Part shown: in pieces, positions 1 to 64,000 of the stretch
Layout of the letters: each line of letters starts with the position of its first letter
Numbering within the stretch: position 1 is the first letter of the stretch
Origin: Deltaproteobacteria bacterium
GTDB taxonomy: Bacteria > Desulfobacterota > GWC2-55-46
Direction: 5' to 3'
DNA length: 64,000 nucleotides
Assembly (NCBI GenBank): GCA_016177845.1
Contig: JACOUO010000008.1
Span: forward strand, 186,001-250,000
Position numbers and translations under genes: made by a program
Notes under the pieces: model-generated
The model's input: the letters and a program-made list of their open reading frames with translations, nothing else
Told to the model about the DNA's origin: nothing
The model's database searches: none

Positions 1-86
1 CCAGTATCAATGGTTATTCTACCAAAAGCACCCCTTTTTTCAATAGATTTTACGGTACCGAGGCTTTCTATGATCCCTGTGAACAT
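1..86 (-). CDS. ribE: Riboflavin synthase, N-terminus (partial)
   Basis: The minus strand encodes a protein starting MFTGIIESLG, the near-invariant N-terminus of riboflavin synthase alpha chain, which dismutates two 6,7-dimethyl-8-ribityllumazine molecules to riboflavin. Only about 28 codons lie in the window; the gene runs off the left edge. It starts 15 nt after the ribD stop, so the two are probably cotranscribed. The identity rests on this short but characteristic motif and on the ribD context. Confidence 0.85.
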   Translation of the reverse strand, partial: MFTGIIESLGTVKSIEKRGAFGRITIDT

Positions 87-101
87 TGTTCTTTCTTTGG
101 T

Positions 102-1184
102 TTAGTTTTTAAGGAGATTGCCCTCTATGAGCATATCGTTCCCAACTCTCTTAACTGATATTTTATCAAGCTTAGGGGCTTTACCCAAGTCCTTTATTCC
201 AAGCTCGCCGATTGAAGAGAGGCCGTCGCCTCCGATAAGCATCGGCGCCATATACAGGTTTATCCTGTCAACAAGCCCCTTTTTAAGCAAAGAGGCGGCA
301 AGCCTTGAGCCGCCCTCAACAAGCAGGCTTGTTACCTCTCTTTTGCCAAGCTCCTTTAAAACCCTCTTTAAATCCACCCCGTCTTTTGATGCAGGCAGCA
401 CTACTACCTCAACACCCATACGAAGGGCCTCATCGATTTTCTTTTCAGAAGCCGCAGGCGTGGTAAAGACAATCGTGCCTTTTTGCCTGAATATATTCGC
501 ATTAAGAGGTGACTGGAAAGAACTGTCAACTACCACCCTTTTTGGATTTCTGCCTTTTACAAGCCTTACGGTAAGTTCAGGGTCGTCTTTTAAAACAGTG
601 CCGCTGCCTACCATCACGGCATCCGTAAGAGAGCGCGTCTTATGGACGAGTTTTCTTGCATCAACTCCTGTAATCCATTTTGACTCGCCTGCAGATGTTG
701 CTATCTTTCCGTCAAGGGTTGACGCAAGTTTGAGTATTACGAAAGGTGTTTTTGTCGTGATGTATTTTAAATAAGGCTCATTGAGGCGTTTGCATTCTTC
801 CTCAAGCACCCCTGTGATGACCTCTATTCCCGAGGCCCTTAGTATCTCTGTGCCTTTGCCGCATACAAGCGTATTGGGGTCCTGCATGCCTATGACTACT
901 TTTTTGATTCCTGCGCTGATGATGGCGTCAGTACAGGGAGGGGTTCTCCCGAAATGGCAGCATGGCTCAAGGGTGACATAAAGAGTTGCGCCCTTGCCGC
1001 CTTTGCCAAGCTCAGAGATGGCAACCGCCTCAGCGTGAGGCAGCCCGGCTTTCCTGTGATAGCCTTCGGAGATGACCTTATTGTCTTTTACGATTACCGC
1101 GCCGACCGCAGGGTTCGGGCTTGTGCGGCCCACTCCCTTTTTTGCGAGCTTAATGGCAGCGCGCATAAATCTTTCGTGCGGCAT
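102..1184 (-). CDS. ribD: Bifunctional riboflavin biosynthesis deaminase/reductase RibD
   Basis: At 360 aa this has the usual length of RibD, which deaminates and then reduces the pyrimidine product of GTP cyclohydrolase II. The N-terminal cytidine-deaminase-like domain (about residues 1-145) has the zinc site: HAE at 50-52 and PCC...PPC with C75 and C84. The C-terminal reductase domain (about 146-355) begins with the typical FVILKLASTLDGKIA stretch and contains LLVEGGSRL. Its ATG directly follows the nrdR stop codon, and ribE follows downstream, giving an nrdR-ribD-ribE transcription unit. Confidence 0.96.
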   Translation of the reverse strand: MPHERFMRAAIKLAKKGVGRTSPNPAVGAVIVKDNKVISEGYHRKAGLPHAEAVAISELGKGGKGATLYVTLEPCCHFGRTPPCTDAIISAGIKKVVIGMQDPNTLVCGKGTEILRASGIEVITGVLEEECKRLNEPYLKYITTKTPFVILKLASTLDGKIATSAGESKWITGVDARKLVHKTRSLTDAVMVGSGTVLKDDPELTVRLVKGRNPKRVVVDSSFQSPLNANIFRQKGTIVFTTPAASEKKIDEALRMGVEVVVLPASKDGVDLKRVLKELGKREVTSLLVEGGSRLAASLLKKGLVDRINLYMAPMLIGGDGLSSIGELGIKDLGKAPKLDKISVKRVGNDMLIEGNLLKN

Positions 1185-1649
1185 TTACTTATTCCTCTTT
1201 ATCTCTAAGAGGTCTTTCAACTCTGTCATAAACTCGTTTATGTCCCTGAAGTCCCTGTAAACAGAGGCGAACCTCACATAGGCGACTTCATCGAGTTTTT
1301 TAAGCTCCTCCATTACAGCCTCACCGACTGAGGAACTGAGCACTTCCCTTTCGCCTAAATCAAGGAACTTCACCTCAAGCCTGTTTACCGCCTTCTCAAT
1401 ATCTTCTACGCTGACGGGCCTCTTCTCACAGGCCTTTACAATGCCGTTAAATATCTTCGTCCTGTCAAAAGTCTCCCGTGTTCCGTCCTTCTTGATTACA
1501 AGGGGCAGCGTCTCTTCAACGCGCTCGTAGGTGGTAAACCGCTTGCCGCACTGAAGGCACTCCCTTCTCCTTCGGGTAGTGCTGCCGTCCTGGGAGAGGC
1601 GCGAGTCAATGACCTTATCTTCGATATATGCGCAAAATGGGCATTTCAT
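1185..1649 (-). CDS. nrdR: Transcriptional repressor NrdR
   Basis: This 154-aa protein matches NrdR, the zinc-ribbon/ATP-cone regulator that represses ribonucleotide reductase genes according to the dATP/ATP level. The zinc ribbon is visible as C3-x2-C6 and C31-x2-C34, followed by the [20 protein letters not shown] stretch and an ATP-cone domain from about residue 49. Its stop codon abuts the ribD start. An nrdR-ribD-ribE order is common in bacteria. Confidence 0.96.
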
Positions 1650-1730
1650 AAGGCAATATTACAAAAGAAATTCCTAAAAAACAAGAATAATTAAGGGCTT
1701 TTCAAATTTACACATCAGGAGCAGCGGGCA

Positions 1731-1757
1731 AAAAAAAGCCCCCTGTTGAAAGGGGGC
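1731..1757 (-). terminator. Rho-independent terminator after HU gene
   Basis: GCCCCCT/AGGGGGC stem with a short TTGAA loop. On the minus strand it is followed by a U run (the A run at 1731-1737). It lies 80 nt past the HU stop codon and before nrdR, so it ends the HU transcript. Confidence 0.85.
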
Positions 1758-1836
1758 GAAAATTCAGCTTTAGAAATGTCAGTGGTGTATCGGTCAACAA
1801 GACAGATTGAGCATTCGAGTAAGTAAGTTGAAGGGC

Positions 1837-2124
1837 TTATTTTGCGCCGAGTACTGCGTCTTTGCAGGCTTTCGCTACCCTGAACTTTACGACTTTCTTT
1901 GCGGGGATCTTTATTGCTGCGCCTGTCTGCGGGTTCCTTCCGGTCCTTGCTTTCCTCTTTACAAGGACAAGCTTTCCGATTCCCGGTATTGTGAAAGAAT
2001 TCTTCGCCTCTTTGTATGAAAGCTGAGCAAGATGATTCATCATTTCAGTAGCGATCTTTTTTGTTACACCGATTTTCTTTGCGATTGAGTCCGCGACCTG
2101 AGACTTGGTTAATGCCTTAGCCAT
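1837..2124 (-). CDS. HU-family DNA-binding protein (first copy)
   Basis: A 95-aa histone-like protein of the HU/IHF family, which bends and compacts DNA as a dimer. Diagnostic features are the N-terminal helix pair, the FTIPGIGKLVL beta-arm entry, RTGRNPQTG at the arm tip and VKFRVAKACKDAV at the C-terminus. It starts after a good ribosome binding site (CCAGGAGG). A second HU gene of 94 aa lies at 46071-46355. Whether it is closer to HU or IHF cannot be decided here. Confidence 0.93.
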   Translation of the reverse strand: MAKALTKSQVADSIAKKIGVTKKIATEMMNHLAQLSYKEAKNSFTIPGIGKLVLVKRKARTGRNPQTGAAIKIPAKKVVKFRVAKACKDAVLGAK

Positions 2125-2150
2125 CTGAACCTCCTGGTTTTTAAAAATTT

Positions 2151-2198
2151 AAAAATGCAGCTCCGCAACGCTTAGCGAAGCGGCAGTACTGCATTTTT
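2151..2198 (-). promoter_or_regulatory. Leader hairpin upstream of the HU gene
   Basis: A long inverted repeat, AAAAATGCAG...CTGCATTTTT, with a second nested stem (CCGC/GCGG), lies in the probable 5' untranslated region of the HU gene. Read on the minus strand the outer stem ends in a T run, so it resembles an intrinsic terminator or attenuator placed about 30 nt before the ATG. No function is proven; it could also mark an upstream transcript end. Confidence 0.5.
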
Positions 2199-2325
2199 AA
2201 TTTTGAGTTAATTATTCATACAATTTTTTTAAACTGTTTGCAAGCTAAAAAATAAGGCACTTTCTTTTTCAAAAAAATGTATCTGTTGTTTTTGAAATCC
2301 AGTTGCATGTTTTTTAGAATTTTTA

Positions 2326-2354
2326 TTGACACATAAAAATCATAATGCTATTAA
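2326..2354 (+). promoter_or_regulatory. Sigma-70-type promoter of tRNA-Ala
   Basis: TTGACA at 2326-2331, a 17-nt spacer, then TATTAA at 2349-2354, about 50 nt upstream of the mature tRNA 5' end. Sequence and spacing are near consensus. The flanking DNA (2199-2406) is very A+T-rich and holds nothing else recognisable. Confidence 0.75.
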
Positions 2355-2406
2355 TATATATCTCAGTCGCGAATGGTTCTGTTTTATTGTGGCGCGGGAA
2401 CTTTAA

Positions 2407-2482
2407 GGGGCAGTAGCTCAGTTGGGAGAGCGCAAGGCTGGCAGTCTTGAGGTCAGGGGTTCGATCCCCCTCTGCTCCACCA
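2407..2482 (+). tRNA. tRNA-Ala(GGC), intact; integration site of the island
   Basis: A 76-nt cloverleaf can be folded: a 7-bp acceptor stem with one G-U pair, D arm GCTC/GAGC, anticodon loop CTGGCAG with anticodon GGC, T arm AGGGG-TTCGATC-CCCCT, and an encoded CCA end. A promoter precedes it and a terminator hairpin follows. It is the only complete copy. Its 3' half from the anticodon loop onward is repeated five times downstream, which marks it as the attachment gene of integrative elements. Confidence 0.97.
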
Positions 2483-2490
2483 GAAAATTC

Positions 2491-2524
2491 AAACGGGTTA
2501 TGCGAAAGCATAACCCGTTTTTCT
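2491..2524 (+). terminator. Terminator of tRNA-Ala
   Basis: Perfect stem AAACGGGTTATGC / GCATAACCCGTTT with a GAAA tetraloop followed by T residues, starting 9 nt after the tRNA. Versions of this hairpin also follow the partial tRNA copies at 7817 and 14333, and more degenerate ones follow those at 10277 and 20255. Confidence 0.9.
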
Positions 2525-2657
2525 TTGGACTGTTGTAAAACTGTTGTAAAAAGTGAACCAGATGGAAGCACGAGATAATAATTAACCCTTTGTTTTTCAA
2601 GTTAAAAATAGAGAGCAAACCTAAATCAATGGGTGATAGTCTTTTCTGTTTTCTATC

Positions 2658-2686
2658 GGCAGTCTTGAGGTCAGGGGTTCGATCCC
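2658..2686 (+). repeat. tRNA-Ala 3' fragment, att-like copy 1 (truncated)
   Basis: 29 nt identical to the tRNA-Ala region from the anticodon loop through the T loop (GGCAGTCTTG...GATCCC). The match then breaks off into sequence (actttggagg) shared with the DNA right of copy 3. The stretch before it (2531-2657) resembles the conserved block before the other copies. Segment A between the intact tRNA and this copy is only 175 bp, so it is probably a scar of a deleted element. Confidence 0.85.
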
Positions 2687-2691
2687 ACTTT

Positions 2692-2746
2692 GGAGGTAAA
2701 ACTGTTGTAACTTTATCCAGCACCTCTACCCCGTCCCTCAAGCTCT
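2692..2746 (-). pseudogene. Tyrosine integrase, C-terminal remnant A
   Basis: The minus strand encodes SLRDGVEVLDKVTTVLPP, almost the same as the end of remnant B at 10292-10415, where the catalytic-tyrosine context is also visible. An in-frame TAG directly precedes it, so only about 18 codons remain. It points toward the adjacent tRNA fragment, the usual orientation of an integrase gene next to its attachment site. Confidence 0.7.
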
Positions 2747-2890
2747 AAGGATAACGATGCAAGCAACCTTTTTATCATAAACCTTGGTCTGTTCAAATTG
2801 GCGCATCGGCATATAGGGCGTAATTTGCCCGCTTATATTTTCTCCCCGCGGTTTGTCTGCGGTTACCATATTGGATGCAGTCGTCACATT

Positions 2891-3001
2891 TTATTTAAGC
2901 GCCGCCATCACCACCTGCACCAATTGGCCACCTTCGGGCGTGGTCCAGTTGCCAGCAAGCTCGGCGATCAGCGTGCTGGTCAGCGTTACGCCGCCGCGCT
3001 C
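2891..3001 (-). pseudogene. Isochorismatase-family hydrolase, C-terminal fragment
   Basis: The minus strand reads ERGGVTLTSTLIAELAGNW...QLVQVVMAALK-stop, which resembles the C-terminus of YcaC-type isochorismatase-family hydrolases. It has no upstream continuation in this orientation; the preceding part of such a protein appears inverted at 3017-3112. No promoter or start is evident. The DNA between 2747 and 2890 holds nothing recognisable. Confidence 0.65.
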
Positions 3002-3016
3002 TCGATTTGAACTATC

Positions 3017-3112
3017 ACGTTGAGCCTGGTGCGCGATGGTTTCGAGGTGCAGGTAGTCGCGGATGCCGGCGGCTCACCTACCAAGATGGGTGACGACATT
3101 GCACTGCGCCGG
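3017..3112 (+). pseudogene. Isochorismatase-family hydrolase, internal fragment (inverted)
   Basis: The plus strand encodes 32 codons reading TLSLVRDGFEVQVVADAGG followed by SPTKMGDDIALRR, which resembles the segment just before the C-terminal part in YcaC-like hydrolases. It is in opposite orientation to the C-terminal fragment at 2891-3001, so an inversion breakpoint lies near 3002-3016. Nonfunctional. Confidence 0.6.
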
Positions 3113-3150
3113 ACATCACGACAATTGGCGTAGTGGTTTATGATTTACTA

Positions 3151-4054
3151 TTAAACTACCCCGCAGATGCCGGTTGCGTCATCACAAGCCATTGAACTGG
3201 TTGCAGGTGAAATAAAATATCCGTTTCCCGCTTCACGGCGCGTAATCATCTGCTGGGCCAGAAGTGAGTCCACAGTTGATTTCAATTTGGCATCGGTCAG
3301 ATCGAAAGCCATTTTGATTTCTATTGGCGCAACCGAGCCATACGTTCTTATAAACGCCATGATGGTCTCTTCACTGGCCGGAATCAGACGTTCGTTGATT
3401 GTTCCTTTTGCCAAATGTTCAATGACGGCCTTGAACTCTTCATATTTTAAGCAGAGTTTCCTTCTCTCCAAACCGTACAAGAAAAGTTGGATAACCATGG
3501 GCCTGGTAGTGTGCCGTTAGCGCAAGATCCTCTTCGAATGCCTTTTGGGCTGCACCATGTGAAAAATCTTCCAGGAAACGGGCAATATCCAGACCGACTT
3601 CTGATGCCAATTCCACAAGCACCTCGGTAGTATTCGTCAACTTCGCCTCGGCAGCCGATGCTTCACGAATGCGTCTGAGATACCTGTTTGCCAGCGCTTG
3701 ATCTTGTATCTGGGCGGCTTTATAGGCAATGTTCTGCGGATACGTGGATGGGTATTCCTTGGAAAAAAGCTTAAATCCTTCACTCTGTACCGGCATCCCA
3801 TGACGTTCGGAAGCTTCCAGCCAATGCTTGGCAATGTTTGTGTTGGAACGGACCGGGTCTCCTCCGATGTCATTGTACCTGTCGTAAAATGACGTGATGT
3901 CTTTTACCAATCCTGCCATGACAAAGCTGATTTTTACCTGTTCGCCAAATCTGGCTTCCAGCTTACGTAGAACAGGTTCGCTGCCCCAGCACCAGGTGCA
4001 AACCGGATCAGTAAATTCGATAATCTCAACAATGTTGTTAATGTTTGTAGTCAT
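3151..4054 (-). pseudogene. DsbA/FrnE-like thiol oxidoreductase, frameshifted
   Basis: Residues 1-204 (4054 down to 3440) form a DsbA-family thioredoxin fold: the CTWC redox motif has C19 and C22, and GYPTFLV holds the cis-proline. The reading frame then ends at GEKETLLKI-stop. The downstream frame (3498-3151) continues KYEEFKAVIEHL and ends in an unusual CDDATGICGVV tail. Removing one A from the AAAA run near 3450 would join the two into one protein of about 300 aa. It may be a real one-base insertion or a sequencing error. A weak AAGGAAG site precedes the ATG. No signal peptide, so probably cytoplasmic like FrnE. Confidence 0.75.
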
Positions 4055-4174
4055 GACTTCTCGCTTCCTTCACGAACGGGACGCCTCAAGCAGACGCCCC
4101 GTAGCAGGTATTTTTTACCGGAATCTACTTTAATCAGTGCCCGGTTCGCTTGACATCATACATTGATGACGGCG

Positions 4175-4810
4175 CTACCTGGGCTCTCGATAGGTCATGG
4201 CGATAAGCGAGCTGTAGAACGGGATAGCTTTCTCAGCGTAGATGCTCCCCAGTACTTCTCCGCCAGGATTTCGCCAGTCCCGTTGTAATTCTGCAGTCAT
4301 GGCTACCGAACTAGTCATAGTCACACCGGCATCGCGCATGCGTATGATAGCCGCTTCGGCTGCAAGATGGCTCCAGGTCCCGGAGGCATCCAGAACCGCC
4401 TGGACGTTATAACCTGCGGCCACGGCTGACAACGCTGCAAAGGCTACGCAGACATCGGTACTGATGCCGGATATGATGAGATTCTTGCGTCCTGTCGCTT
4501 TGACAGCTGCGGCGAAGTCAGGATTGTCGAAGGCGTCAATCTCACCAGGACGCTTGATAACTTGAATGTCGGGAAGCTCTACTACCAGCTCCGGCAGGAT
4601 GGGACCGTTCGGCCCGTCATCGGCGCTGGACGTAACGATGGCAGGCAAACCGTAGACTTTGGCCGCACGAGCAAGGGTGATTACATTTCGACGCAGTGTC
4701 TCATGGTCATGGTCATGGACTCCAAGGATCAGCCCTACCTGATGATCGACGAACAGAATAGCGCTGTCTTCTCTCGTGAACCGAATGTTTGGATAGTTAT
4801 TGTTGAGCAT
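4175..4810 (-). CDS. Isochorismatase-family (YcaC-like) hydrolase
   Basis: A 211-aa cysteine hydrolase of the isochorismatase superfamily. The expected catalytic residues can be placed at D22 (FVDHQ), K86 (IKRPGEIDAF) and C121 (GISTDVCV). The substrate is unknown; family members act on isochorismate, nicotinamide, N-carbamoyl compounds or oxamate. AAAGGAG precedes the ATG. It lies between a broken DsbA-like gene and an old yellow enzyme, in an island segment that also holds fragments of at least one more gene of the same family. Confidence 0.88.
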   Translation of the reverse strand: MLNNNYPNIRFTREDSAILFVDHQVGLILGVHDHDHETLRRNVITLARAAKVYGLPAIVTSSADDGPNGPILPELVVELPDIQVIKRPGEIDAFDNPDFAAAVKATGRKNLIISGISTDVCVAFAALSAVAAGYNVQAVLDASGTWSHLAAEAAIIRMRDAGVTMTSSVAMTAELQRDWRNPGGEVLGSIYAEKAIPFYSSLIAMTYREPR

Positions 4811-4835
4811 TTTTTTACTCCTTTCTTCGTTCGTT

Positions 4836-5030
4836 TTGGAAAGGCACCTGCTCCTCCATGCTGGAGGTCAGAACGACCGGCAGCTTCAGGATACGCGCCG
4901 CCTGCGCCAGCATCACGGCATTGCGCTTCATCTCTTCGAACGGGATGGATTTTACCTAACCCATGGTGCCGACTTGGTGGTCGATCAGCAACAGGGCAGC
5001 ATTGTCAACACTAAATTTTTCGTAAGTCAT
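4836..5030 (-). pseudogene. Isochorismatase-family hydrolase, N-terminal fragment with in-frame stop
   Basis: From an ATG at 5030 the minus strand reads MTYEKFSVDNAALLLIDHQV, then GTMG-stop, then VKSIPFEEMKRNAVMLAQAA. This resembles the first 65 residues of a YcaC-type hydrolase, interrupted by TAG. It ends abruptly just before the ribosome binding site of the intact gene at 4175-4810. It could have belonged to the same ancestral gene as the fragments at 2891-3112. Confidence 0.75.
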
Positions 5031-5122
5031 AAGTTCCCACTATAAGTTATACGATTTGATGCTTACTGCATAAGTGCCAACTTTGCCTTAAATGCCGCAT
5101 CATTATCCTTCTGCCAGGCTTC

Positions 5123-6199
5123 TCAACTCATCTCCGGATAATCTGTGTAACCATGCTCGCCCGGCGTGTAGAAGGTATTAGAATCCGGAACATTCAGGGT
5201 TGCACCCTTCTGCCAGCGCGCGGGAAGGTCCGGGTTGGCCAGGAACGGCCTGCCGATGGCGATCAGGTCCGCTCTGCCCGCTGCAAGGTCATTCTCAGCG
5301 CGTTGGGCATCGTAGCCTCCCGAAAGAATTAATGCGCCATCAAATGCATTACGGAATGTCTCTTTGATCGAACTCGGCACCGCCGGGGCGCCCATCGACG
5401 AATGATCAACGAGGTGAATATATATCAATAAGCCGGTTTTGCCAAGTGCATGCGCCAGAAAAGCATAGTCTGTTTCCATGGCGTCATACAACGGCATATC
5501 GTTAAAGACCCCGAAAGGCGACAGACGAATACCCACGCGCTCTTTACCGATAGCGTCAGAAACCGCGTTGACGGCCTCAAGCACAAAACGCGCCCGGTTT
5601 TCAATGGAACCTCCGTAGCCGTCAAGGCGTTGATTTGTATTTGGACGGATAAACTGCTCCAACAGATAACCATTGGCGGCGTGCAATTCCACGCCATCGA
5701 AACCGGCCGCCATGGCGTTCTTCGCCGCATGCACGAATTCCAGAATGGTCGAATAAATGTCCTCCCTGGTCATTTCCTCCGGAATCGGAAGCGGCTTCAT
5801 TCCTTCAGCATCCGTATACATCTGCTCTTTTGCAGCGATAGCGCTTGGCGCGAGCACTCGTGCACCGGCAGGCATGTTAAGAGGATGCGCGATTCGCCCG
5901 GTGTGCATGAGTTGCATGAAAATACTTGAGCCGCCGTTATGAACGGCAGACGTAACGGCCTTCCATCCCTCTACCTGCACAGGCGAGAAGATGCCTGGAA
6001 TTCTCGGATAACCTAAAGCGTTCGGTGAAGTCGCAGTGCCCTCGGCGATGATCAATCCGGCTGATGACCGCTGGGCGTAATATTTCGCCATCAATTCATT
6101 CGGTATATTATTGATGGCACGACTGCGTGTCATGGGGGCCATCACCAAACGGTTCTGCATACGAAATGACCCCAGTTGAGTTTTCGAGAATAACAACAT
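5123..6199 (-). CDS. Old yellow enzyme family NADH:flavin oxidoreductase (NemA-like)
   Basis: A 358-aa single-domain TIM-barrel flavoprotein of the OYE family, which reduces activated alkenes, N-ethylmaleimide-type electrophiles or nitro compounds with NAD(P)H and FMN. Visible marks are the APMTRSR N-terminal FMN segment, the HAANGYLLEQF motif with substrate-binding H173 and N176, SIENRARF, and a C-terminal AIGRPFLANPDL phosphate-binding region. GGGAGG lies upstream of the ATG. It diverges from the tetR-type gene at 6509 across a region with two palindromes, a typical layout for electrophile-inducible OYE genes. Confidence 0.93.
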   Translation of the reverse strand: MLLFSKTQLGSFRMQNRLVMAPMTRSRAINNIPNELMAKYYAQRSSAGLIIAEGTATSPNALGYPRIPGIFSPVQVEGWKAVTSAVHNGGSSIFMQLMHTGRIAHPLNMPAGARVLAPSAIAAKEQMYTDAEGMKPLPIPEEMTREDIYSTILEFVHAAKNAMAAGFDGVELHAANGYLLEQFIRPNTNQRLDGYGGSIENRARFVLEAVNAVSDAIGKERVGIRLSPFGVFNDMPLYDAMETDYAFLAHALGKTGLLIYIHLVDHSSMGAPAVPSSIKETFRNAFDGALILSGGYDAQRAENDLAAGRADLIAIGRPFLANPDLPARWQKGATLNVPDSNTFYTPGEHGYTDYPEMS

Positions 6200-6398
6200 G
6201 GCAAACCTCCCGGAATGGATTCTGTTTTAGTCTTATTGCGTGACAAAACCCCATCATTACTTCGACTATGGTTTTTTTCAATATCGACGCTGACAACCAA
6301 TATGTCTAAAAACTTACAGTAATAAATGTCTTCACTTTCTCATTCATCTCCGGCATCTCCCACCCGCCGCTTAGGCCTTTGTAGAGAGGCTCCTTGAT

Positions 6399-6416
6399 TT
6401 TCTTTCTATAAAGAAA
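6399..6416. promoter_or_regulatory. Candidate TetR operator 1
   Basis: Perfect inverted repeat TTTCTTT-ctat-AAAGAAA (7-bp arms, 4-nt spacer), followed by TATA. The same arms recur exactly 50 bp downstream. Confidence 0.7.
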
Positions 6417-6448
6417 TATAATGTTTGTGGTATTGTTTTGTCAAGTAC

Positions 6449-6466
6449 TTTCTTTCCAGAAAGAAA
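6449..6466. promoter_or_regulatory. Candidate TetR operator 2
   Basis: Perfect inverted repeat TTTCTTT-ccag-AAAGAAA, also followed by TATA. It lies 43 bp before the TetR start codon and 50 bp from operator 1, so two repressor dimers could bind on nearly the same face of the helix. Confidence 0.7.
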
Positions 6467-6508
6467 TATATTTTTTAGGGGGGGCAGTTTATCAAGCCAC
6501 GAGTCGCC

Positions 6509-7111
6509 ATGAAAAGATTGGGAAGACCTAAGGAAGTCACGGATGAGCAAATCGTCGTCGCCGCGCGGCGCTGTTTTATCGAGCGCGGCGCAGGCGTGTC
6601 GGCTGCGGCTATCGCGCGCGAGCTCGGTGTGAGCCACACCACGCTCTTCAACCGCTTTGGTTCGAAGGAGGCGCTGATGATCGCAGCCCTCGGGCCGCCC
6701 GAGAAGGTCCCGTGGGTGGCCGCGCTCGAGGCTGGGCCAGACGACCGCCCGGTCCGCGAGCAACTCGTGGAGCACGGCAAGGTGATGTCCGCCTACTTCC
6801 AGAAGTTGCAGGCAGGACTGGCCGTATTGCAAGCCGCCGGTATCACGCTCGGGAAGGTTTGGCGGGGTCGCAAGGGGGAGCCGCCGCCGGTGCAGGCATT
6901 CCGCGCACTCACCGCATGGCTGTGGCGCGCCCAGAGCCAGGGACGCCTGGCCAAGTGCGACGTTGAGACGTTAGCCTCGACAATCCTTGGGGCGCTGCAC
7001 AATCGGGCATTCACTGCGTGCGTCTGCGGCGTATCGACAACGCCCGATGAGCTTTATGTCGAGCGCTTCATCGAGCTCTTGTGGAACGGAATCGGAGGAG
7101 GCAAGCCATGA
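6509..7111 (+). CDS. TetR/AcrR-family transcriptional regulator
   Basis: A 200-aa regulator with an N-terminal TetR helix-turn-helix (about residues 12-58: AIARELGVSHTTLFNRFGSK) and a divergent ligand-binding domain. It probably represses the divergent old yellow enzyme gene and itself through the two palindromes in the intergenic region. It is markedly richer in G+C than the neighbouring A+T-rich DNA, with codons ending mostly in G or C, which suggests transfer from a high-GC donor. No strong ribosome binding site is seen before the ATG, so the start is uncertain. Confidence 0.9.
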   Translation: MKRLGRPKEVTDEQIVVAARRCFIERGAGVSAAAIARELGVSHTTLFNRFGSKEALMIAALGPPEKVPWVAALEAGPDDRPVREQLVEHGKVMSAYFQKLQAGLAVLQAAGITLGKVWRGRKGEPPPVQAFRALTAWLWRAQSQGRLAKCDVETLASTILGALHNRAFTACVCGVSTTPDELYVERFIELLWNGIGGGKP

Positions 7112-7622
7112 GCAGCTACAACCACCCGTGTGCTCGACACTGGACGCCGAGCGTCATGACACGCGCAATCCGGGAAAATAGGGGCACATCCGATTTTTTC
7201 TCTCTCGTAATCTCTGCAGATTTACGCGGATGTATTTACCTTACGCTGCAACTGCCACTTGATCTCATGTACCAGGGGATGGTGCCAGTTACGGAAACGC
7301 ATTCAGTATCATTGTCAAGGATACCATCGTTCGCGGCTGCCAGCTATTCAAGGTTCTTGCGCCGTAACCCCTTCTTTTCGAATTTGTGCCGAAGCCAAAT
7401 GTTTCGTATGCCGCCTGCGCTTATGCCGATGCCTAATTAATTTCTTTAGCTCATTGAAACCGACGGTAACACAAAGGGTTACTTCGTCAGTCCGTGACTG
7501 TCCCGAAATTGTACCAAAAATAATTCAGACGGTCTCATGTACTCGACAACATACGAACGGTGCCCAGACTTTCTCTTTAGAGTTAATGAGGGAAAAAAAT
7601 CCTCACCCCCGACCTCAAAATA
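7112..7622. other. Unassigned DNA at the end of segment B
   Basis: About 510 bp with only short overlapping frames of no recognisable family. Composition shifts from G+C-rich next to the TetR gene to intermediate. I see no RNA gene or repeat before the conserved att-flanking block starts at about 7623. Confidence 0.5.
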
Positions 7623-7773
7623 GAAAGTCTTAAGACTCCACTGTTGTAAAACTGTTGTAGACAGGGAGGGAATAGCGGGAATAGGGAGACAACAATTAAC
7701 CCCTTGATTTTCAAGTCAAAACCGGAAAGTCAGACCGAAATCAAGGGGTATGGTTTTTTTGCTGTCTCCTACT
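7623..7773 (+). repeat. Conserved att-flanking block, copy 2
   Basis: A roughly 150-bp noncoding block that precedes the tRNA fragment here and, in diverged form, at copies 1, 3, 4 and 5. It contains tandem ACTGTTGTAAA/ACTGTTGTAGA at about 7639-7660 and a perfect 12-bp inverted repeat ACCCCTTGATTT (7699-7710) / AAATCAAGGGGT (7738-7749), followed by a T run. The second half therefore looks like an intrinsic terminator reading rightward. Confidence 0.75.
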
Positions 7774-7816
7774 GGCAGTCTTGAGGTCAGGGGTTCGATC
7801 CCCCTCTGCTCCACCA
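7772..7816 (+). repeat. tRNA-Ala 3' fragment, att-like copy 2
   Basis: 45 nt matching the tRNA-Ala gene from the anticodon loop (CTGGCAG) to the CCA end. A tRNA-type terminator follows (about 7823-7853, GGGTTACGC-GAAA-GCGTAACCC). The 5' half of the tRNA is missing, so this is not a functional tRNA. It separates segments B and C. Confidence 0.92.
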
Positions 7817-7881
7817 GGAAATTCAAACGGGTTACGCGAAAGCGTAACCCGTTTTCTTTTTGAAATACGATATTGGAAATG

Positions 7882-7916
7882 TTGGGGTTTCGCTACGCTA
7901 ACCCAACCTACAGTAC
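7882..7916. repeat. Short palindromic repeat and GTGG motif next to att copy 2
   Basis: The sequence GGGGTTTCGCTACGCTAACCCAACC has complementary GGGTT/AACCC ends. It is followed by TACAGTACTCTTAGTATCC and TTCGTGGTC just before the M23 gene end. The same unit stands before cassette 4 at 17901-17950, and part of it is inverted at 16377-16420. It behaves like a small interspersed repeat. Confidence 0.6.
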
Positions 7917-7934
7917 TCTTAGTATCCTTCGTGG

Positions 7935-8583
7935 TCAAATCCGAATTTTCATCTCAATAATATCGTTCCCATTGCCAAAACAACCTACATTCTTTCCGTC
8001 CACCATAATCTGCAAGCGGAATTCCTCATCCAGCTTAAAATCCATCCTATCAAGTATTTCTTCCAGATACTGCTCGCTTATAGGATGGTCACCGACGGTT
8101 TACCCGGTTCACATCTCCATTGTAGCCGGTACTTCCTTCGCTGTTCCAGTTCATTTTTCCGGATCCCTCGGTGTCTACAATCTCAAAATGAAGATGGAAC
8201 TGTGCGTGCTTATTTTTATAAAAGCTTTTCGTCCCTGTGTTGCCGGAAAAGCCTATCACCTGTCCTTTTACTACCATATCACCACAGCTCACGTTCACAC
8301 TGGAAAGATGCGCATAGAGCGTATAGATATGCCTCTCATTATCCAAGGCGAAGGGGGTATGGTCGATGATTACCGTAAATCCATAATTTCCATCTTTCGG
8401 CACAAACGATGCTCTTACGACCTCGCCTCGTTCGCTCGCACGGACTACCGTTCCTTCCGGTAAACCGTAATCTATCCCATAATGCGTCCTGCCGCCATCT
8501 CGAAGCGAACCGAATCCATCATTTCTTTTGATTTTCCCTTTTATATCTTCATTGACCGGTTCCTTAAAATCTAATTTTCCCAT
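7935..8583 (-). pseudogene. M23 (LytM-type) metallopeptidase, cassette 1, frameshifted
   Basis: The frame starting at 8583 (MGKLDFKEPV) has the peptidase motifs: HYGID, LYAHLSS and HLHFE. It runs off frame at VNRVNRR-stop (8089). The rest of the family's C-terminal domain (VGDHPISEQYLEEILDRMD...) continues to 7935 in another frame. Compared with the intact cassette-4 gene, about 43 nt are missing near 8100, which explains the frameshift. No signal peptide. It lies 11 nt after the propeller gene and is presumably cotranscribed with it. The peptidase domain itself is still complete, so a shortened active protein remains possible. Confidence 0.85.
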
Positions 8584-8594
8584 CTACTCCCTCC

Positions 8595-9761
8595 TTATCT
8601 GTTGATCTCCATAACATATAAGCCATAACCAAAGCCCTTATCAGGTTTTTTCAAATTCCGCCAATAAGCTATCCGTGTTCCGTCCGGCGAGATACCATAA
8701 AATCCTCCCATATCAGGCCCGCCTAATATACACTCAGTTTTTGCTTTGCTCTGCGAAAAACGGCGGATGCACTTATCGTCGCTTTCCTTGTAAATAATGT
8801 CCCCGTTTGGCAAAATAGCATCTCTGATGTGCGGAAATTTCAGGTCAAACTCCAATATTTCCCTGCAGTTCAGCCCGCTCTGTTTAATATCGCATATATA
8901 ATAATAATCTCTGCCTCTTCCCATCTTTCCTTCACTATAGGATTCCCATGTACCAAGAGAGATCGTTTTATCTTTTATTGCCATAGCGTTCCCAAGATGT
9001 CCTTTGATCTCAAGGTCTCGGCCCGGAATAAACTCTTTTGACCAGCCGTTCTCTCCGAAAATCTCCACCCCAAGGCTCACATTGCTACTCTCGTCAAATA
9101 TCATGGTTACTATGCCAGAGGAATCGGCGAGCCAGATCGGGTCAAGATGAGCCCATTCGCTCTTGAGCCAGCGCATTTCCCACTTCGGCTCCGGCATCTT
9201 AAACGGCGTGTTATGCCTGCCGCCGATAAAGGCCTTCTTCCCGTCCGGAGATATTACGTCCGCGAATTCAGGCCTGTCCCGCCTTATTGCAAACCTTTCC
9301 ACCTTGCCCGTGGCCACCTCATAGCGGTACAGGTCCACAACGTACCCCAGCCAATCGTTTCTACCCTCGAACTCCTCATCATCAGGCTCAACTCTTCCCT
9401 TGTCTATCCGCAAGCTCTTCCTGTCAACAAATATGACCCACTTTCCATCAGGCGTACAGTTCAATGGGTAATCTTTTGTGCCATCCACGCTTACTTTTGT
9501 CCACTTTCCGGTTGCCAGGTCCAATAAATACAAACCCCTTGTATAACCATAGATCAAAAGTCTGTCATTTCCGCACCACCTGATACTGGAAAAACCGAAG
9601 CCGATGTCGCGCGCAACGAGTCTCTCTTTTCGGGTGTTTGTACCCGAGTTTTCAGGGCTTTGATTTTCAAGCGCAGCACTATTTAAAACAGATGAAAAAA
9701 AGACGGATAGGCTTAAAAAAATAATCAGGGGGATCATCTTGTATCTGCAAAAACTCATCAT
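8595..9761 (-). CDS. Secreted beta-propeller-like (WD40/TolB-like) protein, cassette 1
   Basis: A 388-aa protein with an N-terminal signal peptide (about residues 1-30: KMIPLIIFLSLSVFF core, cleavage probably near NSAALE). The mature part shows spaced repeats of the SPDGK/TPDGKWV type (about residues 110, 170 and 365) and many short beta strands, as in PD40/WD40-like propellers. No catalytic motif is apparent. It is probably periplasmic. It is the upstream partner of a signal-less M23 peptidase and has close paralogs at 15161, 16664 and 18652. The family is not one I can name, and the function is unknown. Confidence 0.8.
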   Translation of the reverse strand: MMSFCRYKMIPLIIFLSLSVFFSSVLNSAALENQSPENSGTNTRKERLVARDIGFGFSSIRWCGNDRLLIYGYTRGLYLLDLATGKWTKVSVDGTKDYPLNCTPDGKWVIFVDRKSLRIDKGRVEPDDEEFEGRNDWLGYVVDLYRYEVATGKVERFAIRRDRPEFADVISPDGKKAFIGGRHNTPFKMPEPKWEMRWLKSEWAHLDPIWLADSSGIVTMIFDESSNVSLGVEIFGENGWSKEFIPGRDLEIKGHLGNAMAIKDKTISLGTWESYSEGKMGRGRDYYYICDIKQSGLNCREILEFDLKFPHIRDAILPNGDIIYKESDDKCIRRFSQSKAKTECILGGPDMGGFYGISPDGTRIAYWRNLKKPDKGFGYGLYVMEINR

Positions 9762-10068
9762 CGCTTTGCCTCTCTTTGTTATCTCGTAATATAAAAGACT
9801 TCTAAGATATGGTGTTTCTTTTCTATACCAGATTTTCTATCTTATTATCTCTATTACTGAATTCAGCAAATTTTATTCTACCCTGCATATCATTATTAAT
9901 TCCAATTCCAAGCATCCTTCACTAATCCTTTAACTTAATTGCAATAAATTTGCAATACAAAGCCTCTATGGTGTGCTCGACCCACTTATAAAGATAAATT
10001 GTTAATCGTGTGCTCGGCTGACCCGCCCTTTTTTTGGCCGTCCCCCTAAATGATAAGTATCAATATGG
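9762..10068. promoter_or_regulatory. Upstream region of cassette 1
   Basis: A+T-rich DNA upstream of the propeller gene that must hold its promoter. From about 9820 to 10060 it closely resembles 19850-20080 upstream of cassette 4 (shared CTATTACTGAATTCAGCAAA, AATAAATTTGCAATA and TGTGCTCGGCTGACC-like stretches). Cassettes 1 and 4 are therefore homologous on both sides. No gene is seen. Confidence 0.6.
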
Positions 10069-10232
10069 AAAGTCTTAAGTTTCACTGTTGCAAAACTGTT
10101 GCAGACAGAGAGGGAATCGAGGGACTTAAGGGAACCAGCGGGAATCAAGAGACAACAAATAACCCTTGATTTTTAAGTCAAAAACGGAAAGTCAGGCCAA
10201 ATCAACGGATTATAGTTTTTTGCTCTTCCGGA
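10069..10232 (+). repeat. Conserved att-flanking block, copy 3
   Basis: Homologous to 7623-7773: GGAAAGTCTTAAG, tandem ACTGTTGCAAA/ACTGTTGCAGA (about 10083-10104), AACCCTTGATTTTTAAGTC and a TTTTTT run before the tRNA fragment. The inverted repeat is imperfect here (AAATCAACGGATT). Its second half is nearly identical to copy 5 at 20143-20210. Confidence 0.75.
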
Positions 10233-10276
10233 TGGCAGTCTTGAGGTCAGGGGTTCGATCCCCCTCTGCTCCACCA
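10233..10276 (+). repeat. tRNA-Ala 3' fragment, att-like copy 3
   Basis: 44 nt identical to the tRNA-Ala 3' half including CCA. The following hairpin (about 10286-10314) is a degenerate form of the tRNA terminator. It separates segments C and D and has an integrase remnant immediately to its right. Confidence 0.92.
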
Positions 10277-10291
10277 GAAAATTCAAAGGGG

Positions 10292-10415
10292 TTACGCGTT
10301 AAGCGTAGTCCCTTTTTTCGTTGGAGGTAAAACTGTTGTAACTTTATCCAGCACCTCTACCACATCCCTCAAACTCTCAGGGCAATGAAGCGAATACCTC
10401 TGCGTCATTTTATAT
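10292..10415 (-). pseudogene. Tyrosine integrase, C-terminal remnant B
   Basis: The minus strand encodes TRYKMTQRYSLHCPESLRDV, then VEVLDKVTTVLPP, ending at a TAA at 10292. The QRYSLHCPESLRDVVEVLD stretch is the C-terminal box of phage-type tyrosine recombinases (compare RYAHLxPExLRxAV), and its tyrosine would be the DNA nucleophile. No more of the gene is present upstream. It points toward att copy 3. Confidence 0.82.
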
Positions 10416-10449
10416 CTTGTAAGGAGAAATTTTAATTTTCGCACTCACT

Positions 10450-11730
10450 TCAATCTTTCGACATATCCCTGCGCGTAGTTCTCTCCTCGGACGGCTTGAT
10501 TTTACTGAAACCGCGATACAGCATCAGATCATAAATGATTTTGATCCCCCCTGCTAAAAAGAATGGCACGCTCAATAAAGCGGGATTACCGAGCAGCAGT
10601 CCCGCAAATATAGGAGATAACGCGGCTCCGGTAGTCCGGGCAACACCGGTTATGCCTGCGGCGGCGGATAGCTCATCGTGGCTCACCATCGCAAGGGTGT
10701 AAGATTGACGCGCCGGAACATCCATCTGGGATATGCTGAAGCGTAGCAGCAGAACAACTATCGCCAGAGGCAGGTTTGGCATGAGAGGCACCAGGATGAG
10801 CAGTACGTTCGAGGGGATATGCGTGAAGACCATCGTCCTTATCAGCCCGATGCGCGAGGCGACCTTTGCCGCGGCCAGGGCTGAGATACCGGCAAGGATA
10901 TTGGCTCCGAAGAAGATACCGCCAAGAAGCCCCGGCTCTACGGCAAACCTGATATGGAACCAGTACGCCATCATACTTTGGATGACAAAACCGCCTGCAA
11001 AGGCGTCCAATGCGAACAACGCGGAGAGCTTTAATACTATGCCCTTGGAGCGGTGCAAGCCGAAGCGGGTAGAAAAATCCTGTTTTTTTCCTCTTTTAGG
11101 AGTCTCCACGGCAGGGGATAGACGCAAAAATAGCACCCCAAGCGCCAACCCTATCACCGCATAAAAAAAGACTATGAGCCGGTAGCTTCCGGCCTCCGGT
11201 ATGCCAGCCTTAATCAACAATTGAGCCATCAGTCCGCCAGTCAGCGCCCCGGCTGCGGTAGCCAATGACCCGGCCAGGTTGTACCAGGCAAAGATATGCG
11301 TACGCCGTGTGCCTGGAACGGCCTGTGCGAGCGCCGCCTGCTCGATGGGTAGAAACGGGCCGACTTCGTAACCGCTTGGACTTATTACTCCGATGGTCGC
11401 CGCTATAAGCAGGAGAGTGAAATCACGTGTGAGGACAAACAGTATGCCGGCAAAGAGCATAAGTCCCGCGCCCGCAATCAGCATCCTGCGCCTGCCTATA
11501 CGGTCGGCTGTAGTCGTGATCCAAAGAGAGATAATCGTGTCGCCGATTAAAGTGAGCGTAAAAAGAAACCCGATCTCCCATGCCGTCAAACCTATCTCCG
11601 CAAGATACAGGGCGAGTACGACAGCAAGAAAACCATAGGCAAACATGCGCAGCGTCCGTGTAGCGAAAAGCAGACGTCCGTCAGCCGTTAATATGCGGAG
11701 GGTATGCGGGTCAGTCGATGAATTGGACAT
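10450..11730 (-). CDS. MFS transporter
   Basis: A 426-aa major facilitator superfamily permease with about 12 hydrophobic segments. It has the loop 2-3 signature region DRIGRRRML and a charged central loop (about residues 210-230). It ends 16 nt from the ChrB-like gene, which is upstream in the same operon. Given that partner it may export an oxyanion or metal compound, but the substrate cannot be read from the sequence. Weaker similarity to drug exporters makes an efflux role likeliest. Confidence 0.88.
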   Translation of the reverse strand: MSNSSTDPHTLRILTADGRLLFATRTLRMFAYGFLAVVLALYLAEIGLTAWEIGFLFTLTLIGDTIISLWITTTADRIGRRRMLIAGAGLMLFAGILFVLTRDFTLLLIAATIGVISPSGYEVGPFLPIEQAALAQAVPGTRRTHIFAWYNLAGSLATAAGALTGGLMAQLLIKAGIPEAGSYRLIVFFYAVIGLALGVLFLRLSPAVETPKRGKKQDFSTRFGLHRSKGIVLKLSALFALDAFAGGFVIQSMMAYWFHIRFAVEPGLLGGIFFGANILAGISALAAAKVASRIGLIRTMVFTHIPSNVLLILVPLMPNLPLAIVVLLLRFSISQMDVPARQSYTLAMVSHDELSAAAGITGVARTTGAALSPIFAGLLLGNPALLSVPFFLAGGIKIIYDLMLYRGFSKIKPSEERTTRRDMSKD

Positions 11731-11746
11731 GTAAGTGTATCGGCGT

Positions 11747-12208
11747 TTATTTGAAAGCGCCAGCGGGCCTTCCCTGCCTTACCATTTCCTGGCAATAGGC
11801 ATACAGCGCGTCATAGACCAACCATTCGGCAGCATTGATTTCGTGGTCGTCTTTATACCCAAGGCGGCAAAAACCCTCTGCGATTGCTTTTAATCCAGGA
11901 CCTTCCGGCTGGTTCCAGAGGGTATTATCGGTATCGGCACCATTTACAATTTTTCCGAGTAAGGCGAGCGCCGGGTCGCCGATCAAGTCATATTTCTTTA
12001 GGATAGCCTCGAATGTGCACTCTTTTCCGTGGTGGCCGAGTTCCGCGTCTTTTACATCGAAGGGCGTTGCCCCCAGCCTTTCAGCTTCCTTCATTACCAT
12101 GTCGGCTGGAACGAAGTGAAACTCGGCGTCCCTGTCTATAAATCTTTTGATCAGCCAGGGACAGGCTACCCTGTCAACCTTCACATGCTTACGTGTAATC
12201 CATTTCAT
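11747..12208 (-). CDS. ChrB C-terminal domain protein (chromate-resistance-associated)
   Basis: A 153-aa protein matching the ChrB C-terminal domain: MKWITRKHVKVDRVACPWLI at the start, then H/C-rich stretches (ELGHHGKECTFEAI) and a WLVYDALYAYCQE tail. In full-length ChrB this domain follows a regulatory part that is absent here. Stand-alone versions are common beside chromate or other transporters. It precedes the MFS gene with 16 nt between them. The role is probably metal or oxyanion sensing or resistance; there is no direct evidence for chromate. Confidence 0.85.
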   Translation of the reverse strand: MKWITRKHVKVDRVACPWLIKRFIDRDAEFHFVPADMVMKEAERLGATPFDVKDAELGHHGKECTFEAILKKYDLIGDPALALLGKIVNGADTDNTLWNQPEGPGLKAIAEGFCRLGYKDDHEINAAEWLVYDALYAYCQEMVRQGRPAGAFK

Positions 12209-12309
12209 ATTCCTCCTTCATATTCTTATTCAGAAATTATTTTTTAATCATTCATCCGACAGAGGACTTCTATCGTCAAATCGATACCACGATGTTTCCC
12301 TTTTATGAA

Positions 12310-13260
12310 TTATTTTTGCGTATCAAGAGCCGATTTTATACCTTTTGCAAGTTCCTCCGCAGGACCTAAGCCCCAGTAATGAAGGAATACGACTCTGGGT
12401 TCCTCCATAATCATATGGTTATGGATAGCCACGATATTTATATTGGCCTTTCTCAAGGCCGTAAGCACTCTCCTGAGTTCTTCTTCATAAACCGCAAAAT
12501 CTCCGTCTACAACCGCTTTATCATCTTTCCCCGCAAAAGCCGCCCATGTATTTACACCCATCGCGCTTCCTATTTCATTTTCCTTCATCTTTACCTTCCT
12601 ACCAAAAATAATCTTATACACTCCATTGGACAGATCGCCTTCTTTCCCGAGAATCCTGTCGATTTTCTTAGTACCAAGGGAACTTTCGGCAGGATTTATG
12701 TCAGCCCAGGGCGCAGTGCCTTGTCCACCAGCCGTCTCTTTTAATTTATTAAATACCTTACCGATTGCAGCGGATAACTTCCCCTCATCGCCTATGCCGC
12801 CCAAATGCATAAACATCACTTTCGGGGTATCCCAGAAAAAATGATTATGAAGCGCTGTCACGTCTAATCCATTTTCAAGGGCAACGCTCATTACAGGGTT
12901 GACCTGGTCTTCGAGTAAAACAAAATCGCCGGTGACTATAGTTTTATCTCCGGCATTTTTGAACGCAGCCCACGAGCTAAGGCCCATTGGCGGAGTAAGC
13001 TTGACTCCGGCAACAGTTACAAAGAGGCCGTTTTGAGGGTAAGTGACCTTAAAGATGTCTTCTTTTTCATCATATTTACCCCTCATGCCTGTATTCTGTT
13101 CGATTCCGGGGATATTTAATTTTACTTCAGCTAAAGCTTGATCGTCCAGCAATACGACAGCTGCAAATAAAAAGGCGTATACGATTTTCATACTGGAAAT
13201 ATCGAATTTACCAAACAAAAAGAGCGCAGAATGGAATGTATTTCCACATAATAATCGCAT
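12310..13260 (-). CDS. DUF1259 (LppY/LpqO-type) exported protein, two domains
   Basis: A 316-aa protein with two copies of the DUF1259 fold, each ending in a histidine-rich motif: ALHNHFFWDTPKVMFMH (near residues 137-153) and AIHNHMIMEEPRVVFLH (near 278-294). The paired HNH motifs could bind a metal. AAAGGAGG before 13260 supports the long start, but an internal ATG at 13191 (MKIVYAFLFAAVVLL...ALA) gives a cleaner signal peptide with a poor ribosome binding site. It is probably periplasmic and lies upstream of the ChrB-MFS pair, about 100 nt away. Confidence 0.85.
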   Translation of the reverse strand: MRLLCGNTFHSALFLFGKFDISSMKIVYAFLFAAVVLLDDQALAEVKLNIPGIEQNTGMRGKYDEKEDIFKVTYPQNGLFVTVAGVKLTPPMGLSSWAAFKNAGDKTIVTGDFVLLEDQVNPVMSVALENGLDVTALHNHFFWDTPKVMFMHLGGIGDEGKLSAAIGKVFNKLKETAGGQGTAPWADINPAESSLGTKKIDRILGKEGDLSNGVYKIIFGRKVKMKENEIGSAMGVNTWAAFAGKDDKAVVDGDFAVYEEELRRVLTALRKANINIVAIHNHMIMEEPRVVFLHYWGLGPAEELAKGIKSALDTQK

Positions 13261-13664
13261 ATTCTTCGCCTCCTTTTCTTTAAAGTTATCTTCTGGGATT
13301 TATGCTTGATTATCCAAGTATATAACAGTTGAAAATTTTTCGCTCATTTCAGGCTGGATTCCGTTCGGGATATTTGGTTCAGCAATCTCTTTTGCGAGCG
13401 CATGGCGTCAAAATCCTCCTTCATAATTTAACTCTAAACCATAGAAATACGGCATATTACAGACTCAAAAAAAGTCTTGAATCCCTGTCCACCGACCACA
13501 TTTATTTTAGGTGGCTATGCAGAGACATCCGGAGATCTATCCCGCGAAAACTGCTGGCATTGCGGTATTTTGATCTATGCAGGTATATGGACGCGCGCTG
13601 TGACTTTGAAAGCGAACTTGACGAAAAACTTGTTAACGCAGTTCGATGTTTGTCCTTAACATGC
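13261..13664. other. Unassigned DNA between the DUF1259 gene and the IS3 remnant
   Basis: About 400 bp. Frames of up to 119 codons exist on the plus strand, but they resemble no family I know and lack ribosome binding sites. The part next to 13260 must contain the promoter of the DUF1259-chrB-MFS genes. No repeats were recognised. Confidence 0.4.
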
Positions 13665-13994
13665 CTAATAGCCCTCATGGCAATTTAGCTGGCGTCGAGC
13701 CTCGACTTTTTGCAAGGCACCCTTGAAAAAAATCAACTCCACGGTCTTGTCAGGCAACACCCGTTTCAGTTTGCTTACCTCTTTGCGTAATTTGGACTCT
13801 CGCGAGCTCTCCGATGGCGGCCCATCTCCGCTATCGGTCGGTTCCATCTTTCTGCGCCATTCGTACAAAAGCCCTCGACTAACCCCCAGTTCCCTCGACA
13901 GCTCCAAGATATTATCGCATCGCTTCAGCCGTTCGACGGCCATCTGCCTAAATGCTTGGGGATGCCATCCCACTAGTTTTTTTACCACTTGCAC
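13665..13994 (-). mobile_element. IS3-family transposase OrfA, orphan
   Basis: A 109-aa OrfA-type protein: an N-terminal helix-turn-helix (HPQAFRQMAVERLK...LSRELGVSRGLLYEWRR, residues 11-48) followed by a leucine/lysine-rich segment (ESKLRKEVSKLKRVL...VELIFFKGALQ) like the dimerisation region of IS3-group OrfA. No OrfB (DDE integrase) follows, so the element is incomplete and cannot move alone. Its ends could not be defined. Confidence 0.85.
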
Positions 13995-14130
13995 ACCTCC
14001 TCCACTGTGCCAAGTGTGCCATATTCAACTGTCTCATTCCAGGGGGTCAATCCACCACACCCGACTGTACTAATTTTGAATTATTTTTTTCTGAGGCGGT
14101 CACGGATATCCCTCGTCAGAACCTTTCAAA

Positions 14131-14287
14131 GGCTCCACTGTTGCAAAACTGTTGCAGACAGAGAGGGAATCGAGGGAATTAAGGGAAACAGAGGGAATAG
14201 GAAGACAACAATTAACCCCTTGATTTTTAAGTCAAAACCGGAAAGTCAGACCAGAATCAAGGGGTTATGGTTTTTTGCTGTCTCCTA
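14131..14287 (+). repeat. Conserved att-flanking block, copy 4
   Basis: Homologous to the block before copy 2. It has tandem ACTGTTGCAAA/ACTGTTGCAGA at about 14137-14158 and a perfect 12-bp inverted repeat AACCCCTTGATT (14214-14225) / AATCAAGGGGTT (14255-14266), followed by TATGGTTTTTT. The loop (AAGTCAAAACCGGAAAGTC region) is almost identical to copy 2. Confidence 0.75.
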
Positions 14288-14332
14288 CTGGCAGTCTTGA
14301 GGTCAGGGGTTCGATCTCCCTCTGCTCCACCA
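14288..14332 (+). repeat. tRNA-Ala 3' fragment, att-like copy 4
   Basis: 45 nt matching the tRNA-Ala 3' half with one substitution in the T stem (GATCTCC for GATCCCC). The following hairpin (14341-14374) is identical to the terminator of the intact tRNA. It separates segments D and E. Confidence 0.92.
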
Positions 14333-14470
14333 GAAAATTCAAACGGGTTATGCGAAAGCATAACCCGTTTTTCTTTGGACTGTTCCCAATGTGGAATTCC
14401 ATACTTATTTTATTTATCCCGATGAGTTTGTCGCAAGCGCGGTTTGGCGGCCTCTTAATGGTCTTCGCGG

Positions 14471-15147
14471 TCAAATCCGGATTTTCATCTCAATGATATC
14501 GTTCCCATTGCCAAAACAACCTACATTCTTTCCGTCCACCATAATCTGCAAGCGGAATTCCTCATCCAGCTTAAAATCCATCCTATCAAGTATTTCTTCC
14601 AGATACTGCTCGCTTATAGGATGGTCACCGACGGTTTCAAAATAGCCGTCTGGGTCAACCCGATTCACATGTCCGTTATAACCCGTGCCCCCTTCACGGT
14701 TCCAGTTCATTTTACCGGATTCCTGAGTGTCTATCACCTCGAAATGGAGATGGCATCCACGGCCCGTATTAGTCTTTTTGCGAAATTGATTCCTATAAAA
14801 TTCTTTTGTTCCGGTATTGCCCGACCTGCCTATCGCCTGCTCCTGGCTGACTATATCGCCACAACTCACACTCAGCGAAGAAAGATGCGCGTAAAGCGTA
14901 TAGATATGCCTTTCATTATCCCCGGCCTCTGGGGTATGGTCGATGATAACTGTAAATCCATAATTCCCGTCTTTGGGCACAAACGATGTCTTACTACCTT
15001 GCCGCGTTCGCTCGCGCGGACTTCCGTGCCCTCCGATGAACCGTAATCGATCCCGTAATGCGTCCTGCCGTTTTTGCGATCCGAACCAAATTCATCAGTT
15101 CTTTTAATTTTTTGGTTGACCGGCTCCTTGAAATTCAATTTCCCCAT
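14471..15147 (-). pseudogene. M23 metallopeptidase, cassette 2, frameshifted
   Basis: The first part (15147 to about 14995, MGKLNFKEPV...HYGIDYG...RGKVVR) and the second (about 14990 to 14471, PKDGNYGF...HLHFEV...IEMKIRI) are in different frames. Alignment with cassette 4 shows one base missing near 14992. The C-terminal domain is complete. The truncated first frame lacks the HLHFE active-site segment, so no active peptidase is expected unless the shift is a sequencing error. It lies 13 nt downstream of its propeller partner. Confidence 0.85.
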
Positions 15148-15160
15148 CTACCCCTCCTTA

Positions 15161-16339
15161 TCAGTTGATCTCCATAATATATAAATCACGACTGGTGCCC
15201 TTATTAAATTTTTTCCAATACCGCTGGTAAACTATCCGAGTTCCGTCCGGCGAAAGACCGTAAAACCCTCCCATATCAGGCCCGTCTAATATACACTCGG
15301 TCGTTGCCCGGCTTTGCGAAAAACGGCGGATGCACTTATCATCGCTTTCCTTGTAAACAATATCACCGCCGGGCAGCGTGGCGTATCTGATATGCGTATG
15401 CCTCAGGTCGAACTGCAATATTTCCTTGCAATTCAGCCCGCTCTGCTTAATGTCGCAGGTGTAAAAATAATACCTGTCTCTTCCCATCTCTCTTCCCATC
15501 TTTACTTCGCTATAGGATTCCCCTGTACTAAGAGATATCGTTTTGTTTTTTATTGCCACGGCGTCCCCAAGCTGCCCTTTGATATCAAGGTCACGGCCCG
15601 GAATAAACTCTTTTGCCCAGCCGCTCTCGCCGAAGATCTCCACTCCGAGGCTCACATTGCTCCCCTCGTCTAATATCATGGTTACTATGCCCGAAGAATC
15701 GGCGAGCCAGATCGGGTCAAGATGTGTCCATTCGCTCTTGAGCCAGCGCATCTCCCACGCCGGCTCCGGCATCTTAAACGGCGTATTATGCGTGCCCCCG
15801 AGTAATGCCTTTTTCCCGTCAGGGGATATAACATCGGCGAATTCAGGCCTGTCCCGTCTTGTGGCAAATTTTTCTACTTTGCCAGTGGACACTTCATAGC
15901 GGTACAGGTCCACAACATACCCCAGCCAATCGTGGCTACCCTCGAAATCCTCATCATCAGGCTCAACTCGTCCCTTGTCTATCCGCCAGCTCTTCCTGTC
16001 CACATATATGACCCACTTCCCGTCAGGCGTACAGTTCAATGGATATTTTTTTGTGCCGTCCGTGCTCACTGGTGTCCACCTTCCAGTTGCCAGATCCAAT
16101 AAATTTAAACCCCTTGTATAACCATAAATCAAAAGCCTGTCATTTCCGCACCACCTGATACTGGAAAAACCGAAGCCGATGTCGCGCGCAACGAGTCTCT
16201 CTTTTTTGGTGTTTGTTATAACCAAATTTTCAGGGCTTTGATTCTCAAATGCGGAACTATTTAAAACCGATGAGAAAAAGACGGATAGGCTTAAAAAAAT
16301 AATCAGGGGGATCATCTTGTATCTGCAAGAACTCATCAT
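15161..16339 (-). CDS. Secreted beta-propeller-like protein, cassette 2
   Basis: A 392-aa paralog of the cassette-1 propeller, with the same signal peptide (KMIPLIIFLSLSVFF core) and the same blade-like SPDGK and TPDGKWV repeats. Its intact frame stands beside a broken M23 gene. The cysteine pattern (RWCGNDR, LNCTPDG, CDIKQSGLNC, CIRRFSQS, CILDG) is shared with the paralogs and may form disulfides in the periplasm. Confidence 0.8.
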   Translation of the reverse strand: MMSSCRYKMIPLIIFLSLSVFFSSVLNSSAFENQSPENLVITNTKKERLVARDIGFGFSSIRWCGNDRLLIYGYTRGLNLLDLATGRWTPVSTDGTKKYPLNCTPDGKWVIYVDRKSWRIDKGRVEPDDEDFEGSHDWLGYVVDLYRYEVSTGKVEKFATRRDRPEFADVISPDGKKALLGGTHNTPFKMPEPAWEMRWLKSEWTHLDPIWLADSSGIVTMILDEGSNVSLGVEIFGESGWAKEFIPGRDLDIKGQLGDAVAIKNKTISLSTGESYSEVKMGREMGRDRYYFYTCDIKQSGLNCKEILQFDLRHTHIRYATLPGGDIVYKESDDKCIRRFSQSRATTECILDGPDMGGFYGLSPDGTRIVYQRYWKKFNKGTSRDLYIMEIN

Positions 16340-16376
16340 CGCTTTGCCTCTTTGTTATATAGATATAGTGTTTATT

Positions 16377-16441
16377 TGACCACGAAGGATACTAAGAGTA
16401 CTGTAGGTTGGGTTTCGCATAACCCGTTTGAATTTTCTGGT
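16377..16441 (-). repeat. Inverted tRNA-flank fragment at the cassette 2/3 junction
   Basis: Read on the minus strand, this stretch is CACCAGAAAATTCAAACGGG (end of the tRNA plus the left arm of its terminator), then GAAA, then CCCAACCTACAGTACTCTTA and the TCCTTCGTGGTC motif. It is the flank seen at 7811-7939 in collapsed and inverted form. It joins the cassette-3 M23 gene at a shared CCAGA, so this looks like a recombination junction. Confidence 0.8.
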
Positions 16442-16650
16442 GTATGATCGATAATGACCGTATATCCATAATTCCCGTCTTTAGGCACAAACGATGCTCT
16501 TTCTACCTTACCTCTCTCGCTCGCGTGGACTTCCGTTCCTTCCGGCGAACCGTAATCGATCCCGTAATGCGTACTGCCATTTTGGCGATGCGCACCAAAC
16601 CAGTCTTTTCTTTCATTAGTAACAGGCTGCATAAACTTTAATTTTCCCAT
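16439..16650 (-). pseudogene. M23 metallopeptidase, cassette 3, 3'-truncated
   Basis: Starts at the ATG at 16650 (AAGGAGGGACGG before it) and encodes MGKLKFMQPV...THYGIDYG...FVPKDGNYGYTVIIDHTPE. It is then cut off and continues for 20 codons into inverted tRNA-flank DNA. The first zinc ligands (HYGID) remain, but the AHLSS and HLHFE parts and the whole C-terminal domain are gone, so it cannot be an active peptidase. Confidence 0.88.
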
Positions 16651-16663
16651 CCGTCCCTCCTTA

Positions 16664-17817
16664 TCAGTTGACATCCATAATATATAAACCATAACCGAAG
16701 CCCTTATCAGGTTTTTTCAAATTCCGCCAGTAAGCTATCCGGCTTCCGTCCGGTGAGAGGCCGTAAAATCTACCAATGTTAGGCCCGTCTAATATACACT
16801 CGGCCTTCGCCTTGCTCTGCGAAAAACGGCGGATGCACTTATCATCGCTTTCCTTGTAAATAATATCCCCGTTTGGCAACACAGCATCTCTGATGTCCGT
16901 ATATCTAAGGTCGAACTCCAATATCTCCTTGCAACTAAGCCCGCTCTGTTTAATGTCGCAGGCGTAAAAATAATACCTGTTTCTTCCCATCTTTTCTTCA
17001 CTATAAGATTTAACCGAACGCATTGAGATCGTTTTGTTTTTTATCGCCATGGCATCCCCAAGTTGTCCTTTGATGTCAAGGTTTCGTCCCGGAATAAACT
17101 CTTTCGACCAGCCATCCTCTCCGAAAATCTCCACCCCCAGGCTCACATTGCTCCTCTCGTCAAATATCATAGTTACTATGCCCGATGAATCGGCGAGCCA
17201 TATCGGGGCGACATGGGCCCATTCGCTTTTGAGCCAGCGCATCTCCCACCTCGGCTCCGGCATCTTAAACGGCGTGTTGTGCGTGCCCCCGAGAAAGGCT
17301 TTTTTCCCGTCAGGAGATATAACATCAACTGATTCAGGCCTGTCCCGTCTCGTGGCAAACTTCTGCGCTTTGCCTGTTGACACCTCATAGCGGTACAGGT
17401 CCTCAACGTAGCCCTGCCACATGGCTTCACCCTCCATTTCATCTTCATCAGGCTCAACTCGCCCCCTATCTATACGCGCGCTCTTCCTGTCAACGTATAA
17501 GACCCACTTTCCATCAGGCGAACAGTTCAAGGGGTAATCGGTCTCTTTCGTACTGACAACGGTCCATTGACCCTTCAAGTCCAGCAACCGGAGTCCTTTA
17601 TCGCCATAGACTAAAAACCTGTCCTTCCCGCACCATCTGATATCGGAAGAGCCGAAACCGATATCGCGCGCAACGAGCCTTTCTTTTTTGGTGTTTGTAC
17701 CCGAGTTTTCAGGGCTTTGATTTTCAAGAGCAGAACTATTTAAAACAGATGAGAAAAAGACGGATAGGCTAAAAAAATAATCAGGGGGATCATCTTGTAT
17801 CTGCAAGAACTCATCAT
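16664..17817 (-). pseudogene. Secreted beta-propeller-like protein, cassette 3, frameshifted in the signal peptide
   Basis: From about residue 20 onward this matches its paralogs for 360 residues. The native ATG at 17817 and the conserved MMSSCRYKMIPL start are present. One T is missing in the CTTAAAAAAA run near 17770, so the signal sequence is out of frame with the rest. The surviving frame could only start at an internal ATG (17806, MQIQDDPPDY), giving a poor export signal. The mature part is free of stops. Confidence 0.82.
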
Positions 17818-17848
17818 CGCTTTGCCTCTTTGTTATATAGATATAGGA

Positions 17849-17948
17849 ACCCGTTTTTCTTTTCCGAGCTTCAAGTAAACGGCTATTGAAAATGTAAGGG
17901 GTTTCGCTACGCTAACCCAACCAACAGTACTCTTAGTATCCTTCGTGG
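17849..17948 (+). repeat. tRNA terminator remnant and repeat at the cassette 3/4 junction
   Basis: AACCCGTTTTTCTTT (the right arm and T run of the tRNA-Ala terminator) follows directly after the cassette-3 upstream sequence TATATAGATATAGG. Then come the palindromic repeat GGGGTTTCGCTACGCTAACCC and the TCCTTCGTGGTCAAATCC motif, as at 7882-7945. No tRNA sequence itself is left here, so the junction is the scar of a lost attachment site. Confidence 0.75.
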
Positions 17949-18629
17949 TCAAATCCGGATTTTCATTTCAATGGTCTCGTTCCCATTGCCGAAACAACCT
18001 ACATTCTTTCCGTCCACCATAATCTGCAATCGGAATTCCTCATCCAGCTTAAGATCCATCCTGTCAAGTATTTCTTCCAGATACTGCTCGCTTATAGGAT
18101 GGTCACCGACGGTGCCGTTCACTTCGAGATCAGGATTGCCAAAATAGCCGTCCGGGTTTACTCGGTTCACATGCCCGTTGTAACCGGTGCCCCCTTCACT
18201 GTTCCAGTTCATTTTCCCGGATTCCCGGGTGTCTATCACCTCGAAATGGAGATGGAACTGGCGGCCGGTATTCCTGTAAAAACTTGCCGTGCCTGTGTTG
18301 CCGGACAATCCTATCGCCTGCTCCTGGCTGACCATATCGCCACAACTCACATTCAAGCTGGAAAGATGCGCATAGAGCGTATAGATATGCCTCTCATTAT
18401 CGCTGGCCTCAGGGGTATGGTCGATGATCACTGTATATCCATAATTCCCGTCTTTAGGCACAAACGACGCCCTTACGACCTTGCCGCGCTCACTCGCACG
18501 GATTTCCGTGCCCGCAGGTGAATCGTAATCGATCCCGTAATGAGTCCTGCCGTCCTTGCGGATCTCACCGAATCCATCATTTCTTTCTATATTTTTGTTT
18601 ACCGGTTCCTTGAAATATAATTTTCCCAT
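17949..18629 (-). CDS. M23 (LytM-type) metallopeptidase without signal peptide, cassette 4 (intact)
   Basis: A 226-aa protein, the only complete M23 copy in the array. M23 peptidases cut glycine-rich or other peptide cross-links in peptidoglycan using zinc. The expected residues are all present: H30 and D34 (HYGID) and H127 (second H of HLHFE) as zinc ligands, with H87 (YAHLS) and H125 as catalytic residues. A C-terminal domain of about 60 residues (VGDHPISEQYLEEILDR... to EMKIRI) has no match I recognise. There is no signal peptide or membrane segment. AAAAAGGAGACGG precedes the ATG. It lies 22 nt after the secreted propeller gene. Confidence 0.88.
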   Translation of the reverse strand: MGKLYFKEPVNKNIERNDGFGEIRKDGRTHYGIDYDSPAGTEIRASERGKVVRASFVPKDGNYGYTVIIDHTPEASDNERHIYTLYAHLSSLNVSCGDMVSQEQAIGLSGNTGTASFYRNTGRQFHLHFEVIDTRESGKMNWNSEGGTGYNGHVNRVNPDGYFGNPDLEVNGTVGDHPISEQYLEEILDRMDLKLDEEFRLQIMVDGKNVGCFGNGNETIEMKIRI

Positions 18630-18651
18630 CCGTCTCCTTTTTATTGCTACC

Positions 18652-19818
18652 TTACTGGTTGATCTCCATTATATATAAATCGTAACTGGTGCCCTTGTTC
18701 TCTTTTTTTTCATAGCGCTCGTACACTATCCGGCTTCCGTCCGGCGACAGCCCGTAAAATCTACCCATATTAGGCCCGCCTGATATACACTCGGCCTTTG
18801 CCCGGCTTTGCGAAAAACGGCGGATGCACTTATCGTCGCTTTCCTTATAGACTATATCCCCGTCAGGCAATACAGCATATCTGATGTCCGTATATCTCAG
18901 GTCGAACTCTAATATTTCCTTGCAATTCAGCCCGCTCCGTTTAATATCGCAGGCATAAAAAAAATACCTGTTTCTTCCCATCTCTCTTCCCATCTTTACT
19001 TCGCTATAGGATTCGACCGTAAGCAAAGAGATCGTTTTATTTTTAATGGCGATGGCGTCCCCAAGCCGCCCTTTGATGTCAAAGTCGCGGCCCGGAATAA
19101 AGTCCCTGGACCAGCCGTTCTCACCGAAAATCTCCACCCCCAGGCTCATATTTTTCTTCTCGTCGGATACCATAGTAACTATGCCCGATGAATCGGCAAA
19201 CCATACCGGGTCGAAATGGACCCATTCGTTCTTTAGCCAGCGCATTCCCCACTTCGGCTCCCGCATCTTAAACGGCGTATTATGCCTGCCTCCGATAAAG
19301 GCCTTTACCCCGTCCGGAGATACTATATCCAACAAATTGGGCCTGTCACGCACAATGGCAAATACCTGCCTTTTGCCTGTAGCTACTTCGTAACGGACTA
19401 AATCTTCCACAAAACCCTGCCACTCGCTTTCACCCTCGATCTCATCATCAGGAGGAGCGACTCGTCCCCTGTCTATCCGCCAGCTTTTCCTGTCAACATA
19501 TATGACCCATTCTCCGTCAGGCGAACAGTTCAAAGGGTAATCGGTTTGCTTCGTACTTACAAAAGTCCATTGCCCTTTCAAGTCAAGCAACCTCAGCCCT
19601 TTATCTCCATAGATCAGAAGCCTGTCATTGCCGCACCACCTGACGCTGGCAACCTCGAAGCCGATGTCGCGCGCAACGAGTCTTTCTTTTTTGGCTGTTA
19701 CATTCGAATTTGGGCTTTGATTTTCAAGCGCAGCACTATTTAAAACAGATGAGAAAAAGACGGATAGGCTTAAAAAAATAATCAGGGGGATCATCTTGTA
19801 TCTGCAAGAACTCATCAT
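18652..19818 (-). CDS. Secreted beta-propeller-like protein, cassette 4 (intact)
   Basis: A 388-aa paralog of the proteins at 8595, 15161 and 16664, with an intact signal peptide (KMIPLIIFLSLSVFF core, about 30 residues) and propeller-like SPDG repeats. It diverges more from the other three in the middle (QGFVEDLVRYEVATGKRQ). It is the upstream gene of the only complete cassette. No enzymatic motif is seen; a binding or inhibitory role toward a partner protein is possible. Confidence 0.8.
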   Translation of the reverse strand: MMSSCRYKMIPLIIFLSLSVFFSSVLNSAALENQSPNSNVTAKKERLVARDIGFEVASVRWCGNDRLLIYGDKGLRLLDLKGQWTFVSTKQTDYPLNCSPDGEWVIYVDRKSWRIDRGRVAPPDDEIEGESEWQGFVEDLVRYEVATGKRQVFAIVRDRPNLLDIVSPDGVKAFIGGRHNTPFKMREPKWGMRWLKNEWVHFDPVWFADSSGIVTMVSDEKKNMSLGVEIFGENGWSRDFIPGRDFDIKGRLGDAIAIKNKTISLLTVESYSEVKMGREMGRNRYFFYACDIKRSGLNCKEILEFDLRYTDIRYAVLPDGDIVYKESDDKCIRRFSQSRAKAECISGGPNMGRFYGLSPDGSRIVYERYEKKENKGTSYDLYIMEINQ

Positions 19819-20080
19819 CGCTTTGCCTCTTTGTTATATAGTATAGTGTTTATTTTCTATACTTGATCTTCTATCTAATTATTTCTATTACTGAATTCAG
19901 CAAATTTTATTCTACCTTTAAATATATTCATTCACATTCGGGTTTAAATTCAATCCCAAGCATCTTAACTCAATCTTTAACTTAATCGCAATAAATTTGC
20001 AATAAAAAGCCTACTATGGTGTGTTCGGCTGACCTGCCCTTTAAGGGCCCGACCGGGAATATATTATTGATAAGTACCAA
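19819..20080. promoter_or_regulatory. Upstream region of cassette 4
   Basis: A+T-rich, homologous to 9820-10060 upstream of cassette 1, including the GCTTTGCCTCTTTGTTATATAG leader shared by cassettes 2-4 immediately before the propeller ATG. The promoter must lie here; no single -35/-10 pair stands out. No gene is seen. Confidence 0.55.
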
Positions 20081-20210
20081 TATTGTTGTAGACGGGAAGG
20101 GAATTAAGGGGAATTGAAGAAATAACGAGAAAACAAATAACCCTTGATTTTTAAGTCAAAAACGGAAAGTCAGGCCAAATCAACGGATTATAGTTTTTTG
20201 CTCTTCCGGA
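20081..20210 (+). repeat. Conserved att-flanking block, copy 5
   Basis: A shortened version keeping one TGTTGTAGACGGGAAGG motif, AACCCTTGATTTTTAAGTC and TATAGTTTTTTGCTCTTCCGG before the tRNA fragment. From 20143 it is nearly identical to copy 3. Confidence 0.72.
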
Positions 20211-20254
20211 TGGCAGTCTTGAGGTCAGGGGTTCGATCCCCCTCTGCTCCATCA
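20211..20254 (+). repeat. tRNA-Ala 3' fragment, att-like copy 5 (right end of the island)
   Basis: 44 nt matching the tRNA-Ala 3' half, with CCATCA instead of CCACCA. A degenerate hairpin (GGGGTTACGCTGCGCTAACCCC) follows. No further copy is found to the right, so this is the distal boundary of the tRNA-anchored region. Confidence 0.92.
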
Positions 20255-20318
20255 GAAAAAACAAAGGGGTTACGCTGCGCTAACCCCAAACATACAGCTT
20301 CAACCATATGCGCCCACT

Positions 20319-20346
20319 TTGACATAAGTCCCTGTACTGCTATATG
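20319..20346 (+). promoter_or_regulatory. Possible promoter of the small ORF at 20376
   Basis: TTGACA at 20319-20324, then TATATG at 20341-20346 with a 16-nt spacer, ending 29 nt before the start codon. The -35 match is perfect and the -10 match moderate. Confidence 0.5.
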
Positions 20347-20375
20347 CTTAGGATAAAGATAATCCTGAGGCAATC

Positions 20376-20528
20376 ATGGAAGACATACTTAAGTATATGG
20401 CGTTGATATTGATCAATGTACTGATCAACCTTTACTGGAAAAGAAGAAGAAAAAGCATCGTGAACCGAATCGCCGGAGATCAGCCCCTTAGAATCGAGAT
20501 CACATTTCTTAAAATCTCAAATCAATAA
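20376..20528 (+). CDS. Small hypothetical membrane protein (50 aa)
   Basis: MEDILKYMALILINVLINLY forms one hydrophobic helix, followed by a strongly basic WKRRRKS stop-transfer stretch and a short cytoplasmic tail to a TAA. TGAGG lies 5 nt before the ATG, and a promoter-like pair lies upstream. No family is recognised. Coding status is supported only by this layout. Confidence 0.5.
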   Translation: MEDILKYMALILINVLINLYWKRRRKSIVNRIAGDQPLRIEITFLKISNQ

Positions 20529-20743
20529 TTCAATTCAGGCAAATGGTTTGTATTTAATCGGCTGAAGGCAGGTTTTCTAAGGCCTACGGCCCTCACCATG
20601 ATATAAAAAACTACAATTCCTTGGACATTTCAGCATTCATTTGGTAAAATTTCCTTTCATATACAAATTCTTACGAGCCTATACTCTCCCTCCAAATTAC
20701 GGCAGAGATAAAATATAAGAGAGGCTCCCTAAAGCTATAAATT
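20529..20743. other. Intergenic region, no gene seen
   Basis: 215 bp between the small ORF and the NosD-like gene. A+T-rich; it presumably holds the promoter of the following gene, but no convincing -35/-10 pair or hairpin was found. Confidence 0.4.
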
Positions 20744-21562
20744 ATGCTTAAATCCCTTATTAAGATAATCCTTATATTGCTCGCCCTGCTCCCTTTTGGT
20801 ACTGAACTTAAGGCAGCGGAAATCCGTGTTCCAGAGAACTATAAAACCATCACAGAGGCGGTGGCAAATTCCCTGCCCAATGATGTAATACTCGTCAATG
20901 ACGGAATATATAACGAAAACCTTATTATAAGCACCCCTCTTTCGCTTAAGGCCCTTAAAGGCCCTGAGTCCACTATCATCAACGCAAATGACAAGAGCAA
21001 ACACTCCATAACAGTACTTAAGACAACTGATGTTGCCATTTCAGGCTTTTCCATTACCGGCTCTGAAAAATCAGGCATCTTCGTCTCAAATTCATCCAAT
21101 GTAACTCTCACCGGTAATAAGACCCTTTACAACAATATCGGCATTACGCTCTCGCACTCGACAAACAACACACTGAAAGAGAATGAAGCAAACCACAATA
21201 TAGGTTACGGGATATATCTTGATAACTCCAACGGCAATCTTATAGAGAACAACTCTGCGAGCAGGAATGAGGACAAGGGCTTCTTCGTAAGCATGTCCAA
21301 TGAAAACACCATAATCAACAACAATGTGAACCTAAACGCCTGGGACGGCATTATGCTGTGGTCCTCTAACCGCAACATTATCCATGAGAACAGGACGCTC
21401 AGGAATACATACGGACTGGTCATAAGCGAATCAACAGAAAACGATGTGGCAGACAATACAACACTGCCGAACATTTTTATAATCATGCCGATTATACTTC
21501 TATACCTCGGGATAATTTCCTATTGGGTGCAGAAGAATATACTCAGGCTTATTTACAAGTAG
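20744..21562 (+). CDS. Exported right-handed beta-helix (NosD/CASH-type) protein with C-terminal membrane anchor
   Basis: 272 aa. Residues 1-25 form a signal peptide (IIKIILILLALLPFG-like core, then ELKAAE). The middle (about 35-235) consists of beta-helix coils with recurring N-rich turns (SNVTLTGNKT, STNNTLKENE, SNGNLIENNS, SNENTIINNN), as in NosD and other carbohydrate-binding/sugar-hydrolysis repeats. A hydrophobic segment near 243-262 anchors the C-terminus. In nitrous oxide reducers NosD helps copper-site maturation, but no nos genes are seen here, so a general surface or periplasmic role is likelier. The start lacks a clear ribosome binding site. Confidence 0.8.
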   Translation: MLKSLIKIILILLALLPFGTELKAAEIRVPENYKTITEAVANSLPNDVILVNDGIYNENLIISTPLSLKALKGPESTIINANDKSKHSITVLKTTDVAISGFSITGSEKSGIFVSNSSNVTLTGNKTLYNNIGITLSHSTNNTLKENEANHNIGYGIYLDNSNGNLIENNSASRNEDKGFFVSMSNENTIINNNVNLNAWDGIMLWSSNRNIIHENRTLRNTYGLVISESTENDVADNTTLPNIFIIMPIILLYLGIISYWVQKNILRLIYK

Positions 21563-21573
21563 AGGCTTAATCC

Positions 21574-21948
21574 ATGTTTGAAATGCTCAAGATATTCTCA
21601 AGCGTCCCGATGGTACTCGCCGCGCTTGGGCTGATACTTGCCACCTCAAGCTTCATAAGCGGGCTGCAGCTTACAAGGGGCGCAAATATCATAGAAGGCA
21701 AGATACACAGGTATAACGGCTTTACAAGCATGAGCCTGTACCTTACGCTTGCTGTAATCTCAATGGTCGATAACGGCATCAGGTTCGTACCTCTTATGGC
21801 CTGGATGACAGGGCTTTTGATAATTCTGACCAAGCTCTGGATAGTACGCAAAAAGAGAAGGAGAAGGGCCTATAAATATGTAAGCTGGATAGGCGGGACA
21901 ATGATCTTGATGTGGCTCTATCTGGTCATTATACATATACCGATCTAA
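21574..21948 (+). CDS. Hypothetical integral membrane protein (124 aa)
   Basis: Four hydrophobic segments (about residues 10-30, 50-70, 72-90 and 103-120), separated by a basic RKKRRRRAYK loop at about 92-101. AGAGG lies shortly before the ATG, and the gene starts 11 nt after the NosD-like stop codon, so they are probably cotranscribed. No family is recognised. Confidence 0.7.
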   Translation: MFEMLKIFSSVPMVLAALGLILATSSFISGLQLTRGANIIEGKIHRYNGFTSMSLYLTLAVISMVDNGIRFVPLMAWMTGLLIILTKLWIVRKKRRRRAYKYVSWIGGTMILMWLYLVIIHIPI

Positions 21949-21974
21949 ACAGAATTGCTTTTTTAAAAAAATAA

Positions 21975-22006
21975 AAATGCCGAAAGGCTTTAGCCCTTCG
22001 GCATTT
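21975..22006. terminator. Bidirectional terminator between the membrane gene and the hemerythrin gene
   Basis: Stem AAATGCCGAA-GGCT / AGCC-TTCGGCATTT with T runs on both strands. It lies between converging genes and can serve both. Confidence 0.88.
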
Positions 22007-22036
22007 TTTCATTTCTTAATTTCTAATGGTTACTGA

Positions 22037-22855
22037 TTAATGACAGCAGCCTGTGCCTGAGTTCACTTCCCTGAAGGCGTTTATGCTCTCATCTATGAAG
22101 TGGCGCTTCGCTTTCGCTGCCTTTCTTTCTTCGGCAATCTTCTGACGGTCGCCTGCCTCTATGGGCACATAATTCTCTTGAGCCTTTTTCATGCCTTCCA
22201 GAATTGAAACCCTGTGAGATTCATCGATGCATTTGCCGATTATCTCAAAGAACTCAAGGTTCTCCTTGCGGATATGGCTCCTGAGGCTTACTATCATCGA
22301 GATTATAATGCTGTCGGAAATCTCACCGTCTTCAAGAGCAGTCCTGAAGTTATGAAGGAGCGAAAGCACTTCCCTGTGGTCTTCCTTTATGATGGAGACA
22401 AGCGCGTCTCCGAAAGTCACCAGGTTCTGCAAAGCCGGGAACAATACCTCTTCTTCCTTTATGCCCGAATGGAGAATCAGGTCGTTCTCAAGCTCTGTGC
22501 AAGCTGTCCAAAGGGCATCGATATCCCTTATGCGGAGCTGGTCTTCAACCTTTTCCATTTTGGCAAGGATGACCTTATGCTCGGCCATAAGGAGTGTAAT
22601 CGGGTGCTCCTCAGGGTTTGCAAAATCCAGATCCTGACTGTCAAACTCCTCAGCCTCTTTCATGGCAACTATCTTGAAGGTCTGAGAGAAACCAAGTCGG
22701 CAGAACCCCTTGGGGCTCTTGAAAAATTCTTTTTCGCTGGACGCTGCTAAATCTTTCAGATAGTCCTCATTAAGAGCAATACTACCTTCCCTGCAGTTTG
22801 CGCAGCAGGAAGAATGCATGCAGCGATATTTTACCTCTACTTTATTTGTTGACAT
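22037..22855 (-). CDS. Hemerythrin HHE-domain protein with Cys-rich N- and C-termini
   Basis: 272 aa. A four-helix hemerythrin-like domain (about residues 80-215) shows likely diiron ligands: H84 or H93, H129 with E134-E136, H160, H194 and E198. Cysteines cluster at the N-terminus (C12, C17, C18, C21, C52) and C-terminus (CCH at the end), which might bind another metal. HHE proteins bind oxygen, nitric oxide or iron. The neighbourhood of nitrate reductase suggests a role under nitrosative stress. CCGGAGG precedes the ATG. Confidence 0.88.
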   Translation of the reverse strand: MSTNKVEVKYRCMHSSCCANCREGSIALNEDYLKDLAASSEKEFFKSPKGFCRLGFSQTFKIVAMKEAEEFDSQDLDFANPEEHPITLLMAEHKVILAKMEKVEDQLRIRDIDALWTACTELENDLILHSGIKEEEVLFPALQNLVTFGDALVSIIKEDHREVLSLLHNFRTALEDGEISDSIIISMIVSLRSHIRKENLEFFEIIGKCIDESHRVSILEGMKKAQENYVPIEAGDRQKIAEERKAAKAKRHFIDESINAFREVNSGTGCCH

Positions 22856-22887
22856 GTCAAACCTCCGGTGGAAACAACACCTTGTAC

Positions 22888-23388
22888 TTAGGCGTTAGCG
22901 GACTCATCCTTTGGCATTGTGGGGAGACCGAACTCGTCGTTAAATTTTGAAACTATATAAAGGAGCGACCTGTGATTCAAGAGAAGGCCTTCGAAAAGCT
23001 TTGTCTTTGTAAGGCCATCGAAATAAAACTCGTATGAAAACTGTATCGCCTTAGCTACTCCTGTGTCATCGATATTCATCTCGTAGCTGTTCTGCTGGAA
23101 AAGAAGGGTGTTCCTGATCTCTCCGTAGAAAGCGTCCTTATCGTTCTCATTCATTTCCTTAAGCTTCTCGGTGTGTTCCTTTGCGACGGCTACACCATTG
23201 AGAAGAACGATGAGACCGGGATATTCCTTGGGCTGAAGTATGCGCTGCCTCTTCTGTGAGCCAAGCGGATAATCGATCTCAAAGTGGAAATTTGAATTCT
23301 CATCTTTGATCTCGTTGAGTTTATGATGGTTTTCTTCAACCCATTTCTTAATGATTTCTTTGGCCTGTTCAGCGGTGGTAATCTCCAT
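22888..23388 (-). CDS. DUF2299-like protein
   Basis: A 166-aa soluble protein that resembles DUF2299 proteins of unknown function (HFEIDYPLG, YPGLIVLLNG and NSYEMNIDDTG motifs). GAGGAGA precedes the ATG. It lies 32 nt upstream of the hemerythrin gene on the same strand, so the two are probably in one operon. The fold and role are unknown to me; the family assignment is from memory and moderately sure. Confidence 0.6.
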   Translation of the reverse strand: MEITTAEQAKEIIKKWVEENHHKLNEIKDENSNFHFEIDYPLGSQKRQRILQPKEYPGLIVLLNGVAVAKEHTEKLKEMNENDKDAFYGEIRNTLLFQQNSYEMNIDDTGVAKAIQFSYEFYFDGLTKTKLFEGLLLNHRSLLYIVSKFNDEFGLPTMPKDESANA

Positions 23389-23639
23389 TTAAATTTCTCC
23401 TCTTAAATAAATTATTCCATATGTATGGTGTGTCTGCCATATTACTATACATAAGGAACTTTGTCCAGATTTAACTGAAAAAATAAAGGAAATTCAGAAG
23501 GTTGGGAAGTTGAGCAAATGGCATTTAAAGAGCGCGGAAAACAGAGGGAAACTGCAGATTTTAAACCCTCAATTTCATTAAAAAAAAGGCTATCACAGAG
23601 GAATTTTTGGGCTCGCTCCATGATAGCCGATACGATTTC

Positions 23640-23951
23640 TTATTCGCGGCTGGCTCCGGCCTCACTCTTGATCGTCTGGCATGACTGCGAGCATCTTGTG
23701 CAGTAGAAAGTATGCGAAAGTTCATATTCCTTGTAAATGGGGCAGGTATTGCAGATGCATTTATTCTCCCACTGTATCTTTTTGCTGGTCCCTATAACGG
23801 GAAAGCAATAACCTATGGGGGCATCACCCTCAACATAGGTCGGGCACTGCGCACATTTGCAATTTTTAATTACATAACCCTGCTTTTTCTCAAACTCCTC
23901 TTTTGTCATCGTCTCAAGCTCAAACTTGTCGACCCTGTCATACTTACTCAT
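23640..23951 (-). CDS. Cysteine-rich DUF2769-like protein
   Basis: 103 aa with two CxxC-type clusters: CKCAQCPTY near residue 32 with a following cysteine (GYCFP), and CICNTCPIYKEY near 66, then YCTRCSQSC. The pattern resembles DUF2769, a small family in anaerobes that may bind metal. It is encoded upstream of the DUF2299-hemerythrin genes on the same strand, with about 250 nt between, and downstream of the nitrate genes. Confidence 0.75.
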   Translation of the reverse strand: MSKYDRVDKFELETMTKEEFEKKQGYVIKNCKCAQCPTYVEGDAPIGYCFPVIGTSKKIQWENKCICNTCPIYKEYELSHTFYCTRCSQSCQTIKSEAGASRE

Positions 23952-24090
23952 CTTTACTCCCTCCGTTTTAAAGTTTTTTGACTCCGTTAAGAAGGCAGGG
24001 AGGCCTTCATATTCAAACGGGGATGATTAAGTATATCAGAGAACCTGAAGCTGTCAAATGAGGCAGGTCACAGGGGTTCATATGCATAAA

Positions 24091-24120
24091 AAAAGGGTGG
24101 AAGTTGCCTTCCACCCTTTT
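24091..24120. terminator. Terminator after narK (24150)
   Basis: Stem AAAAGGGTGGAAG / CTTCCACCCTTTT with a TTGC loop, 30 nt past the narK stop codon. Its A and T flanks make it work on both strands. Confidence 0.9.
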
Positions 24121-24149
24121 CATTTCAGCTTTTTACTGCTAAAGAAAAT

Positions 24150-25472
24150 TTAGCAGGGTATTTCTGCGCCCTTCCTGTTGTAATACCACCAGTTAAGGAG
24201 TGTACCGATTACGCAGAATACGATGAGACCGACAAAGAATGGCTTCGGTGAGCCTGTCTTTGACATTGCCGTACCGATAAGTAAAGCAAAGATAAACGGG
24301 CCGTACGCCGCTACAGCGCCCGTAAAGCCAAGAACGCCTGCCGCCTGTCTCGGATTGAATATAATCGGTATCTGACGGAATGTTGAAGCGTTACCGATAC
24401 CTGAGAAGAAGAACAGGCAAAGCATCATATAAACGAAAAAGTTGAATGACTCAAGTGAAGTCGGGGCAAGCGCAGGCATCACGAGTACTGAGAACACAAT
24501 GATACCGATACCGCATATCGTGGTAATGATAGCGCCGCCTGTTTTATCTGAGATAAACCCGAAGATTACGCGTGATGCGGCTCCGATAAGCGGACCGTAG
24601 AACGCGTATTTAAGCGGGTCCGGTGCGCCGGGGAATCCGCCATAAACAGCCTTGATCATAAGCGGGAATGACGCTGCAAGACCTGAGAATGAACCGAATG
24701 TCATGATATAGAGGATTGTCATGAACCAGGTATGCTTGTTGCCGAATATATCAAGCTGTTCCTTGAATGAAGCTTTGATAGGAACGCTCTTAAGCCAAAT
24801 GAATGAAGCAATACCGAAAATGATAAGAAGCGGTACATACCAGACAAGACCGTTCTGGAGCCAGATATCCTTTACTACTTCGCCCTTTGTGAAAACCTGG
24901 GGTCCGCCTACCGCTGAACCGAATGCTGCGAAACCAATGATCCAGGGTGTTACGAACTGTGTCAAGCTGACGCCGAAGTTACCTACACCTGCCTGGATAC
25001 CAAGAGCGGCACCCTGGAGGCGTTTGGGGAAGAACATACTTGTTGACGGCATGAATGAGGAGAAGTCGCCGCCGCCAAAGCCTGCGAGGAACGCGAGAAA
25101 CATGAATACCCAATACGGCGTACTGAGATCCTGTACGGCATACGCAAGGCCGATACAAGGAACGATCTTTAAGAAGTTAGCTACTGCCACTACCATCCTC
25201 GTGCCGAATATCGGGATAAGGAAGGTGTGGATAAGACGGAAAGTACCTCCGGCAAGACCCGGCATTGAGGCCAGCCAGAAGAGCTGCATTGTGTCGAATT
25301 TAAAACCTATCTGAGGCAGGCGCACAACAACCGCGCTTATGACGAACCATGTTGCGAATGAAAGAATGAGGCTGATTGTGGTGATTATTAATGTAGTCCA
25401 GGCAATCTTACTGCCGGTTTGCTGCCAAAATTGTGGGTCTTCAGGCTCCCACCTTTGTAACCAAGAAGACAT
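24150..25472 (-). CDS. narK: Nitrate/nitrite transporter NarK (MFS), nar-operon copy
   Basis: 440 aa, about 12 membrane segments. The NarK/NasA signature GFGGGDFSSFMPSTSMFFP near residue 137 and a second glycine-rich motif near residue 370 (FFFSGIGNASTFRQIP) match nitrate/nitrite porters, which exchange or import nitrate and export nitrite. It lies downstream of narI beyond a terminator, so it may be transcribed by read-through or from its own promoter in 25473-25607. Confidence 0.92.
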   Translation of the reverse strand: MSSWLQRWEPEDPQFWQQTGSKIAWTTLIITTISLILSFATWFVISAVVVRLPQIGFKFDTMQLFWLASMPGLAGGTFRLIHTFLIPIFGTRMVVAVANFLKIVPCIGLAYAVQDLSTPYWVFMFLAFLAGFGGGDFSSFMPSTSMFFPKRLQGAALGIQAGVGNFGVSLTQFVTPWIIGFAAFGSAVGGPQVFTKGEVVKDIWLQNGLVWYVPLLIIFGIASFIWLKSVPIKASFKEQLDIFGNKHTWFMTILYIMTFGSFSGLAASFPLMIKAVYGGFPGAPDPLKYAFYGPLIGAASRVIFGFISDKTGGAIITTICGIGIIVFSVLVMPALAPTSLESFNFFVYMMLCLFFFSGIGNASTFRQIPIIFNPRQAAGVLGFTGAVAAYGPFIFALLIGTAMSKTGSPKPFFVGLIVFCVIGTLLNWWYYNRKGAEIPC

Positions 25473-25611
25473 TGGAGACTCCTTTCATCAACAATCAAAT
25501 TTTACCGCATGAACGATCGTGCGAAGCTTATATCTGGCAAGAGAGTGATTTAATATTGCCTACTGCTTTAACCTGGAGATGCTGTGGAGCCTTATTGCCT
25601 CCGTCTAAAAA

Positions 25612-25638
25612 AAGGGGTGGGCTAAAAGCCCACCCCTT
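25612..25638 (-). terminator. Terminator of the narGHJI operon
   Basis: Perfect 12-bp stem AAGGGGTGGGCT / AGCCCACCCCTT with an AAA loop. On the minus strand it is followed by a U run (A run at 25607-25613). It lies 8 nt past the narI stop codon. Confidence 0.92.
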
Positions 25639-25645
25639 CCCGTTA

Positions 25646-26344
25646 TTACTTGTACTGAACGATATTTACTGTCGGGCCGCCTCTCCTGTACCACCTTACG
25701 ACCTGATAAGGCCTTACGAGGTACTTGTAGGGGTTGAGGACCACGAAGTGTGCAAGCCTTGAGAACGGAATAAGGCCGATGAATATTAAAGCATTGAAGA
25801 TGTGTGTCTTTGTGATCAAGGGCAGATTCGCCACATAATCAACATTGGGGTTGAGCTTAAGAATTGACCACATCCAGGGTACTGCTGTGGCTGCATACCA
25901 GTTTGAACCCCACCTGTAGAGAACGGCGTTGCCAAGACCTGTTACAACCTGAATCAAGAGGACGATAAGTACAAGTACGTCCCATGAGCTTGTTAAGGCT
26001 TTTACCCTGCTGTTTGTAAGTCTTCTGTAGATAAGGGCAAGAAGACCGAACAGCGCGAGGAAACCGCAGGCAAGAGCTGTTAACTCAAGAACATAGAGCC
26101 TTACGGGAACAGCGTTCCAAAGGAGTATGCTCTTGGGGATGAAAAGACCGAGAATGTGCCCGAGGAGAACGGTGATTATACCGTAGTGCCAAGGGAATGA
26201 CCCGAAGAAGAGGGTCTTATTCTCGACGAACTGTGATGACTGACTTGACCATGTGTACTTGTTGGACCTGAATCTCCAGATGGCGCCAACAATCGCGGTC
26301 ATCAGAAATATGTATGGCATTCCGCCAAACAGGAACTTATCCAT
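25646..26344 (-). CDS. narI: Respiratory nitrate reductase gamma subunit NarI
   Basis: 232 aa with five membrane segments. It is the diheme cytochrome b that oxidises quinol and passes electrons to NarH. The four axial histidines can be placed at H53 (WHYGI), H63 (LGHIL), H181 (KTHIF) and H199 (LAHFV). It directly follows narJ. Confidence 0.95.
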   Translation of the reverse strand: MDKFLFGGMPYIFLMTAIVGAIWRFRSNKYTWSSQSSQFVENKTLFFGSFPWHYGIITVLLGHILGLFIPKSILLWNAVPVRLYVLELTALACGFLALFGLLALIYRRLTNSRVKALTSSWDVLVLIVLLIQVVTGLGNAVLYRWGSNWYAATAVPWMWSILKLNPNVDYVANLPLITKTHIFNALIFIGLIPFSRLAHFVVLNPYKYLVRPYQVVRWYRRGGPTVNIVQYK

Positions 26345-26902
26345 TTATTTGACCTCCTTTACATCTTTGTCTAAGATTCTATAGATGGCACTTATGAGGT
26401 GGCTATAGACATTCTTTTTATTTTTTTCGAAGTTTTTGTTCAGCTTCTCCATTGCCTTTATCAGGAAGCTTTCCCTGAAATTCTTCTTCAGAGCCTCGTC
26501 CTTCACGGTGCCAAGGAATTGAAGGAGGATCGGGAGGTAATCAGGAAGCTCGCCTTTTGACACCTGGTCAAAAGGGAAACCCTGATCATTATACATTGCC
26601 TTGATGGATGCCAGGCTATTCGCACGCTTAAAACCTTCATACAGGTGATAACCCATATCGAGCGTGAAGTCTGATGCGAGCTCGAAGGTGTAGGAGAACA
26701 CCCCTTGAAGATCATCAAGGGGCATTATCTCCAGATCCTTCTGAAACTTCTCAAGCTCATGAACGACTTCGTGAGGATACTGCGGATAGTTGGCCAGCGC
26801 TTTTACGCACTCATCGGCCTTTATCTTAATATCCTCCTGCGGATATTCCAGTAAACCTGCCAAATGCAAGTATAGGTTTTTCTCCGTACCAGCCGTTGTC
26901 AA
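26345..26902 (-). CDS. narJ: Nitrate reductase chaperone NarJ
   Basis: A 185-aa acidic all-helical protein of the NarJ/TorD-like family, needed for molybdenum cofactor insertion into NarG and its membrane attachment. The DLQGVFSYTFEL and LPDYLPILLQFLG-type stretches are characteristic. Its start immediately follows the narH stop codon and its stop is adjacent to narI. Confidence 0.92.
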   Translation of the reverse strand: MTTAGTEKNLYLHLAGLLEYPQEDIKIKADECVKALANYPQYPHEVVHELEKFQKDLEIMPLDDLQGVFSYTFELASDFTLDMGYHLYEGFKRANSLASIKAMYNDQGFPFDQVSKGELPDYLPILLQFLGTVKDEALKKNFRESFLIKAMEKLNKNFEKNKKNVYSHLISAIYRILDKDVKEVK

Positions 26903-28423
26903 TTACCAAGTCCTCCCGAGGAATTCCTTCTTCTTCACACCAAAGCCTACCGAACCCCTCTTCTCGTACATTGTCCTGGGGTCGACATTTGTCTGTATCT
27001 CGCGGTGTGTTTCCGGTATTACGAACCTCTCCTGGAAAGTTGAGAGGGAAACCAGCCTGTAGATATCGTCAGCATCCTGTGTTGTAAGGCCTACTGATGA
27101 AAGGGCTGCCTTCGCCTGGCTTTCGGAGATGTCGCCCATCCTGAGATGGCGCCTGTAGAGCCTGACGGCCATCTGCTTCTTAAGGGACTCGAGCACTGCC
27201 TGCTCGTTGCCTGCGCTTAAGAGGTTGGCGAGATACCTGAGCGGAATCCTCATCTTGCCTATCTCGTTGAAGAACTCTACTGACTCAGGGTCAAATGTTC
27301 CGCCATTCTCCGACTTCGCATTGTGAAGTATCGGTGAAAGAGGCGGGAGGTAGAAGTTCATCGGGAGCGTCCTGAATTCAGGATGGTTCGGCAGAGCTAT
27401 ACGCCACTTCTTAAAGAGATTGTAAGAAGGTGATTCCTGTGCCGCCCTGATCCAGTTCTCATCGATACCTGCTTTCCTTGCTTCTTCGATGACGCGCGGG
27501 TCATTGGGGTCGAGGATGATTTCCCTCATTGCCTCAACAATCCTGTCTTCGGGAGCCTTTGCGACTTCCTCGATCCTGTCGGCATCATAGAAGAGAGCGC
27601 CTACGAACCTGATCCTGCCTGTGCAAGCGTGTGCGCAAGCGTTCGGCTGGCCGGTCTCGACCCTCGGATAGCAGAATATACACTTTTCTGACTTACCATT
27701 GGCCCAGTTGTAGTAAGGCTTCTTGAACGGGCAAGCGCTTACGCAGAATCTCCAGGCGCGGCATGTGTCCTGATCGATAAGGACGATACCGTCCTCACCC
27801 CTCTTGTAGATAGCGCCTGACGGGCAGGAAGCTACGCAAGCCGGGTTGAGGCAGTGGTTACAAATCCTCGGCAGATAGAAGAAGAAGAGCTTGTGGAACT
27901 TTGTAAGCATATCCTTCTGTGAATCTGAGAGGCCCTTAAGGTTCGGGTCATTTGACGCATAGAGCGGGGAACCGCCCATGTCGTCGTCCCAGTTGGGTCC
28001 AAGGACGATCTTTTCCATGAACTCGCCTGTTATCAGTGACTTCGGCCTTGCTACCGGCTGGTCATCTCCGGCAGGAGCGTTGAAGAGGTTCTGATAATCA
28101 TAGGTGAACGGCTCATAGTAATCGTCAATGGTCGGGAGGTTCGGCTGAAAGAAGATGTTCGCCAAGGTCCTGATCTTGCCGGGGCCTTTGAGGAGCTTCA
28201 GCCTGAGGCTGCCGCCGGATACTTCCCAGCCGCCCCTGTACCTTTCCTGATCTTCCCAAGTAAGCGGATAACCAGCGCCGGGTTTTGTCTCGACGTTGTT
28301 CCACCACATGTACTCGGCGCCCCTGCGGGTTGTCCATACGTTCTTACAGGACACGCTGCAGGTATGGCAGCCGATACACTTATCTAAATGAAAACTCATT
28401 GAGAGTTGAGCTCTGATATCCAT
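26903..28423 (-). CDS. narH: Respiratory nitrate reductase beta subunit NarH
   Basis: 506 aa iron-sulfur electron-transfer subunit. Cluster ligands: C16-C19-C22-C26 (CIGCHTCSVSC); CNHCLNPACVASC near residue 185; CRAWRFCVSAC near 218, where tryptophan replaces a cysteine as in NarH proteins with one [3Fe-4S] cluster; and CIFC...CAHAC near 245-265. It has NarH-like length and lacks a Tat signal. One nucleotide separates it from narG. Confidence 0.96.
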   Translation of the reverse strand: MDIRAQLSMSFHLDKCIGCHTCSVSCKNVWTTRRGAEYMWWNNVETKPGAGYPLTWEDQERYRGGWEVSGGSLRLKLLKGPGKIRTLANIFFQPNLPTIDDYYEPFTYDYQNLFNAPAGDDQPVARPKSLITGEFMEKIVLGPNWDDDMGGSPLYASNDPNLKGLSDSQKDMLTKFHKLFFFYLPRICNHCLNPACVASCPSGAIYKRGEDGIVLIDQDTCRAWRFCVSACPFKKPYYNWANGKSEKCIFCYPRVETGQPNACAHACTGRIRFVGALFYDADRIEEVAKAPEDRIVEAMREIILDPNDPRVIEEARKAGIDENWIRAAQESPSYNLFKKWRIALPNHPEFRTLPMNFYLPPLSPILHNAKSENGGTFDPESVEFFNEIGKMRIPLRYLANLLSAGNEQAVLESLKKQMAVRLYRRHLRMGDISESQAKAALSSVGLTTQDADDIYRLVSLSTFQERFVIPETHREIQTNVDPRTMYEKRGSVGFGVKKKEFLGRTW

Positions 28424-28424
28424 A

Positions 28425-31400
28425 TTACCACTTCACCTCCTGGTTTCTCGTTTTCCTTACCAACACGGTTGTATCCCTGATGATCGGGATCGGACCCCAG
28501 GCGTTGAAGCCGTATGAGAACTGGCCGTAGCCGCCGATCATGAGTGTTGGTTTAAGACGCTGCCTGGTGAGAGAGTTATGGAATCCGCTCCTGATCTTGT
28601 TCCTCTGTTCGACCTTCGGAACGTTTACTGTCCTTTCCATTGAATGGTAGGCGAAGCATGTTCCGGAGGGGATCCTTGCGCTGACAACCGCACGGCAAGC
28701 GAATACGCCGTTATCGTTGTAAGCCTCTACCCAATCATTATCTTTGATGCCTACGCTCTCTGCATCCCTGTCATTAACCCATATTGAGTTACCGCCACGG
28801 GACAATGTCAACATCCTCAGGTTATCGTAGTGCATTGAATGGATCTGCCACTTACCGTGAGGTGTGATGTAGTTAAGGTGCAGCGCGTCTGTCTTGTCTG
28901 ACTTCTGGACCTCGTTCATCTTGGCCGGGTTGAGCTTGTACTTGTTGGTACAGAGGCCTTCGCCGAACTGGAGATAAATCGGGTGGTCAAGGTAGAAGTG
29001 CTGCCTTCCGGTCAGTGTCCTCCAGGGTACTCTGTGCTCTGTCTGGATTGTCCATGTACCGTAAGCTCTTCCGAACCTGTTATCACCTGTCCAGAGTGCG
29101 CTTGCGAGCCATCTCTTCGGCTGTGCTACGATCTCGTCGTAGGTCATGCTTACTGACCTGTTCGGACCGGCAATTTCATCAGCTACGCCGTGAGCATTCT
29201 CAACATAGTATTTTACTTCATCGCCATAGATCTCTTTGACGCTCTTCTTGGCATCATCGTAAATCTTGCCATGGAGACCTGTATGGTGTTCTTCTTCGAG
29301 CCACTGCCTGTAGGAAACTTCGCCGTTTGTGGCGCCTGACATGGCAAGAACGAAGTTTGCGGCATCCCTTGCGCGTTCGAGGTGGATCCTCTTCTCGCCG
29401 TTTACAACCTTGCTCGGGATATGCGGCTGGTTTACATAGTCCTCATAGAGGCCTTTACCATCGATCATAATACCGTGGAAGCCGTATTTGCCCTTCTGGT
29501 TAGGTCCTACTGTGGTGTACATCTCGAGCATTCTTGTGTAATCTCTCTCGATGACAGAGATATTCGGCATTGTCTTGCCGGGTATTGCCTCGCACTCACC
29601 CTTCTTCCAGTCCTGTACGCCATTGATGGCTGGCTGGGCAATTTCACCCGGTGTATCGTGGGCAAGAGGTGATGTTACGACTTCTTTTATAGGCTTCGGA
29701 AGATGCTTCTTGGCAAGTTCTGAGAACTTTGCGGAGAAGAATTTGAATACTTCCCAGTCTTCCCTTGCTTCCCAGTTCGGTGATACTGCGGCGCCCATCG
29801 GATGTACGAATGAGTGAAGCTCTGTGGTGTTGATGTCTTCCTTCTCGTACCAGTGAGCTGCCGGCAGAACGATGTCTGAGTAGGTCGGGGTTGTGTTCAT
29901 ACGAATGTTAAGGTCGACGATGAGGTCGAGCTTACCAAGCGGGGACTCCCTGTACTTTACTTCCTTGAGGTACGGTTTGGCAACTTCGTCAGCAAGGACG
30001 TTGTTGTGTGTACCGAGGAGGAATTTGAAGAAGTATTCCTGACCCCTTGCGCTTGAACCAAGAGCATTTGCGCGCCAGATTGTCCATACTCTCGGCCAGT
30101 TCTCCGGAGCGTCAGGATCGGCTAAGGCGAAGTCAAGTGAACCGCTCTTAAGCTGTTTGACGACATGGTCAACAACTTCTGCGTCATTCTTCGCGCCTGC
30201 CCTCTGGGCTTCTTCAACGATTGTGAAGTTGTTCTTGTTGAACTGGGGATAGCCCGGGAGCCAACCCATTCTGATCGCCTTGATGTTGTAGTCAGCTGTG
30301 TGCTGGTACTCAAGGGCGTTCTTATCAGGAACATTATGGTAGTCTGTGATGGCTGAGTCAAACTTGAACTGCTGTGTATGGAGGAACCAGAAGCTTGGTG
30401 TGTTCTGGAACCTTGCAGGCTTGTACCAGTCGATTGAATGGGAAATCTGGCCCCATGAATCGAAGCAGGCAAGTTTTTCCTGACCGACGTAGTGCTGGAG
30501 ACCGCCGCCATTCCTACCTACGCAACCGCAGAGCATAAGAGCGTTCATCGCGGCTCTGTAGATGAGGTTAGCATGGTACCAGTGGTTGACTGAAGCTCCG
30601 CAGATTACCATTGAGCGGCCCTTTGTCACTTCCGCGTTTGAGGCGAACTCTCTGGCTACCTGAATGATTGTGTCACGACCGATGCCTGTGTACTTCTCCT
30701 GCCATGCGGGTGAGAAGCCTTTGTCATCATCGTAGTTCCTGCAGTAATCGCCTGAGAGACCTTTACGGACTACGCCGACATTACCGATATTGATATCAAA
30801 TACTGTTGTTACGGGAACCCTGCCTTCTTTTGTCTCTACATATTTGACAGGTACCTGCCTCTTGTACTTCTCAGGCTTGTCAAGTTCATAGAATACGACT
30901 TCAAGAGCATCGTCCTTAATGTCAAGGAGTGAAAGGGCTGCTGTGATGTCCTCGCCATTTTCTCCGTCCTTAAGGAGTGTGTTCCACTTGCCGTGGTTCT
31001 CGTGCTTCTGGGGATACCTGTAGCCCATACCGCCGTTTACTATCCTCGGCCTGTTGGTCTTTTCATCCCACATCGCGAATTTCCACTCCGAGTTATCGGT
31101 GTTGGCATAGTTCGCGAGGTCGCAGGCCTTTAAGAGACGGCCCATTTCATAACCGTCCTTGCCCTTTGTAAGCTTTACAAGGTGCGGAAGGTCTGTGAAG
31201 TTCCTTACATAAGCTTCGAAGTACGGGACTTTCCTGTCAACGAAGAATTCTTTAAGGATAACATGGTTTACTGCCATCCAGAACGCTGTGTCTGAACTGG
31301 GTTTAAGCGGTACCCAGAGGTCAGCGTACTTGGTGACCTGTGAAAAGTCAGGTGCGCAGACGACGAGCTTTGTTCCGCCGTGCCTCATTTCTGAGACGAA

Positions 31401-32150
31401 GTGGCAGTCCGCGGTCCTTGTCATGTTCGGGTTCGCACCCATCATGACAACATAACCGGCGTTGTACCAGTCGGCGCTTTCGCATGAGTCTGTCTGTTCG
31501 CCCCATACTTCCGGTTCAGCGGGCGGAAGGTCTGTATAGTAGTCATAGAAGCTCAGCGCGATACCGCCGAGGAGCTGATGGTAACGGGCGCCTGAAGCGT
31601 AGCTGATCTGTGACATGGCCGGGATCGGTGAGAAAGCGATGATCCTGTCCGGTCCATACTTTTTGATTGTGTACATCTGGGCCGCTGTGTAGATTTCTGC
31701 GGCTGTTTCCCAGTCAAACCTGCGGAATCCGCCTTTACCTCTTGACCACTTGATCTTCTTGGAGAGCTCAGGGTTCTCAACGATGCTTCTCCATGCGTCA
31801 ACCGGGTCTGAGTGCTTTGACTTGGCTTCTTTCCAGGCATCCTGAAGTATGCCGCGGATGTAAGGATATTTGATCCTGACAGGGCTGTAAACGTACCATG
31901 AAGCTGAAATACCCCTCTGGCATCCCCTCGGTTCGTACGGGGGCAGAGACTGTTCGAGCTTCGGATAGTCAACTGCCTGAAGTTCCCATGTGATGATACC
32001 GTCTTTTACGTATACCATCCATGAGCAACCGCCTGTGCAGTTGTTACCGTGGGTACTTCTTACTGTTTTGTCATACTGCCAGCGATTTCTATAAAATTCT
32101 TCCCAACCCCTTTTTCCAGGGTTTATTTCATCTTGTATCCAAGTAGACAT
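28425..32150 (-). CDS. narG: Respiratory nitrate reductase alpha subunit NarG
   Basis: A 1241-aa molybdopterin (Mo-bisMGD) catalytic subunit. The FS0 cluster ligands H34, C38, C42 and C77 have the NarG-type HxxxC spacing. D221 in WGEQTD corresponds to the molybdenum-coordinating aspartate. The N-terminus has no twin-arginine motif, so the enzyme faces the cytoplasm as in classical Nar. Together with narH, narJ and heme-b narI this indicates quinol-dependent nitrate reduction rather than periplasmic nitrite oxidation. GGAGG precedes the ATG. Confidence 0.97.
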   Translation of the reverse strand: MSTWIQDEINPGKRGWEEFYRNRWQYDKTVRSTHGNNCTGGCSWMVYVKDGIITWELQAVDYPKLEQSLPPYEPRGCQRGISASWYVYSPVRIKYPYIRGILQDAWKEAKSKHSDPVDAWRSIVENPELSKKIKWSRGKGGFRRFDWETAAEIYTAAQMYTIKKYGPDRIIAFSPIPAMSQISYASGARYHQLLGGIALSFYDYYTDLPPAEPEVWGEQTDSCESADWYNAGYVVMMGANPNMTRTADCHFVSEMRHGGTKLVVCAPDFSQVTKYADLWVPLKPSSDTAFWMAVNHVILKEFFVDRKVPYFEAYVRNFTDLPHLVKLTKGKDGYEMGRLLKACDLANYANTDNSEWKFAMWDEKTNRPRIVNGGMGYRYPQKHENHGKWNTLLKDGENGEDITAALSLLDIKDDALEVVFYELDKPEKYKRQVPVKYVETKEGRVPVTTVFDINIGNVGVVRKGLSGDYCRNYDDDKGFSPAWQEKYTGIGRDTIIQVAREFASNAEVTKGRSMVICGASVNHWYHANLIYRAAMNALMLCGCVGRNGGGLQHYVGQEKLACFDSWGQISHSIDWYKPARFQNTPSFWFLHTQQFKFDSAITDYHNVPDKNALEYQHTADYNIKAIRMGWLPGYPQFNKNNFTIVEEAQRAGAKNDAEVVDHVVKQLKSGSLDFALADPDAPENWPRVWTIWRANALGSSARGQEYFFKFLLGTHNNVLADEVAKPYLKEVKYRESPLGKLDLIVDLNIRMNTTPTYSDIVLPAAHWYEKEDINTTELHSFVHPMGAAVSPNWEAREDWEVFKFFSAKFSELAKKHLPKPIKEVVTSPLAHDTPGEIAQPAINGVQDWKKGECEAIPGKTMPNISVIERDYTRMLEMYTTVGPNQKGKYGFHGIMIDGKGLYEDYVNQPHIPSKVVNGEKRIHLERARDAANFVLAMSGATNGEVSYRQWLEEEHHTGLHGKIYDDAKKSVKEIYGDEVKYYVENAHGVADEIAGPNRSVSMTYDEIVAQPKRWLASALWTGDNRFGRAYGTWTIQTEHRVPWRTLTGRQHFYLDHPIYLQFGEGLCTNKYKLNPAKMNEVQKSDKTDALHLNYITPHGKWQIHSMHYDNLRMLTLSRGGNSIWVNDRDAESVGIKDNDWVEAYNDNGVFACRAVVSARIPSGTCFAYHSMERTVNVPKVEQRNKIRSGFHNSLTRQRLKPTLMIGGYGQFSYGFNAWGPIPIIRDTTVLVRKTRNQEVKW

Positions 32151-32792
32151 TTACCGTCCTCCTTTTCCACCGTAGTTTCTCCATAAGGCATCGTGGGCAG
32201 TGCCTTTGTTCCTGTTCCTGTATCTCCCGCTCCAGATAATATTGAAGACTATGAGTATACCTACGAAGCCACCAAGACCGATGATTGTGAAGGTGCCTGT
32301 TGAAGAAGAGGCTACTTCTGTTTTAGCCTGCTGAGCGAAGAAAGCTCTCAGGTGGCCAACTTCCTCATCGGTGATGTTCTTCTGGGAGAAGATAGGAGCC
32401 ATTACAGGCGAACCGCCGTTGATCCATGCGCTACTGAGAAGAGGATTCTTTGACTCATCTGCATAAACCTTGGTCAGGTTCGGCCCGAGAACTCCGCCAC
32501 CTAACTCACCTACACCCGCGCTGTGGCATGATATACAGGGGGGCGCACCGTTTGTGAATGACTTGCCACCGGTGAAATAAAGCCATCCGATGTTTGCATC
32601 ACCTGTTTCCGCTGGTGCTGTTGTAGCAGCTGCTGCATCAGCTGCCGGTGCGGCTGCTTCGGCTGCCGGGGTCTGATCCGCTGGTGCCGGTTCAGAGTTG
32701 GCCTGCATCGGCATGATACCTGAAACCAGGAACATTGCCAGTCCGAGCTGCAGCCCTTTCACTAAGACTTTTTTACAACCCTTTAAAACCAT
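32151..32792 (-). CDS. Membrane-anchored monoheme cytochrome c in the nar operon
   Basis: 213 aa: a signal peptide (about 1-32), an Ala/Pro-rich linker (33-65), a cytochrome c domain with CISCH at 86-90 and probable axial M131 (GSPVMAPIF), then a C-terminal membrane helix (about 167-188) with a basic tail. Its stop codon abuts the narG ATG, so it is the first gene of the operon. Similar NarC-like cytochromes occur in some nar operons, where they may give a periplasmic electron route to or from the complex. Confidence 0.9.
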   Translation of the reverse strand: MVLKGCKKVLVKGLQLGLAMFLVSGIMPMQANSEPAPADQTPAAEAAAPAADAAAATTAPAETGDANIGWLYFTGGKSFTNGAPPCISCHSAGVGELGGGVLGPNLTKVYADESKNPLLSSAWINGGSPVMAPIFSQKNITDEEVGHLRAFFAQQAKTEVASSSTGTFTIIGLGGFVGILIVFNIIWSGRYRNRNKGTAHDALWRNYGGKGGR

Positions 32793-33004
32793 ACCCTACA
32801 CCTCCTTTACCTGCTGCTTGCTTTTTTGTTTACCTATGACGCCATAGATAACCGTAGAACCTTTTTATGTTAAACCTCTGGCCTCTTGCCGGCTGTTTGC
32901 AGATGCACACCAGGATACACGCTGCCTATCGTTATCCTGATTAAGCGTACTGTTAAGCCGATTTCTTGATTTTGGTTCAGAGAGCCTTCGGTCTAATAAA
33001 GAGA
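32793..33004. promoter_or_regulatory. Probable promoter region of the cytochrome c-narGHJI operon
   Basis: 212 bp upstream of the operon. A ribosome binding site (GGAGGTG) precedes the cytochrome ATG. A half-match to an FNR/CRP-type site (TTGATTTTGGTTCA at about 32967) is present but the second half is poor. No convincing -35/-10 pair could be fixed. Confidence 0.45.
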
Positions 33005-33466
33005 TTAATTGGCATGTACTTGCTCAAGATCGCCTCTTGCAAGATTTAGTGTGACGCGGAGCAAATCGAAACCAGTTTTTAAAGACCTTTCTGATCTCCC
33101 GTACTGACGGGGAGATACGGGTTTTTCCGCGACCGGCTTTGAGGTGAAGTCCAGAATGGTCTCGTGGAATTCATACACAAATGCTTCCCTGCCGCTTACT
33201 GATTGGATTTTTTTGATTCTGAACTGCAATGAACCGAAAACTTTTCCGAAAACATTCAAAGCATTAAGCTTGCTCTTTTCAGCAGATTCATCAACAGGCC
33301 TCGAACTCTCGATAGGCTTAAGGCTGTGGGAATTAAAAGCGGCGCCTATTTTCTGAACCTGCGCCTTCTTCTTCATGGCCGGACAAAAACGAATAGCCAC
33401 CATGTAGAGCAGGCACTGGATAAGGCGCTTAAATTCTCTGCTGATCCTTGAAATCACCTGGACCAA
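33005..33466 (-). CDS. Hypothetical protein
   Basis: Up to 153 aa with a basic, partly hydrophobic N-terminus and an FVYEFHETILDF stretch; no family is recognised. TCGGAGGACA stands before a TTG at 33466 and a GTG at 33457, so a non-ATG start is implied. It is on the same strand as the nar operon, about 210 nt upstream of the cytochrome gene. Coding status is moderate. Confidence 0.45.
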   Translation of the reverse strand: MVQVISRISREFKRLIQCLLYMVAIRFCPAMKKKAQVQKIGAAFNSHSLKPIESSRPVDESAEKSKLNALNVFGKVFGSLQFRIKKIQSVSGREAFVYEFHETILDFTSKPVAEKPVSPRQYGRSERSLKTGFDLLRVTLNLARGDLEQVHAN

Positions 33467-33775
33467 TGTCCTCCGAATCTCGAGTTTCGGTTATGCTTTT
33501 CAGGTTTTATTGGGATTGTTCGCCCGCTGCGATTACTGCCAAGGCTGTATCCGCATGGCATGGCGTAAAATACCAGATTCAAATTAACCTGTCCAGCAGT
33601 TTTCGCTGTAGTTCTAAAAAAATATCTTCTTTTTGCGGTATGGTGAGCATTATAATACAAAACCAGGAACCTGTCTATCTGATTTAAATAACATTTTTCA
33701 GTTTTAAACAATTTTTTCCTGCCCGATTATAATGCCCACCTAAACCCGCATTTAAATATCCAAACAAAGGGCGAA
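33467..33775. other. Intergenic region, no gene seen
   Basis: 309 bp between the hypothetical protein and the second narK. Both strands have only short frames. No hairpin with a T run was found for the narK gene end. The promoter of the hypothetical gene may lie here. Confidence 0.4.
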
Positions 33776-35269
33776 TCAGTGTCCGCCGTGGCTTTCCATC
33801 ATTTCCTTGTCAACTGAAGACAGCTGATATTCCTGTGAGAATGCGCCAGCCGGCTCCTTAAGACAGAAGAGGCAGAACAGGAATGTCGCAAGCGCAGTAG
33901 CTCCGATAAAGAGGAAGAACTGGTTGTCGCTTACGAATGTATAGACTGTAAGGTACATAACGGCGCCTACATTGCCGAATGCGCCGATATAACCTGAGAT
34001 CTGGCCTGTGATACGCCTCTTGATGAGAGGAGCGAGAGCGTATGTGGTGCCGCAGCCGCCGGTAACGAAAAGAGCGCATACAACGGTTACGAGAAGCGCG
34101 AGCCAAAGCGGCCATGATGCTGAAATAAGGTACATGAGGCCGAATGTGATCGTGATGCCTACTAGGTATACAAGCATGGCGCCCCTTCTTGACGGCGCCC
34201 TGTCAGAGATATACCCGCCGAGCGACCTTGCAAAGAAGTTCATGAACGCGAATACTGACCCGATCAGACCCGCAAGCTGCGGAGAGAGCTGGAAGCTCTT
34301 CTCAAAGAACTGCGGAAGCATTGATATGACTCCGAGCTCTGCGCCGAATGAAGAGGCATAGCAGCAGCACAGGCACGCTACATCCAGGAACCTGTATTTA
34401 TCATCGTCAGGAACGCCTTTTTTAAGGATGGGCGTATTAAAGCGTATGATCTGGATTACCTGATAAAGAACAACCGAAGCGATAATCGCATAAGCGATAT
34501 ATGAGGCCTGGGTGCTCATGAAGCCCATTCCGTTAATCCTCCATACGAGGACCGCGAGAACTCCGATAATCGGGATTGTCCAGATTATCGCGTTTATCAT
34601 ATCGCCCCAAGTGCTGACTTCGATTGCGGCGCCTTTCCTGGGCTTGTGGTAAACATTGCCCGGAGGGCCGTCTGTGATGGCGAACCAGTAGTAGATACCG
34701 TATGAAAGCATTACGATACCGCTTAAAGCGATTGAATATCTCCAGCTGCCGAATACGTTAAGGGCGATTGTAGGAAGGGCTATGGCTGCGATTGATGAAC
34801 CCCAGTTTCCAAGTCCGCCTTCTACACCCTGGGCAAAACCGATATCCCTGGGCTTAAACCAGAGGGATGTCATGTGGATACCGACAACAAACCCTGTGCC
34901 GACCATACTCAAAAGAAGCCTTGATATGAGCATCTGTGTATAAGTGGTGCTGAATGCGAAGGCAATACAGGGTATAGCCATTATGACCATGATGCCTGTA
35001 AATGTCCTTCTGGGCCCGAGCCTGTCCGAGAGCATGCCGATAATGACTCGTCCGGGCATTGTGAGCGCAACATTGCAGATGGCCAGGAGCTTAAGCTGCT
35101 GCATTGTGAAGCCCGACTCTTTGATGATAGTTGAGACGAGCGGGGCCATGTTGAACCAGACAAAAAATGTTAGAAAGAATGCGAACCAGGTCTTGTGGAG
35201 GGCGACTATATCATCTCGCTTAAAGTTAACTAGGTCGCCCCACCCCATCCTTTCATCGTTGCTAGCCAT
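33776..35269 (-). CDS. Nitrate/nitrite transporter, NarK family (second copy)
   Basis: About 497 aa from the ATG at 35269, chosen because CCGGAGG lies 6 nt upstream (a longer frame would need a TTG). MFS fold with about 12 membrane segments. The NarK-type features are GDLVNFKRDDIVALHKTW at the start, GVEGGLGNWGSSIAAIALP near residue 160 and VTGGCGTTYALAPLIKRRI near residue 400. It differs from the narK at 24150, and bacteria with two NarK types often split nitrate/proton symport and nitrate/nitrite exchange between them. A universal stress protein gene lies just upstream. Confidence 0.9.
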   Translation of the reverse strand: MASNDERMGWGDLVNFKRDDIVALHKTWFAFFLTFFVWFNMAPLVSTIIKESGFTMQQLKLLAICNVALTMPGRVIIGMLSDRLGPRRTFTGIMVIMAIPCIAFAFSTTYTQMLISRLLLSMVGTGFVVGIHMTSLWFKPRDIGFAQGVEGGLGNWGSSIAAIALPTIALNVFGSWRYSIALSGIVMLSYGIYYWFAITDGPPGNVYHKPRKGAAIEVSTWGDMINAIIWTIPIIGVLAVLVWRINGMGFMSTQASYIAYAIIASVVLYQVIQIIRFNTPILKKGVPDDDKYRFLDVACLCCCYASSFGAELGVISMLPQFFEKSFQLSPQLAGLIGSVFAFMNFFARSLGGYISDRAPSRRGAMLVYLVGITITFGLMYLISASWPLWLALLVTVVCALFVTGGCGTTYALAPLIKRRITGQISGYIGAFGNVGAVMYLTVYTFVSDNQFFLFIGATALATFLFCLFCLKEPAGAFSQEYQLSSVDKEMMESHGGH

Positions 35270-35335
35270 TTTGAACCTCCGGGGAAACAAAAATTAGGAA
35301 CAGTATAGATTAGTATTGCTCTTGCTAAAAATAAA

Positions 35336-35749
35336 TTAACCGTGCATTACAAGGACCGGGCACTCAGCATGGCGTACAAGGAACGCACTGACGCTGCCGA
35401 GTATCATTTTGTCCAGAATACCTGAACCGCGTCTTGCCACTACCAGCATATCCGGGTTCTTTGTTCCTGCAGCCTCAAGGATCATTTTACGGGGATCGCC
35501 AACCGCAAGTATCGCATCGACATCAAGCCCGTGTGTCACAACCCACTCTGCCGCCTTCCTCAACTCCCCATCCCTTTTGCTGCGCCACTTCTCAAAGCTT
35601 TCCTCATCCATGCTGGTCGCATCAAGCGGCTCTTCGACAACAGATATGAGGATAATCTCAGGCTTCTGGGACTTGAAGAGCTCCACTGTCTTCTCAAGCG
35701 CGTCCTGCGACCTTTTTGAACCATCGTGACAGACCATAATCTTCATCAA
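35336..35749 (-). CDS. Universal stress protein (UspA family)
   Basis: A 137-aa alpha/beta protein with the UspA fold: IMVCHDGSKRSQDAL at the start and the nucleotide-binding end motif ARRGSGILDKMILGSVSAFL, which fits the GxxGx9G(S/T) pattern of ATP-binding members. It lies 66 nt upstream of the second narK on the same strand. Confidence 0.9.
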   Translation of the reverse strand: MMKIMVCHDGSKRSQDALEKTVELFKSQKPEIILISVVEEPLDATSMDEESFEKWRSKRDGELRKAAEWVVTHGLDVDAILAVGDPRKMILEAAGTKNPDMLVVARRGSGILDKMILGSVSAFLVRHAECPVLVMHG

Positions 35750-36261
35750 GCAGTCCCTCCGGGAATTTACTATTCAGCCCTGAATGGAGGCTGTCCTACT
35801 GCAGTCCATTCCAAAAGCATTGAAAAATGCTCATTCAATGGGTGGATGGCGCGATTTCAAAAGCCCTTTTACCATTGTCTTCTCTTTCGGAACAGACTTG
35901 TCTACTCAGGGTCCTGCTCAGCCACCGGTTAGCTGCCGGGACCCTTCATTCCGATTGATTGTGCATTGATATTCTAAAGAAAATAAGCAATATGCGTACC
36001 AAAGCCATTTAAGTCTTTTACGCTTTCCTTGAACCTGTTGATTTACAAGCCGAAATATTTTTATTCGACAAAGAGGCGGAATTCAGAACATCGCATCAAG
36101 TGTTACAGGAAGGTTACAGCAGGTTTTGACTTTTTTCCCGGTTTTGGAATTTTTATGATAAAAATCAATATTTTTATCCTTTGTTACCTTTTCGTAACAG
36201 CAATTTTGGGGTTGTTACCTAAAAGAGTATCACTTTGGAGGAATTTTAGGTCGGAAACAAC
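35750..36261. other. Long intergenic region upstream of the stress protein gene
   Basis: About 510 bp without a recognisable gene. At 35909-35944 a compound inverted repeat (GGGTCC/GGACCC outer stem, CAGC/GCTG inner stem) and a nearby small hairpin AGACTTGTCT suggest a structured RNA or a regulator site. The rest is A+T-rich, with CTTTGTTACC/GTTACCT repeats near 36180-36220. Confidence 0.45.
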
Positions 36262-36289
36262 AAAGGGCTTCCCTGTTGGGAAGCCCTTT
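36262..36289. terminator. Terminator after the ABC-F gene
   Basis: Perfect stem AAAGGGCTTCCC / GGGAAGCCCTTT with a TGTT loop, 13 nt past the stop codon of the minus-strand ABC-F gene. Confidence 0.88.
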
Positions 36290-36301
36290 AACAAACACCT
36301 G

Positions 36302-38155
36302 CTATTCCATCTCGCTAAGCCTGACCTCGTACTCCTTTGACTTTGAATCGATTTCAGCGGTTAAACGCTCAAGTTCATCAAAAGAAGAATCTATCTTGTT
36401 CCTTGCTTCATGGTAGGTTTTGGAATGCAGCGTTATGGCATCCGTCTCGCCTTTTTCTGAAGCCTGCAATAAAGCCGCGCTTGCAGCCTCTGCGGCCTTC
36501 TCAAGGTTTACGATCATATCTTCAATCTGCTCGACCTTCTTCTTCAAAGGCCCCAGGACCTTTGCCTTCTCAGCCAGAAGGTCTGCGCGAAGCTTCCTTA
36601 ACTCTTTGCGGTTCATGGATTTATTTTCTTTTGGCTTGGCAACGGCCTGTGTCTCGGCTGCCTCATTAGACCAGCCGACCTTCTCAAGGAAATCAGCGTA
36701 TGTGCCCTCGAACAGGGTTACCTGGCCCTTATCAAAAACAATCAACCGTGTGGCAATGGCGCTTAAGATAAGCTCGCTGTGGGTCACTATCATCATTGCG
36801 CCGTCAAACGCGTCAATAGCTTCAATAAGAGAATCGATGGACTCCATATCGAGATGGTTTGTAGGCTCATCAAGCATAAGCAGGTTTGCAGGGCTCACTA
36901 AAAGCTTTCCCAGAAGCACCCTGCTCCTCTCGCCGCCTGAGAGCACTTCTATCTTTTTAAGGGCCGCATCCCCCTCAAACATCATGGCCCCGCATATTCT
37001 TCTGGCAAACCCCCTGTTGTAGTCAGGGTGCGCCTCCATTATCTCTTTTTCAATGGTGTTCTGCAGATTAAGCCTTTCAATATTGGTTTGCCCGAAGTAA
37101 GCAACCTTTAGGCTCTGATGCCTGCTTATCTCTCCCGAAAGCGGGTTCATCTCTCCTGCAAGCGTATTTAAAAGCGTTGTTTTCCCCTTGCCGTTCTTTC
37201 CGATTATCCCTATCCTGTCTTTTTTTCCTACGGCTACCGTAAGCCCTTCGATCAGAAGCGGCGCCAACTCAGAATATCCGACCGAGATGTCTTTGATCTC
37301 CATGAGCCACTTGCCCAGAAAAGGCGCGGAGTTGAACTCGAAATCAAGGGTCTTGATATTTTCAAGCTTCTCAAGCTTCTCTTTTTTCTCAAGCGCCTTT
37401 ATCCTTGACTGCACAGCGCTCGCCTTTGTGGCTGATGCCCGGAACCTGTTTATGAACTTCTCTACATCCTTGCGCTTCTTCTCCTCGTTGCTCCTTGTCT
37501 GCTCATGTATATCTTCTTCCATCAATATCTGCGCGTAAAGCTTCTCCGTAGGCCCGGATATCTTTCTCACCCGGTTCCTGTGTATCGCAATTGTGTGGGT
37601 TGTAACGCTATCCATGAAATCACGGTCATGGGTGATTATCATGAACTCGTTCTTCCAGTTCTTAAGGAATTTTTTTAGCCACCTGACGGATATGATATCA
37701 AGGTAGTTTGTCGGCTCGTCCAGAAGGAGCAGGTCCGGTTCCGCGGCAAGGGCCTTGGCAAGGTTAAGCCTTATCTGGTAGCCTCCTGAAAGCTCCATGG
37801 GACTCAGCCCGAAGTAATCTTCCGTAAGGCCAAGCCCGGAAAGGATCGTCTCAACCTTATACGACTCGTCTACCCCGTCCTCTGATTTGGGAAGGCTCAG
37901 GCACGCCTCTTTCAATACCGTGTTCTCAGTGAAACGGATATGCTGCGAAAGGTGCCCGATGGTGTAATGCCGCGGTATGCTGATAACGCCTGAATCGGGC
38001 TCTTCCTCCTTTAGTATCAATTTAAAGAGTGTGGATTTGCCGTGCCCGTTCCTGCCTACAAGACCTATTCTTTCTCCTTTGTTTACAACAAAACTTACAT
38101 CCTCGAAGATCAACTGCTTGCCATACGATTTGTTCAAACCTGTTACTTTAAGCAT
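36302..38155 (-). CDS. ABC-F family ATPase
   Basis: About 617 aa from the ATG at 38155 (MLKVTGLNKSYG); a longer frame has no ribosome binding site. It has two ABC domains without membrane segments: Walker A GRNGHGKST and GKNGKGKTT, signatures LSGGYQIRL and LSGGERSRV, Walker B LLLLDEPTNYLD and LLMLDEPTNHLD. The charged linker between them and the C-terminal coiled coil (about 525-615) are like Uup/YheS-type ABC-F proteins. These act on ribosomes (translation rescue, antibiotic protection), but the exact subtype is not clear. Confidence 0.92.
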   Translation of the reverse strand: MLKVTGLNKSYGKQLIFEDVSFVVNKGERIGLVGRNGHGKSTLFKLILKEEEPDSGVISIPRHYTIGHLSQHIRFTENTVLKEACLSLPKSEDGVDESYKVETILSGLGLTEDYFGLSPMELSGGYQIRLNLAKALAAEPDLLLLDEPTNYLDIISVRWLKKFLKNWKNEFMIITHDRDFMDSVTTHTIAIHRNRVRKISGPTEKLYAQILMEEDIHEQTRSNEEKKRKDVEKFINRFRASATKASAVQSRIKALEKKEKLEKLENIKTLDFEFNSAPFLGKWLMEIKDISVGYSELAPLLIEGLTVAVGKKDRIGIIGKNGKGKTTLLNTLAGEMNPLSGEISRHQSLKVAYFGQTNIERLNLQNTIEKEIMEAHPDYNRGFARRICGAMMFEGDAALKKIEVLSGGERSRVLLGKLLVSPANLLMLDEPTNHLDMESIDSLIEAIDAFDGAMMIVTHSELILSAIATRLIVFDKGQVTLFEGTYADFLEKVGWSNEAAETQAVAKPKENKSMNRKELRKLRADLLAEKAKVLGPLKKKVEQIEDMIVNLEKAAEAASAALLQASEKGETDAITLHSKTYHEARNKIDSSFDELERLTAEIDSKSKEYEVRLSEME

Positions 38156-38247
38156 TTTCCCTGTTCCGATTCCTATAGTATTTTGATAATCCATAATTTT
38201 ACAGCAGCATGGAATTATTTGAAACAAATTTTTCCTATGAAAACAAA

Positions 38248-38278
38248 AAAAACGCCCCTCATTTAAAAGGGGCGTTTT
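38248..38278. terminator. Terminator after the alcohol dehydrogenase gene
   Basis: Stem AAAACGCCCC / GGGGCGTTTT with a loop of about 10 nt, flanked by A and T runs, 21 nt past the stop codon of the gene at 38299. Confidence 0.88.
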
Positions 38279-38298
38279 TCAATGGCGCAGTTAGGGGG

Positions 38299-39339
38299 TT
38301 ATTTGTTCTCGAGCACTACCTTGAGCGCCTTTTCTTCCTTTGCGTGCGAGAAGGTGTCATACGCCTTCATGATATCGCTCAAAGGGAAGTGATGGGTCAC
38401 AAGCTGCTCAGGATGCAGCGTGCCTGCCTGTACGCTCTTAAGGAGCATAGGGGTAGTGACCGTATCCACAAGCCTTGTAGTGAGCGTGATGTTGTGCGCC
38501 CAGAGCTTCTCCATGTGAAGGTCAACGCTTGTGCCGAAGACCCCGATATTGGCGATATGCCCGCCGGGGGCAATTATTGACTGGCATATGTCAAATGTCG
38601 CGGGGATTCCGACAGCCTCTATTGCCACATCAACCCCTCTGCCTCCGGTAAGGTCCATCACCTTGTCAACGATATTGCCTTCCTTGCTCTTGATGATGTC
38701 AGTGGCGCCAAGCTGCCTTGCCTTTTCAAGCCTTCCATCATCCACATCTATCATGATTATCCTTGAAGGCGAGTAGAACTTTGCGGTAAGGAGGGCCGCA
38801 AGGCCGATAGGGCCTGCCCCGACTATGCCGACAGTATCTCCGGGTTTAACCTGTCCGTTCAAGACCCCGCACTCAAAGGCGGTAGGGAAGATATCACTGA
38901 GCATCACGAATGCGTCTTCGTTCATTCCCTCAGGGATATGATAGAGGCTGGTATCCGCAAGCGGTATCCTGACATACTCTGCCTGAGTGCCGTCAATAGT
39001 GTGTCCGAGTATCCAGCCGCCTGATTCGCAGTGTGAGTACATCCCCTTTTTACAGAACTCACAGTTGCCGCAAGCTGAGATACATGAGATCAGAACTCTG
39101 TCTCCTTTACGGAAGTTTTTTACTCCCCTTCCGACCTCATCGATTACTCCTATGCCTTCGTGGCCAAGTATGCGTCCGTCAATCACTTCAGGCACATCTC
39201 CCTTCATAATGTGAAGGTCTGTGCCGCAAATCGTAGTCTTGTGCATTTTGACTACGGCATCGGTGTCCTGCTTAAGTGTGGGCTTTGGCCTTTCCTCCCA
39301 CATCTTCTTTCCAGGGCCGTGGTATACAAGGGCTTTCAT
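38299..39339 (-). CDS. Zinc-dependent alcohol dehydrogenase (MDR family)
   Basis: 346 aa from the ATG at 39339, chosen for its AAAAGGAGG ribosome binding site. It has a GroES-like domain with the catalytic zinc region CGTDLH and GHEGIGVIDEVG, and structural-zinc cysteines CGNCEFCKKGMYSHC. The Rossmann domain has GIVGAGPIGLAALLTAK. Probably NAD(P)-dependent, interconverting an alcohol and aldehyde or ketone; the substrate is not predictable. Bounded by terminators on both sides, so monocistronic. Confidence 0.93.
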   Translation of the reverse strand: MKALVYHGPGKKMWEERPKPTLKQDTDAVVKMHKTTICGTDLHIMKGDVPEVIDGRILGHEGIGVIDEVGRGVKNFRKGDRVLISCISACGNCEFCKKGMYSHCESGGWILGHTIDGTQAEYVRIPLADTSLYHIPEGMNEDAFVMLSDIFPTAFECGVLNGQVKPGDTVGIVGAGPIGLAALLTAKFYSPSRIIMIDVDDGRLEKARQLGATDIIKSKEGNIVDKVMDLTGGRGVDVAIEAVGIPATFDICQSIIAPGGHIANIGVFGTSVDLHMEKLWAHNITLTTRLVDTVTTPMLLKSVQAGTLHPEQLVTHHFPLSDIMKAYDTFSHAKEEKALKVVLENK

Positions 39340-39380
39340 ATTATCCTCCTTTTCTACGGAGCGACTCCGAGAAAACAAAA

Positions 39381-39405
39381 AGGCGGGGATTTCAGACCCC
39401 CGCCT
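39381..39405 (-). terminator. Terminator after the HIT-family gene
   Basis: Stem AGGCGGGG / CCCCGCCT with a loop of about 9 nt, followed on the minus strand by a short U run. It lies about 120 nt past the HIT gene stop codon. Confidence 0.75.
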
Positions 39406-39522
39406 CAAGGCTCAGATACAGTCTTTCAGGGCGGGATAGTCTTATCCCGCTAAAAACAACTTTACCTATATTAATTCTATCCCTGTTGAGAACGCTGTCA
39501 AGAGGAGGATATGGGAACAGTC

Positions 39523-39945
39523 CTACAGCCCTGACCGGGCAGACTGATTGAATATTTCTTTTAAAGCGGAGACTGCGCTCTTGAGCTCATCCGCGCCGTA
39601 AGGCACTGCCTGGCCGCTGCCCCACACAGGGCCGGGCCACGCGCGGTCCGCGGCAAACCTTCCTATCACATGTATATGCAGTTGAGGCACTAAATTTCCG
39701 AGCGCACCGATATTTATCTTATCAGGGCTGTAGACTTTTTCGATTGCCATTGAAGCTAAGGTCATCTCTTCCATAAGAGTTATGCGGTCGTCAGGAGACA
39801 GCTCGTGTATTTCCCTTACGCCCTCCCTTTTCGGCACAAGTATCAGCCACGGGAAAGAGCTGTCCTTCATCAACAGGACGATGCAGAGTTTTAGGCTTAC
39901 TATCTCTGCGGTATCGTTTTTAAGCCGCTCGTGTAAAGTAAACAT
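39523..39945 (-). CDS. HIT-family hydrolase
   Basis: About 140 aa from the ATG at 39945 (MFTLHERLKND), one nucleotide after the stop of the upstream gene. The motif QLHIHVIGR has the two terminal histidines of the HIT triad with glutamine in the first position, and a following AWPGPVWG stretch occurs in a known branch of HIT proteins. These bind nucleotides and hydrolyse phosphoramidate or dinucleoside polyphosphate bonds. A TTG-started longer form (39972) is possible but less likely. Confidence 0.88.
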   Translation of the reverse strand: MFTLHERLKNDTAEIVSLKLCIVLLMKDSSFPWLILVPKREGVREIHELSPDDRITLMEEMTLASMAIEKVYSPDKINIGALGNLVPQLHIHVIGRFAADRAWPGPVWGSGQAVPYGADELKSAVSALKEIFNQSARSGL

Positions 39946-39946
39946 A

Positions 39947-40480
39947 TCAGTAGAAGAGGTAAAAACCGTCAAGGAAAAACAATATCCCGAGCGCTGAAGT
40001 GCCTAGCCCGAAATACCAGAGTTGACGCTTTTTTGTGATAACTGAGATTGAAGAAAGCATTATGGCTATCTGAAGGAATATGAGGGCATAGCCGAAATTA
40101 GCAGAACGCCTCTGCGAGACCTCCTTATCATGCCCGAGTTTTTCCGCCCTGTCCTTTATCTCTTTTTTCTCCGCTTCATAGCGCGCAAGGCTCTCTCCGT
40201 AGCTCGAAAGGGTCTTTTCAAGTTTTGCATTGAACTCCTTATTCGGGCCTTTAATGCCTGAGAACTCAAGCTCAAGGTGCTCTTTCTGAAGTTCAAACGC
40301 ATGGGACTTTATTGATTTGGCCTGATAGTATGCCCACTGGTCGCTCTCCTGCGCCTGAAGAAGAACTGTGCGGGAAGAGAACTTGCCTACATAAAGTGTC
40401 GTGATGGCCGCAAATACGGCCATAGCCGCCGTTGAAAGCGCGATAATGGTATTCCAGCTATCCTTCTTCTGCTCTGACAA
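39947..40480 (-). CDS. DUF4337-like membrane protein
   Basis: 177 aa. One membrane segment near residues 12-31, a charged coiled-coil-like middle (about 60-120) and two segments near 125-145 and 155-175. The motif TVLLQAQESDQWAYYQAKSIK resembles DUF4337. It starts at a TTG with GGAG close upstream. It sits between a rhodanese gene and a HIT gene on the same strand with small gaps, so probably one operon. Function unknown. Confidence 0.75.
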   Translation of the reverse strand: MSEQKKDSWNTIIALSTAAMAVFAAITTLYVGKFSSRTVLLQAQESDQWAYYQAKSIKSHAFELQKEHLELEFSGIKGPNKEFNAKLEKTLSSYGESLARYEAEKKEIKDRAEKLGHDKEVSQRRSANFGYALIFLQIAIMLSSISVITKKRQLWYFGLGTSALGILFFLDGFYLFY

Positions 40481-40492
40481 ACTCCGCTCACC

Positions 40493-40846
40493 TCACCTGA
40501 TGATTTTATTGCCTGCTTTGACCCATGCGTTTATTCCGCCTTTCAGGTCAACTACATCACTGCAGCCTTTTGACTTAAGGATACTCTTTGCTTTAACGCT
40601 TCTGACCCCGCCCGCGCAGTAAAGGATTATCTTTCCCTTGCAGGGGATATTTTTATTTTCCAGCATGCTCAGCGGTATCGGGATGCTTTTGGGGATACGC
40701 CCTGTGGATACCTCATTTGGGTTTCGTACATCTATCAATGTAAAAGGCTCTCCGCTATCCATGACTGCCTTAAGTTCTTCCTCATCAATCCTGCTTCCGT
40801 CATCTCCAAATGAAAGAATTTTATTGAATATTGAACCGAGACTCAT
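40493..40846 (-). CDS. Rhodanese-like domain protein
   Basis: 117 aa single rhodanese domain: DVRNPNEVSTGRIPKSIPIP, then the active-site loop CAGGVRS with C77, and GGINAWVKAGN at the end. It would carry persulfide sulfur. No signal peptide, so cytoplasmic. It lies 12 nt before the DUF4337-like gene and 24 nt after ispG. Confidence 0.92.
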   Translation of the reverse strand: MSLGSIFNKILSFGDDGSRIDEEELKAVMDSGEPFTLIDVRNPNEVSTGRIPKSIPIPLSMLENKNIPCKGKIILYCAGGVRSVKAKSILKSKGCSDVVDLKGGINAWVKAGNKIIR

Positions 40847-40869
40847 AACTGCTCACTCCCTGAGGCAAT

Positions 40870-41937
40870 TCAACTGCCCCTCTGTTTCAGGAGCTTGTCA
40901 ACCTCTTCCAATAAGGCATCGACAATCTCCTCTTCCTTTATCTTTTTCACTACGCTGCCGCCTACATATAAAAGCCCTACCCCATCGCCTCCGGCTATTC
41001 CAATATCAGCCTCTACAGCCTCACCGGGTCCGTTTACAACGCAGCCCATAATGGCTATATTGATTGACTCTTTTATATGCGATAACTTCTTCTCAATCTC
41101 CTGCGCTATCGAGATGCTGTCAAGCTTTATCCTGCCGCATGTCGGGCATGAAATAATATTTATCCCCCGTTTGCGCAGATCAAGTGATTTAAGTATCTCC
41201 CAGCCTACCTTTACCTCATCAACAGGGTCTCCCGTAAGCGAGACCCTCAGGGTATCTCCGAGCCCTTCGGCCAGAAGCATGCCTAAGCCGACGGAAGACT
41301 TCACAGTGCCTGAAAATAAAGTGCCTGCCTCGGTGATTCCGATATGGAACGGATAATCGGCTTTCTCAGCCAACAGCCTGTAGCTGTCAACGGTGAGCCT
41401 TACGCTTGACGCCTTCAGGGATACCTTTATATCCCTGAAGTCCATATCCTCAAGGATATGGATATGCCTCATCGCGCTCTCTACAAGGGCTTCGGCAACA
41501 GGGTGGCCGTATTTGGCAAGGATGTCTTTTTCAAGAGAGCCCGCGTTCACCCCTATCCTAATGGGCACGCCCCTTTCCTTTGATGCCTTTACTACCTCCC
41601 CTATCCGCTCTTTTGAGCCGATATTGCCGGGGTTGAGCCTTAGACAATCGACCCCGCCTTCAAGGGCAGTAAGCGCAAGCCTGTAATCAAAGTGGATGTC
41701 CGCGATAAGGGGTATGCTTATGTTCTTTTTTATCTCCGCTATGGCGGATGCCGCTTCCGCGTCAGGCACAGCAACCCTTATTATCTCGCAGCCGGCAGCC
41801 TCAAGGGCGTGTATCTGCGAAAGGGTAGCCTTCACATCAGCTGTTTTGGTATTTGTCATCGACTGCACTGTTACAGGGGCATTGCCGCCCACCTTCACTG
41901 TGCCAACCTTTATTTCCCGTGTTTTTCTTCTCTTCAT
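40870..41937 (-). CDS. ispG: 4-hydroxy-3-methylbut-2-en-1-yl diphosphate synthase IspG
   Basis: 355 aa, the penultimate enzyme of the MEP isoprenoid pathway. It has the TIM barrel ([16 protein letters not shown] at the start; [20 protein letters not shown]) and a C-terminal [4Fe-4S] domain with cysteines in CPTCGR and [10 protein letters not shown]. It is first in a row of minus-strand genes with the rhodanese, DUF4337-like and HIT genes. Confidence 0.96.
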
Positions 41938-41978
41938 TTTCCTGTTTATGGAAGCTCTGATTAATTCTCGTTTCTGCT

Positions 41979-42062
41979 GTCATTGCGAGAAGTGAAACGA
42001 CGAAGCAATCGCTAACTGCTTGATTTACCTGAAAACGAGATTGCTTCGCTGCGCTCGCAAAG
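41979..42062. repeat. Interspersed repeat with CATTGCGAG / GAAGCAATC motifs
   Basis: GTCATTGCGAGAAGTGAAAC and GACGAAGCAATCGC, followed by GAGATTGCTTCGCTGCGCTCGCAA, form an imperfect inverted repeat. This type of element recurs in intergenic regions of many environmental bacterial genomes. It fills the gap between the divergent ispG and pabB genes. Confidence 0.7.
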
Positions 42063-42183
42063 ACTACTCAATGAATTAATCATAGGTTCCTTATTATAAT
42101 CGGATTGAGCTCAAGCTGAAATGATACTATAATTCATTTCAATTTTCACGGCTAAATTTTTCAAGCCAAGTCAATTAGCCGCC

Positions 42184-43590
42184 TTGACCCTTGCGCCAAA
42201 AGATTATATTCTAAGAGTGCTTCCCAATATCAAAATGATAATAGAACCGGTAGAAAATATATCTCCCACAGAGGCTTTTACAGGACTGAGGCACTGGCCT
42301 TACCCTTTCATGTTCTCAGGAGAAGGGATAAACAGGCGCTACACTTTTATAAGCGCAGGCCCTGAAGTTGTGCTCAAGGCTCAAGAAGGCAAAATCCTTA
42401 TTAACGGGATTAATGCCGGATACGCCGACCCCTTTGCAGCCTTATCAGAACTAATGCCCAAATACAGGTATGAAGAAAAAGGGCCGTTCCCCTTTCACTG
42501 CGGGGCCGCAGGCTACTTCTCTTATGACCTCAAAAATATAATTGAGCCCAAGCTTGGAATCGACAGGAAAATAAAAGACATCATCATCCCCGATTGCATA
42601 ATTGGCTTCTACGACCCTGTTTTTGCCTACGACCACCTCGAAGGCAAAGGGTTCATAGTGTCGGTAAGCGGAGATAAGAAAAGAATTGAAGAATTCAGGG
42701 CAGCAGTAACAATAGCAATTGGCGGGCCTTATTCATCTGAATTTTGTTTTGTACCGTCTGCTGATTCCATATCCTCTGACACCTCTAAAGAGGAATTCAT
42801 AGACTCCGTTAAAAAGGCAAAGGAGTATATCTCTTCAGGCGATATATACCAGATAAATCTATCGCACAGGCTTTCAATCCCATGGGAGGGCGACGCGTTC
42901 GCTCTTTATTCATGCCTTGTAAAGACGCATCCGATGCCTTTCAGCTCATTCATGGACTTTGGCGAATTTCAGGTAATCTCAAATTCACCTGAGAGGCTTT
43001 TGAAAATAACTGACGGCACTGCGGAGACCTCTCCGATCAAAGGAACCCGCCCGAGAGGCAGCACCCCTGATGAAGACGCGCGGCTCATAGATGAGCTTAA
43101 GGCAAGCAGGAAAGAGCGCGCCGAGCATGTGATGATTGTGGACCTTGAAAGAAATGACCTTGGGAGGATATCTGTTCCGGGCAGCGTAGAGGTAACCGGC
43201 TTTGAAGCGATTGAAACATACAAGGCGCTTCACCATATGATATCAACGGTAAAAGGCAGATTGAAAAAAGGGATTGATACGCCTACGGCATTGAAGGAAA
43301 TTTTTCCCGGAGGCTCGATTACAGGGGCGCCGAAGTTTCGCGCAATGGAAATTATAGATGAGCTTGAGAAATCAGCAAGAGGCATATATACCGGCGGGAT
43401 TGGCTGGATCGACTTCAACGGGGATGCTGATATTTCAATGGCAATCAGGACAGCCGTACACAAAGACGGCAAGCTGTTCCTCAATGTCGGAGGCGGGATT
43501 GTGGCCGACTCAATACCTGAAGAAGAATACGAAGAGACTATTTTAAAAGCAAAAGACTTCATGGATGTACTGGGGTTGAAGCGCTTATGA
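42184..43590 (+). CDS. pabB: Aminodeoxychorismate synthase component I PabB
   Basis: Up to 468 aa; makes 4-amino-4-deoxychorismate for folate. The anthranilate-synthase-I fold is seen from GDIYQINLSHR and SPERLLK to TSPIKGTRPRG, where the lysine in PIKGT distinguishes PabB from TrpE, then EHVMIVDLERNDLGR and GGSITGAPKFRAMEII. The frame opens with a TTG; the ATG at 42235 (MIIEPVENISPTEAF) is an alternative, and neither has a good ribosome binding site. Its stop overlaps the pabC start (ATGA). Confidence 0.92.
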   Translation: MTLAPKDYILRVLPNIKMIIEPVENISPTEAFTGLRHWPYPFMFSGEGINRRYTFISAGPEVVLKAQEGKILINGINAGYADPFAALSELMPKYRYEEKGPFPFHCGAAGYFSYDLKNIIEPKLGIDRKIKDIIIPDCIIGFYDPVFAYDHLEGKGFIVSVSGDKKRIEEFRAAVTIAIGGPYSSEFCFVPSADSISSDTSKEEFIDSVKKAKEYISSGDIYQINLSHRLSIPWEGDAFALYSCLVKTHPMPFSSFMDFGEFQVISNSPERLLKITDGTAETSPIKGTRPRGSTPDEDARLIDELKASRKERAEHVMIVDLERNDLGRISVPGSVEVTGFEAIETYKALHHMISTVKGRLKKGIDTPTALKEIFPGGSITGAPKFRAMEIIDELEKSARGIYTGGIGWIDFNGDADISMAIRTAVHKDGKLFLNVGGGIVADSIPEEEYEETILKAKDFMDVLGLKRL

Positions 43591-44459
43591 AAGCATATTT
43601 GAACGGAAAGATAATCCCTGAAAATAAGGCATGCGTATCGATATTTGACAGAGGCCTCTTATACGGGGACGGGCTGTTGGACACCATGCGCGCTGAAGAT
43701 GGGGCTGTGCTATTTTTGCCTGAGCACCTCAAGAGACTTAAAAAAGGAGCAAAGGCACTTGGCATTCCGATAAAGGCCTTCAAAGCGTTTGATGAAGACA
43801 TAAAAGCAGGGGTGATTGAAAAACTCCTCAAGGCAAACGGTCTTAATAAAGGAGCCGCCTATATCAGGATAACAGTAACCCGCGGAGTCGATAAGAGCGG
43901 ATACATGCCGCAAAAAGATCCTGTTCCGACTTTTATAATCGCATGCAAACCTGTTGATTTGGAGCATGTCCTAAAGTTACAGAAAAACGGAGTCAAGGCA
44001 GTCATAATAAAAGGGTACGGGCCTCCTATACCGTCCATCAAGACCCTGAACTATCTTCCGAGCGTCCTTGGCAAGGCAGAGGCGATAAAAAAAGGCGCTT
44101 ACGAAGGCATTTTCACTGACAATGATACAAGCGTGCGGGAAGGCACTGCATCTAACATATTCATTGTAAAAAATGGGAAACTGATGACGCCTATGCTTAA
44201 AGAAAGGCTCTCATCAGAGGGTATCTTGCCGGGTATTATGAGGGGAGTGATTTTATGGCTTGCTAAAAAAAACAAGCTTGATGCCGAAGAGACTAAATTG
44301 TATGTTGAAGACCTGCTTATGTGCGAAGAGGCGTTCCTGACAAATTCAATATCGGAGATAGTGCCTGTCACGAAAATAAACGGCTCTGTAATCGGGACAG
44401 GGAAAAGGGGCCCAATTACAAGGCTCCTTCAGGATGCTTTAAAAGATTTTAAACAATGA
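43587..44459 (+). CDS. pabC: Aminodeoxychorismate lyase / class IV aminotransferase PabC
   Basis: 290-aa PLP enzyme of the branched-chain aminotransferase fold. The PLP lysine is K152 (PSIKTLNYLPSVL), and VREGTASNIFIVKNGKL and CEEAFLTNSISEIVPV are typical. Its ATG overlaps the pabB stop codon, which favours aminodeoxychorismate lyase (4-aminobenzoate formation) over a D-amino acid or branched-chain transaminase. Confidence 0.88.
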   Translation: MKAYLNGKIIPENKACVSIFDRGLLYGDGLLDTMRAEDGAVLFLPEHLKRLKKGAKALGIPIKAFKAFDEDIKAGVIEKLLKANGLNKGAAYIRITVTRGVDKSGYMPQKDPVPTFIIACKPVDLEHVLKLQKNGVKAVIIKGYGPPIPSIKTLNYLPSVLGKAEAIKKGAYEGIFTDNDTSVREGTASNIFIVKNGKLMTPMLKERLSSEGILPGIMRGVILWLAKKNKLDAEETKLYVEDLLMCEEAFLTNSISEIVPVTKINGSVIGTGKRGPITRLLQDALKDFKQ

Positions 44460-44523
44460 CCTGAACTATTCAGCCGTATAAACCAATCTTGATTTTTTGG
44501 CTATATTAAGTTATATTTTCTCA

Positions 44524-45594
44524 ATGGAATCAGGAAAATTCGAAAAACCGATTGCCTGTGATCCTGCTGACAGTTTAGAGCTAGAGCAAAGACGCCTTCA
44601 GCTTGCCACCTTCACTGAAATTGGAAAAGCGCTCACCTCTTCCCTCGACCTCAAAGAGATACTGAATATTGTAATGGAGAATATTCGTGAACTTCTCCAT
44701 CCAAAGAACTGGTCCCTGCTGCTTCTCGATGAAGATACCAACGAGCTTAAATTCGAAATAGTCGTAGGCGACGGGGCTGACAAGATCAAGGACCTTAGGC
44801 TCAGGCTCGGAGAAGGTGTCGCGGGCTGGGTAGCAAAAGAAAGAAAACCACTTCTTGTGCCTGATGTCAGCAAAGATTCGAGATTCTGCAGGAAAGCAGA
44901 TGAAGTCTCAAACTTCACGACTCAGTCAATCATTTGTGTTCCCCTTATCACAAGAGGTAAATGCCTCGGCGTTATAGAGCTTATAAATAAAGCAGAGCTG
45001 GACAGCTTTGTCGAAGCCGACCTTCTGGTACTGACCACCCTTGCCGACTACACCGCCATTGCCATTGAGAACGCGATGCTCTTTAACAGGGTACAGGAGC
45101 TTACAATCACAGATGACCTTACCAAGCTCTATAACTCGCGTTTCCTGCACAGCCGCCTTGAATACGAAGTTGAGCGGGCAAAAAGGTTCAAATACGAGAT
45201 CTCTCTGATATTCCTCGACCTTGATTACTTCAAGGAGGTCAATGACAGGCACGGTCACCTGTGCGGCAGCAAGCTTCTGAAAGAAGTTGCCCAGTTGATA
45301 CTTGGGATGATAAGGAATGTAGACATGGCCTGCAGGTACGGAGGCGATGAGTTCCTGATAATGATGCCTGGAACTACCAAAAAAAACGCCGCAATTGTAG
45401 CTGAGAAGCTTAGAATTGCCATGAAGGAAGCTGTGTTTCTTAAGGACGAAGGCGTAAACGCGCGCCTTACCGGAAGCTTCGGAGTCGCCGCTTACCCTCT
45501 GGATGCCGACAACAAGGACGAGCTCATTCACTTGGCAGACACTGCAATGTATTCAGTAAAGAACCGTACAAAGGATGGTGTTGCCGAGGCCTGA
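44524..45594 (+). CDS. GAF domain diguanylate cyclase
   Basis: 356 aa from the ATG at 44524 (the frame could open earlier at a TTG). A GAF sensor domain (about 28-185) is followed by a GGDEF domain. The active-site motif GGDEF is intact at 273-277, and a product-inhibition site RNVD lies five residues before the RY-preceded motif (264-267), so an active, feedback-inhibited c-di-GMP synthase is expected. No membrane segment, so it senses a cytoplasmic signal. 64 nt after pabC and probably separate. Confidence 0.94.
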   Translation: MESGKFEKPIACDPADSLELEQRRLQLATFTEIGKALTSSLDLKEILNIVMENIRELLHPKNWSLLLLDEDTNELKFEIVVGDGADKIKDLRLRLGEGVAGWVAKERKPLLVPDVSKDSRFCRKADEVSNFTTQSIICVPLITRGKCLGVIELINKAELDSFVEADLLVLTTLADYTAIAIENAMLFNRVQELTITDDLTKLYNSRFLHSRLEYEVERAKRFKYEISLIFLDLDYFKEVNDRHGHLCGSKLLKEVAQLILGMIRNVDMACRYGGDEFLIMMPGTTKKNAAIVAEKLRIAMKEAVFLKDEGVNARLTGSFGVAAYPLDADNKDELIHLADTAMYSVKNRTKDGVAEA

Positions 45595-45640
45595 TTTTCG
45601 TAAAAACATTTTTGATTTTCTCTTCAAAGATTGTACAATA

Positions 45641-45669
45641 AAAAAGCCCCGCCAAAAGCGGGGCTTTTT
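45641..45669. terminator. Terminator after the diguanylate cyclase gene
   Basis: Stem AAAAAGCCCCGC / GCGGGGCTTTTT with a CAAAA loop, about 46 nt past the stop codon and just before the next ribosome binding site. Confidence 0.92.
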
Positions 45670-45696
45670 ACAATTCATATAAAAACTGGAGGACTG

Positions 45697-46044
45697 ATGA
45701 AGAAGCTTCTGCTGATTTTGCCTGCGGCACTTTTCATTTTCGGGTGCGCCACGCAGACACGCATCGAAGGCACCAAAATTGATAAAACACAGCTTATAAA
45801 CTTAAAACCCGGCACTTCAACAAGACAGATGGTGCTTGAGAGTTTCGGCACTCCGACTGAGATAAGTTTCGATAACAACACCTCAGAAGAAAAGATGCTC
45901 TATGTGTTCAAGGAGAAAAAAATCCCCTTTTATTTCGGAGTAGTTGAGAACGAGATCAGAAGCAGGCAGTCAATCACAACCCTTGAGCTTATAATCAGGA
46001 ATAATGTCGTATATTCCTATAAGTTCAAAAGCGCTGAGAACTGA
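45697..46044 (+). CDS. SmpA/OmlA (BamE)-like lipoprotein
   Basis: 115 aa from the ATG at 45697, chosen for GGAGG 5 nt upstream. The lipoprotein signal MKKLLLILPAALFIFGC places the lipidated cysteine at C17. The mature part has LKPGTSTRQMVLESFGTPTE, the hallmark of the SmpA/OmlA fold of BamE-like outer-membrane lipoproteins. Whether it belongs to the Bam complex is not known. Confidence 0.85.
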   Translation: MKKLLLILPAALFIFGCATQTRIEGTKIDKTQLINLKPGTSTRQMVLESFGTPTEISFDNNTSEEKMLYVFKEKKIPFYFGVVENEIRSRQSITTLELIIRNNVVYSYKFKSAEN

Positions 46045-46070
46045 TACCTTAAAATCTCTTGGGCGCGGTC

Positions 46071-46355
46071 TTATTTCTTAAGCACCGCGTCCTTGCATGC
46101 CTTAGCGATCCTGAATTTTACAACCTGCTTCTCGGGAATATCAATTGTCTCGCCTGTCCTGGGGTTCCTGCCTTTTCTTGCAGGGCGTGTTACCAGCACC
46201 AGCTTGCCGATTCCTGGAATTGTGAAAGAGTTCTGGGCCTCTTCATAAGAAAGTTCTGTCATTGCTGCAAGCACATCTTTTACTGACTTTTTCGGCACGC
46301 CTGTTCTCTTAGCTATGTTATCCTCAATCTGTGATTTTGTCATTGACTTGGCCAT
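46071..46355 (-). CDS. HU-family DNA-binding protein (second copy)
   Basis: 94 aa, with the same architecture as the gene at 1837-2124: FTIPGIGKLVLVTRPARKGR, NPRTGETI at the arm tip and VKFRIAKACKDAV at the end. GGGGGT stands before the ATG. The two copies differ mainly in the first helices, so they may form homo- or heterodimers. Confidence 0.93.
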   Translation of the reverse strand: MAKSMTKSQIEDNIAKRTGVPKKSVKDVLAAMTELSYEEAQNSFTIPGIGKLVLVTRPARKGRNPRTGETIDIPEKQVVKFRIAKACKDAVLKK

Positions 46356-46565
46356 GTCTTACCCCCTCTGTTTTATAATTTAAACTCTAAATATTATAAT
46401 ACAAAATTCAACCGCAGGACGGAATGCGCTTCATGCAGCCCTGAAAGCTCAATCTCACCGGACAGCTGCCCGGCCAATCTGAACTAAAATAAAGAATTAA
46501 CTCTAAAACTAAAAGAAGTGTCTACGGTGATAGGTGCTTGTAAAGCGGTATTGCGATGAAAAAGA
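46356..46565. promoter_or_regulatory. Intergenic region upstream of the second HU gene
   Basis: About 210 bp. TATTATAAT on the minus strand (near 46392-46400) is a good -10 candidate for the HU gene, but no -35 match at the right distance was seen. Otherwise nothing recognisable. Confidence 0.45.
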
Positions 46566-46596
46566 AAAAGGGCAAGGAGCCTCTCCTTGCCCTTTG
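46566..46596. terminator. Terminator of the alpha ribosomal operon
   Basis: Stem AAAGGGCAAGGAG / CTCCTTGCCCTTT with a CCT loop, 8 nt past the rplQ stop codon, with an A run giving U residues on the minus strand. Confidence 0.92.
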
Positions 46597-46603
46597 ATAT
46601 TTA

Positions 46604-47152
46604 TTACTCTGACTCAGGTGCGGCCTTTGCCTTCCTGGTCCTTTTTGCCGGTTCCTTTTTCTCTGCTGTTTCAGCTTCTGCCTTTTTAGGAGCAGCCTTT
46701 TTTGCCGGTTTAGCTGCTGCAGCCTTGGATGCGGCAGGCTTTGCCTTGGCAGCTGTTTTCTTTGCTGCCTTAGGCTTTGCTTCGGCTAACTGTGCGGCGC
46801 CTTCGACAAGCTCGATAAAGGACATCTCGGCATTATCTCCGGGACGCACGCCTAACTTCAATATCCTTGTATAGCCGCCGTTTCTTTCCTTATACTGGGG
46901 GGCTATATCATTAAACAGCTTTGTGACAACATTCTTATCTCTCAAGAAGGCCATGGCGCGTCTTCTGGCCGGAACTGTGCCGTCCTTGCCGAGTGTTATC
47001 ATCTTCTCGACATAACGCCTTAAAACCTTAGCTCTCGGAGTAGTTGTCTTTATCCTGCCGGTATTGAAAACATCATTTGTCATATTAGCCAGCATGCATC
47101 TTAAATGGCTGTAGGTCTTATCAAACCTTTTTTCGTCTCTGTTATGTCTCAT
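46604..47152 (-). CDS. rplQ: Ribosomal protein L17 with long basic C-terminal tail
   Basis: Residues 1-118 are a normal bacterial L17 (MRHNRDEKRF start, PRAKVLRRYVEKMITL, GGYTRILKLGVRPGD). Residues 119-182 form an added tail built almost only of Ala, Lys, Pro and Glu, like histone H1 tails. L17 is usually 115-130 aa. Last gene of the cluster. Confidence 0.95.
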   Translation of the reverse strand: MRHNRDEKRFDKTYSHLRCMLANMTNDVFNTGRIKTTTPRAKVLRRYVEKMITLGKDGTVPARRRAMAFLRDKNVVTKLFNDIAPQYKERNGGYTRILKLGVRPGDNAEMSFIELVEGAAQLAEAKPKAAKKTAAKAKPAASKAAAAKPAKKAAPKKAEAETAEKKEPAKRTRKAKAAPESE

Positions 47153-47163
47153 TATGCTACCCC

Positions 47164-48186
47164 TTAAGCGGTTTCCTTGTGCTCAATATGCATTGCATCC
47201 AATTCTTTCCTTGACGGGAAACCTTCAACTTTCATCCCGAAATCAAGGCCCATACCCCTAAGCAACTCTTTTATCTCATTCAGCGATTTTCTGCCAAAGT
47301 TCTTTGTGCGCAGCATTTCCTGCTCGGACTTCTGCACCATCTCGCCTATATATTTTATATCTGCATTCTTAAGGCAATTTGCAGACCTTACTGAAAGCTC
47401 AAGTTCATCTACAGTTTTAAAGAGGTTCTCATTGAACTGCGGTTTAGACTCGGCTCTTTCAAGCGCTGCTTCTTCTTCCTTCTCTTCAAAGGTGATGAAT
47501 ACGCTGAGCTGGTCTTTAAGTATTTTCGCGGCAATGGCTATAGAGCTCTGCGGGTCTATTGCGCCTGTTGTCCATAACTCAAGGATAAGCTTGTCATAGT
47601 CTGTCCTCTGCCCTACCCTGGCATGGGTAACATTGAAGTTAACCCTTGTTACCGGCTGGAATATGGCGTCAATCGGAATTGTTCCGATCGGCTGGTCAGG
47701 CTGCTTGTTCCTTTCTGAAGGAATGTAGCCTTTGCCTGTGTTCACCACGAGTTCACAATCAAACTTTGAATCCCTGGAAATTGTTGCTATAGGCTGTTCA
47801 GGATTTAAGACCTCAACTGTAGAATCTGAAATTATGTCACCGGCTTTAATGAGGCCGCCTTCGCCATTAGCCTTAAGCCTTACAACTTTAGGGCCTTCGC
47901 CGTGCAGCTTCAGCTTAACCTGCTTAAGGTTAAGGATTATATCTGAAACATCCTCCTTGACGCCGGGGATTGATGAAAACTCATGAAGAACACCATCTAT
48001 TTTAACGCTGGTAATGGCAGCACCCTGAAGTGAAGACAAAAGGATTCTGCGAAGCGAGTTACCAATGGTAACTCCAAAACCCCTCTCCAAGGGCTCTGCT
48101 ACAAATTTACCATAAGTGTTAGTAAGTGTTTCCTTTTCAACCTCAAGTTTTTTCGGTTTAATAAGGTCACGCCAGTTTTTTTGCAT
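47164..48186 (-). CDS. rpoA: RNA polymerase alpha subunit
   Basis: 340 aa: N-terminal dimerisation domain (RGFGVTIGNSLRRILLSSL) and C-terminal DNA- and activator-contacting domain (about 262-330, ELSVRSANCLKNADIKYIG, FGRKSLNEIKELL). Normal length; 11 nt upstream of rplQ. Confidence 0.98.
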   Translation of the reverse strand: MQKNWRDLIKPKKLEVEKETLTNTYGKFVAEPLERGFGVTIGNSLRRILLSSLQGAAITSVKIDGVLHEFSSIPGVKEDVSDIILNLKQVKLKLHGEGPKVVRLKANGEGGLIKAGDIISDSTVEVLNPEQPIATISRDSKFDCELVVNTGKGYIPSERNKQPDQPIGTIPIDAIFQPVTRVNFNVTHARVGQRTDYDKLILELWTTGAIDPQSSIAIAAKILKDQLSVFITFEEKEEEAALERAESKPQFNENLFKTVDELELSVRSANCLKNADIKYIGEMVQKSEQEMLRTKNFGRKSLNEIKELLRGMGLDFGMKVEGFPSRKELDAMHIEHKETA

Positions 48187-48292
48187 GGTGCCCCCATCTT
48201 TTTATTGTAAATAAATGAATAGACCTAAGCAACCCTGAGTAAACAGAAATAATCAACTCGAACTGTAGAATAAGGTCTGATGTGGCTCTTAA

Positions 48293-48919
48293 TTATTTGG
48301 AGTACAACTCGACGATGAGCTGTTCGTGCATCGGCAATGTTGTATCATCCCTTCTCGGGAGCCTTACGACTGTTCCCTTAAGATTATCCTTATCAAGGGA
48401 AAGCCATTCAGGTACTCCGTGCCTCTCAACAGCTTTAAGGTTCTCTGCTATCTTGGCATTGCTCTTCTTGCTCTCTGCCACCGTGATAACATCATTTGCC
48501 TTAATCCTGTATGAAGGGATATTGACCCGTTTGCCGTTTACACGGAAGAAGCCGTGGGTTACAAACAGTCTGGCTTCTGTCCTGCAGCCCCCAAAACCGA
48601 GCCTGTATACAGCATTATCAAGCCTTCTCTCAAGGAGAGAGACCAGATTTTCGCCGGTGATGCCCTTTGCCCTTTCAGCGTCCTCAAAGGTCCTTTCAAA
48701 CTGCTTTTCCAGAAGGCCGTACACTCTCTTTACCTTCTGCTTTTCCCTTAACTGCAGAGCGTATTCAGAGACTTTGCCTCTTGCCTGGCCGTGCTGTCCC
48801 GGAGCATAGCTCCTTCTTTCGAAAGCGCATTTGTCGGTGTAGCACCTTTCAGCCTTAAAGAATAATTTCATTCCTTCACGCCTGCAGATCTTACATACTG
48901 ATTCAATATACCTTGCCAA
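48293..48919 (-). CDS. rpsD: Ribosomal protein S4
   Basis: 208 aa with the S4 N-terminal zinc-like cysteines ([12 protein letters not shown]31 region [16 protein letters not shown]) and an S4 RNA-binding domain (about 98-160: [14 protein letters not shown]). In many bacteria S4 also controls translation of the alpha operon. 106 nt separate it from rpoA. Confidence 0.98.
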
Positions 48920-48986
48920 CTTCTCCTCCCTTAACCTCGGGTTCTTTATCTGAAAAATTCATTGAATGCGACTAAGCGCATTCTTA

Positions 48987-49361
48987 TTAGACTCTGCGCC
49001 TTTTCGGAGGCCTGCAACCGTTATGCGGAAGCGGTGTCACATCCCTGATAAGGCTGATGCTGAAGCCTGCTGCCTGCAAGGACCTTAAAGCTGCTTCCCT
49101 GCCAGCGCCCGGGCCGTTTATATAAACATCTACTGACTTCATACCGCTGTCAATGGCCTTTTTAGCTGCTATTTCCGCTGCGACCTGAGCCGCGAAAGGA
49201 GTGCCCTTCCTTGAGCCTTTGAAGCCCTGCGCTCCAGCGCTTGACCAGGCAATAACATTTCCGACAGGGTCGGTAATGCTTATTATGGTGTTATTGAATG
49301 TTGACTTTATATGGGCAACACCCTTTGATACCGCTCTTTTTTCTTTTTTGGCCTTTGACAT
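48987..49361 (-). CDS. rpsK: Ribosomal protein S11
   Basis: 124 aa, canonical S11: [19 protein letters not shown], then [15 protein letters not shown] and the C-terminal [18 protein letters not shown]. It lies 139 nt downstream of rpsM, an unusually long gap in this cluster. Confidence 0.98.
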
Positions 49362-49500
49362 CTATATGCCTCCAGAACTCAGCTTTCTATAAAAATATTA
49401 AATTTACGCGAACATTAGCCGCGTTTTCGCAACGATACAAGGCTCATCTTACAGCAGCCCATTATTATGACACAAACTCAAATAATTTTCTACTATTTTT

Positions 49501-49875
49501 TTAGTCTGTCTTTTTTGATGCGATAACGCCTTTTCTCGGGCCTTTTCTTGTCCTGGCGTTTGTGTGTGTCCTCTGGCCGTGGACAGGAAGGTTTTTCCTG
49601 TGACGCAGGCCTCTGTAGCTGCCGATATCAATAAGCATTTTGACATGCATTGATACTTCTTTCCTGAGGTCGCCTTCAACCTTGAAATCAGAATCGATTG
49701 TCTTTCTGATAGCGCCGACCTGGGCCTCTGTAAGGTCCTGTGTCTTTATGCTGGGATCAACTCCCGCCTTCTCAAGTATCTTTGCGGCTGAGGTATCTCC
49801 AATGCCGAAAATCTTGGTCAGCGCGATGATAATCCTCTTGTTTTTATTAAGGTCTACTCCTGCGATTCTTGCCAC
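49501..49875 (-). CDS. rpsM: Ribosomal protein S13
   Basis: 124 aa: helix-two-turn-helix ([37 protein letters not shown]) and the C-terminal [20 protein letters not shown] region that contacts tRNA in the P site. Confidence 0.98.
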
Positions 49876-49947
49876 TCTACTCCTCCTTGCTTTAGGGGCA
49901 GACTAAAATATTATCCAGCCCGATCCCCAAACTCTAATCAGGATAAA

Positions 49948-50061
49948 TTATCCCTGCCTCTGTTTATGTTTCGGGTTAGCGCACACTACGCGGACAACGC
50001 CGCTGCGCTTTACAATTTTGCATTTCGCGCAAATCTTTTTAACTGAACTTCTTACCTTCAT
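49948..50061 (-). CDS. rpmJ: Ribosomal protein L36
   Basis: A 37-aa protein, [20 protein letters not shown] then [17 protein letters not shown]. The zinc ligands are C11, C14, C27 and H32, so this is the zinc-binding form. It sits between infA and rpmM-type S13, its usual place. Confidence 0.97.
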
Positions 50062-50097
50062 AATTCCTCACCTTATTTAAAATTAACTGAATCCGTT

Positions 50098-50316
50098 TTA
50101 TTTCGCCCTGTAAGTAATCCTTCCCCTGGTAAGGTCATAAGGGGAAAGTTCGATTGTAACCTTGTCTCCGGGAAGGATTTTAATAAAATGCATCCTCATT
50201 TTACCGGAAACATGGGCTAAAACCCTGTGCCCATTCTCAAGCTCTACCTTGAACATGGCATTTGGCAGAGTTTCTATTACAGTGCCTTCAACTTGTATTG
50301 CCTCTTCTTTGGCCAT
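50098..50316 (-). CDS. infA: Translation initiation factor IF-1
   Basis: 72 aa S1-like OB fold: [39 protein letters not shown] and a [16 protein letters not shown] end. Standard length and position after map. Confidence 0.98.
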
Positions 50317-50348
50317 AAACTCTCACCCGATTTAACGGGATTTAATTG

Positions 50349-51107
50349 TTAGATCCTGCTTAAAATATAAGGGCCTTCAGGTGTAATCGCTACCGTGTGC
50401 TCGAAATGTGCTGAAAGCTTGCCGTCCGCAGTTACCGCGGTCCATCCGTCTGAAAGAATCCTTACATCGCATTCGCCCAGATTTATCATGGGCTCTATTG
50501 CAAGCACCATTCCGGCCTTTAGCTTAATGCCTCTGCCTGGAATGCCAAAGTTCGGGACCTGAGGGGCTTCGTGAAGCTCTCTGCCGATACCGTGTCCGAC
50601 AAACTCCCTTACAACCGAAAAACCTTCTGCTTCAACATATTGCTGAACGGCAGCTGATATGTCAAGAAGTCTGTTGCCGACTACGGCTGCCTCTATTGCC
50701 TTATCAAGCGAGGCGGCAGTTGCATTTACTAATCTCTGGGCATCTGCGCAAACCTTGCCTACCGGAACAGTTACAGCAGAATCTCCGTAAAAGCCGTCAA
50801 ACAAGACACCAAAATCAATACTTACTATATCGCCCTCGTTTATGACTCTCTTTGAAGGCATCCCGTGCACAACTTCATTATTCACCGATGTGCAAAGGCA
50901 GTATGGATAACCTCTATAACCTTTAAAAGCAGGCCTTGCGCCCCTCTTCTTTGTCTCTTCTTCTGCTATTTTCTCAAGGTCCAGCGTTGTTATGCCGGCC
51001 TTTATTTCTGCCTGGAGTATCTGGAGGATTTCCGCAACTATCAGGTTGCTCCTCCTCATGATTTCAATTTCAGCAGGAGTTTTAAGTATTACTATTTCCT
51101 TTTTCAA
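50349..51107 (-). CDS. map: Type I methionine aminopeptidase
   Basis: 252 aa. The metal ligands can be placed in VSIDFGVLFDGFYGDSAVT (two Asp), VGHGIGRELHEAP (His) and two Glu in LAIEPMINLG and SAHFEHTVAI. It lacks the N-terminal zinc extension. Its start overlaps the adk end by 26 nt, suggesting translational coupling. Confidence 0.97.
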   Translation of the reverse strand: MKKEIVILKTPAEIEIMRRSNLIVAEILQILQAEIKAGITTLDLEKIAEEETKKRGARPAFKGYRGYPYCLCTSVNNEVVHGMPSKRVINEGDIVSIDFGVLFDGFYGDSAVTVPVGKVCADAQRLVNATAASLDKAIEAAVVGNRLLDISAAVQQYVEAEGFSVVREFVGHGIGRELHEAPQVPNFGIPGRGIKLKAGMVLAIEPMINLGECDVRILSDGWTAVTADGKLSAHFEHTVAITPEGPYILSRI

Positions 51108-51741
51108 TGATATCCACTATCGTTTTTGTGATTTGGTCTACAGTGCCGATCCCGTTAACAGACCTGTACAGGTCCTTTTTTGTATAATATTCTATCAGAG
51201 GGAACGTCTCCTGCTCGTAAACCTTAAGCCTTGCTTCAATTGTGTCTTCTTTATCGTCATCCCTCTGGTATATCTCGGAACCGCATGAATCGCATATGCC
51301 GATATTTACGGGAGGATTGAATATCACATGATAGCTCGCACCGCATTTCCTGCAAACCCGTCTGCCTGAAAGACGCCTTACGAGCTCTTTCCTTTCAACA
51401 TCAATGCCAATGACATGGTCTATCTTCATGCCCATGCCTTCAAGCGTATTCTTAAGGACTTCAGCCTGATTTATATTTCTGGGAAAACCGTCGAGTATAA
51501 AACCGTTTGTGCAATCTTCCTGAGTAATGCGGTCTGAAACCATTCCAACTACGATATCATCCGGGACTAACGCCCCTTTATCCATGTACTCTTTGGCTTT
51601 AAGGCCAAGAGAAGTTTTGCTCCTTACATTGGCGCGAAGGATATCACCGGTGGAAATCTGAGGTATCCTGAATTTTTCGGAAAGGTTTTTGCCCTGTGTG
51701 CCTTTCCCTGCGCCCGGAGCCCCAAGAAGAATAAGATTCAT
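51082..51741 (-). CDS. adk: Adenylate kinase
   Basis: 219 aa long-form kinase: P-loop GAPGAGKGTQ, DGFPRNINQAE and a zinc-binding LID with CRKCG...CDSCG near residues 130-155, a form common in Gram-positives and many anaerobes. Confidence 0.97.
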   Translation of the reverse strand: MNLILLGAPGAGKGTQGKNLSEKFRIPQISTGDILRANVRSKTSLGLKAKEYMDKGALVPDDIVVGMVSDRITQEDCTNGFILDGFPRNINQAEVLKNTLEGMGMKIDHVIGIDVERKELVRRLSGRRVCRKCGASYHVIFNPPVNIGICDSCGSEIYQRDDDKEDTIEARLKVYEQETFPLIEYYTKKDLYRSVNGIGTVDQITKTIVDIIEKGNSNT

Positions 51742-51743
51742 AG

Positions 51744-53054
51744 CTACAGGCCCCTACCCTTTATTTTTCCTTTTTTGAGAAGTCCATCATAGCTCCTTGC
51801 GAGAAGATGGGACTCAATCTGCTGCGCCGTATCCATTGCTACACCTACAACAATGAGAAGTGCGGTGCCGCCAAAGTAGAACGGAGCATTAAACTCTGCT
51901 ATCAGGAACGAAGGCAATACGCAAACTACCGCAAGATAAATCGAACCCCAAAGTGTAAGCCTTGTAAGAACTGTATCTATGTAATCTGCGGTATTGCTGC
52001 CCGGCCTGATACCTGGGACAAAGCCGCCGTACTTCTTAAGGTTCTCCGCTACATCCTTTGGGTTAAACTGGATCGCGGTATAAAAATAGGTAAAAAACAC
52101 AATGAAAATAATATAAAGTACATTATATAGAATTCCGCCGGGATTAAGGCTTTCGGAGACGGTCTTCATGAACGGAAGGTCTATGAAGTTCGCAACTGTT
52201 GCCGGAAAGACTATAATCGAAGAAGCGAAAATCGGGGGTATAACGCCCGCCGTATTTACTTTAATAGGAAGATGCTGTGTTCCGCCGCCAAGCACCTTTC
52301 TGCCAACCACCCTTTTAGGGTACTGGATCGGGATTCTCCTCTGCCCCATCTCCATGAATATAATAAACCCTACCACGACTATCATGAGCGCAAGGAGGAA
52401 GAGAAGGACAAGAAAGTTCATCTCGCCGGCCCTTACAAGCTGAAACGTGCTGTACAGGGCTGAAGGCATATTGGCTACTATACCGACAAATATAATAAGA
52501 GAGATACCGTTTCCGATACCTCTCTCCGTGATCTGTTCACCGAGCCACATCAGAAAAACTGAACCGGATGTAAGGGTTGTCATTGTAAGAAGCCTGAAAC
52601 CCCAACCCGGAGAAAGTACTATAGGCTCACCTGCAGGGCCTCTCATTGACTCAAGCCCGACAGCGATCATAAAGCCCTGAACAACACAAAGGGCTACGGT
52701 CAAATACCTTGTATATTGTGTGATAGCCTTACGACCAGACTCGCCTTCCTTTGAAAGCTTCTCAAGCTGCGGGACGACCGCTGTAAGGAGCTGCAGGATA
52801 ATTGAAGCGCTGATATAGGGCATTATACCGAGTGAAAAAACAGAAAAGCGCTCAAGTGCGCCCCCGGTAAACATTGTTGCAAAATCAAGTAATGTGCCAC
52901 TCGCCTGCTTGAAAAAACCGGACAGAGCCTCGGCATCAATTCCCGGCGTCGGTATAAATACGCCTACCCTGAACACGGCAAGCAGTATGAATGTAAAAAT
53001 AATGCGGCGGTTTAACTCAGGGATTTTGCCTATATTGGGTGCTAAAGCCGCCAA
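51744..53054 (-). CDS. secY: Preprotein translocase subunit SecY
   Basis: 436 aa, ten membrane segments; forms the protein-conducting channel with SecE and SecG. SecY marks: GVFIPTPGID, LGIMPYISASIILQLL, YPKRVVGRKVLGG, and GFVPGIRPGSNTADYID. Adjacent to rplO and 2 nt before adk. Confidence 0.98.
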   Translation of the reverse strand: MAALAPNIGKIPELNRRIIFTFILLAVFRVGVFIPTPGIDAEALSGFFKQASGTLLDFATMFTGGALERFSVFSLGIMPYISASIILQLLTAVVPQLEKLSKEGESGRKAITQYTRYLTVALCVVQGFMIAVGLESMRGPAGEPIVLSPGWGFRLLTMTTLTSGSVFLMWLGEQITERGIGNGISLIIFVGIVANMPSALYSTFQLVRAGEMNFLVLLFLLALMIVVVGFIIFMEMGQRRIPIQYPKRVVGRKVLGGGTQHLPIKVNTAGVIPPIFASSIIVFPATVANFIDLPFMKTVSESLNPGGILYNVLYIIFIVFFTYFYTAIQFNPKDVAENLKKYGGFVPGIRPGSNTADYIDTVLTRLTLWGSIYLAVVCVLPSFLIAEFNAPFYFGGTALLIVVGVAMDTAQQIESHLLARSYDGLLKKGKIKGRGL

Positions 53055-53492
53055 TTAAATTACCTCCGCCACTCCGCCGGCAGCCTTGATTTTTTCGATT
53101 GCAGATTTGCTGAACATGTTTGCCTTGACTGTTAAAGGAAAAGATATCTCGCCTTCGCCAAGGACTTTAACAAGCTTCTTCCTCTTCAGGAGTCCTTTGT
53201 CAAGGATTGAAGCAGGGTCAGCTGTCTCGCCTGACTTAAACACCTCAGCAATTTTGCCGATGTTTATGACCTGATACTCTGTTTTAAAAATATTTGTGAA
53301 GCCCCTCTTAGGCAAGCGCCTCTGCAAAGGCATCTGACCGCCTTCAAATCCTGGCTTTATATTGCCGCCTGACCTGGCTGTCTGGCCTTTACCGCCGCTT
53401 CCTGAGGTTTTACCAAGGCCTGAACCTTCACCGCGCCCGCGCCTTGTTCTTTTCTGGTTAGCCCCTTTAGGAGCTTTAAGTCTGTCTAACAT
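53055..53492 (-). CDS. rplO: Ribosomal protein L15
   Basis: 145 aa with the glycine/arginine-rich N-terminus GANQKRTRRGRGEGSGLGKT and the PLQRRLPKRGFTNIF motif. Its stop codon abuts the secY start. Confidence 0.98.
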   Translation of the reverse strand: MLDRLKAPKGANQKRTRRGRGEGSGLGKTSGSGGKGQTARSGGNIKPGFEGGQMPLQRRLPKRGFTNIFKTEYQVINIGKIAEVFKSGETADPASILDKGLLKRKKLVKVLGEGEISFPLTVKANMFSKSAIEKIKAAGGVAEVI

Positions 53493-53523
53493 ATATTTTT
53501 AGACCCCTTGCTGCAATTTAAGT

Positions 53524-53700
53524 TTAACGTACTTCCTGAACGCAAACGAGATGGGATACTTTTCCTATCATTCCCCTGATAGCAGCAGTATCATTAAGGA
53601 TGCGCGTGCTGTCTATTTTTTTAAGCCCAAGGCCCTTAAGCGTTACCTTCTGTTTCTCAGTTGAGGGACGCTGCCTTAAAGTTATCTTAACCTGTGCCAT
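53524..53700 (-). CDS. rpmD: Ribosomal protein L30
   Basis: 58 aa, [20 protein letters not shown] then [17 protein letters not shown] and [16 protein letters not shown]. Its ATG overlaps the rpsE stop by one base (TAATG). Confidence 0.96.
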
Positions 53701-54197
53701 TATCTTACCTCGTGTACGTTCTTGCCTCTCAATTCAGCTACTGACTCAGGACTCCTGAGCTGCTTTAAGGCTTCCATTGTAGCTTTTACGACATTGTGAG
53801 GATTGCTGGTGCCGAGGCATTTTGTAAGTACGTTTGAGATACCTACTGACTCGATTACCGCCCTTACACCGCCGCCGGCTATTATACCGGTACCAGGAGA
53901 TGCCGGCCTTAAAAAGACCCTGCCTGCCCCGAATGAGCCTATAACCTCATATGGGATTGTCCCATCTATAATCGGTATTTGGAAAAGGGACTTCTTAGCC
54001 TGCTCAATTGCCTTCCTGATAGCTTCAGGAACTTCGTTGGCTTTGCCAAGGCCTATTCCGACATGGCCTTTGCCGTCACCAACAACAACGATGGCATTGA
54101 AGCTGAACCTTTTTCCGCCTTTTACAACCTTTGCAACCCTGTTAAGGTATACAAGCTTGTCTTTCAACTCTAAGCCGTTTGAATCAATCTTGTCCAA
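53700..54197 (-). CDS. rpsE: Ribosomal protein S5
   Basis: 165 aa: double-stranded RNA-binding-like N-terminal domain ([20 protein letters not shown]) and the [20 protein letters not shown] loop linked to decoding fidelity in this family. Confidence 0.98.
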
Positions 54198-54241
54198 AAA
54201 AAACCTCCTTGAAATTCTATATTGGAGGGCTCCATTTATTT

Positions 54242-54607
54242 TTAAAACTTAAGCCCTGCTTCTCTTGCCCCATCCGCAAGGGCCTTTATTCTACCGTGAT
54301 ATATATAACCGCCCCTATCAAAAACAACCTTGTCAATGCCTTTTTCCTGAGCAATCTTGCCAATAAGCTCGCCAACTTTCTTTGCTGCTTCTGCTTTTTT
54401 AAGATTACCGTCGAAATCCTTGCTCTGTGTTGAAGCGGCTGCCAAGGTCTTTCCGCAGGTGTCATCTATTATCTGCGCGTACATATGCTTATTGCTTCTA
54501 AAGACATTAAGCCTGGGCCTTTCAGAAGTGCCATGAACTTTCTTTCTGATCCTTATCTTTCTTCTTTCCAAGCCACTGAGGTTTGTAGATTTATTCTTAT
54601 CGCTCAT
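54242..54607 (-). CDS. rplR: Ribosomal protein L18
   Basis: 121 aa 5S rRNA-binding protein: [39 protein letters not shown] and [20 protein letters not shown]. Its ATG shares a base with the rplF stop codon. Confidence 0.98.
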
Positions 54608-55155
54608 TATTTGCCACCCGCCTTACCAGCTTTACCGGCCTTTCTCCTAATTACTTCGTCAGAGTACTTGATGCCCTTTCCCTTATAAGGTTCAGGCTCG
54701 CGCATTGATCTGATATCAGCAGCAACCTGGCCGACGATCTGCTTGTCAGGCCCTTTTATGGTTATTGAGGTCTGCTTTTCGACTGCGGCTGTCACACCTG
54801 CGGGAAGTTCATACCTTACAGGGTGCGAATATCCGAGGGCAAGATTGACCACATTGCCCTGAACATCAGCTTTGTAGCCGACGCCTACAATCTCAAGCCT
54901 TTTCTGGAAACCTTCGCTTACGCCTTTTATCATGTTTGATATGAGCGTTCTTGAAAGACCATGTAAAGACCTTGCTGTCCTGCTCTCTTCCTTTCTCAGC
55001 ACATTTATCTGAGAATCTTTAACATCTATTGAGATTTCAGGCCTCAAAGCCATCTCAAGAGTGCCCTGCGGGCCGTTAACCTTGAGCATACTGCCATCTT
55101 GAGTTATTTTTACCCCTGATGGTACGCTGATTGTACGTTTTCCTATTCTTGACAT
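54607..55155 (-). CDS. rplF: Ribosomal protein L6
   Basis: 182 aa with two L6 repeats; the second ends in [18 protein letters not shown]-type sequence, followed by a basic GKAGKAGGK tail. Confidence 0.98.
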
Positions 55156-55204
55156 TTCAAAACCCTTTTTATGGTTCGTATATTCTTAATGATAGAGTGG
55201 TCTC

Positions 55205-55603
55205 TTAAAATACTGTACAGAGAAGCTCTCCGCCTACACCAAGCTCTCTTGCTTTCCTGTCAGTCATTATGCCTTTCGAGGTTGAGACTATTGCTATGCC
55301 GAGACCGTTTAGAACTTTCGGTATCTCGTCTTTGCCTACATACTTTCTCAAGCCGGGCTTGCTGATTCTCTTGATATTGGTTATGGAACTCTTCTTTGCG
55401 GAAGTGTACTTAAGTACAATCTTCAGGAAGCTGACATTCCCGTCTTTGGAAGTGCCGAAGTCCTTAATATAACCTTCTTCTTTTAATATTTTTGCGATTT
55501 CGAGCTTAATGCCTGACGAAGGAATCGTAAACTCGTTCTGGCGGGCCTGTATCGCATTTCTAACTCTTGTAAGCATATCCGCAATCGGATCTGTCATCGA
55601 CAT
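55205..55603 (-). CDS. rpsH: Ribosomal protein S8
   Basis: 132 aa: [20 protein letters not shown] start and the [21 protein letters not shown]-terminal 16S rRNA-binding region. In E. coli S8 represses the spc operon. Confidence 0.98.
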
Positions 55604-55698
55604 TGCTTAATTCTCCATTTACTTTTAATTCTTATTATATTCCCTCAAAGCAAAGCCGTGGGAGAATAACATAGAAGGCGTTCAATTTCAATAGAAAT

Positions 55699-55884
55699 TT
55701 ACCAGCTTGACTTGGTAACGCCCGGAAGTTCACCTTTAAGAGCCATTTTACGCATGCAAATCCTGCACATGTCGAACTTCCTGTAATAAGCCCTTGACCT
55801 GCCACAGATAGGGCAGCGGTTATATTCCCTGACCTTGAACTTCTTTGCCCTCTTGGCCTTTGCTATAAGTGACTTTTTAGCCAA
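55699..55884 (-). CDS. rpsN: Ribosomal protein S14, zinc-binding (type Z)
   Basis: 61 aa short form with CPICG and CRICMRK giving a four-cysteine zinc site, and the GVTKSSW end. The longer zinc-free form is absent from this cluster. Confidence 0.97.
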
Positions 55885-55924
55885 TTGAAAAACCTCCGGT
55901 TAAATACTTCTGATTGGTTTAAGC

Positions 55925-56467
55925 TTAGCTCCTGAAAGGCAGGCCCATGTTCTTAAGGAGGGCTTTTGCTTCTTCATCGCTTTTAGCTGTTGTATTAATT
56001 GTAATGTTAAGGCCCCTGAGCTTGTCTATCTTGTCGTATTCGATTTCAGGGAAGATAATCTGTTCTTTGATGCCTATGGTATAGTTGCCTCTGCCGTCAA
56101 AGGACCTGTCAGGCATACCTTTGAAATCTCTGATCCTCGGGACGCTGAAGTTTACGAACCTGTCGAAGAATTCGTACATCTTCGAGCCCCTGAGTGTTAC
56201 CATGCAGCCAATAGGCATTCCAGCCCTGAGCTTAAAAGTCGCAATTGACTTTTTAGCCTTTGTGACAACCGGCTTCTGGCCGGCAATCATTGTAAGGTCG
56301 CGGTTTGCCGCATCCATTACCTTTATATCTTTTACGGCTTCGCCAAGTCCCATATTGAGAACAATCTTTTCAATCTTGGGCACCTGCATAATACTGGAGT
56401 AATTAAACTCCTTCATCATCGCCGGAACAACTTCTTTTGTATATTTTTCTTTAAGCCTAGCGGTCAT
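55925..56467 (-). CDS. rplE: Ribosomal protein L5
   Basis: 180 aa from the ATG at 56467 ([18 protein letters not shown]), which overlaps the rplX stop as ATGA; the longer open frame is unlikely. [35 protein letters not shown] and [16 protein letters not shown] are canonical. Confidence 0.97.
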
Positions 56468-56784
56468 TTGTCGAGTACCTCTCCGCACTTTTTGCAAAAT
56501 CTTACTTTATTATCATTATCCAATATTTTCTTGCCGACCCTAACTGGACCTTTGCATTTTTCGCAAAGGATCATCACATTTGAAATCGCTATGGGAGCTT
56601 CTTTCTCAATGATGCCGCCGTGCTTATACTTGGCAGAAGGCTTCTGGTGACGCTTCACCATGTTAAGCTTCTCTACAAATACAGTTGCCTTTTCGGGATT
56701 TACCCTAAGCACTTTACCGGTCTTTCCTTTTTCCTTGCCGGTCACAACCATTATCTGGTCGTCTTTTCTAATCTTGAATGCCAT
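56464..56784 (-). CDS. rplX: Ribosomal protein L24
   Basis: 106 aa with the KOW motif [20 protein letters not shown] near the start and a C-terminal part with [11 protein letters not shown] and [10 protein letters not shown], which could bind zinc. Confidence 0.97.
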
Positions 56785-56813
56785 CTTTTAACCCTAACCC
56801 CCTTTACGCGACT

Positions 56814-57182
56814 CTAAAGAACTTCCGGCGCCAGGGATACAATTTTCATGAATTTTTTTGCCCTGAGCTCCCTTGCAACTGGCCCAAATATCCTTGTGCC
56901 AACGGGCTCGTTATCTTTATTGATAATAACGACTGAATTCTCGTCAAATTTGATGTATGAACCGTCTGGACGCCTTGTCTCTTTAACTGTACGAACAATG
57001 ACTGCCCTTGCGACATCGCCCTTCTTAACCTTGGCGTCAAAAAGAGCTTCCTTGACATTGACGACTATGATGTCGCCGATGTTGGCAATTAATTTATTGG
57101 ATGCACCGATTACTTTTATGCAGGAAACTTTCTTTGCGCCTGAGTTATCAGCAACACCCAGAATCGAACGGATCTGTATCAT
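56814..57182 (-). CDS. rplN: Ribosomal protein L14
   Basis: 122 aa: [38 protein letters not shown] and [20 protein letters not shown]. Overlaps the rpsQ end by 4 nt. Confidence 0.98.
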
Positions 57183-57442
57183 TTTGCCTTCTCCAGTATT
57201 TCTTTAACGCGCCACCTTTTTGTCTTGCTGACGGGGCGTGTTTCAACAATAACTACCTTATCGCCGGTATTGCATTCGCTTTTCTCGTCGTGGGCCATGT
57301 ATTTCACACGCCTTTTGACGTATTTGCCATAAAAAGGATCTTTGGCGAGCCTCTCAATAGCTACGACAACAGTCTTTGTCATCTTGCCGCCGCTCAATAC
57401 ATTGCCGATAAGGGTTTTTCTCACTGTCTTTGCTTCTGGCAT
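57179..57442 (-). CDS. rpsQ: Ribosomal protein S17
   Basis: 87 aa from the ATG at 57442 ([16 protein letters not shown]), 1 nt after the rpmC stop; a longer frame reads back into rpmC and is rejected. OB fold with [20 protein letters not shown]. Confidence 0.96.
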
Positions 57443-57443
57443 C

Positions 57444-57638
57444 TTAGGCACCCCTTTCCTTCTCGGCACGGATTGTTTTTACCTTGGCGATATCCCTCTT
57501 TAATGTACGGAGCTTAAGAGGGTTTTCAAGCTGGTTTGTTGTATGACGCATACGGAGATTGAACAATTCTTTAGAAAGTTCAGTCTCTTTTGTCTTGATT
57601 TCATCAAGAGACAAATCTCTTATTTCTGCCGGTTTCAT
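57444..57638 (-). CDS. rpmC: Ribosomal protein L29
   Basis: 64 aa two-helix protein: [20 protein letters not shown] start, [16 protein letters not shown] middle and [15 protein letters not shown] end. Confidence 0.97.
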
Positions 57639-58048
57639 ATTATATCCCTTTTAATAATCTTTGTGGGTATTGAGATCTTGTGGGCTGCCAGCCTGAATGC
57701 CTCTTTGGCTACATCCTCTGTGACGCCCTCCATCTCATAGAGTATCCTGCCTGGTTTAATTACCGCCACCCAGTCCTCAGGACCTCCCTTACCGCTACCC
57801 ATCCTTGTTTCGGCAGGCTTCTTTGTTACAGGCTTATCAGGGAATACCCTTATCCAGATTTTTCCGCCTCTTTTAATAAAGCGTGTCATCGCGATACGAG
57901 CAGCTTCGATCTGCCTTGTGGAGAGCCATCCACATTCGGTGGCCTGAAGCCCATAGTTACCGAATGACAAGGTTGAACCAGTCTGAGCCAGTCCTCTCCT
58001 CTTACCCCTCTGCTGCTTCCTGAATTTGACTTTCTTTGGCATTAACAT
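57635..58048 (-). CDS. rplP: Ribosomal protein L16
   Basis: 137 aa: [20 protein letters not shown] start and [20 protein letters not shown], the universal core of L16/L10e near the tRNA sites. Overlaps rpmC by 4 nt. Confidence 0.98.
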
Positions 58049-58065
58049 GGTTAAATCACCCGTTC

Positions 58066-58725
58066 CTACTGAGCTACGGCTTCATCAGCTGCTTTAGGCT
58101 GAACCGTAACATCACCTTTATATATCAATACTTTTACGCCGATAATCCCGTATGTTGTGAGCGCTTCTGCCTGGCCGTAATCTATATCAGCCCTGAGTGT
58201 GTGGAGAGGCACTCTGCCTTCCCTGTACCACTCTGATCTTGCGATTTCAGCTCCGCCGAGCCTTCCGGCACACATTATCTTGATGCCTTTGCCGCCCATT
58301 CTGAGTGTTGAGGTGACAGCCTTTTTCATCGCCCTTCTGAAAGACACCCTGCGCTCAAGCTGCAGAGCAACATTTTCTGCAACCAGCTGTGCGTCTGTAT
58401 CAGGCTTTCTGACTTCAACGATTTCAAGGTCTACATCCCTGCCTGTAAGTTTGGCAAGCTGCTTTTTCATTACATCTATTTCAGCGCCTCTCTTGCCTAT
58501 TACTATACCAGGCCTTGCGGTGCGGATTATTACCTTTACCGTGTTGGCAGTCCTTTCAATCTCAATTGAAGCGATACCGGCATGGAACAGCTTCTTTTTC
58601 ACGAATTTTCTAAGCTTCAGATCTTCGTGAACGTATTCAGCGTAATTCTTCTCGCCGTACCACCTTGAACTCCAGCCCTTTGATATTCCGAGCCTAAAAC
58701 CTATTGGATGAACCTTCTGACCCAA
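58066..58725 (-). CDS. rpsC: Ribosomal protein S3
   Basis: 219 aa with KH domain ([20 protein letters not shown]) and the C-terminal S3 domain ([20 protein letters not shown]). The start codon is TTG (TTG-GGT-CAG for MGQ), supported by TGGAGG 8 nt upstream; no in-frame ATG exists at the conserved N-terminus. Confidence 0.97.
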
Positions 58726-58786
58726 AAAACTACCTCCATTTATATAACTAAAGGTTTTAAATTAAATTTTATAATAAAACAGCTGC

Positions 58787-59119
58787 TTATCTTTCGGCAA
58801 GCACGACAGTTACGTGGCTTGTCCTTCTTCTTATGAGAGCGCCCCTGCCCATTGCCTTTGAATGGGTCCTCTTCATTACCGGGCCGCCGTCCACGTAAGC
58901 AGTCTTTACGAAAAGCTTATCAACATTAAGGTTATGGTTGTTTTCAGCATTAGCCATAGCGCTTTTTACAATTTTTGAGATTTCCCTGCTGATGGCCTTT
59001 GTATTGAAGCTCAAAATATTAAGGGCGTCATCAACCTTCTTACCCCTGATAAGGTCGACTACCAGTCTTGCCTTCTGAGGGGAAATCCTCATATATCTAA
59101 CACTAGCTTTGGATTCCAT
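58787..59119 (-). CDS. rplV: Ribosomal protein L22
   Basis: 110 aa: VRYMRISPQKARLVVDLIRG and the long loop KRTHSKAMGRGALIRRRTSH that lines the exit tunnel. Confidence 0.98.
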   Translation of the reverse strand: MESKASVRYMRISPQKARLVVDLIRGKKVDDALNILSFNTKAISREISKIVKSAMANAENNHNLNVDKLFVKTAYVDGGPVMKRTHSKAMGRGALIRRRTSHVTVVLAER

Positions 59120-59182
59120 TTTTAACAGATACTCCTTTTTCCAATTAACTTACGCTATCCGCTTCAGCGGGTATTTTAAGAA

Positions 59183-59470
59183 TTAACCCTTAGCGCCAGG
59201 AACTTTTGCCTTCTTTATGCCTGAGTGGCCGTGGAAAGTACGTGTCGGTGAAAATTCACCGAGCTTGTGCCCTACCATGTTCTCGGTCACATAAACAGGG
59301 ATAAACTTTTTTCCATTATGTACGGCTATTGTGCAACCGACCATTTCAGGAACTATCATTGACCGTCTTGACCAGGTCTTGATTACCTTCTTATTCCTGG
59401 CATCTCCAGCATTCTGGACTTTCTTTAAAAGATGGTCATCTACAAACGGGCCTTTTTTAAGCGAACGCAC
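59183..59470 (-). CDS. rpsS: Ribosomal protein S19
   Basis: 95 aa: [39 protein letters not shown] and [17 protein letters not shown]. Starts 2 nt after the rplB stop. Confidence 0.98.
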
Positions 59471-59472
59471 CG

Positions 59473-60294
59473 CTATTTCCTCCTGGTTATAATATACTTG
59501 TCAGTATCCTTGCGCTTCCTGGTCTTGTAGCCCTTTGTAGGTACGCCCCAAGGATTGGTCGGATGATTGCCGCCTTTACTCTTACCTTCACCACCGCCGT
59601 GCGGATGGTCAACAGGGTTCATGGCAACACCCCTGACTTTCGGATTCCTGCCAAGCCAACGGCTTCTGCCGGCTTTACCGATAGTTACATTCTCGTGATC
59701 AAGATTGCCTGTCTGACCGACAGTTGCATAGCATTCCTGAAGAACAAATCTGACTTCATTTGAAGGCAGCTTGATTGTGGCGTATGTACCCTCTTTTGCC
59801 ATAAGCTGAGCGTATGAACCGGCTGACCTGACGAGCTGTCCGCCCTTACCAACCTTCATCTCAACGTTATGGACAAATGAACCAACCGGAATGGACCTTA
59901 ATGGAAGAGCATTGCCGGGTTTTATATCAGCATTAGAGCCGGCTACTACCTTATCGCCGACATTCAGGCCAAGAGGTGCGAGGATATATCTCTTTTCACC
60001 ATCGGCATAATTAAGCAGAGCTATATTTGCCGTACGGTTAGGGTCGTATTCAATGGAAGCGACAACAGCCGGTATTTCACGCTTGTCCCTCTTGAAATCG
60101 ATTATCCTGTATATCTTTTTGTGGCCGCCGCCTATCCAACGGCTTGTAACCCTACCGGCATTATTTCTGCCGCCTGAACGCTTGATTGGAGCAGTCAAGG
60201 CCTTTTCGGGGCGCTTCTTAGCGATTCCCTCAAATACAAGGGTAGTCTTTTTTCTTAGTGCCGGGGATGTCGGTTTATATTTTTTTACTGGCAT
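59473..60294 (-). CDS. rplB: Ribosomal protein L2
   Basis: 273 aa. [20 protein letters not shown] and the conserved [20 protein letters not shown] loop with the histidine near the peptidyl transferase centre. Confidence 0.98.
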
Positions 60295-60333
60295 ACTCTT
60301 TATCTCAATCTTTCATTAAATTTCGAATAAGTG

Positions 60334-60621
60334 CTATACGCCTTCGAATAACTCTATTTTGTCGCCTTCGCGCAGGGAGATGTAAGCCTTCTTCCTTGTG
60401 GGCTTCTGGCCTTCAAACTTTCCCATTCTCTTAACTTTGCCGGGCACCCTCTGAGTGTTCACATCGAGTACCTTTACATTGAATACTTTTTCAACAGCTT
60501 CCTTAATGTCCTTTTTATTGGCATTAAGGTCTACCCAAAAAACCACCTTGCCTTCGGCGCTTTTTGTGGTGCTTTTCTCTGTGATTACTGGAGACTTTAT
60601 GATCGAATAATAATTCTTCAT
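60334..60621 (-). CDS. rplW: Ribosomal protein L23
   Basis: 95 aa at the tunnel exit: IIKSPVITEKSTTKSAEGKV and FNVKVLDVNTQRVPGKVKRM. Overlaps the rplD end by 4 nt. Confidence 0.97.
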   Translation of the reverse strand: MKNYYSIIKSPVITEKSTTKSAEGKVVFWVDLNANKKDIKEAVEKVFNVKVLDVNTQRVPGKVKRMGKFEGQKPTRKKAYISLREGDKIELFEGV

Positions 60622-61232
60622 TGAATCATTGCCTCAACTTTCTCAAAAGCGCTTCTTGTCATAACAAGATTGTCGAAATCAAGAACATCATAAACATTCA
60701 TGCCGCCGGCCTGAAGGATTTTATAATCCTTAAGGTTTCTGACCGCAAGCTCAAGATTGCGGTTCTGGCCGTCAATTACGATAAGCGCATTGCTAAGATT
60801 TGAATTCTTTAATACTTCAAGAGCGGCTTTTGTCTTGGGCTCAGAAAGATCAATTGAGTCATAAACAAAAAGCTTTCCTTCTTTTATTCTTAAGGCCAGA
60901 GCAGATTTAACGGCCTCTTTCATGACTTTCTTTGGAACCTTGTAGGAATAATCCCTGGGGTGCGGACCAAATACTGTACCGCCATGCCTCCAGACAGGTG
61001 ACCTGTTAGAGCCGGAACGCGCCCTGCCCGTGCCTTTCTGTTTCCAAGGTTTTACACCACCGCCGCTGACTTCTGCCCTTGTCTTGGTAGAAGCTGTGCC
61101 AGACCTGCGATTAGCAAGCTGCATCTTTACAACTTCGTAAAAGAGGTGCTCTTTTACAGTACCGTAGACATTGTCATCAAGCTCAAGCTGCGAGACTTTC
61201 TTTCCGCTTTTATCAAGGACTTCTACTATCAT
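60618..61232 (-). CDS. rplD: Ribosomal protein L4
   Basis: 204 aa: the tunnel-reaching loop TRAEVSGGGVKPWKQKGTGR and SPVWRHGGTVFGPHPRDYSY. In E. coli L4 represses the S10 operon; no leader is visible in this window. Confidence 0.98.
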   Translation of the reverse strand: MIVEVLDKSGKKVSQLELDDNVYGTVKEHLFYEVVKMQLANRRSGTASTKTRAEVSGGGVKPWKQKGTGRARSGSNRSPVWRHGGTVFGPHPRDYSYKVPKKVMKEAVKSALALRIKEGKLFVYDSIDLSEPKTKAALEVLKNSNLSNALIVIDGQNRNLELAVRNLKDYKILQAGGMNVYDVLDFDNLVMTRSAFEKVEAMIQ

Positions 61233-61312
61233 TATCCAGTTCCCTTATTTTGAACTATTTATTATACACAATCCGCGGGTCTTTCTAAACTCTTTACAGA
61301 CCAGCGAGGTAT

Positions 61313-61939
61313 TTACTTCTTAAGTGCCTTCTTAATGACCACAAAGGAGTTGACTGCACCGGGTACTGCGCCCCTGATAAGAATCACATTTTCCTCAGCC
61401 CTTATATCTACAACTCTGAGGTTCTGCACGGTCTTTTTGTCGCTGCCCATGTGGCCAGCCATCCTCATGCCTTTATAAACCCTTGAAGGATCAGAACTTG
61501 AACCTATTGAACCGGGGGCCCTGTTGTGCATTGAACCGTGTGACTCGGCGCCTCCGCTGAAGTTATGCCTCTTCATTGATCCCTGGAAGCCCTTACCCTT
61601 TGTAGTGCCGGAAACATCCACAAAATCGCCGGCCTTAAAAACATCACCCGGGTTGATCTGCTGGCCTGGCTTCAAGGAGTCGAGTTCAGTAGCCTTAAGC
61701 TCGGTAAGACGATAAAGACAAGGTGTTCCAGCCTTTGCAAAATGTCCCTTCATGGCCTTTGTTACCCTGCTCTCTTTCTTTTCACCAATGCCTATCTGTA
61801 CAGCCTCATAGCCGTCAGTTTCTTTTGTCTTCTTCTGGACGACATAATTTCCGGCTTTGATTACCGTAACAGGAATCTGAGCGCCATCTAAATAGATGTG
61901 CGTCATGCCGAGTTTTTTTCCGAGAATGCCTTCTATCAT
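61313..61939 (-). CDS. rplC: Ribosomal protein L3
   Basis: 208 aa from the ATG at 61939 (MIEGILGKKLGMTHIYLDG), preceded by GAAGG; the longer open frame has no family match. FQGSMKRHNFSGGAESHGSM and GSIGSSSDPSRVYKGMRMAG form the conserved core. Confidence 0.97.
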   Translation of the reverse strand: MIEGILGKKLGMTHIYLDGAQIPVTVIKAGNYVVQKKTKETDGYEAVQIGIGEKKESRVTKAMKGHFAKAGTPCLYRLTELKATELDSLKPGQQINPGDVFKAGDFVDVSGTTKGKGFQGSMKRHNFSGGAESHGSMHNRAPGSIGSSSDPSRVYKGMRMAGHMGSDKKTVQNLRVVDIRAEENVILIRGAVPGAVNSFVVIKKALKK

Positions 61940-62071
61940 CTTTTTAACCTTCTTTTCAGTTGTGGTCAGCCTGGCTTTATTACCACATACAGTCTTCTCT
62001 GCTCCTGCCCTGAGGCAGTCCCTCAAGCCGCTGCCAGGGCTTTACGGAATCAAGCAATTACCAAGGATACA

Positions 62072-62383
62072 TTAGTCGAGTTTTATCTCAACATCTACGC
62101 CAGCCGGCAGATCGAGCTTCATGAGCGCGTCGACAGTTGTCTGTGTCGGCTCCATGATATCCATCAGCCTTTTGTGTGTCCTGATCTCAAACTGCTCCCT
62201 GCTCTTCTTATCGACATGGGGAGACCTTAAGACGCAGAACTTATTTATCCTTGTCGGCAGTGGTATCGGCCCCTTAATCCTGGCGCCGGTTCTTCTGGCG
62301 GTATCTACGATCTCTTTTACAGACCTGTCGAGAAGCCTGTGATCGAACGCCTTTAATCTTATTCTTATCTTTTGATTGTCCAC
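62072..62383 (-). CDS. rpsJ: Ribosomal protein S10
   Basis: 103 aa: [40 protein letters not shown] and [16 protein letters not shown]. First gene of the S10 part, after tuf. Confidence 0.98.
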
Positions 62384-62476
62384 CCTTATTAACTCCGTCC
62401 CTGTTTCTTTTCTATCTGGGCTGAAAACGTTTATTTATATCGTAAAGTCGGTTTAAGTTCAAGTAAAAAATTCAGT

Positions 62477-63624
62477 TTAAGCGATTATTTTTGTAACAAC
62501 GCCTGCGCCTACTGTTCTGCCGCCTTCACGGATGGCAAACCTCAAGCCTTCTTCCATCGCGATAGGGGTGATAAGCTCAACATCAAGCGTTACGTTGTCT
62601 CCCGGCATTACCATCTCAACTGGGGCCTGTAGCCGTTGAAAAACGGGGTGTGGCGTCCGCCCTCTTCTTTGGTAAGGATGTATACTTCACCCTTGAACTT
62701 TGTATGCGGGGTGATTGAACCCGGCTTTGCAAGCACCTGGCCCCTCTCAACATCCTCTTTCTTTGTGCCCCTCAAGAGAGCGCCGATGTTGTCTCCGGCC
62801 CTTCCTTCATCAAGAAGCTTACGGAACATCTCTACGCCTGTTACAACGCTCTTCTGTGTGTCGCGAAGGCCGATTATCTCTACTTCTTCGCCTACCTTTA
62901 TGATGCCCCTCTCAACCCTGCCCGTAACAACCGTACCGCGGCCTGAGATTGAGAATACGTCTTCAACCGGCATAAGGAAGGGCTTGTCTATATCCCTCTT
63001 CGGGTCCGGGATGTAGGTGTCGAGGTTCTCCATAAGCTGATGGATCGCACCGCACCACTGGCACTCTTTCTTGCCGCAGCCGCACTCAAGAACCTTCAAA
63101 GCGCTGCCTTTTACAAACGGAATGTCATCTCCGGGGAACTTGTATTGGTTGAGAAGCTCTCTTACTTCAAGTTCTACTAGGTCCAGAAGCTCTGCGTCAT
63201 CTACCATGTCGACCTTGTTAAGGAACACTACGATATAAGGTACGCCGACCTGACGGGCAAGAAGGATGTGCTCCCTTGTCTGGGGCATCGGGCCGTCAGC
63301 GGCTGACACTACGAGAATGGCTCCGTCCATCTGAGCGGCGCCTGTGATCATGTTCTTGATGTAGTCGGCATGGCCCGGGCAGTCGATATGGGCATAATGC
63401 CTCTTGTCTGTCTGATACTCAACATGGGAGATCGATATTGTAACACCCCTCTCTCTTTCTTCAGGGGCCTTGTCTATATTTTCGTAAGCGAGGAATTCAG
63501 CGTATCCCTTTGAACTGAGAACCCTTGTGATGGCGGCTGTCAGCGAGGTCTTACCGTGGTCAACGTGTCCGATTGTGCCGACATTGAGGTGCGCTTTACC
63601 TCTCTCAAATTTAGCCTTGCTCAT
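62477..63624 (-). pseudogene. tuf: Elongation factor Tu with a 3' internal deletion/frameshift
   Basis: Residues 1-334 are a normal EF-Tu: GHVDHGKT (19-26), DCPGH (81-85), NKVD (136-139), GSAL (172-175). The reading frame then breaks at GYRPQ. The expected 17-residue stretch between YRPQ and VEMVMPGD is missing, and the rest ([20 protein letters not shown] to VVTKIIA-stop at 62477) continues in another frame, so about 52 nt are lost. Four cysteines (C181, C183, C188, C191) form an unusual cluster in the G domain. It may be a real lesion with another tuf elsewhere, or an assembly error between two tuf copies. Confidence 0.85.
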
Positions 63625-63661
63625 AATTATTATCCTCCAAAATTCTTGTTTATATTATTAT

Positions 63662-64000
63662 TTATTTGCCTTGGCTCTTCGCAGTAAGAACTTCCATTAC
63701 TGAGTTCGGTACCTGTTCATAATGGGAGAACTGCATTGTATAGGAGGCTCTGCCCTGTGTCTTTGATCTCAGGTCTGTTGAATAACCGAACATATTTGCA
63801 AGCGGGACATTGGCCGATACGACCTGAAAGCCGCCTCTTGAATCCATGCCAAGGATTTTACCTCTTCTTGAATTGAGGTCGCCGATAACATCACCCATGA
63901 ACTGCTCGGGGACAACGACTTCAACGCCCATTATTGGCTCGAGGAGGATCGGGCCGGCGCTCTTTACAGCTTCCTTGAACGCCATTGAACCCGCGATCTT
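63662..64000 (-). CDS. fusA: Elongation factor G, C-terminal part (partial)
   Basis: 113 codons of EF-G domains IV-V, open to the right edge of the window: [37 protein letters not shown] and [20 protein letters not shown]. Upstream of tuf in the usual str-operon order. Confidence 0.97.

What the first reader, a model, noticed from the sequence alone, without database searches (positions are those of the whole stretch)
17949..19818. Signal-less M23 peptidase paired with a secreted beta-propeller: candidate effector-immunity pair
The intact cassette encodes a propeller-like protein with a clear signal peptide and, 22 nt downstream, a cell-wall-type M23 peptidase with all catalytic residues but no export signal. 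A peptidoglycan hydrolase that stays cytoplasmic has no substrate there, while its neighbour goes to the periplasm. This is the topology of peptidoglycan-targeting antibacterial effectors delivered by a secretion apparatus, with a periplasmic immunity protein. The unknown C-terminal domain of about 60 residues could be a delivery tag. No secretion genes are in the window, so the function is inferred.
Basis: partly seen in the sequence, partly recalled or inferred. Interest (0 to 1): 0.82.

Follow-up and report, generated by a model that had tools for sequence, protein, structure and literature searches.

The report
Module-tagged cell-wall toxins with periplasmic partners
The intact cassette looks like a cell-wall-cutting toxin paired with a periplasmic protein that protects its maker, and the toxin's tail is a small undescribed module that related bacteria also attach to two unrelated cell-wall toxins, although none of the known injection machines searched for was found in these genomes.

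Summary
17949-18629(-) is a 226-aa M23 peptidase without an export signal; 22 nt upstream, 18652-19818(-) is a Sec-exported beta-propeller. It is the only intact one of four copies in the window; in the other three the M23 gene is broken, while two propellers stay open.

The pair recurs in the same order across this genome, its family, its order and a SAR324 MAG. All 20 toxins examined lack a hydrophobic N-terminus; 19 of 21 partners have one.

New evidence: the ~50-residue C-terminal tail is a mobile module. A profile built only from M23 tails finds it at the N-terminus of signal-less Tlde1 (L,D-transpeptidase) proteins; a profile extended with those finds it on a colicin-M-domain protein. 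Each sits beside an exported or membrane-anchored partner.

So effector-immunity is the best reading, but the assumed delivery is not supported: T6SS (VipA) and VirB4 are absent from all 30 family genomes, and GPW_gp25 from all ten module-bearing genomes. Three related pairs sit at or near prophage lysis or tail genes, so release by lysis is a live alternative. Whether the module is a sorting tag or a wall-binding domain is open. Nothing was tested at the bench.

The parts
17949..18629 (-). copy D: intact signal-less M23 peptidase, 226 aa (the putative toxin)
   Evidence: AlphaFold pLDDT 83.3; DipM/ShyA/EnvC LytM folds at Z about 18
18228..18545 (-). M23 catalytic domain of copy D (residues 29-134) with H30, D34, H88, H126, H128
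17952..18092 (-). C-terminal module of copy D (about residues 180-226), homologous to the N-terminal module of Tlde1- and colicin-M-domain proteins in related genomes
   Evidence: 58.6 bits
18652..19818 (-). copy D: secreted beta-propeller, 388 aa (putative periplasmic immunity protein)
19729..19818 (-). Sec signal peptide of the copy D propeller (hydrophobic core IPLIIFLSLSVFFSSVL)
8595..9761 (-). copy A: open propeller gene with signal peptide, 388 aa, 74% identical to copy D
8089..8583 (-). copy A: M23 domain kept, but cut off from its module by a frameshift (164 aa)
7938..8099 (-). copy A: detached C-terminal module in another frame
   Evidence: 58.8 bits
15161..16339 (-). copy B: open propeller gene with signal peptide, 392 aa
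14471..15147 (-). copy B: frameshifted M23 gene (two reading frames)
16664..17806 (-). copy C: propeller with a frameshift inside the signal peptide region
16372..16650 (-). copy C: truncated M23 gene (about the first 77 residues of homology)

Best explanation
A two-gene toxin-immunity cassette. The downstream gene makes a cytoplasmic M23 endopeptidase meant to act on peptidoglycan in the periplasm of other cells; the upstream gene makes a Sec-exported beta-propeller that would bind and neutralise the enzyme in the producer's own periplasm. The toxin's ~50-residue terminal module is shared by a wider set of peptidoglycan-targeting toxins in this lineage (M23, Tlde1, colicin M), each with its own exported or membrane-anchored partner, so it most likely sorts or delivers the toxins, or anchors them at the wall. 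How they leave the cell is unknown; T6SS, other contractile injection systems and VirB4-type T4SS were not found. Shown: anatomy, linkage, co-divergence, module sharing, lack of signal. Inferred: toxicity, inhibition, delivery.
For: Same gene order at every propeller locus found in 30 family genomes (10 of 10 next to an M23 gene or remnant) and in order-level genomes and a SAR324 MAG. 20 of 20 toxins have no hydrophobic N-terminus (max 12-residue KD 1.06 or less); 19 of 21 partners do (2.0 or more). The profile built only from M23 tails (A3) finds the module on Tlde1 proteins at E 2.3e-12 and 5.8e-10 per genome; their Tlde1 domains score 48.2 and 52.4 bits against a cut-off of 30.1. The extended profile finds it on a colicin-M-domain protein (36.8 bits vs 27) with DPYDFRPSTHR matching the published DxYD(x5)HR motif (PMC8469651). 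Partners: a 126-aa secreted protein starting about 22 nt behind one Tlde1 gene, whose homologues lie directly behind Tlde1-domain genes in Burkholderia and Paraburkholderia plasmids; a membrane protein behind the other; an N-terminally anchored protein overlapping the colicin-M gene by 8 nt. Propeller and M23 identities co-vary (Mantel r 0.84, 0 of 5000 permutations). Precedents for propeller-type peptidoglycan-hydrolase inhibitors: Tsi1 (partial propeller, PMC3391265), X-Tfi XAC2610 and PliI-Ah (PMC10933484). Three of four M23 copies are broken while propellers A and B stay open, as expected if losing the toxin is tolerated.
Against: No delivery apparatus was identified. Several M23 relatives (L031, L040, L041, L044) have no module in any frame, so it is not essential for the pair. 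Partners vary (propeller, 237-aa protein, TPR protein). C18 and C24 M23s are 73% identical while their propellers are 40% identical, which fits imperfectly with strict cognate pairing. Co-divergence may only reflect joint inheritance of linked genes. One propeller (G016) lacks a signal peptide as assembled.
Confidence: 0.68

Rival explanations
1. Prophage cargo or accessory lysis cassette: the M23 is an endolysin-like enzyme reaching the wall through a holin or at lysis, and the propeller is a periplasmic brake that protects the lysogen or controls timing; released enzyme may also hit neighbours.
For: L040: pair directly behind a phage endolysin and holin; L043: behind terminase, portal, head and tail genes; L042: near an amidase, a holin and tail-like genes. 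Own-genome pair C18 lies near an integrase. Signal-less wall hydrolases are typical endolysins; non-lytic holin export exists (PMC9527704).
Against: No phage genes were recognised around the window copies. L040 already has its own endolysin and holin. The same module sits on Tlde1 and colicin-M domains, which are not typical endolysins.
Confidence: 0.15
2. About the module only: it is a peptidoglycan- or envelope-binding domain that concentrates the enzymes at their substrate, not a delivery or sorting signal (compatible with the toxin-immunity reading of the pair).
For: All carriers act on peptidoglycan or its precursor; wall-binding domains are often fused to such enzymes; the model shows a small helix-plus-three-strands domain.
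Against: Found only on signal-less proteins, at the very start in Tlde1/ColM proteins and at the end in M23; no match to any Pfam wall-binding domain or, by sequence, to a solved structure.
Confidence: 0.4
3. Superinfection exclusion like T4 Spackle: the propeller blocks a phage's wall-cutting M23 in the periplasm.
For: T4 Spackle is a periplasmic inhibitor of the tail lysozyme (PMC7677548); M23 domains occur in phage tape-measure proteins; prophage location of some pairs.
Against: The M23 is a free-standing small protein, not part of a tail gene, and is kept with the propeller outside recognisable prophages; module sharing with Tlde1/ColM is unexplained.
Confidence: 0.05
4. Own-wall remodelling enzyme exported by an unknown route, with the propeller as periplasmic cofactor or chaperone.
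For: M23 enzymes commonly remodel the cell's own wall and need periplasmic regulators (general knowledge).
Against: Patchy presence (6 of 30 family genomes), repeated decay, location near mobile genes and module sharing with toxin domains.
Confidence: 0.07

Closest known systems
Tse1/Tsi1 of Pseudomonas aeruginosa (T6SS amidase and periplasmic immunity)
   Same: Peptidoglycan-cleaving enzyme with a periplasmic propeller-like inhibitor (PMC3391265)
   Different: Tse1 is an NlpC/P60 enzyme, Tsi1 a partial propeller, and delivery is by T6SS, which was not found here
X-T4SS effectors (X-Tfe XAC2609 / X-Tfi XAC2610) of Xanthomonas citri
   Same: Signal-less peptidoglycan hydrolase with a conserved terminal module (XVIPCD) and a propeller-fold lipoprotein inhibitor acting mainly against self-intoxication (PMC10933484)
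   Different: XVIPCD binds VirD4; no VirB4 was found in these genomes; here the module is about 50 residues and can be N- or C-terminal
WHIX / MIX / RIX / PIX T6SS effector classes
   Same: A shared module fused to different toxin domains; WHIX carriers are mostly periplasm-targeting and include M23 (PMC12135965)
   Different: Those are T6SS secretion domains; no T6SS marker found here, and sequence similarity to them was not tested directly
Tlde1a/Tldi1 and colicin M/Cmi
   Same: The same catalytic domains are fused to the module in relatives; colicin-M-type immunity proteins are periplasmic, anchored or membrane proteins (PMC8469651)
   Different: Known Tlde1 is a T6SS effector; colicin M has receptor and translocation domains and enters from outside (general knowledge)
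DipM/ShyA/EnvC LytM-type M23 domains
   Same: Fold and, for the active enzymes, active site (Z about 18, rmsd 1.8-2.7 over 126-133 residues)
   Different: Those are exported housekeeping proteins (general knowledge)

Membership tests
M23 peptidase (PF01551) | profile match above cut-off and conserved HxxxD / HxH residues | tested here: met
   80.3 bits vs 28.7; invariant H30, D34, H126, H128
Peptidoglycan toxin with periplasmic immunity | signal-less enzyme linked to an exported partner | tested here: met
Peptidoglycan toxin with periplasmic immunity | toxicity in the periplasm and neutralisation by the partner | not testable with these tools
   needs expression and binding assays
Polymorphic effector class defined by a shared module | same non-catalytic module fused to unrelated toxin domains | tested here: met
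   M23, Tlde1, Colicin_M
T6SS effector | a T6SS in the producing genome | tested here: not met
   VipA 0 of 30 family genomes incl. the own one; GPW_gp25 0 of 10
X-T4SS effector | VirB/VirD4 apparatus in the producing genome | tested here: not met
   VirB4 0 of 30 family genomes
X-T4SS effector | C-terminal XVIPCD domain | not tested
   no direct comparison was made; no Pfam match in the M23 tail
Extracellular contractile (eCIS/tailocin) cargo | sheath and baseplate genes | tested here: not met
   own genome: no PF04984, no PF04965
Colicin-type bacteriocin | receptor-binding and translocation domains | tested here: inconclusive
   226 aa are filled by the M23 domain and the module; no known uptake domain by Pfam
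Phage endolysin | encoded in a lysis cassette with holin | tested here: inconclusive
   endolysin and holin are neighbours in relative L040, none recognised near the window copies
WD40-like beta-propeller | propeller fold | tested here: met
   AlphaFold pLDDT 80.3; TolB/DPPIV/S9 propellers

The most novel reading that the evidence does not exclude
The ~50-residue module is the address label of an undescribed antibacterial delivery route, neither a contractile injection system nor a VirB4-type T4SS, used by this uncultured lineage to send several unrelated peptidoglycan-targeting toxins out of the cell.
Probability: 0.25. Interest if true: 0.85.

Novelty: new variant of a known kind. Interest (0 to 1): 0.62.

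Why it matters
Shared modules such as MIX, WHIX and XVIPCD define effector classes tied to a known machine. A module carried by M23, Tlde1 and colicin-M domains in genomes where no contractile system or VirB4 was found gives a concrete handle to look for how uncultured bacteria compete, and names testable toxin-immunity pairs. It may also add another beta-propeller to the short list of periplasmic inhibitors of peptidoglycan hydrolases.

Tried and rejected
Single-protein scan of genome contigs with the M23 found no relative; the alignment scan did. Propeller and colicin-M protein found nothing in viral contigs; the Tlde1 protein found one contig that matches only its catalytic part. A module scan of viral contigs could not be run (no conserved stretch). 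Plasmid hits to the M23 cover at most 73% of it, and phage hits are mostly to the peptidase part of endolysins and tape-measure proteins. The module has no solved-structure relative by sequence; its fold was not searched alone. Among 395 genomes drawn across the phylum the module was found only within this class; the SAR324 MAG came from another collection. Positive selection on the propeller: rejected, omega about 0.2-0.3 overall. Tsi1 was not among the propeller rows shown, which does not exclude it.

Full report
What is there. The cassette at 17949-19818 on the minus strand encodes a 388-aa propeller with a Sec signal peptide and, 22 nt downstream, a 226-aa M23 peptidase. The M23 match is strong (80.3 bits) and PD40 marginal (22.2 bits vs 20.9). 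AlphaFold models are fair to good for both (pLDDT 83.3 and 80.3); the first matches LytM domains of DipM, ShyA and EnvC at Z about 18, the second many beta-propellers including TolB and S9 peptidases. The M23 has an in-frame stop just upstream of its ATG and no hydrophobic stretch, so it has no hidden signal.

Copies in the window. There are four copies, all on the minus strand. A: propeller 8595-9761 open, M23 8089-8583 cut from its tail. B: propeller 15161-16339 open, M23 frameshifted. C: propeller with a frameshift in the signal region, M23 truncated. D: both intact. The ends of the copies are about 85-100% identical and the middle about 63-92%. dN/dS is about 0.2-0.3 among propellers and 0.16-0.40 among M23s, so these were functional genes for most of their history and the M23 losses look recent.

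Relatives. The own genome has further pairs on C18 and C24 and a broken one on C23 with a different exported partner. Related genomes carry the pair with a propeller (G016, G017, SAR324 L037, L040, L043, L044, G427, G425, G148), with a 237-aa exported protein (G013, with a TPR lipoprotein-like gene between) or with an exported TPR protein (G004, G027). Every propeller found in 30 family genomes adjoins an M23 gene or remnant. Propeller and M23 identities co-vary (Mantel r 0.84), with one outlier: C18 and C24 have similar M23s but diverged propellers.

The module. The M23 tail is conserved as a ~50-residue module in most, not all, relatives with an intact M23. A profile made only from M23 tails found it at the N-terminus of two Tlde1-domain proteins, E 2.3e-12 and 5.8e-10. 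A profile extended with these found it at the N-terminus of a colicin-M-domain protein. Aligning these three shows closely similar first ~58 residues and unrelated remainders. All three are signal-less, and each has an exported or membrane partner immediately downstream. The 126-aa secreted partner of one Tlde1 protein has homologues directly behind Tlde1-domain genes in Burkholderia aenigmatica, B. glumae and Paraburkholderia plasmids, which supports that it is the cognate immunity gene of that toxin type. The module is unknown to Pfam and to solved structures by sequence. It occurs in 10 of 63 genomes of the class and was not found in other members of the phylum sampled.

Delivery. T6SS VipA and T4SS VirB4 were found in none of 30 family genomes, including the own one, which is rated 100% complete; the sheath family is absent from the own genome; GPW_gp25, a baseplate family shared by T6SS, eCIS and contractile phages (general knowledge), is absent from all ten module-bearing genomes. 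Some of these MAGs are incomplete, and T1SS, T7SS, T9SS and holin routes were not searched. Three related pairs lie at or near prophage genes: L040 directly behind an endolysin and holin, L043 behind head and tail genes, L042 near an amidase, holin and tail-like genes. Release by lysis or a holin is therefore a real alternative.

Mechanism proposed. Shown: linkage, topology, catalytic residues, module sharing, purifying selection. Inferred: the M23 is a toxin for the periplasm of other cells, the propeller is its inhibitor in the producer, and the module sorts, delivers or anchors the toxin. Precedents exist for each half: Tsi1, X-Tfi XAC2610 and PliI-Ah are propeller-type inhibitors of peptidoglycan hydrolases; WHIX and XVIPCD are shared delivery modules on such toxins. 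In X. citri the immunity protein protects mainly against the producer's own signal-less hydrolase reaching the periplasm; a similar need, or protection from neighbours' toxins, could explain why lone propellers are kept here.

Verdict. The secretion apparatus is unsupported for the kinds tested. As a family it is a new variant of module-tagged peptidoglycan toxins; the most novel open reading is an unknown delivery route.

Noticed in passing
L027 9237-11021 and L031 2669-4564: A second kind of pair: an exported 340-370 aa protein (FKVRLPDGLYLY) next to a different signal-less M23 ending in GYFISP; both M23 copies look frame-damaged.
   Followed up: partly
L027 1636-5811: Tandem array of about four paralogous exported proteins with a common N-terminus (MKTTGKLIIFVFAFL...) upstream of the C24 pair.
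   Followed up: no
L157 6941-7717: Reading frame that joins an M23-like N-terminal fragment to an exported 237-aa-type partner, probably a recombination scar.
   Followed up: no
window 17700-17960, 14200-14470, 7700-7930, 19700-19860: Near-identical stretches of about 100-260 nt flank the copies (about 93-100%), likely recombination targets for cassette shuffling.
   Followed up: partly
window 13665-13994: Transposase-type HTH protein (HTH_Tnp_1) between copies A and B.
   Followed up: partly
L025 3532-10226: The C18 pair lies near a phage-type integrase at the end of a contig, suggesting an integrated element.
   Followed up: partly
window 24150-32792: Genes that look like a nitrate reductase/transporter operon (1241-aa large subunit, MFS transporter) beside the array; judged by eye only.
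   Followed up: no
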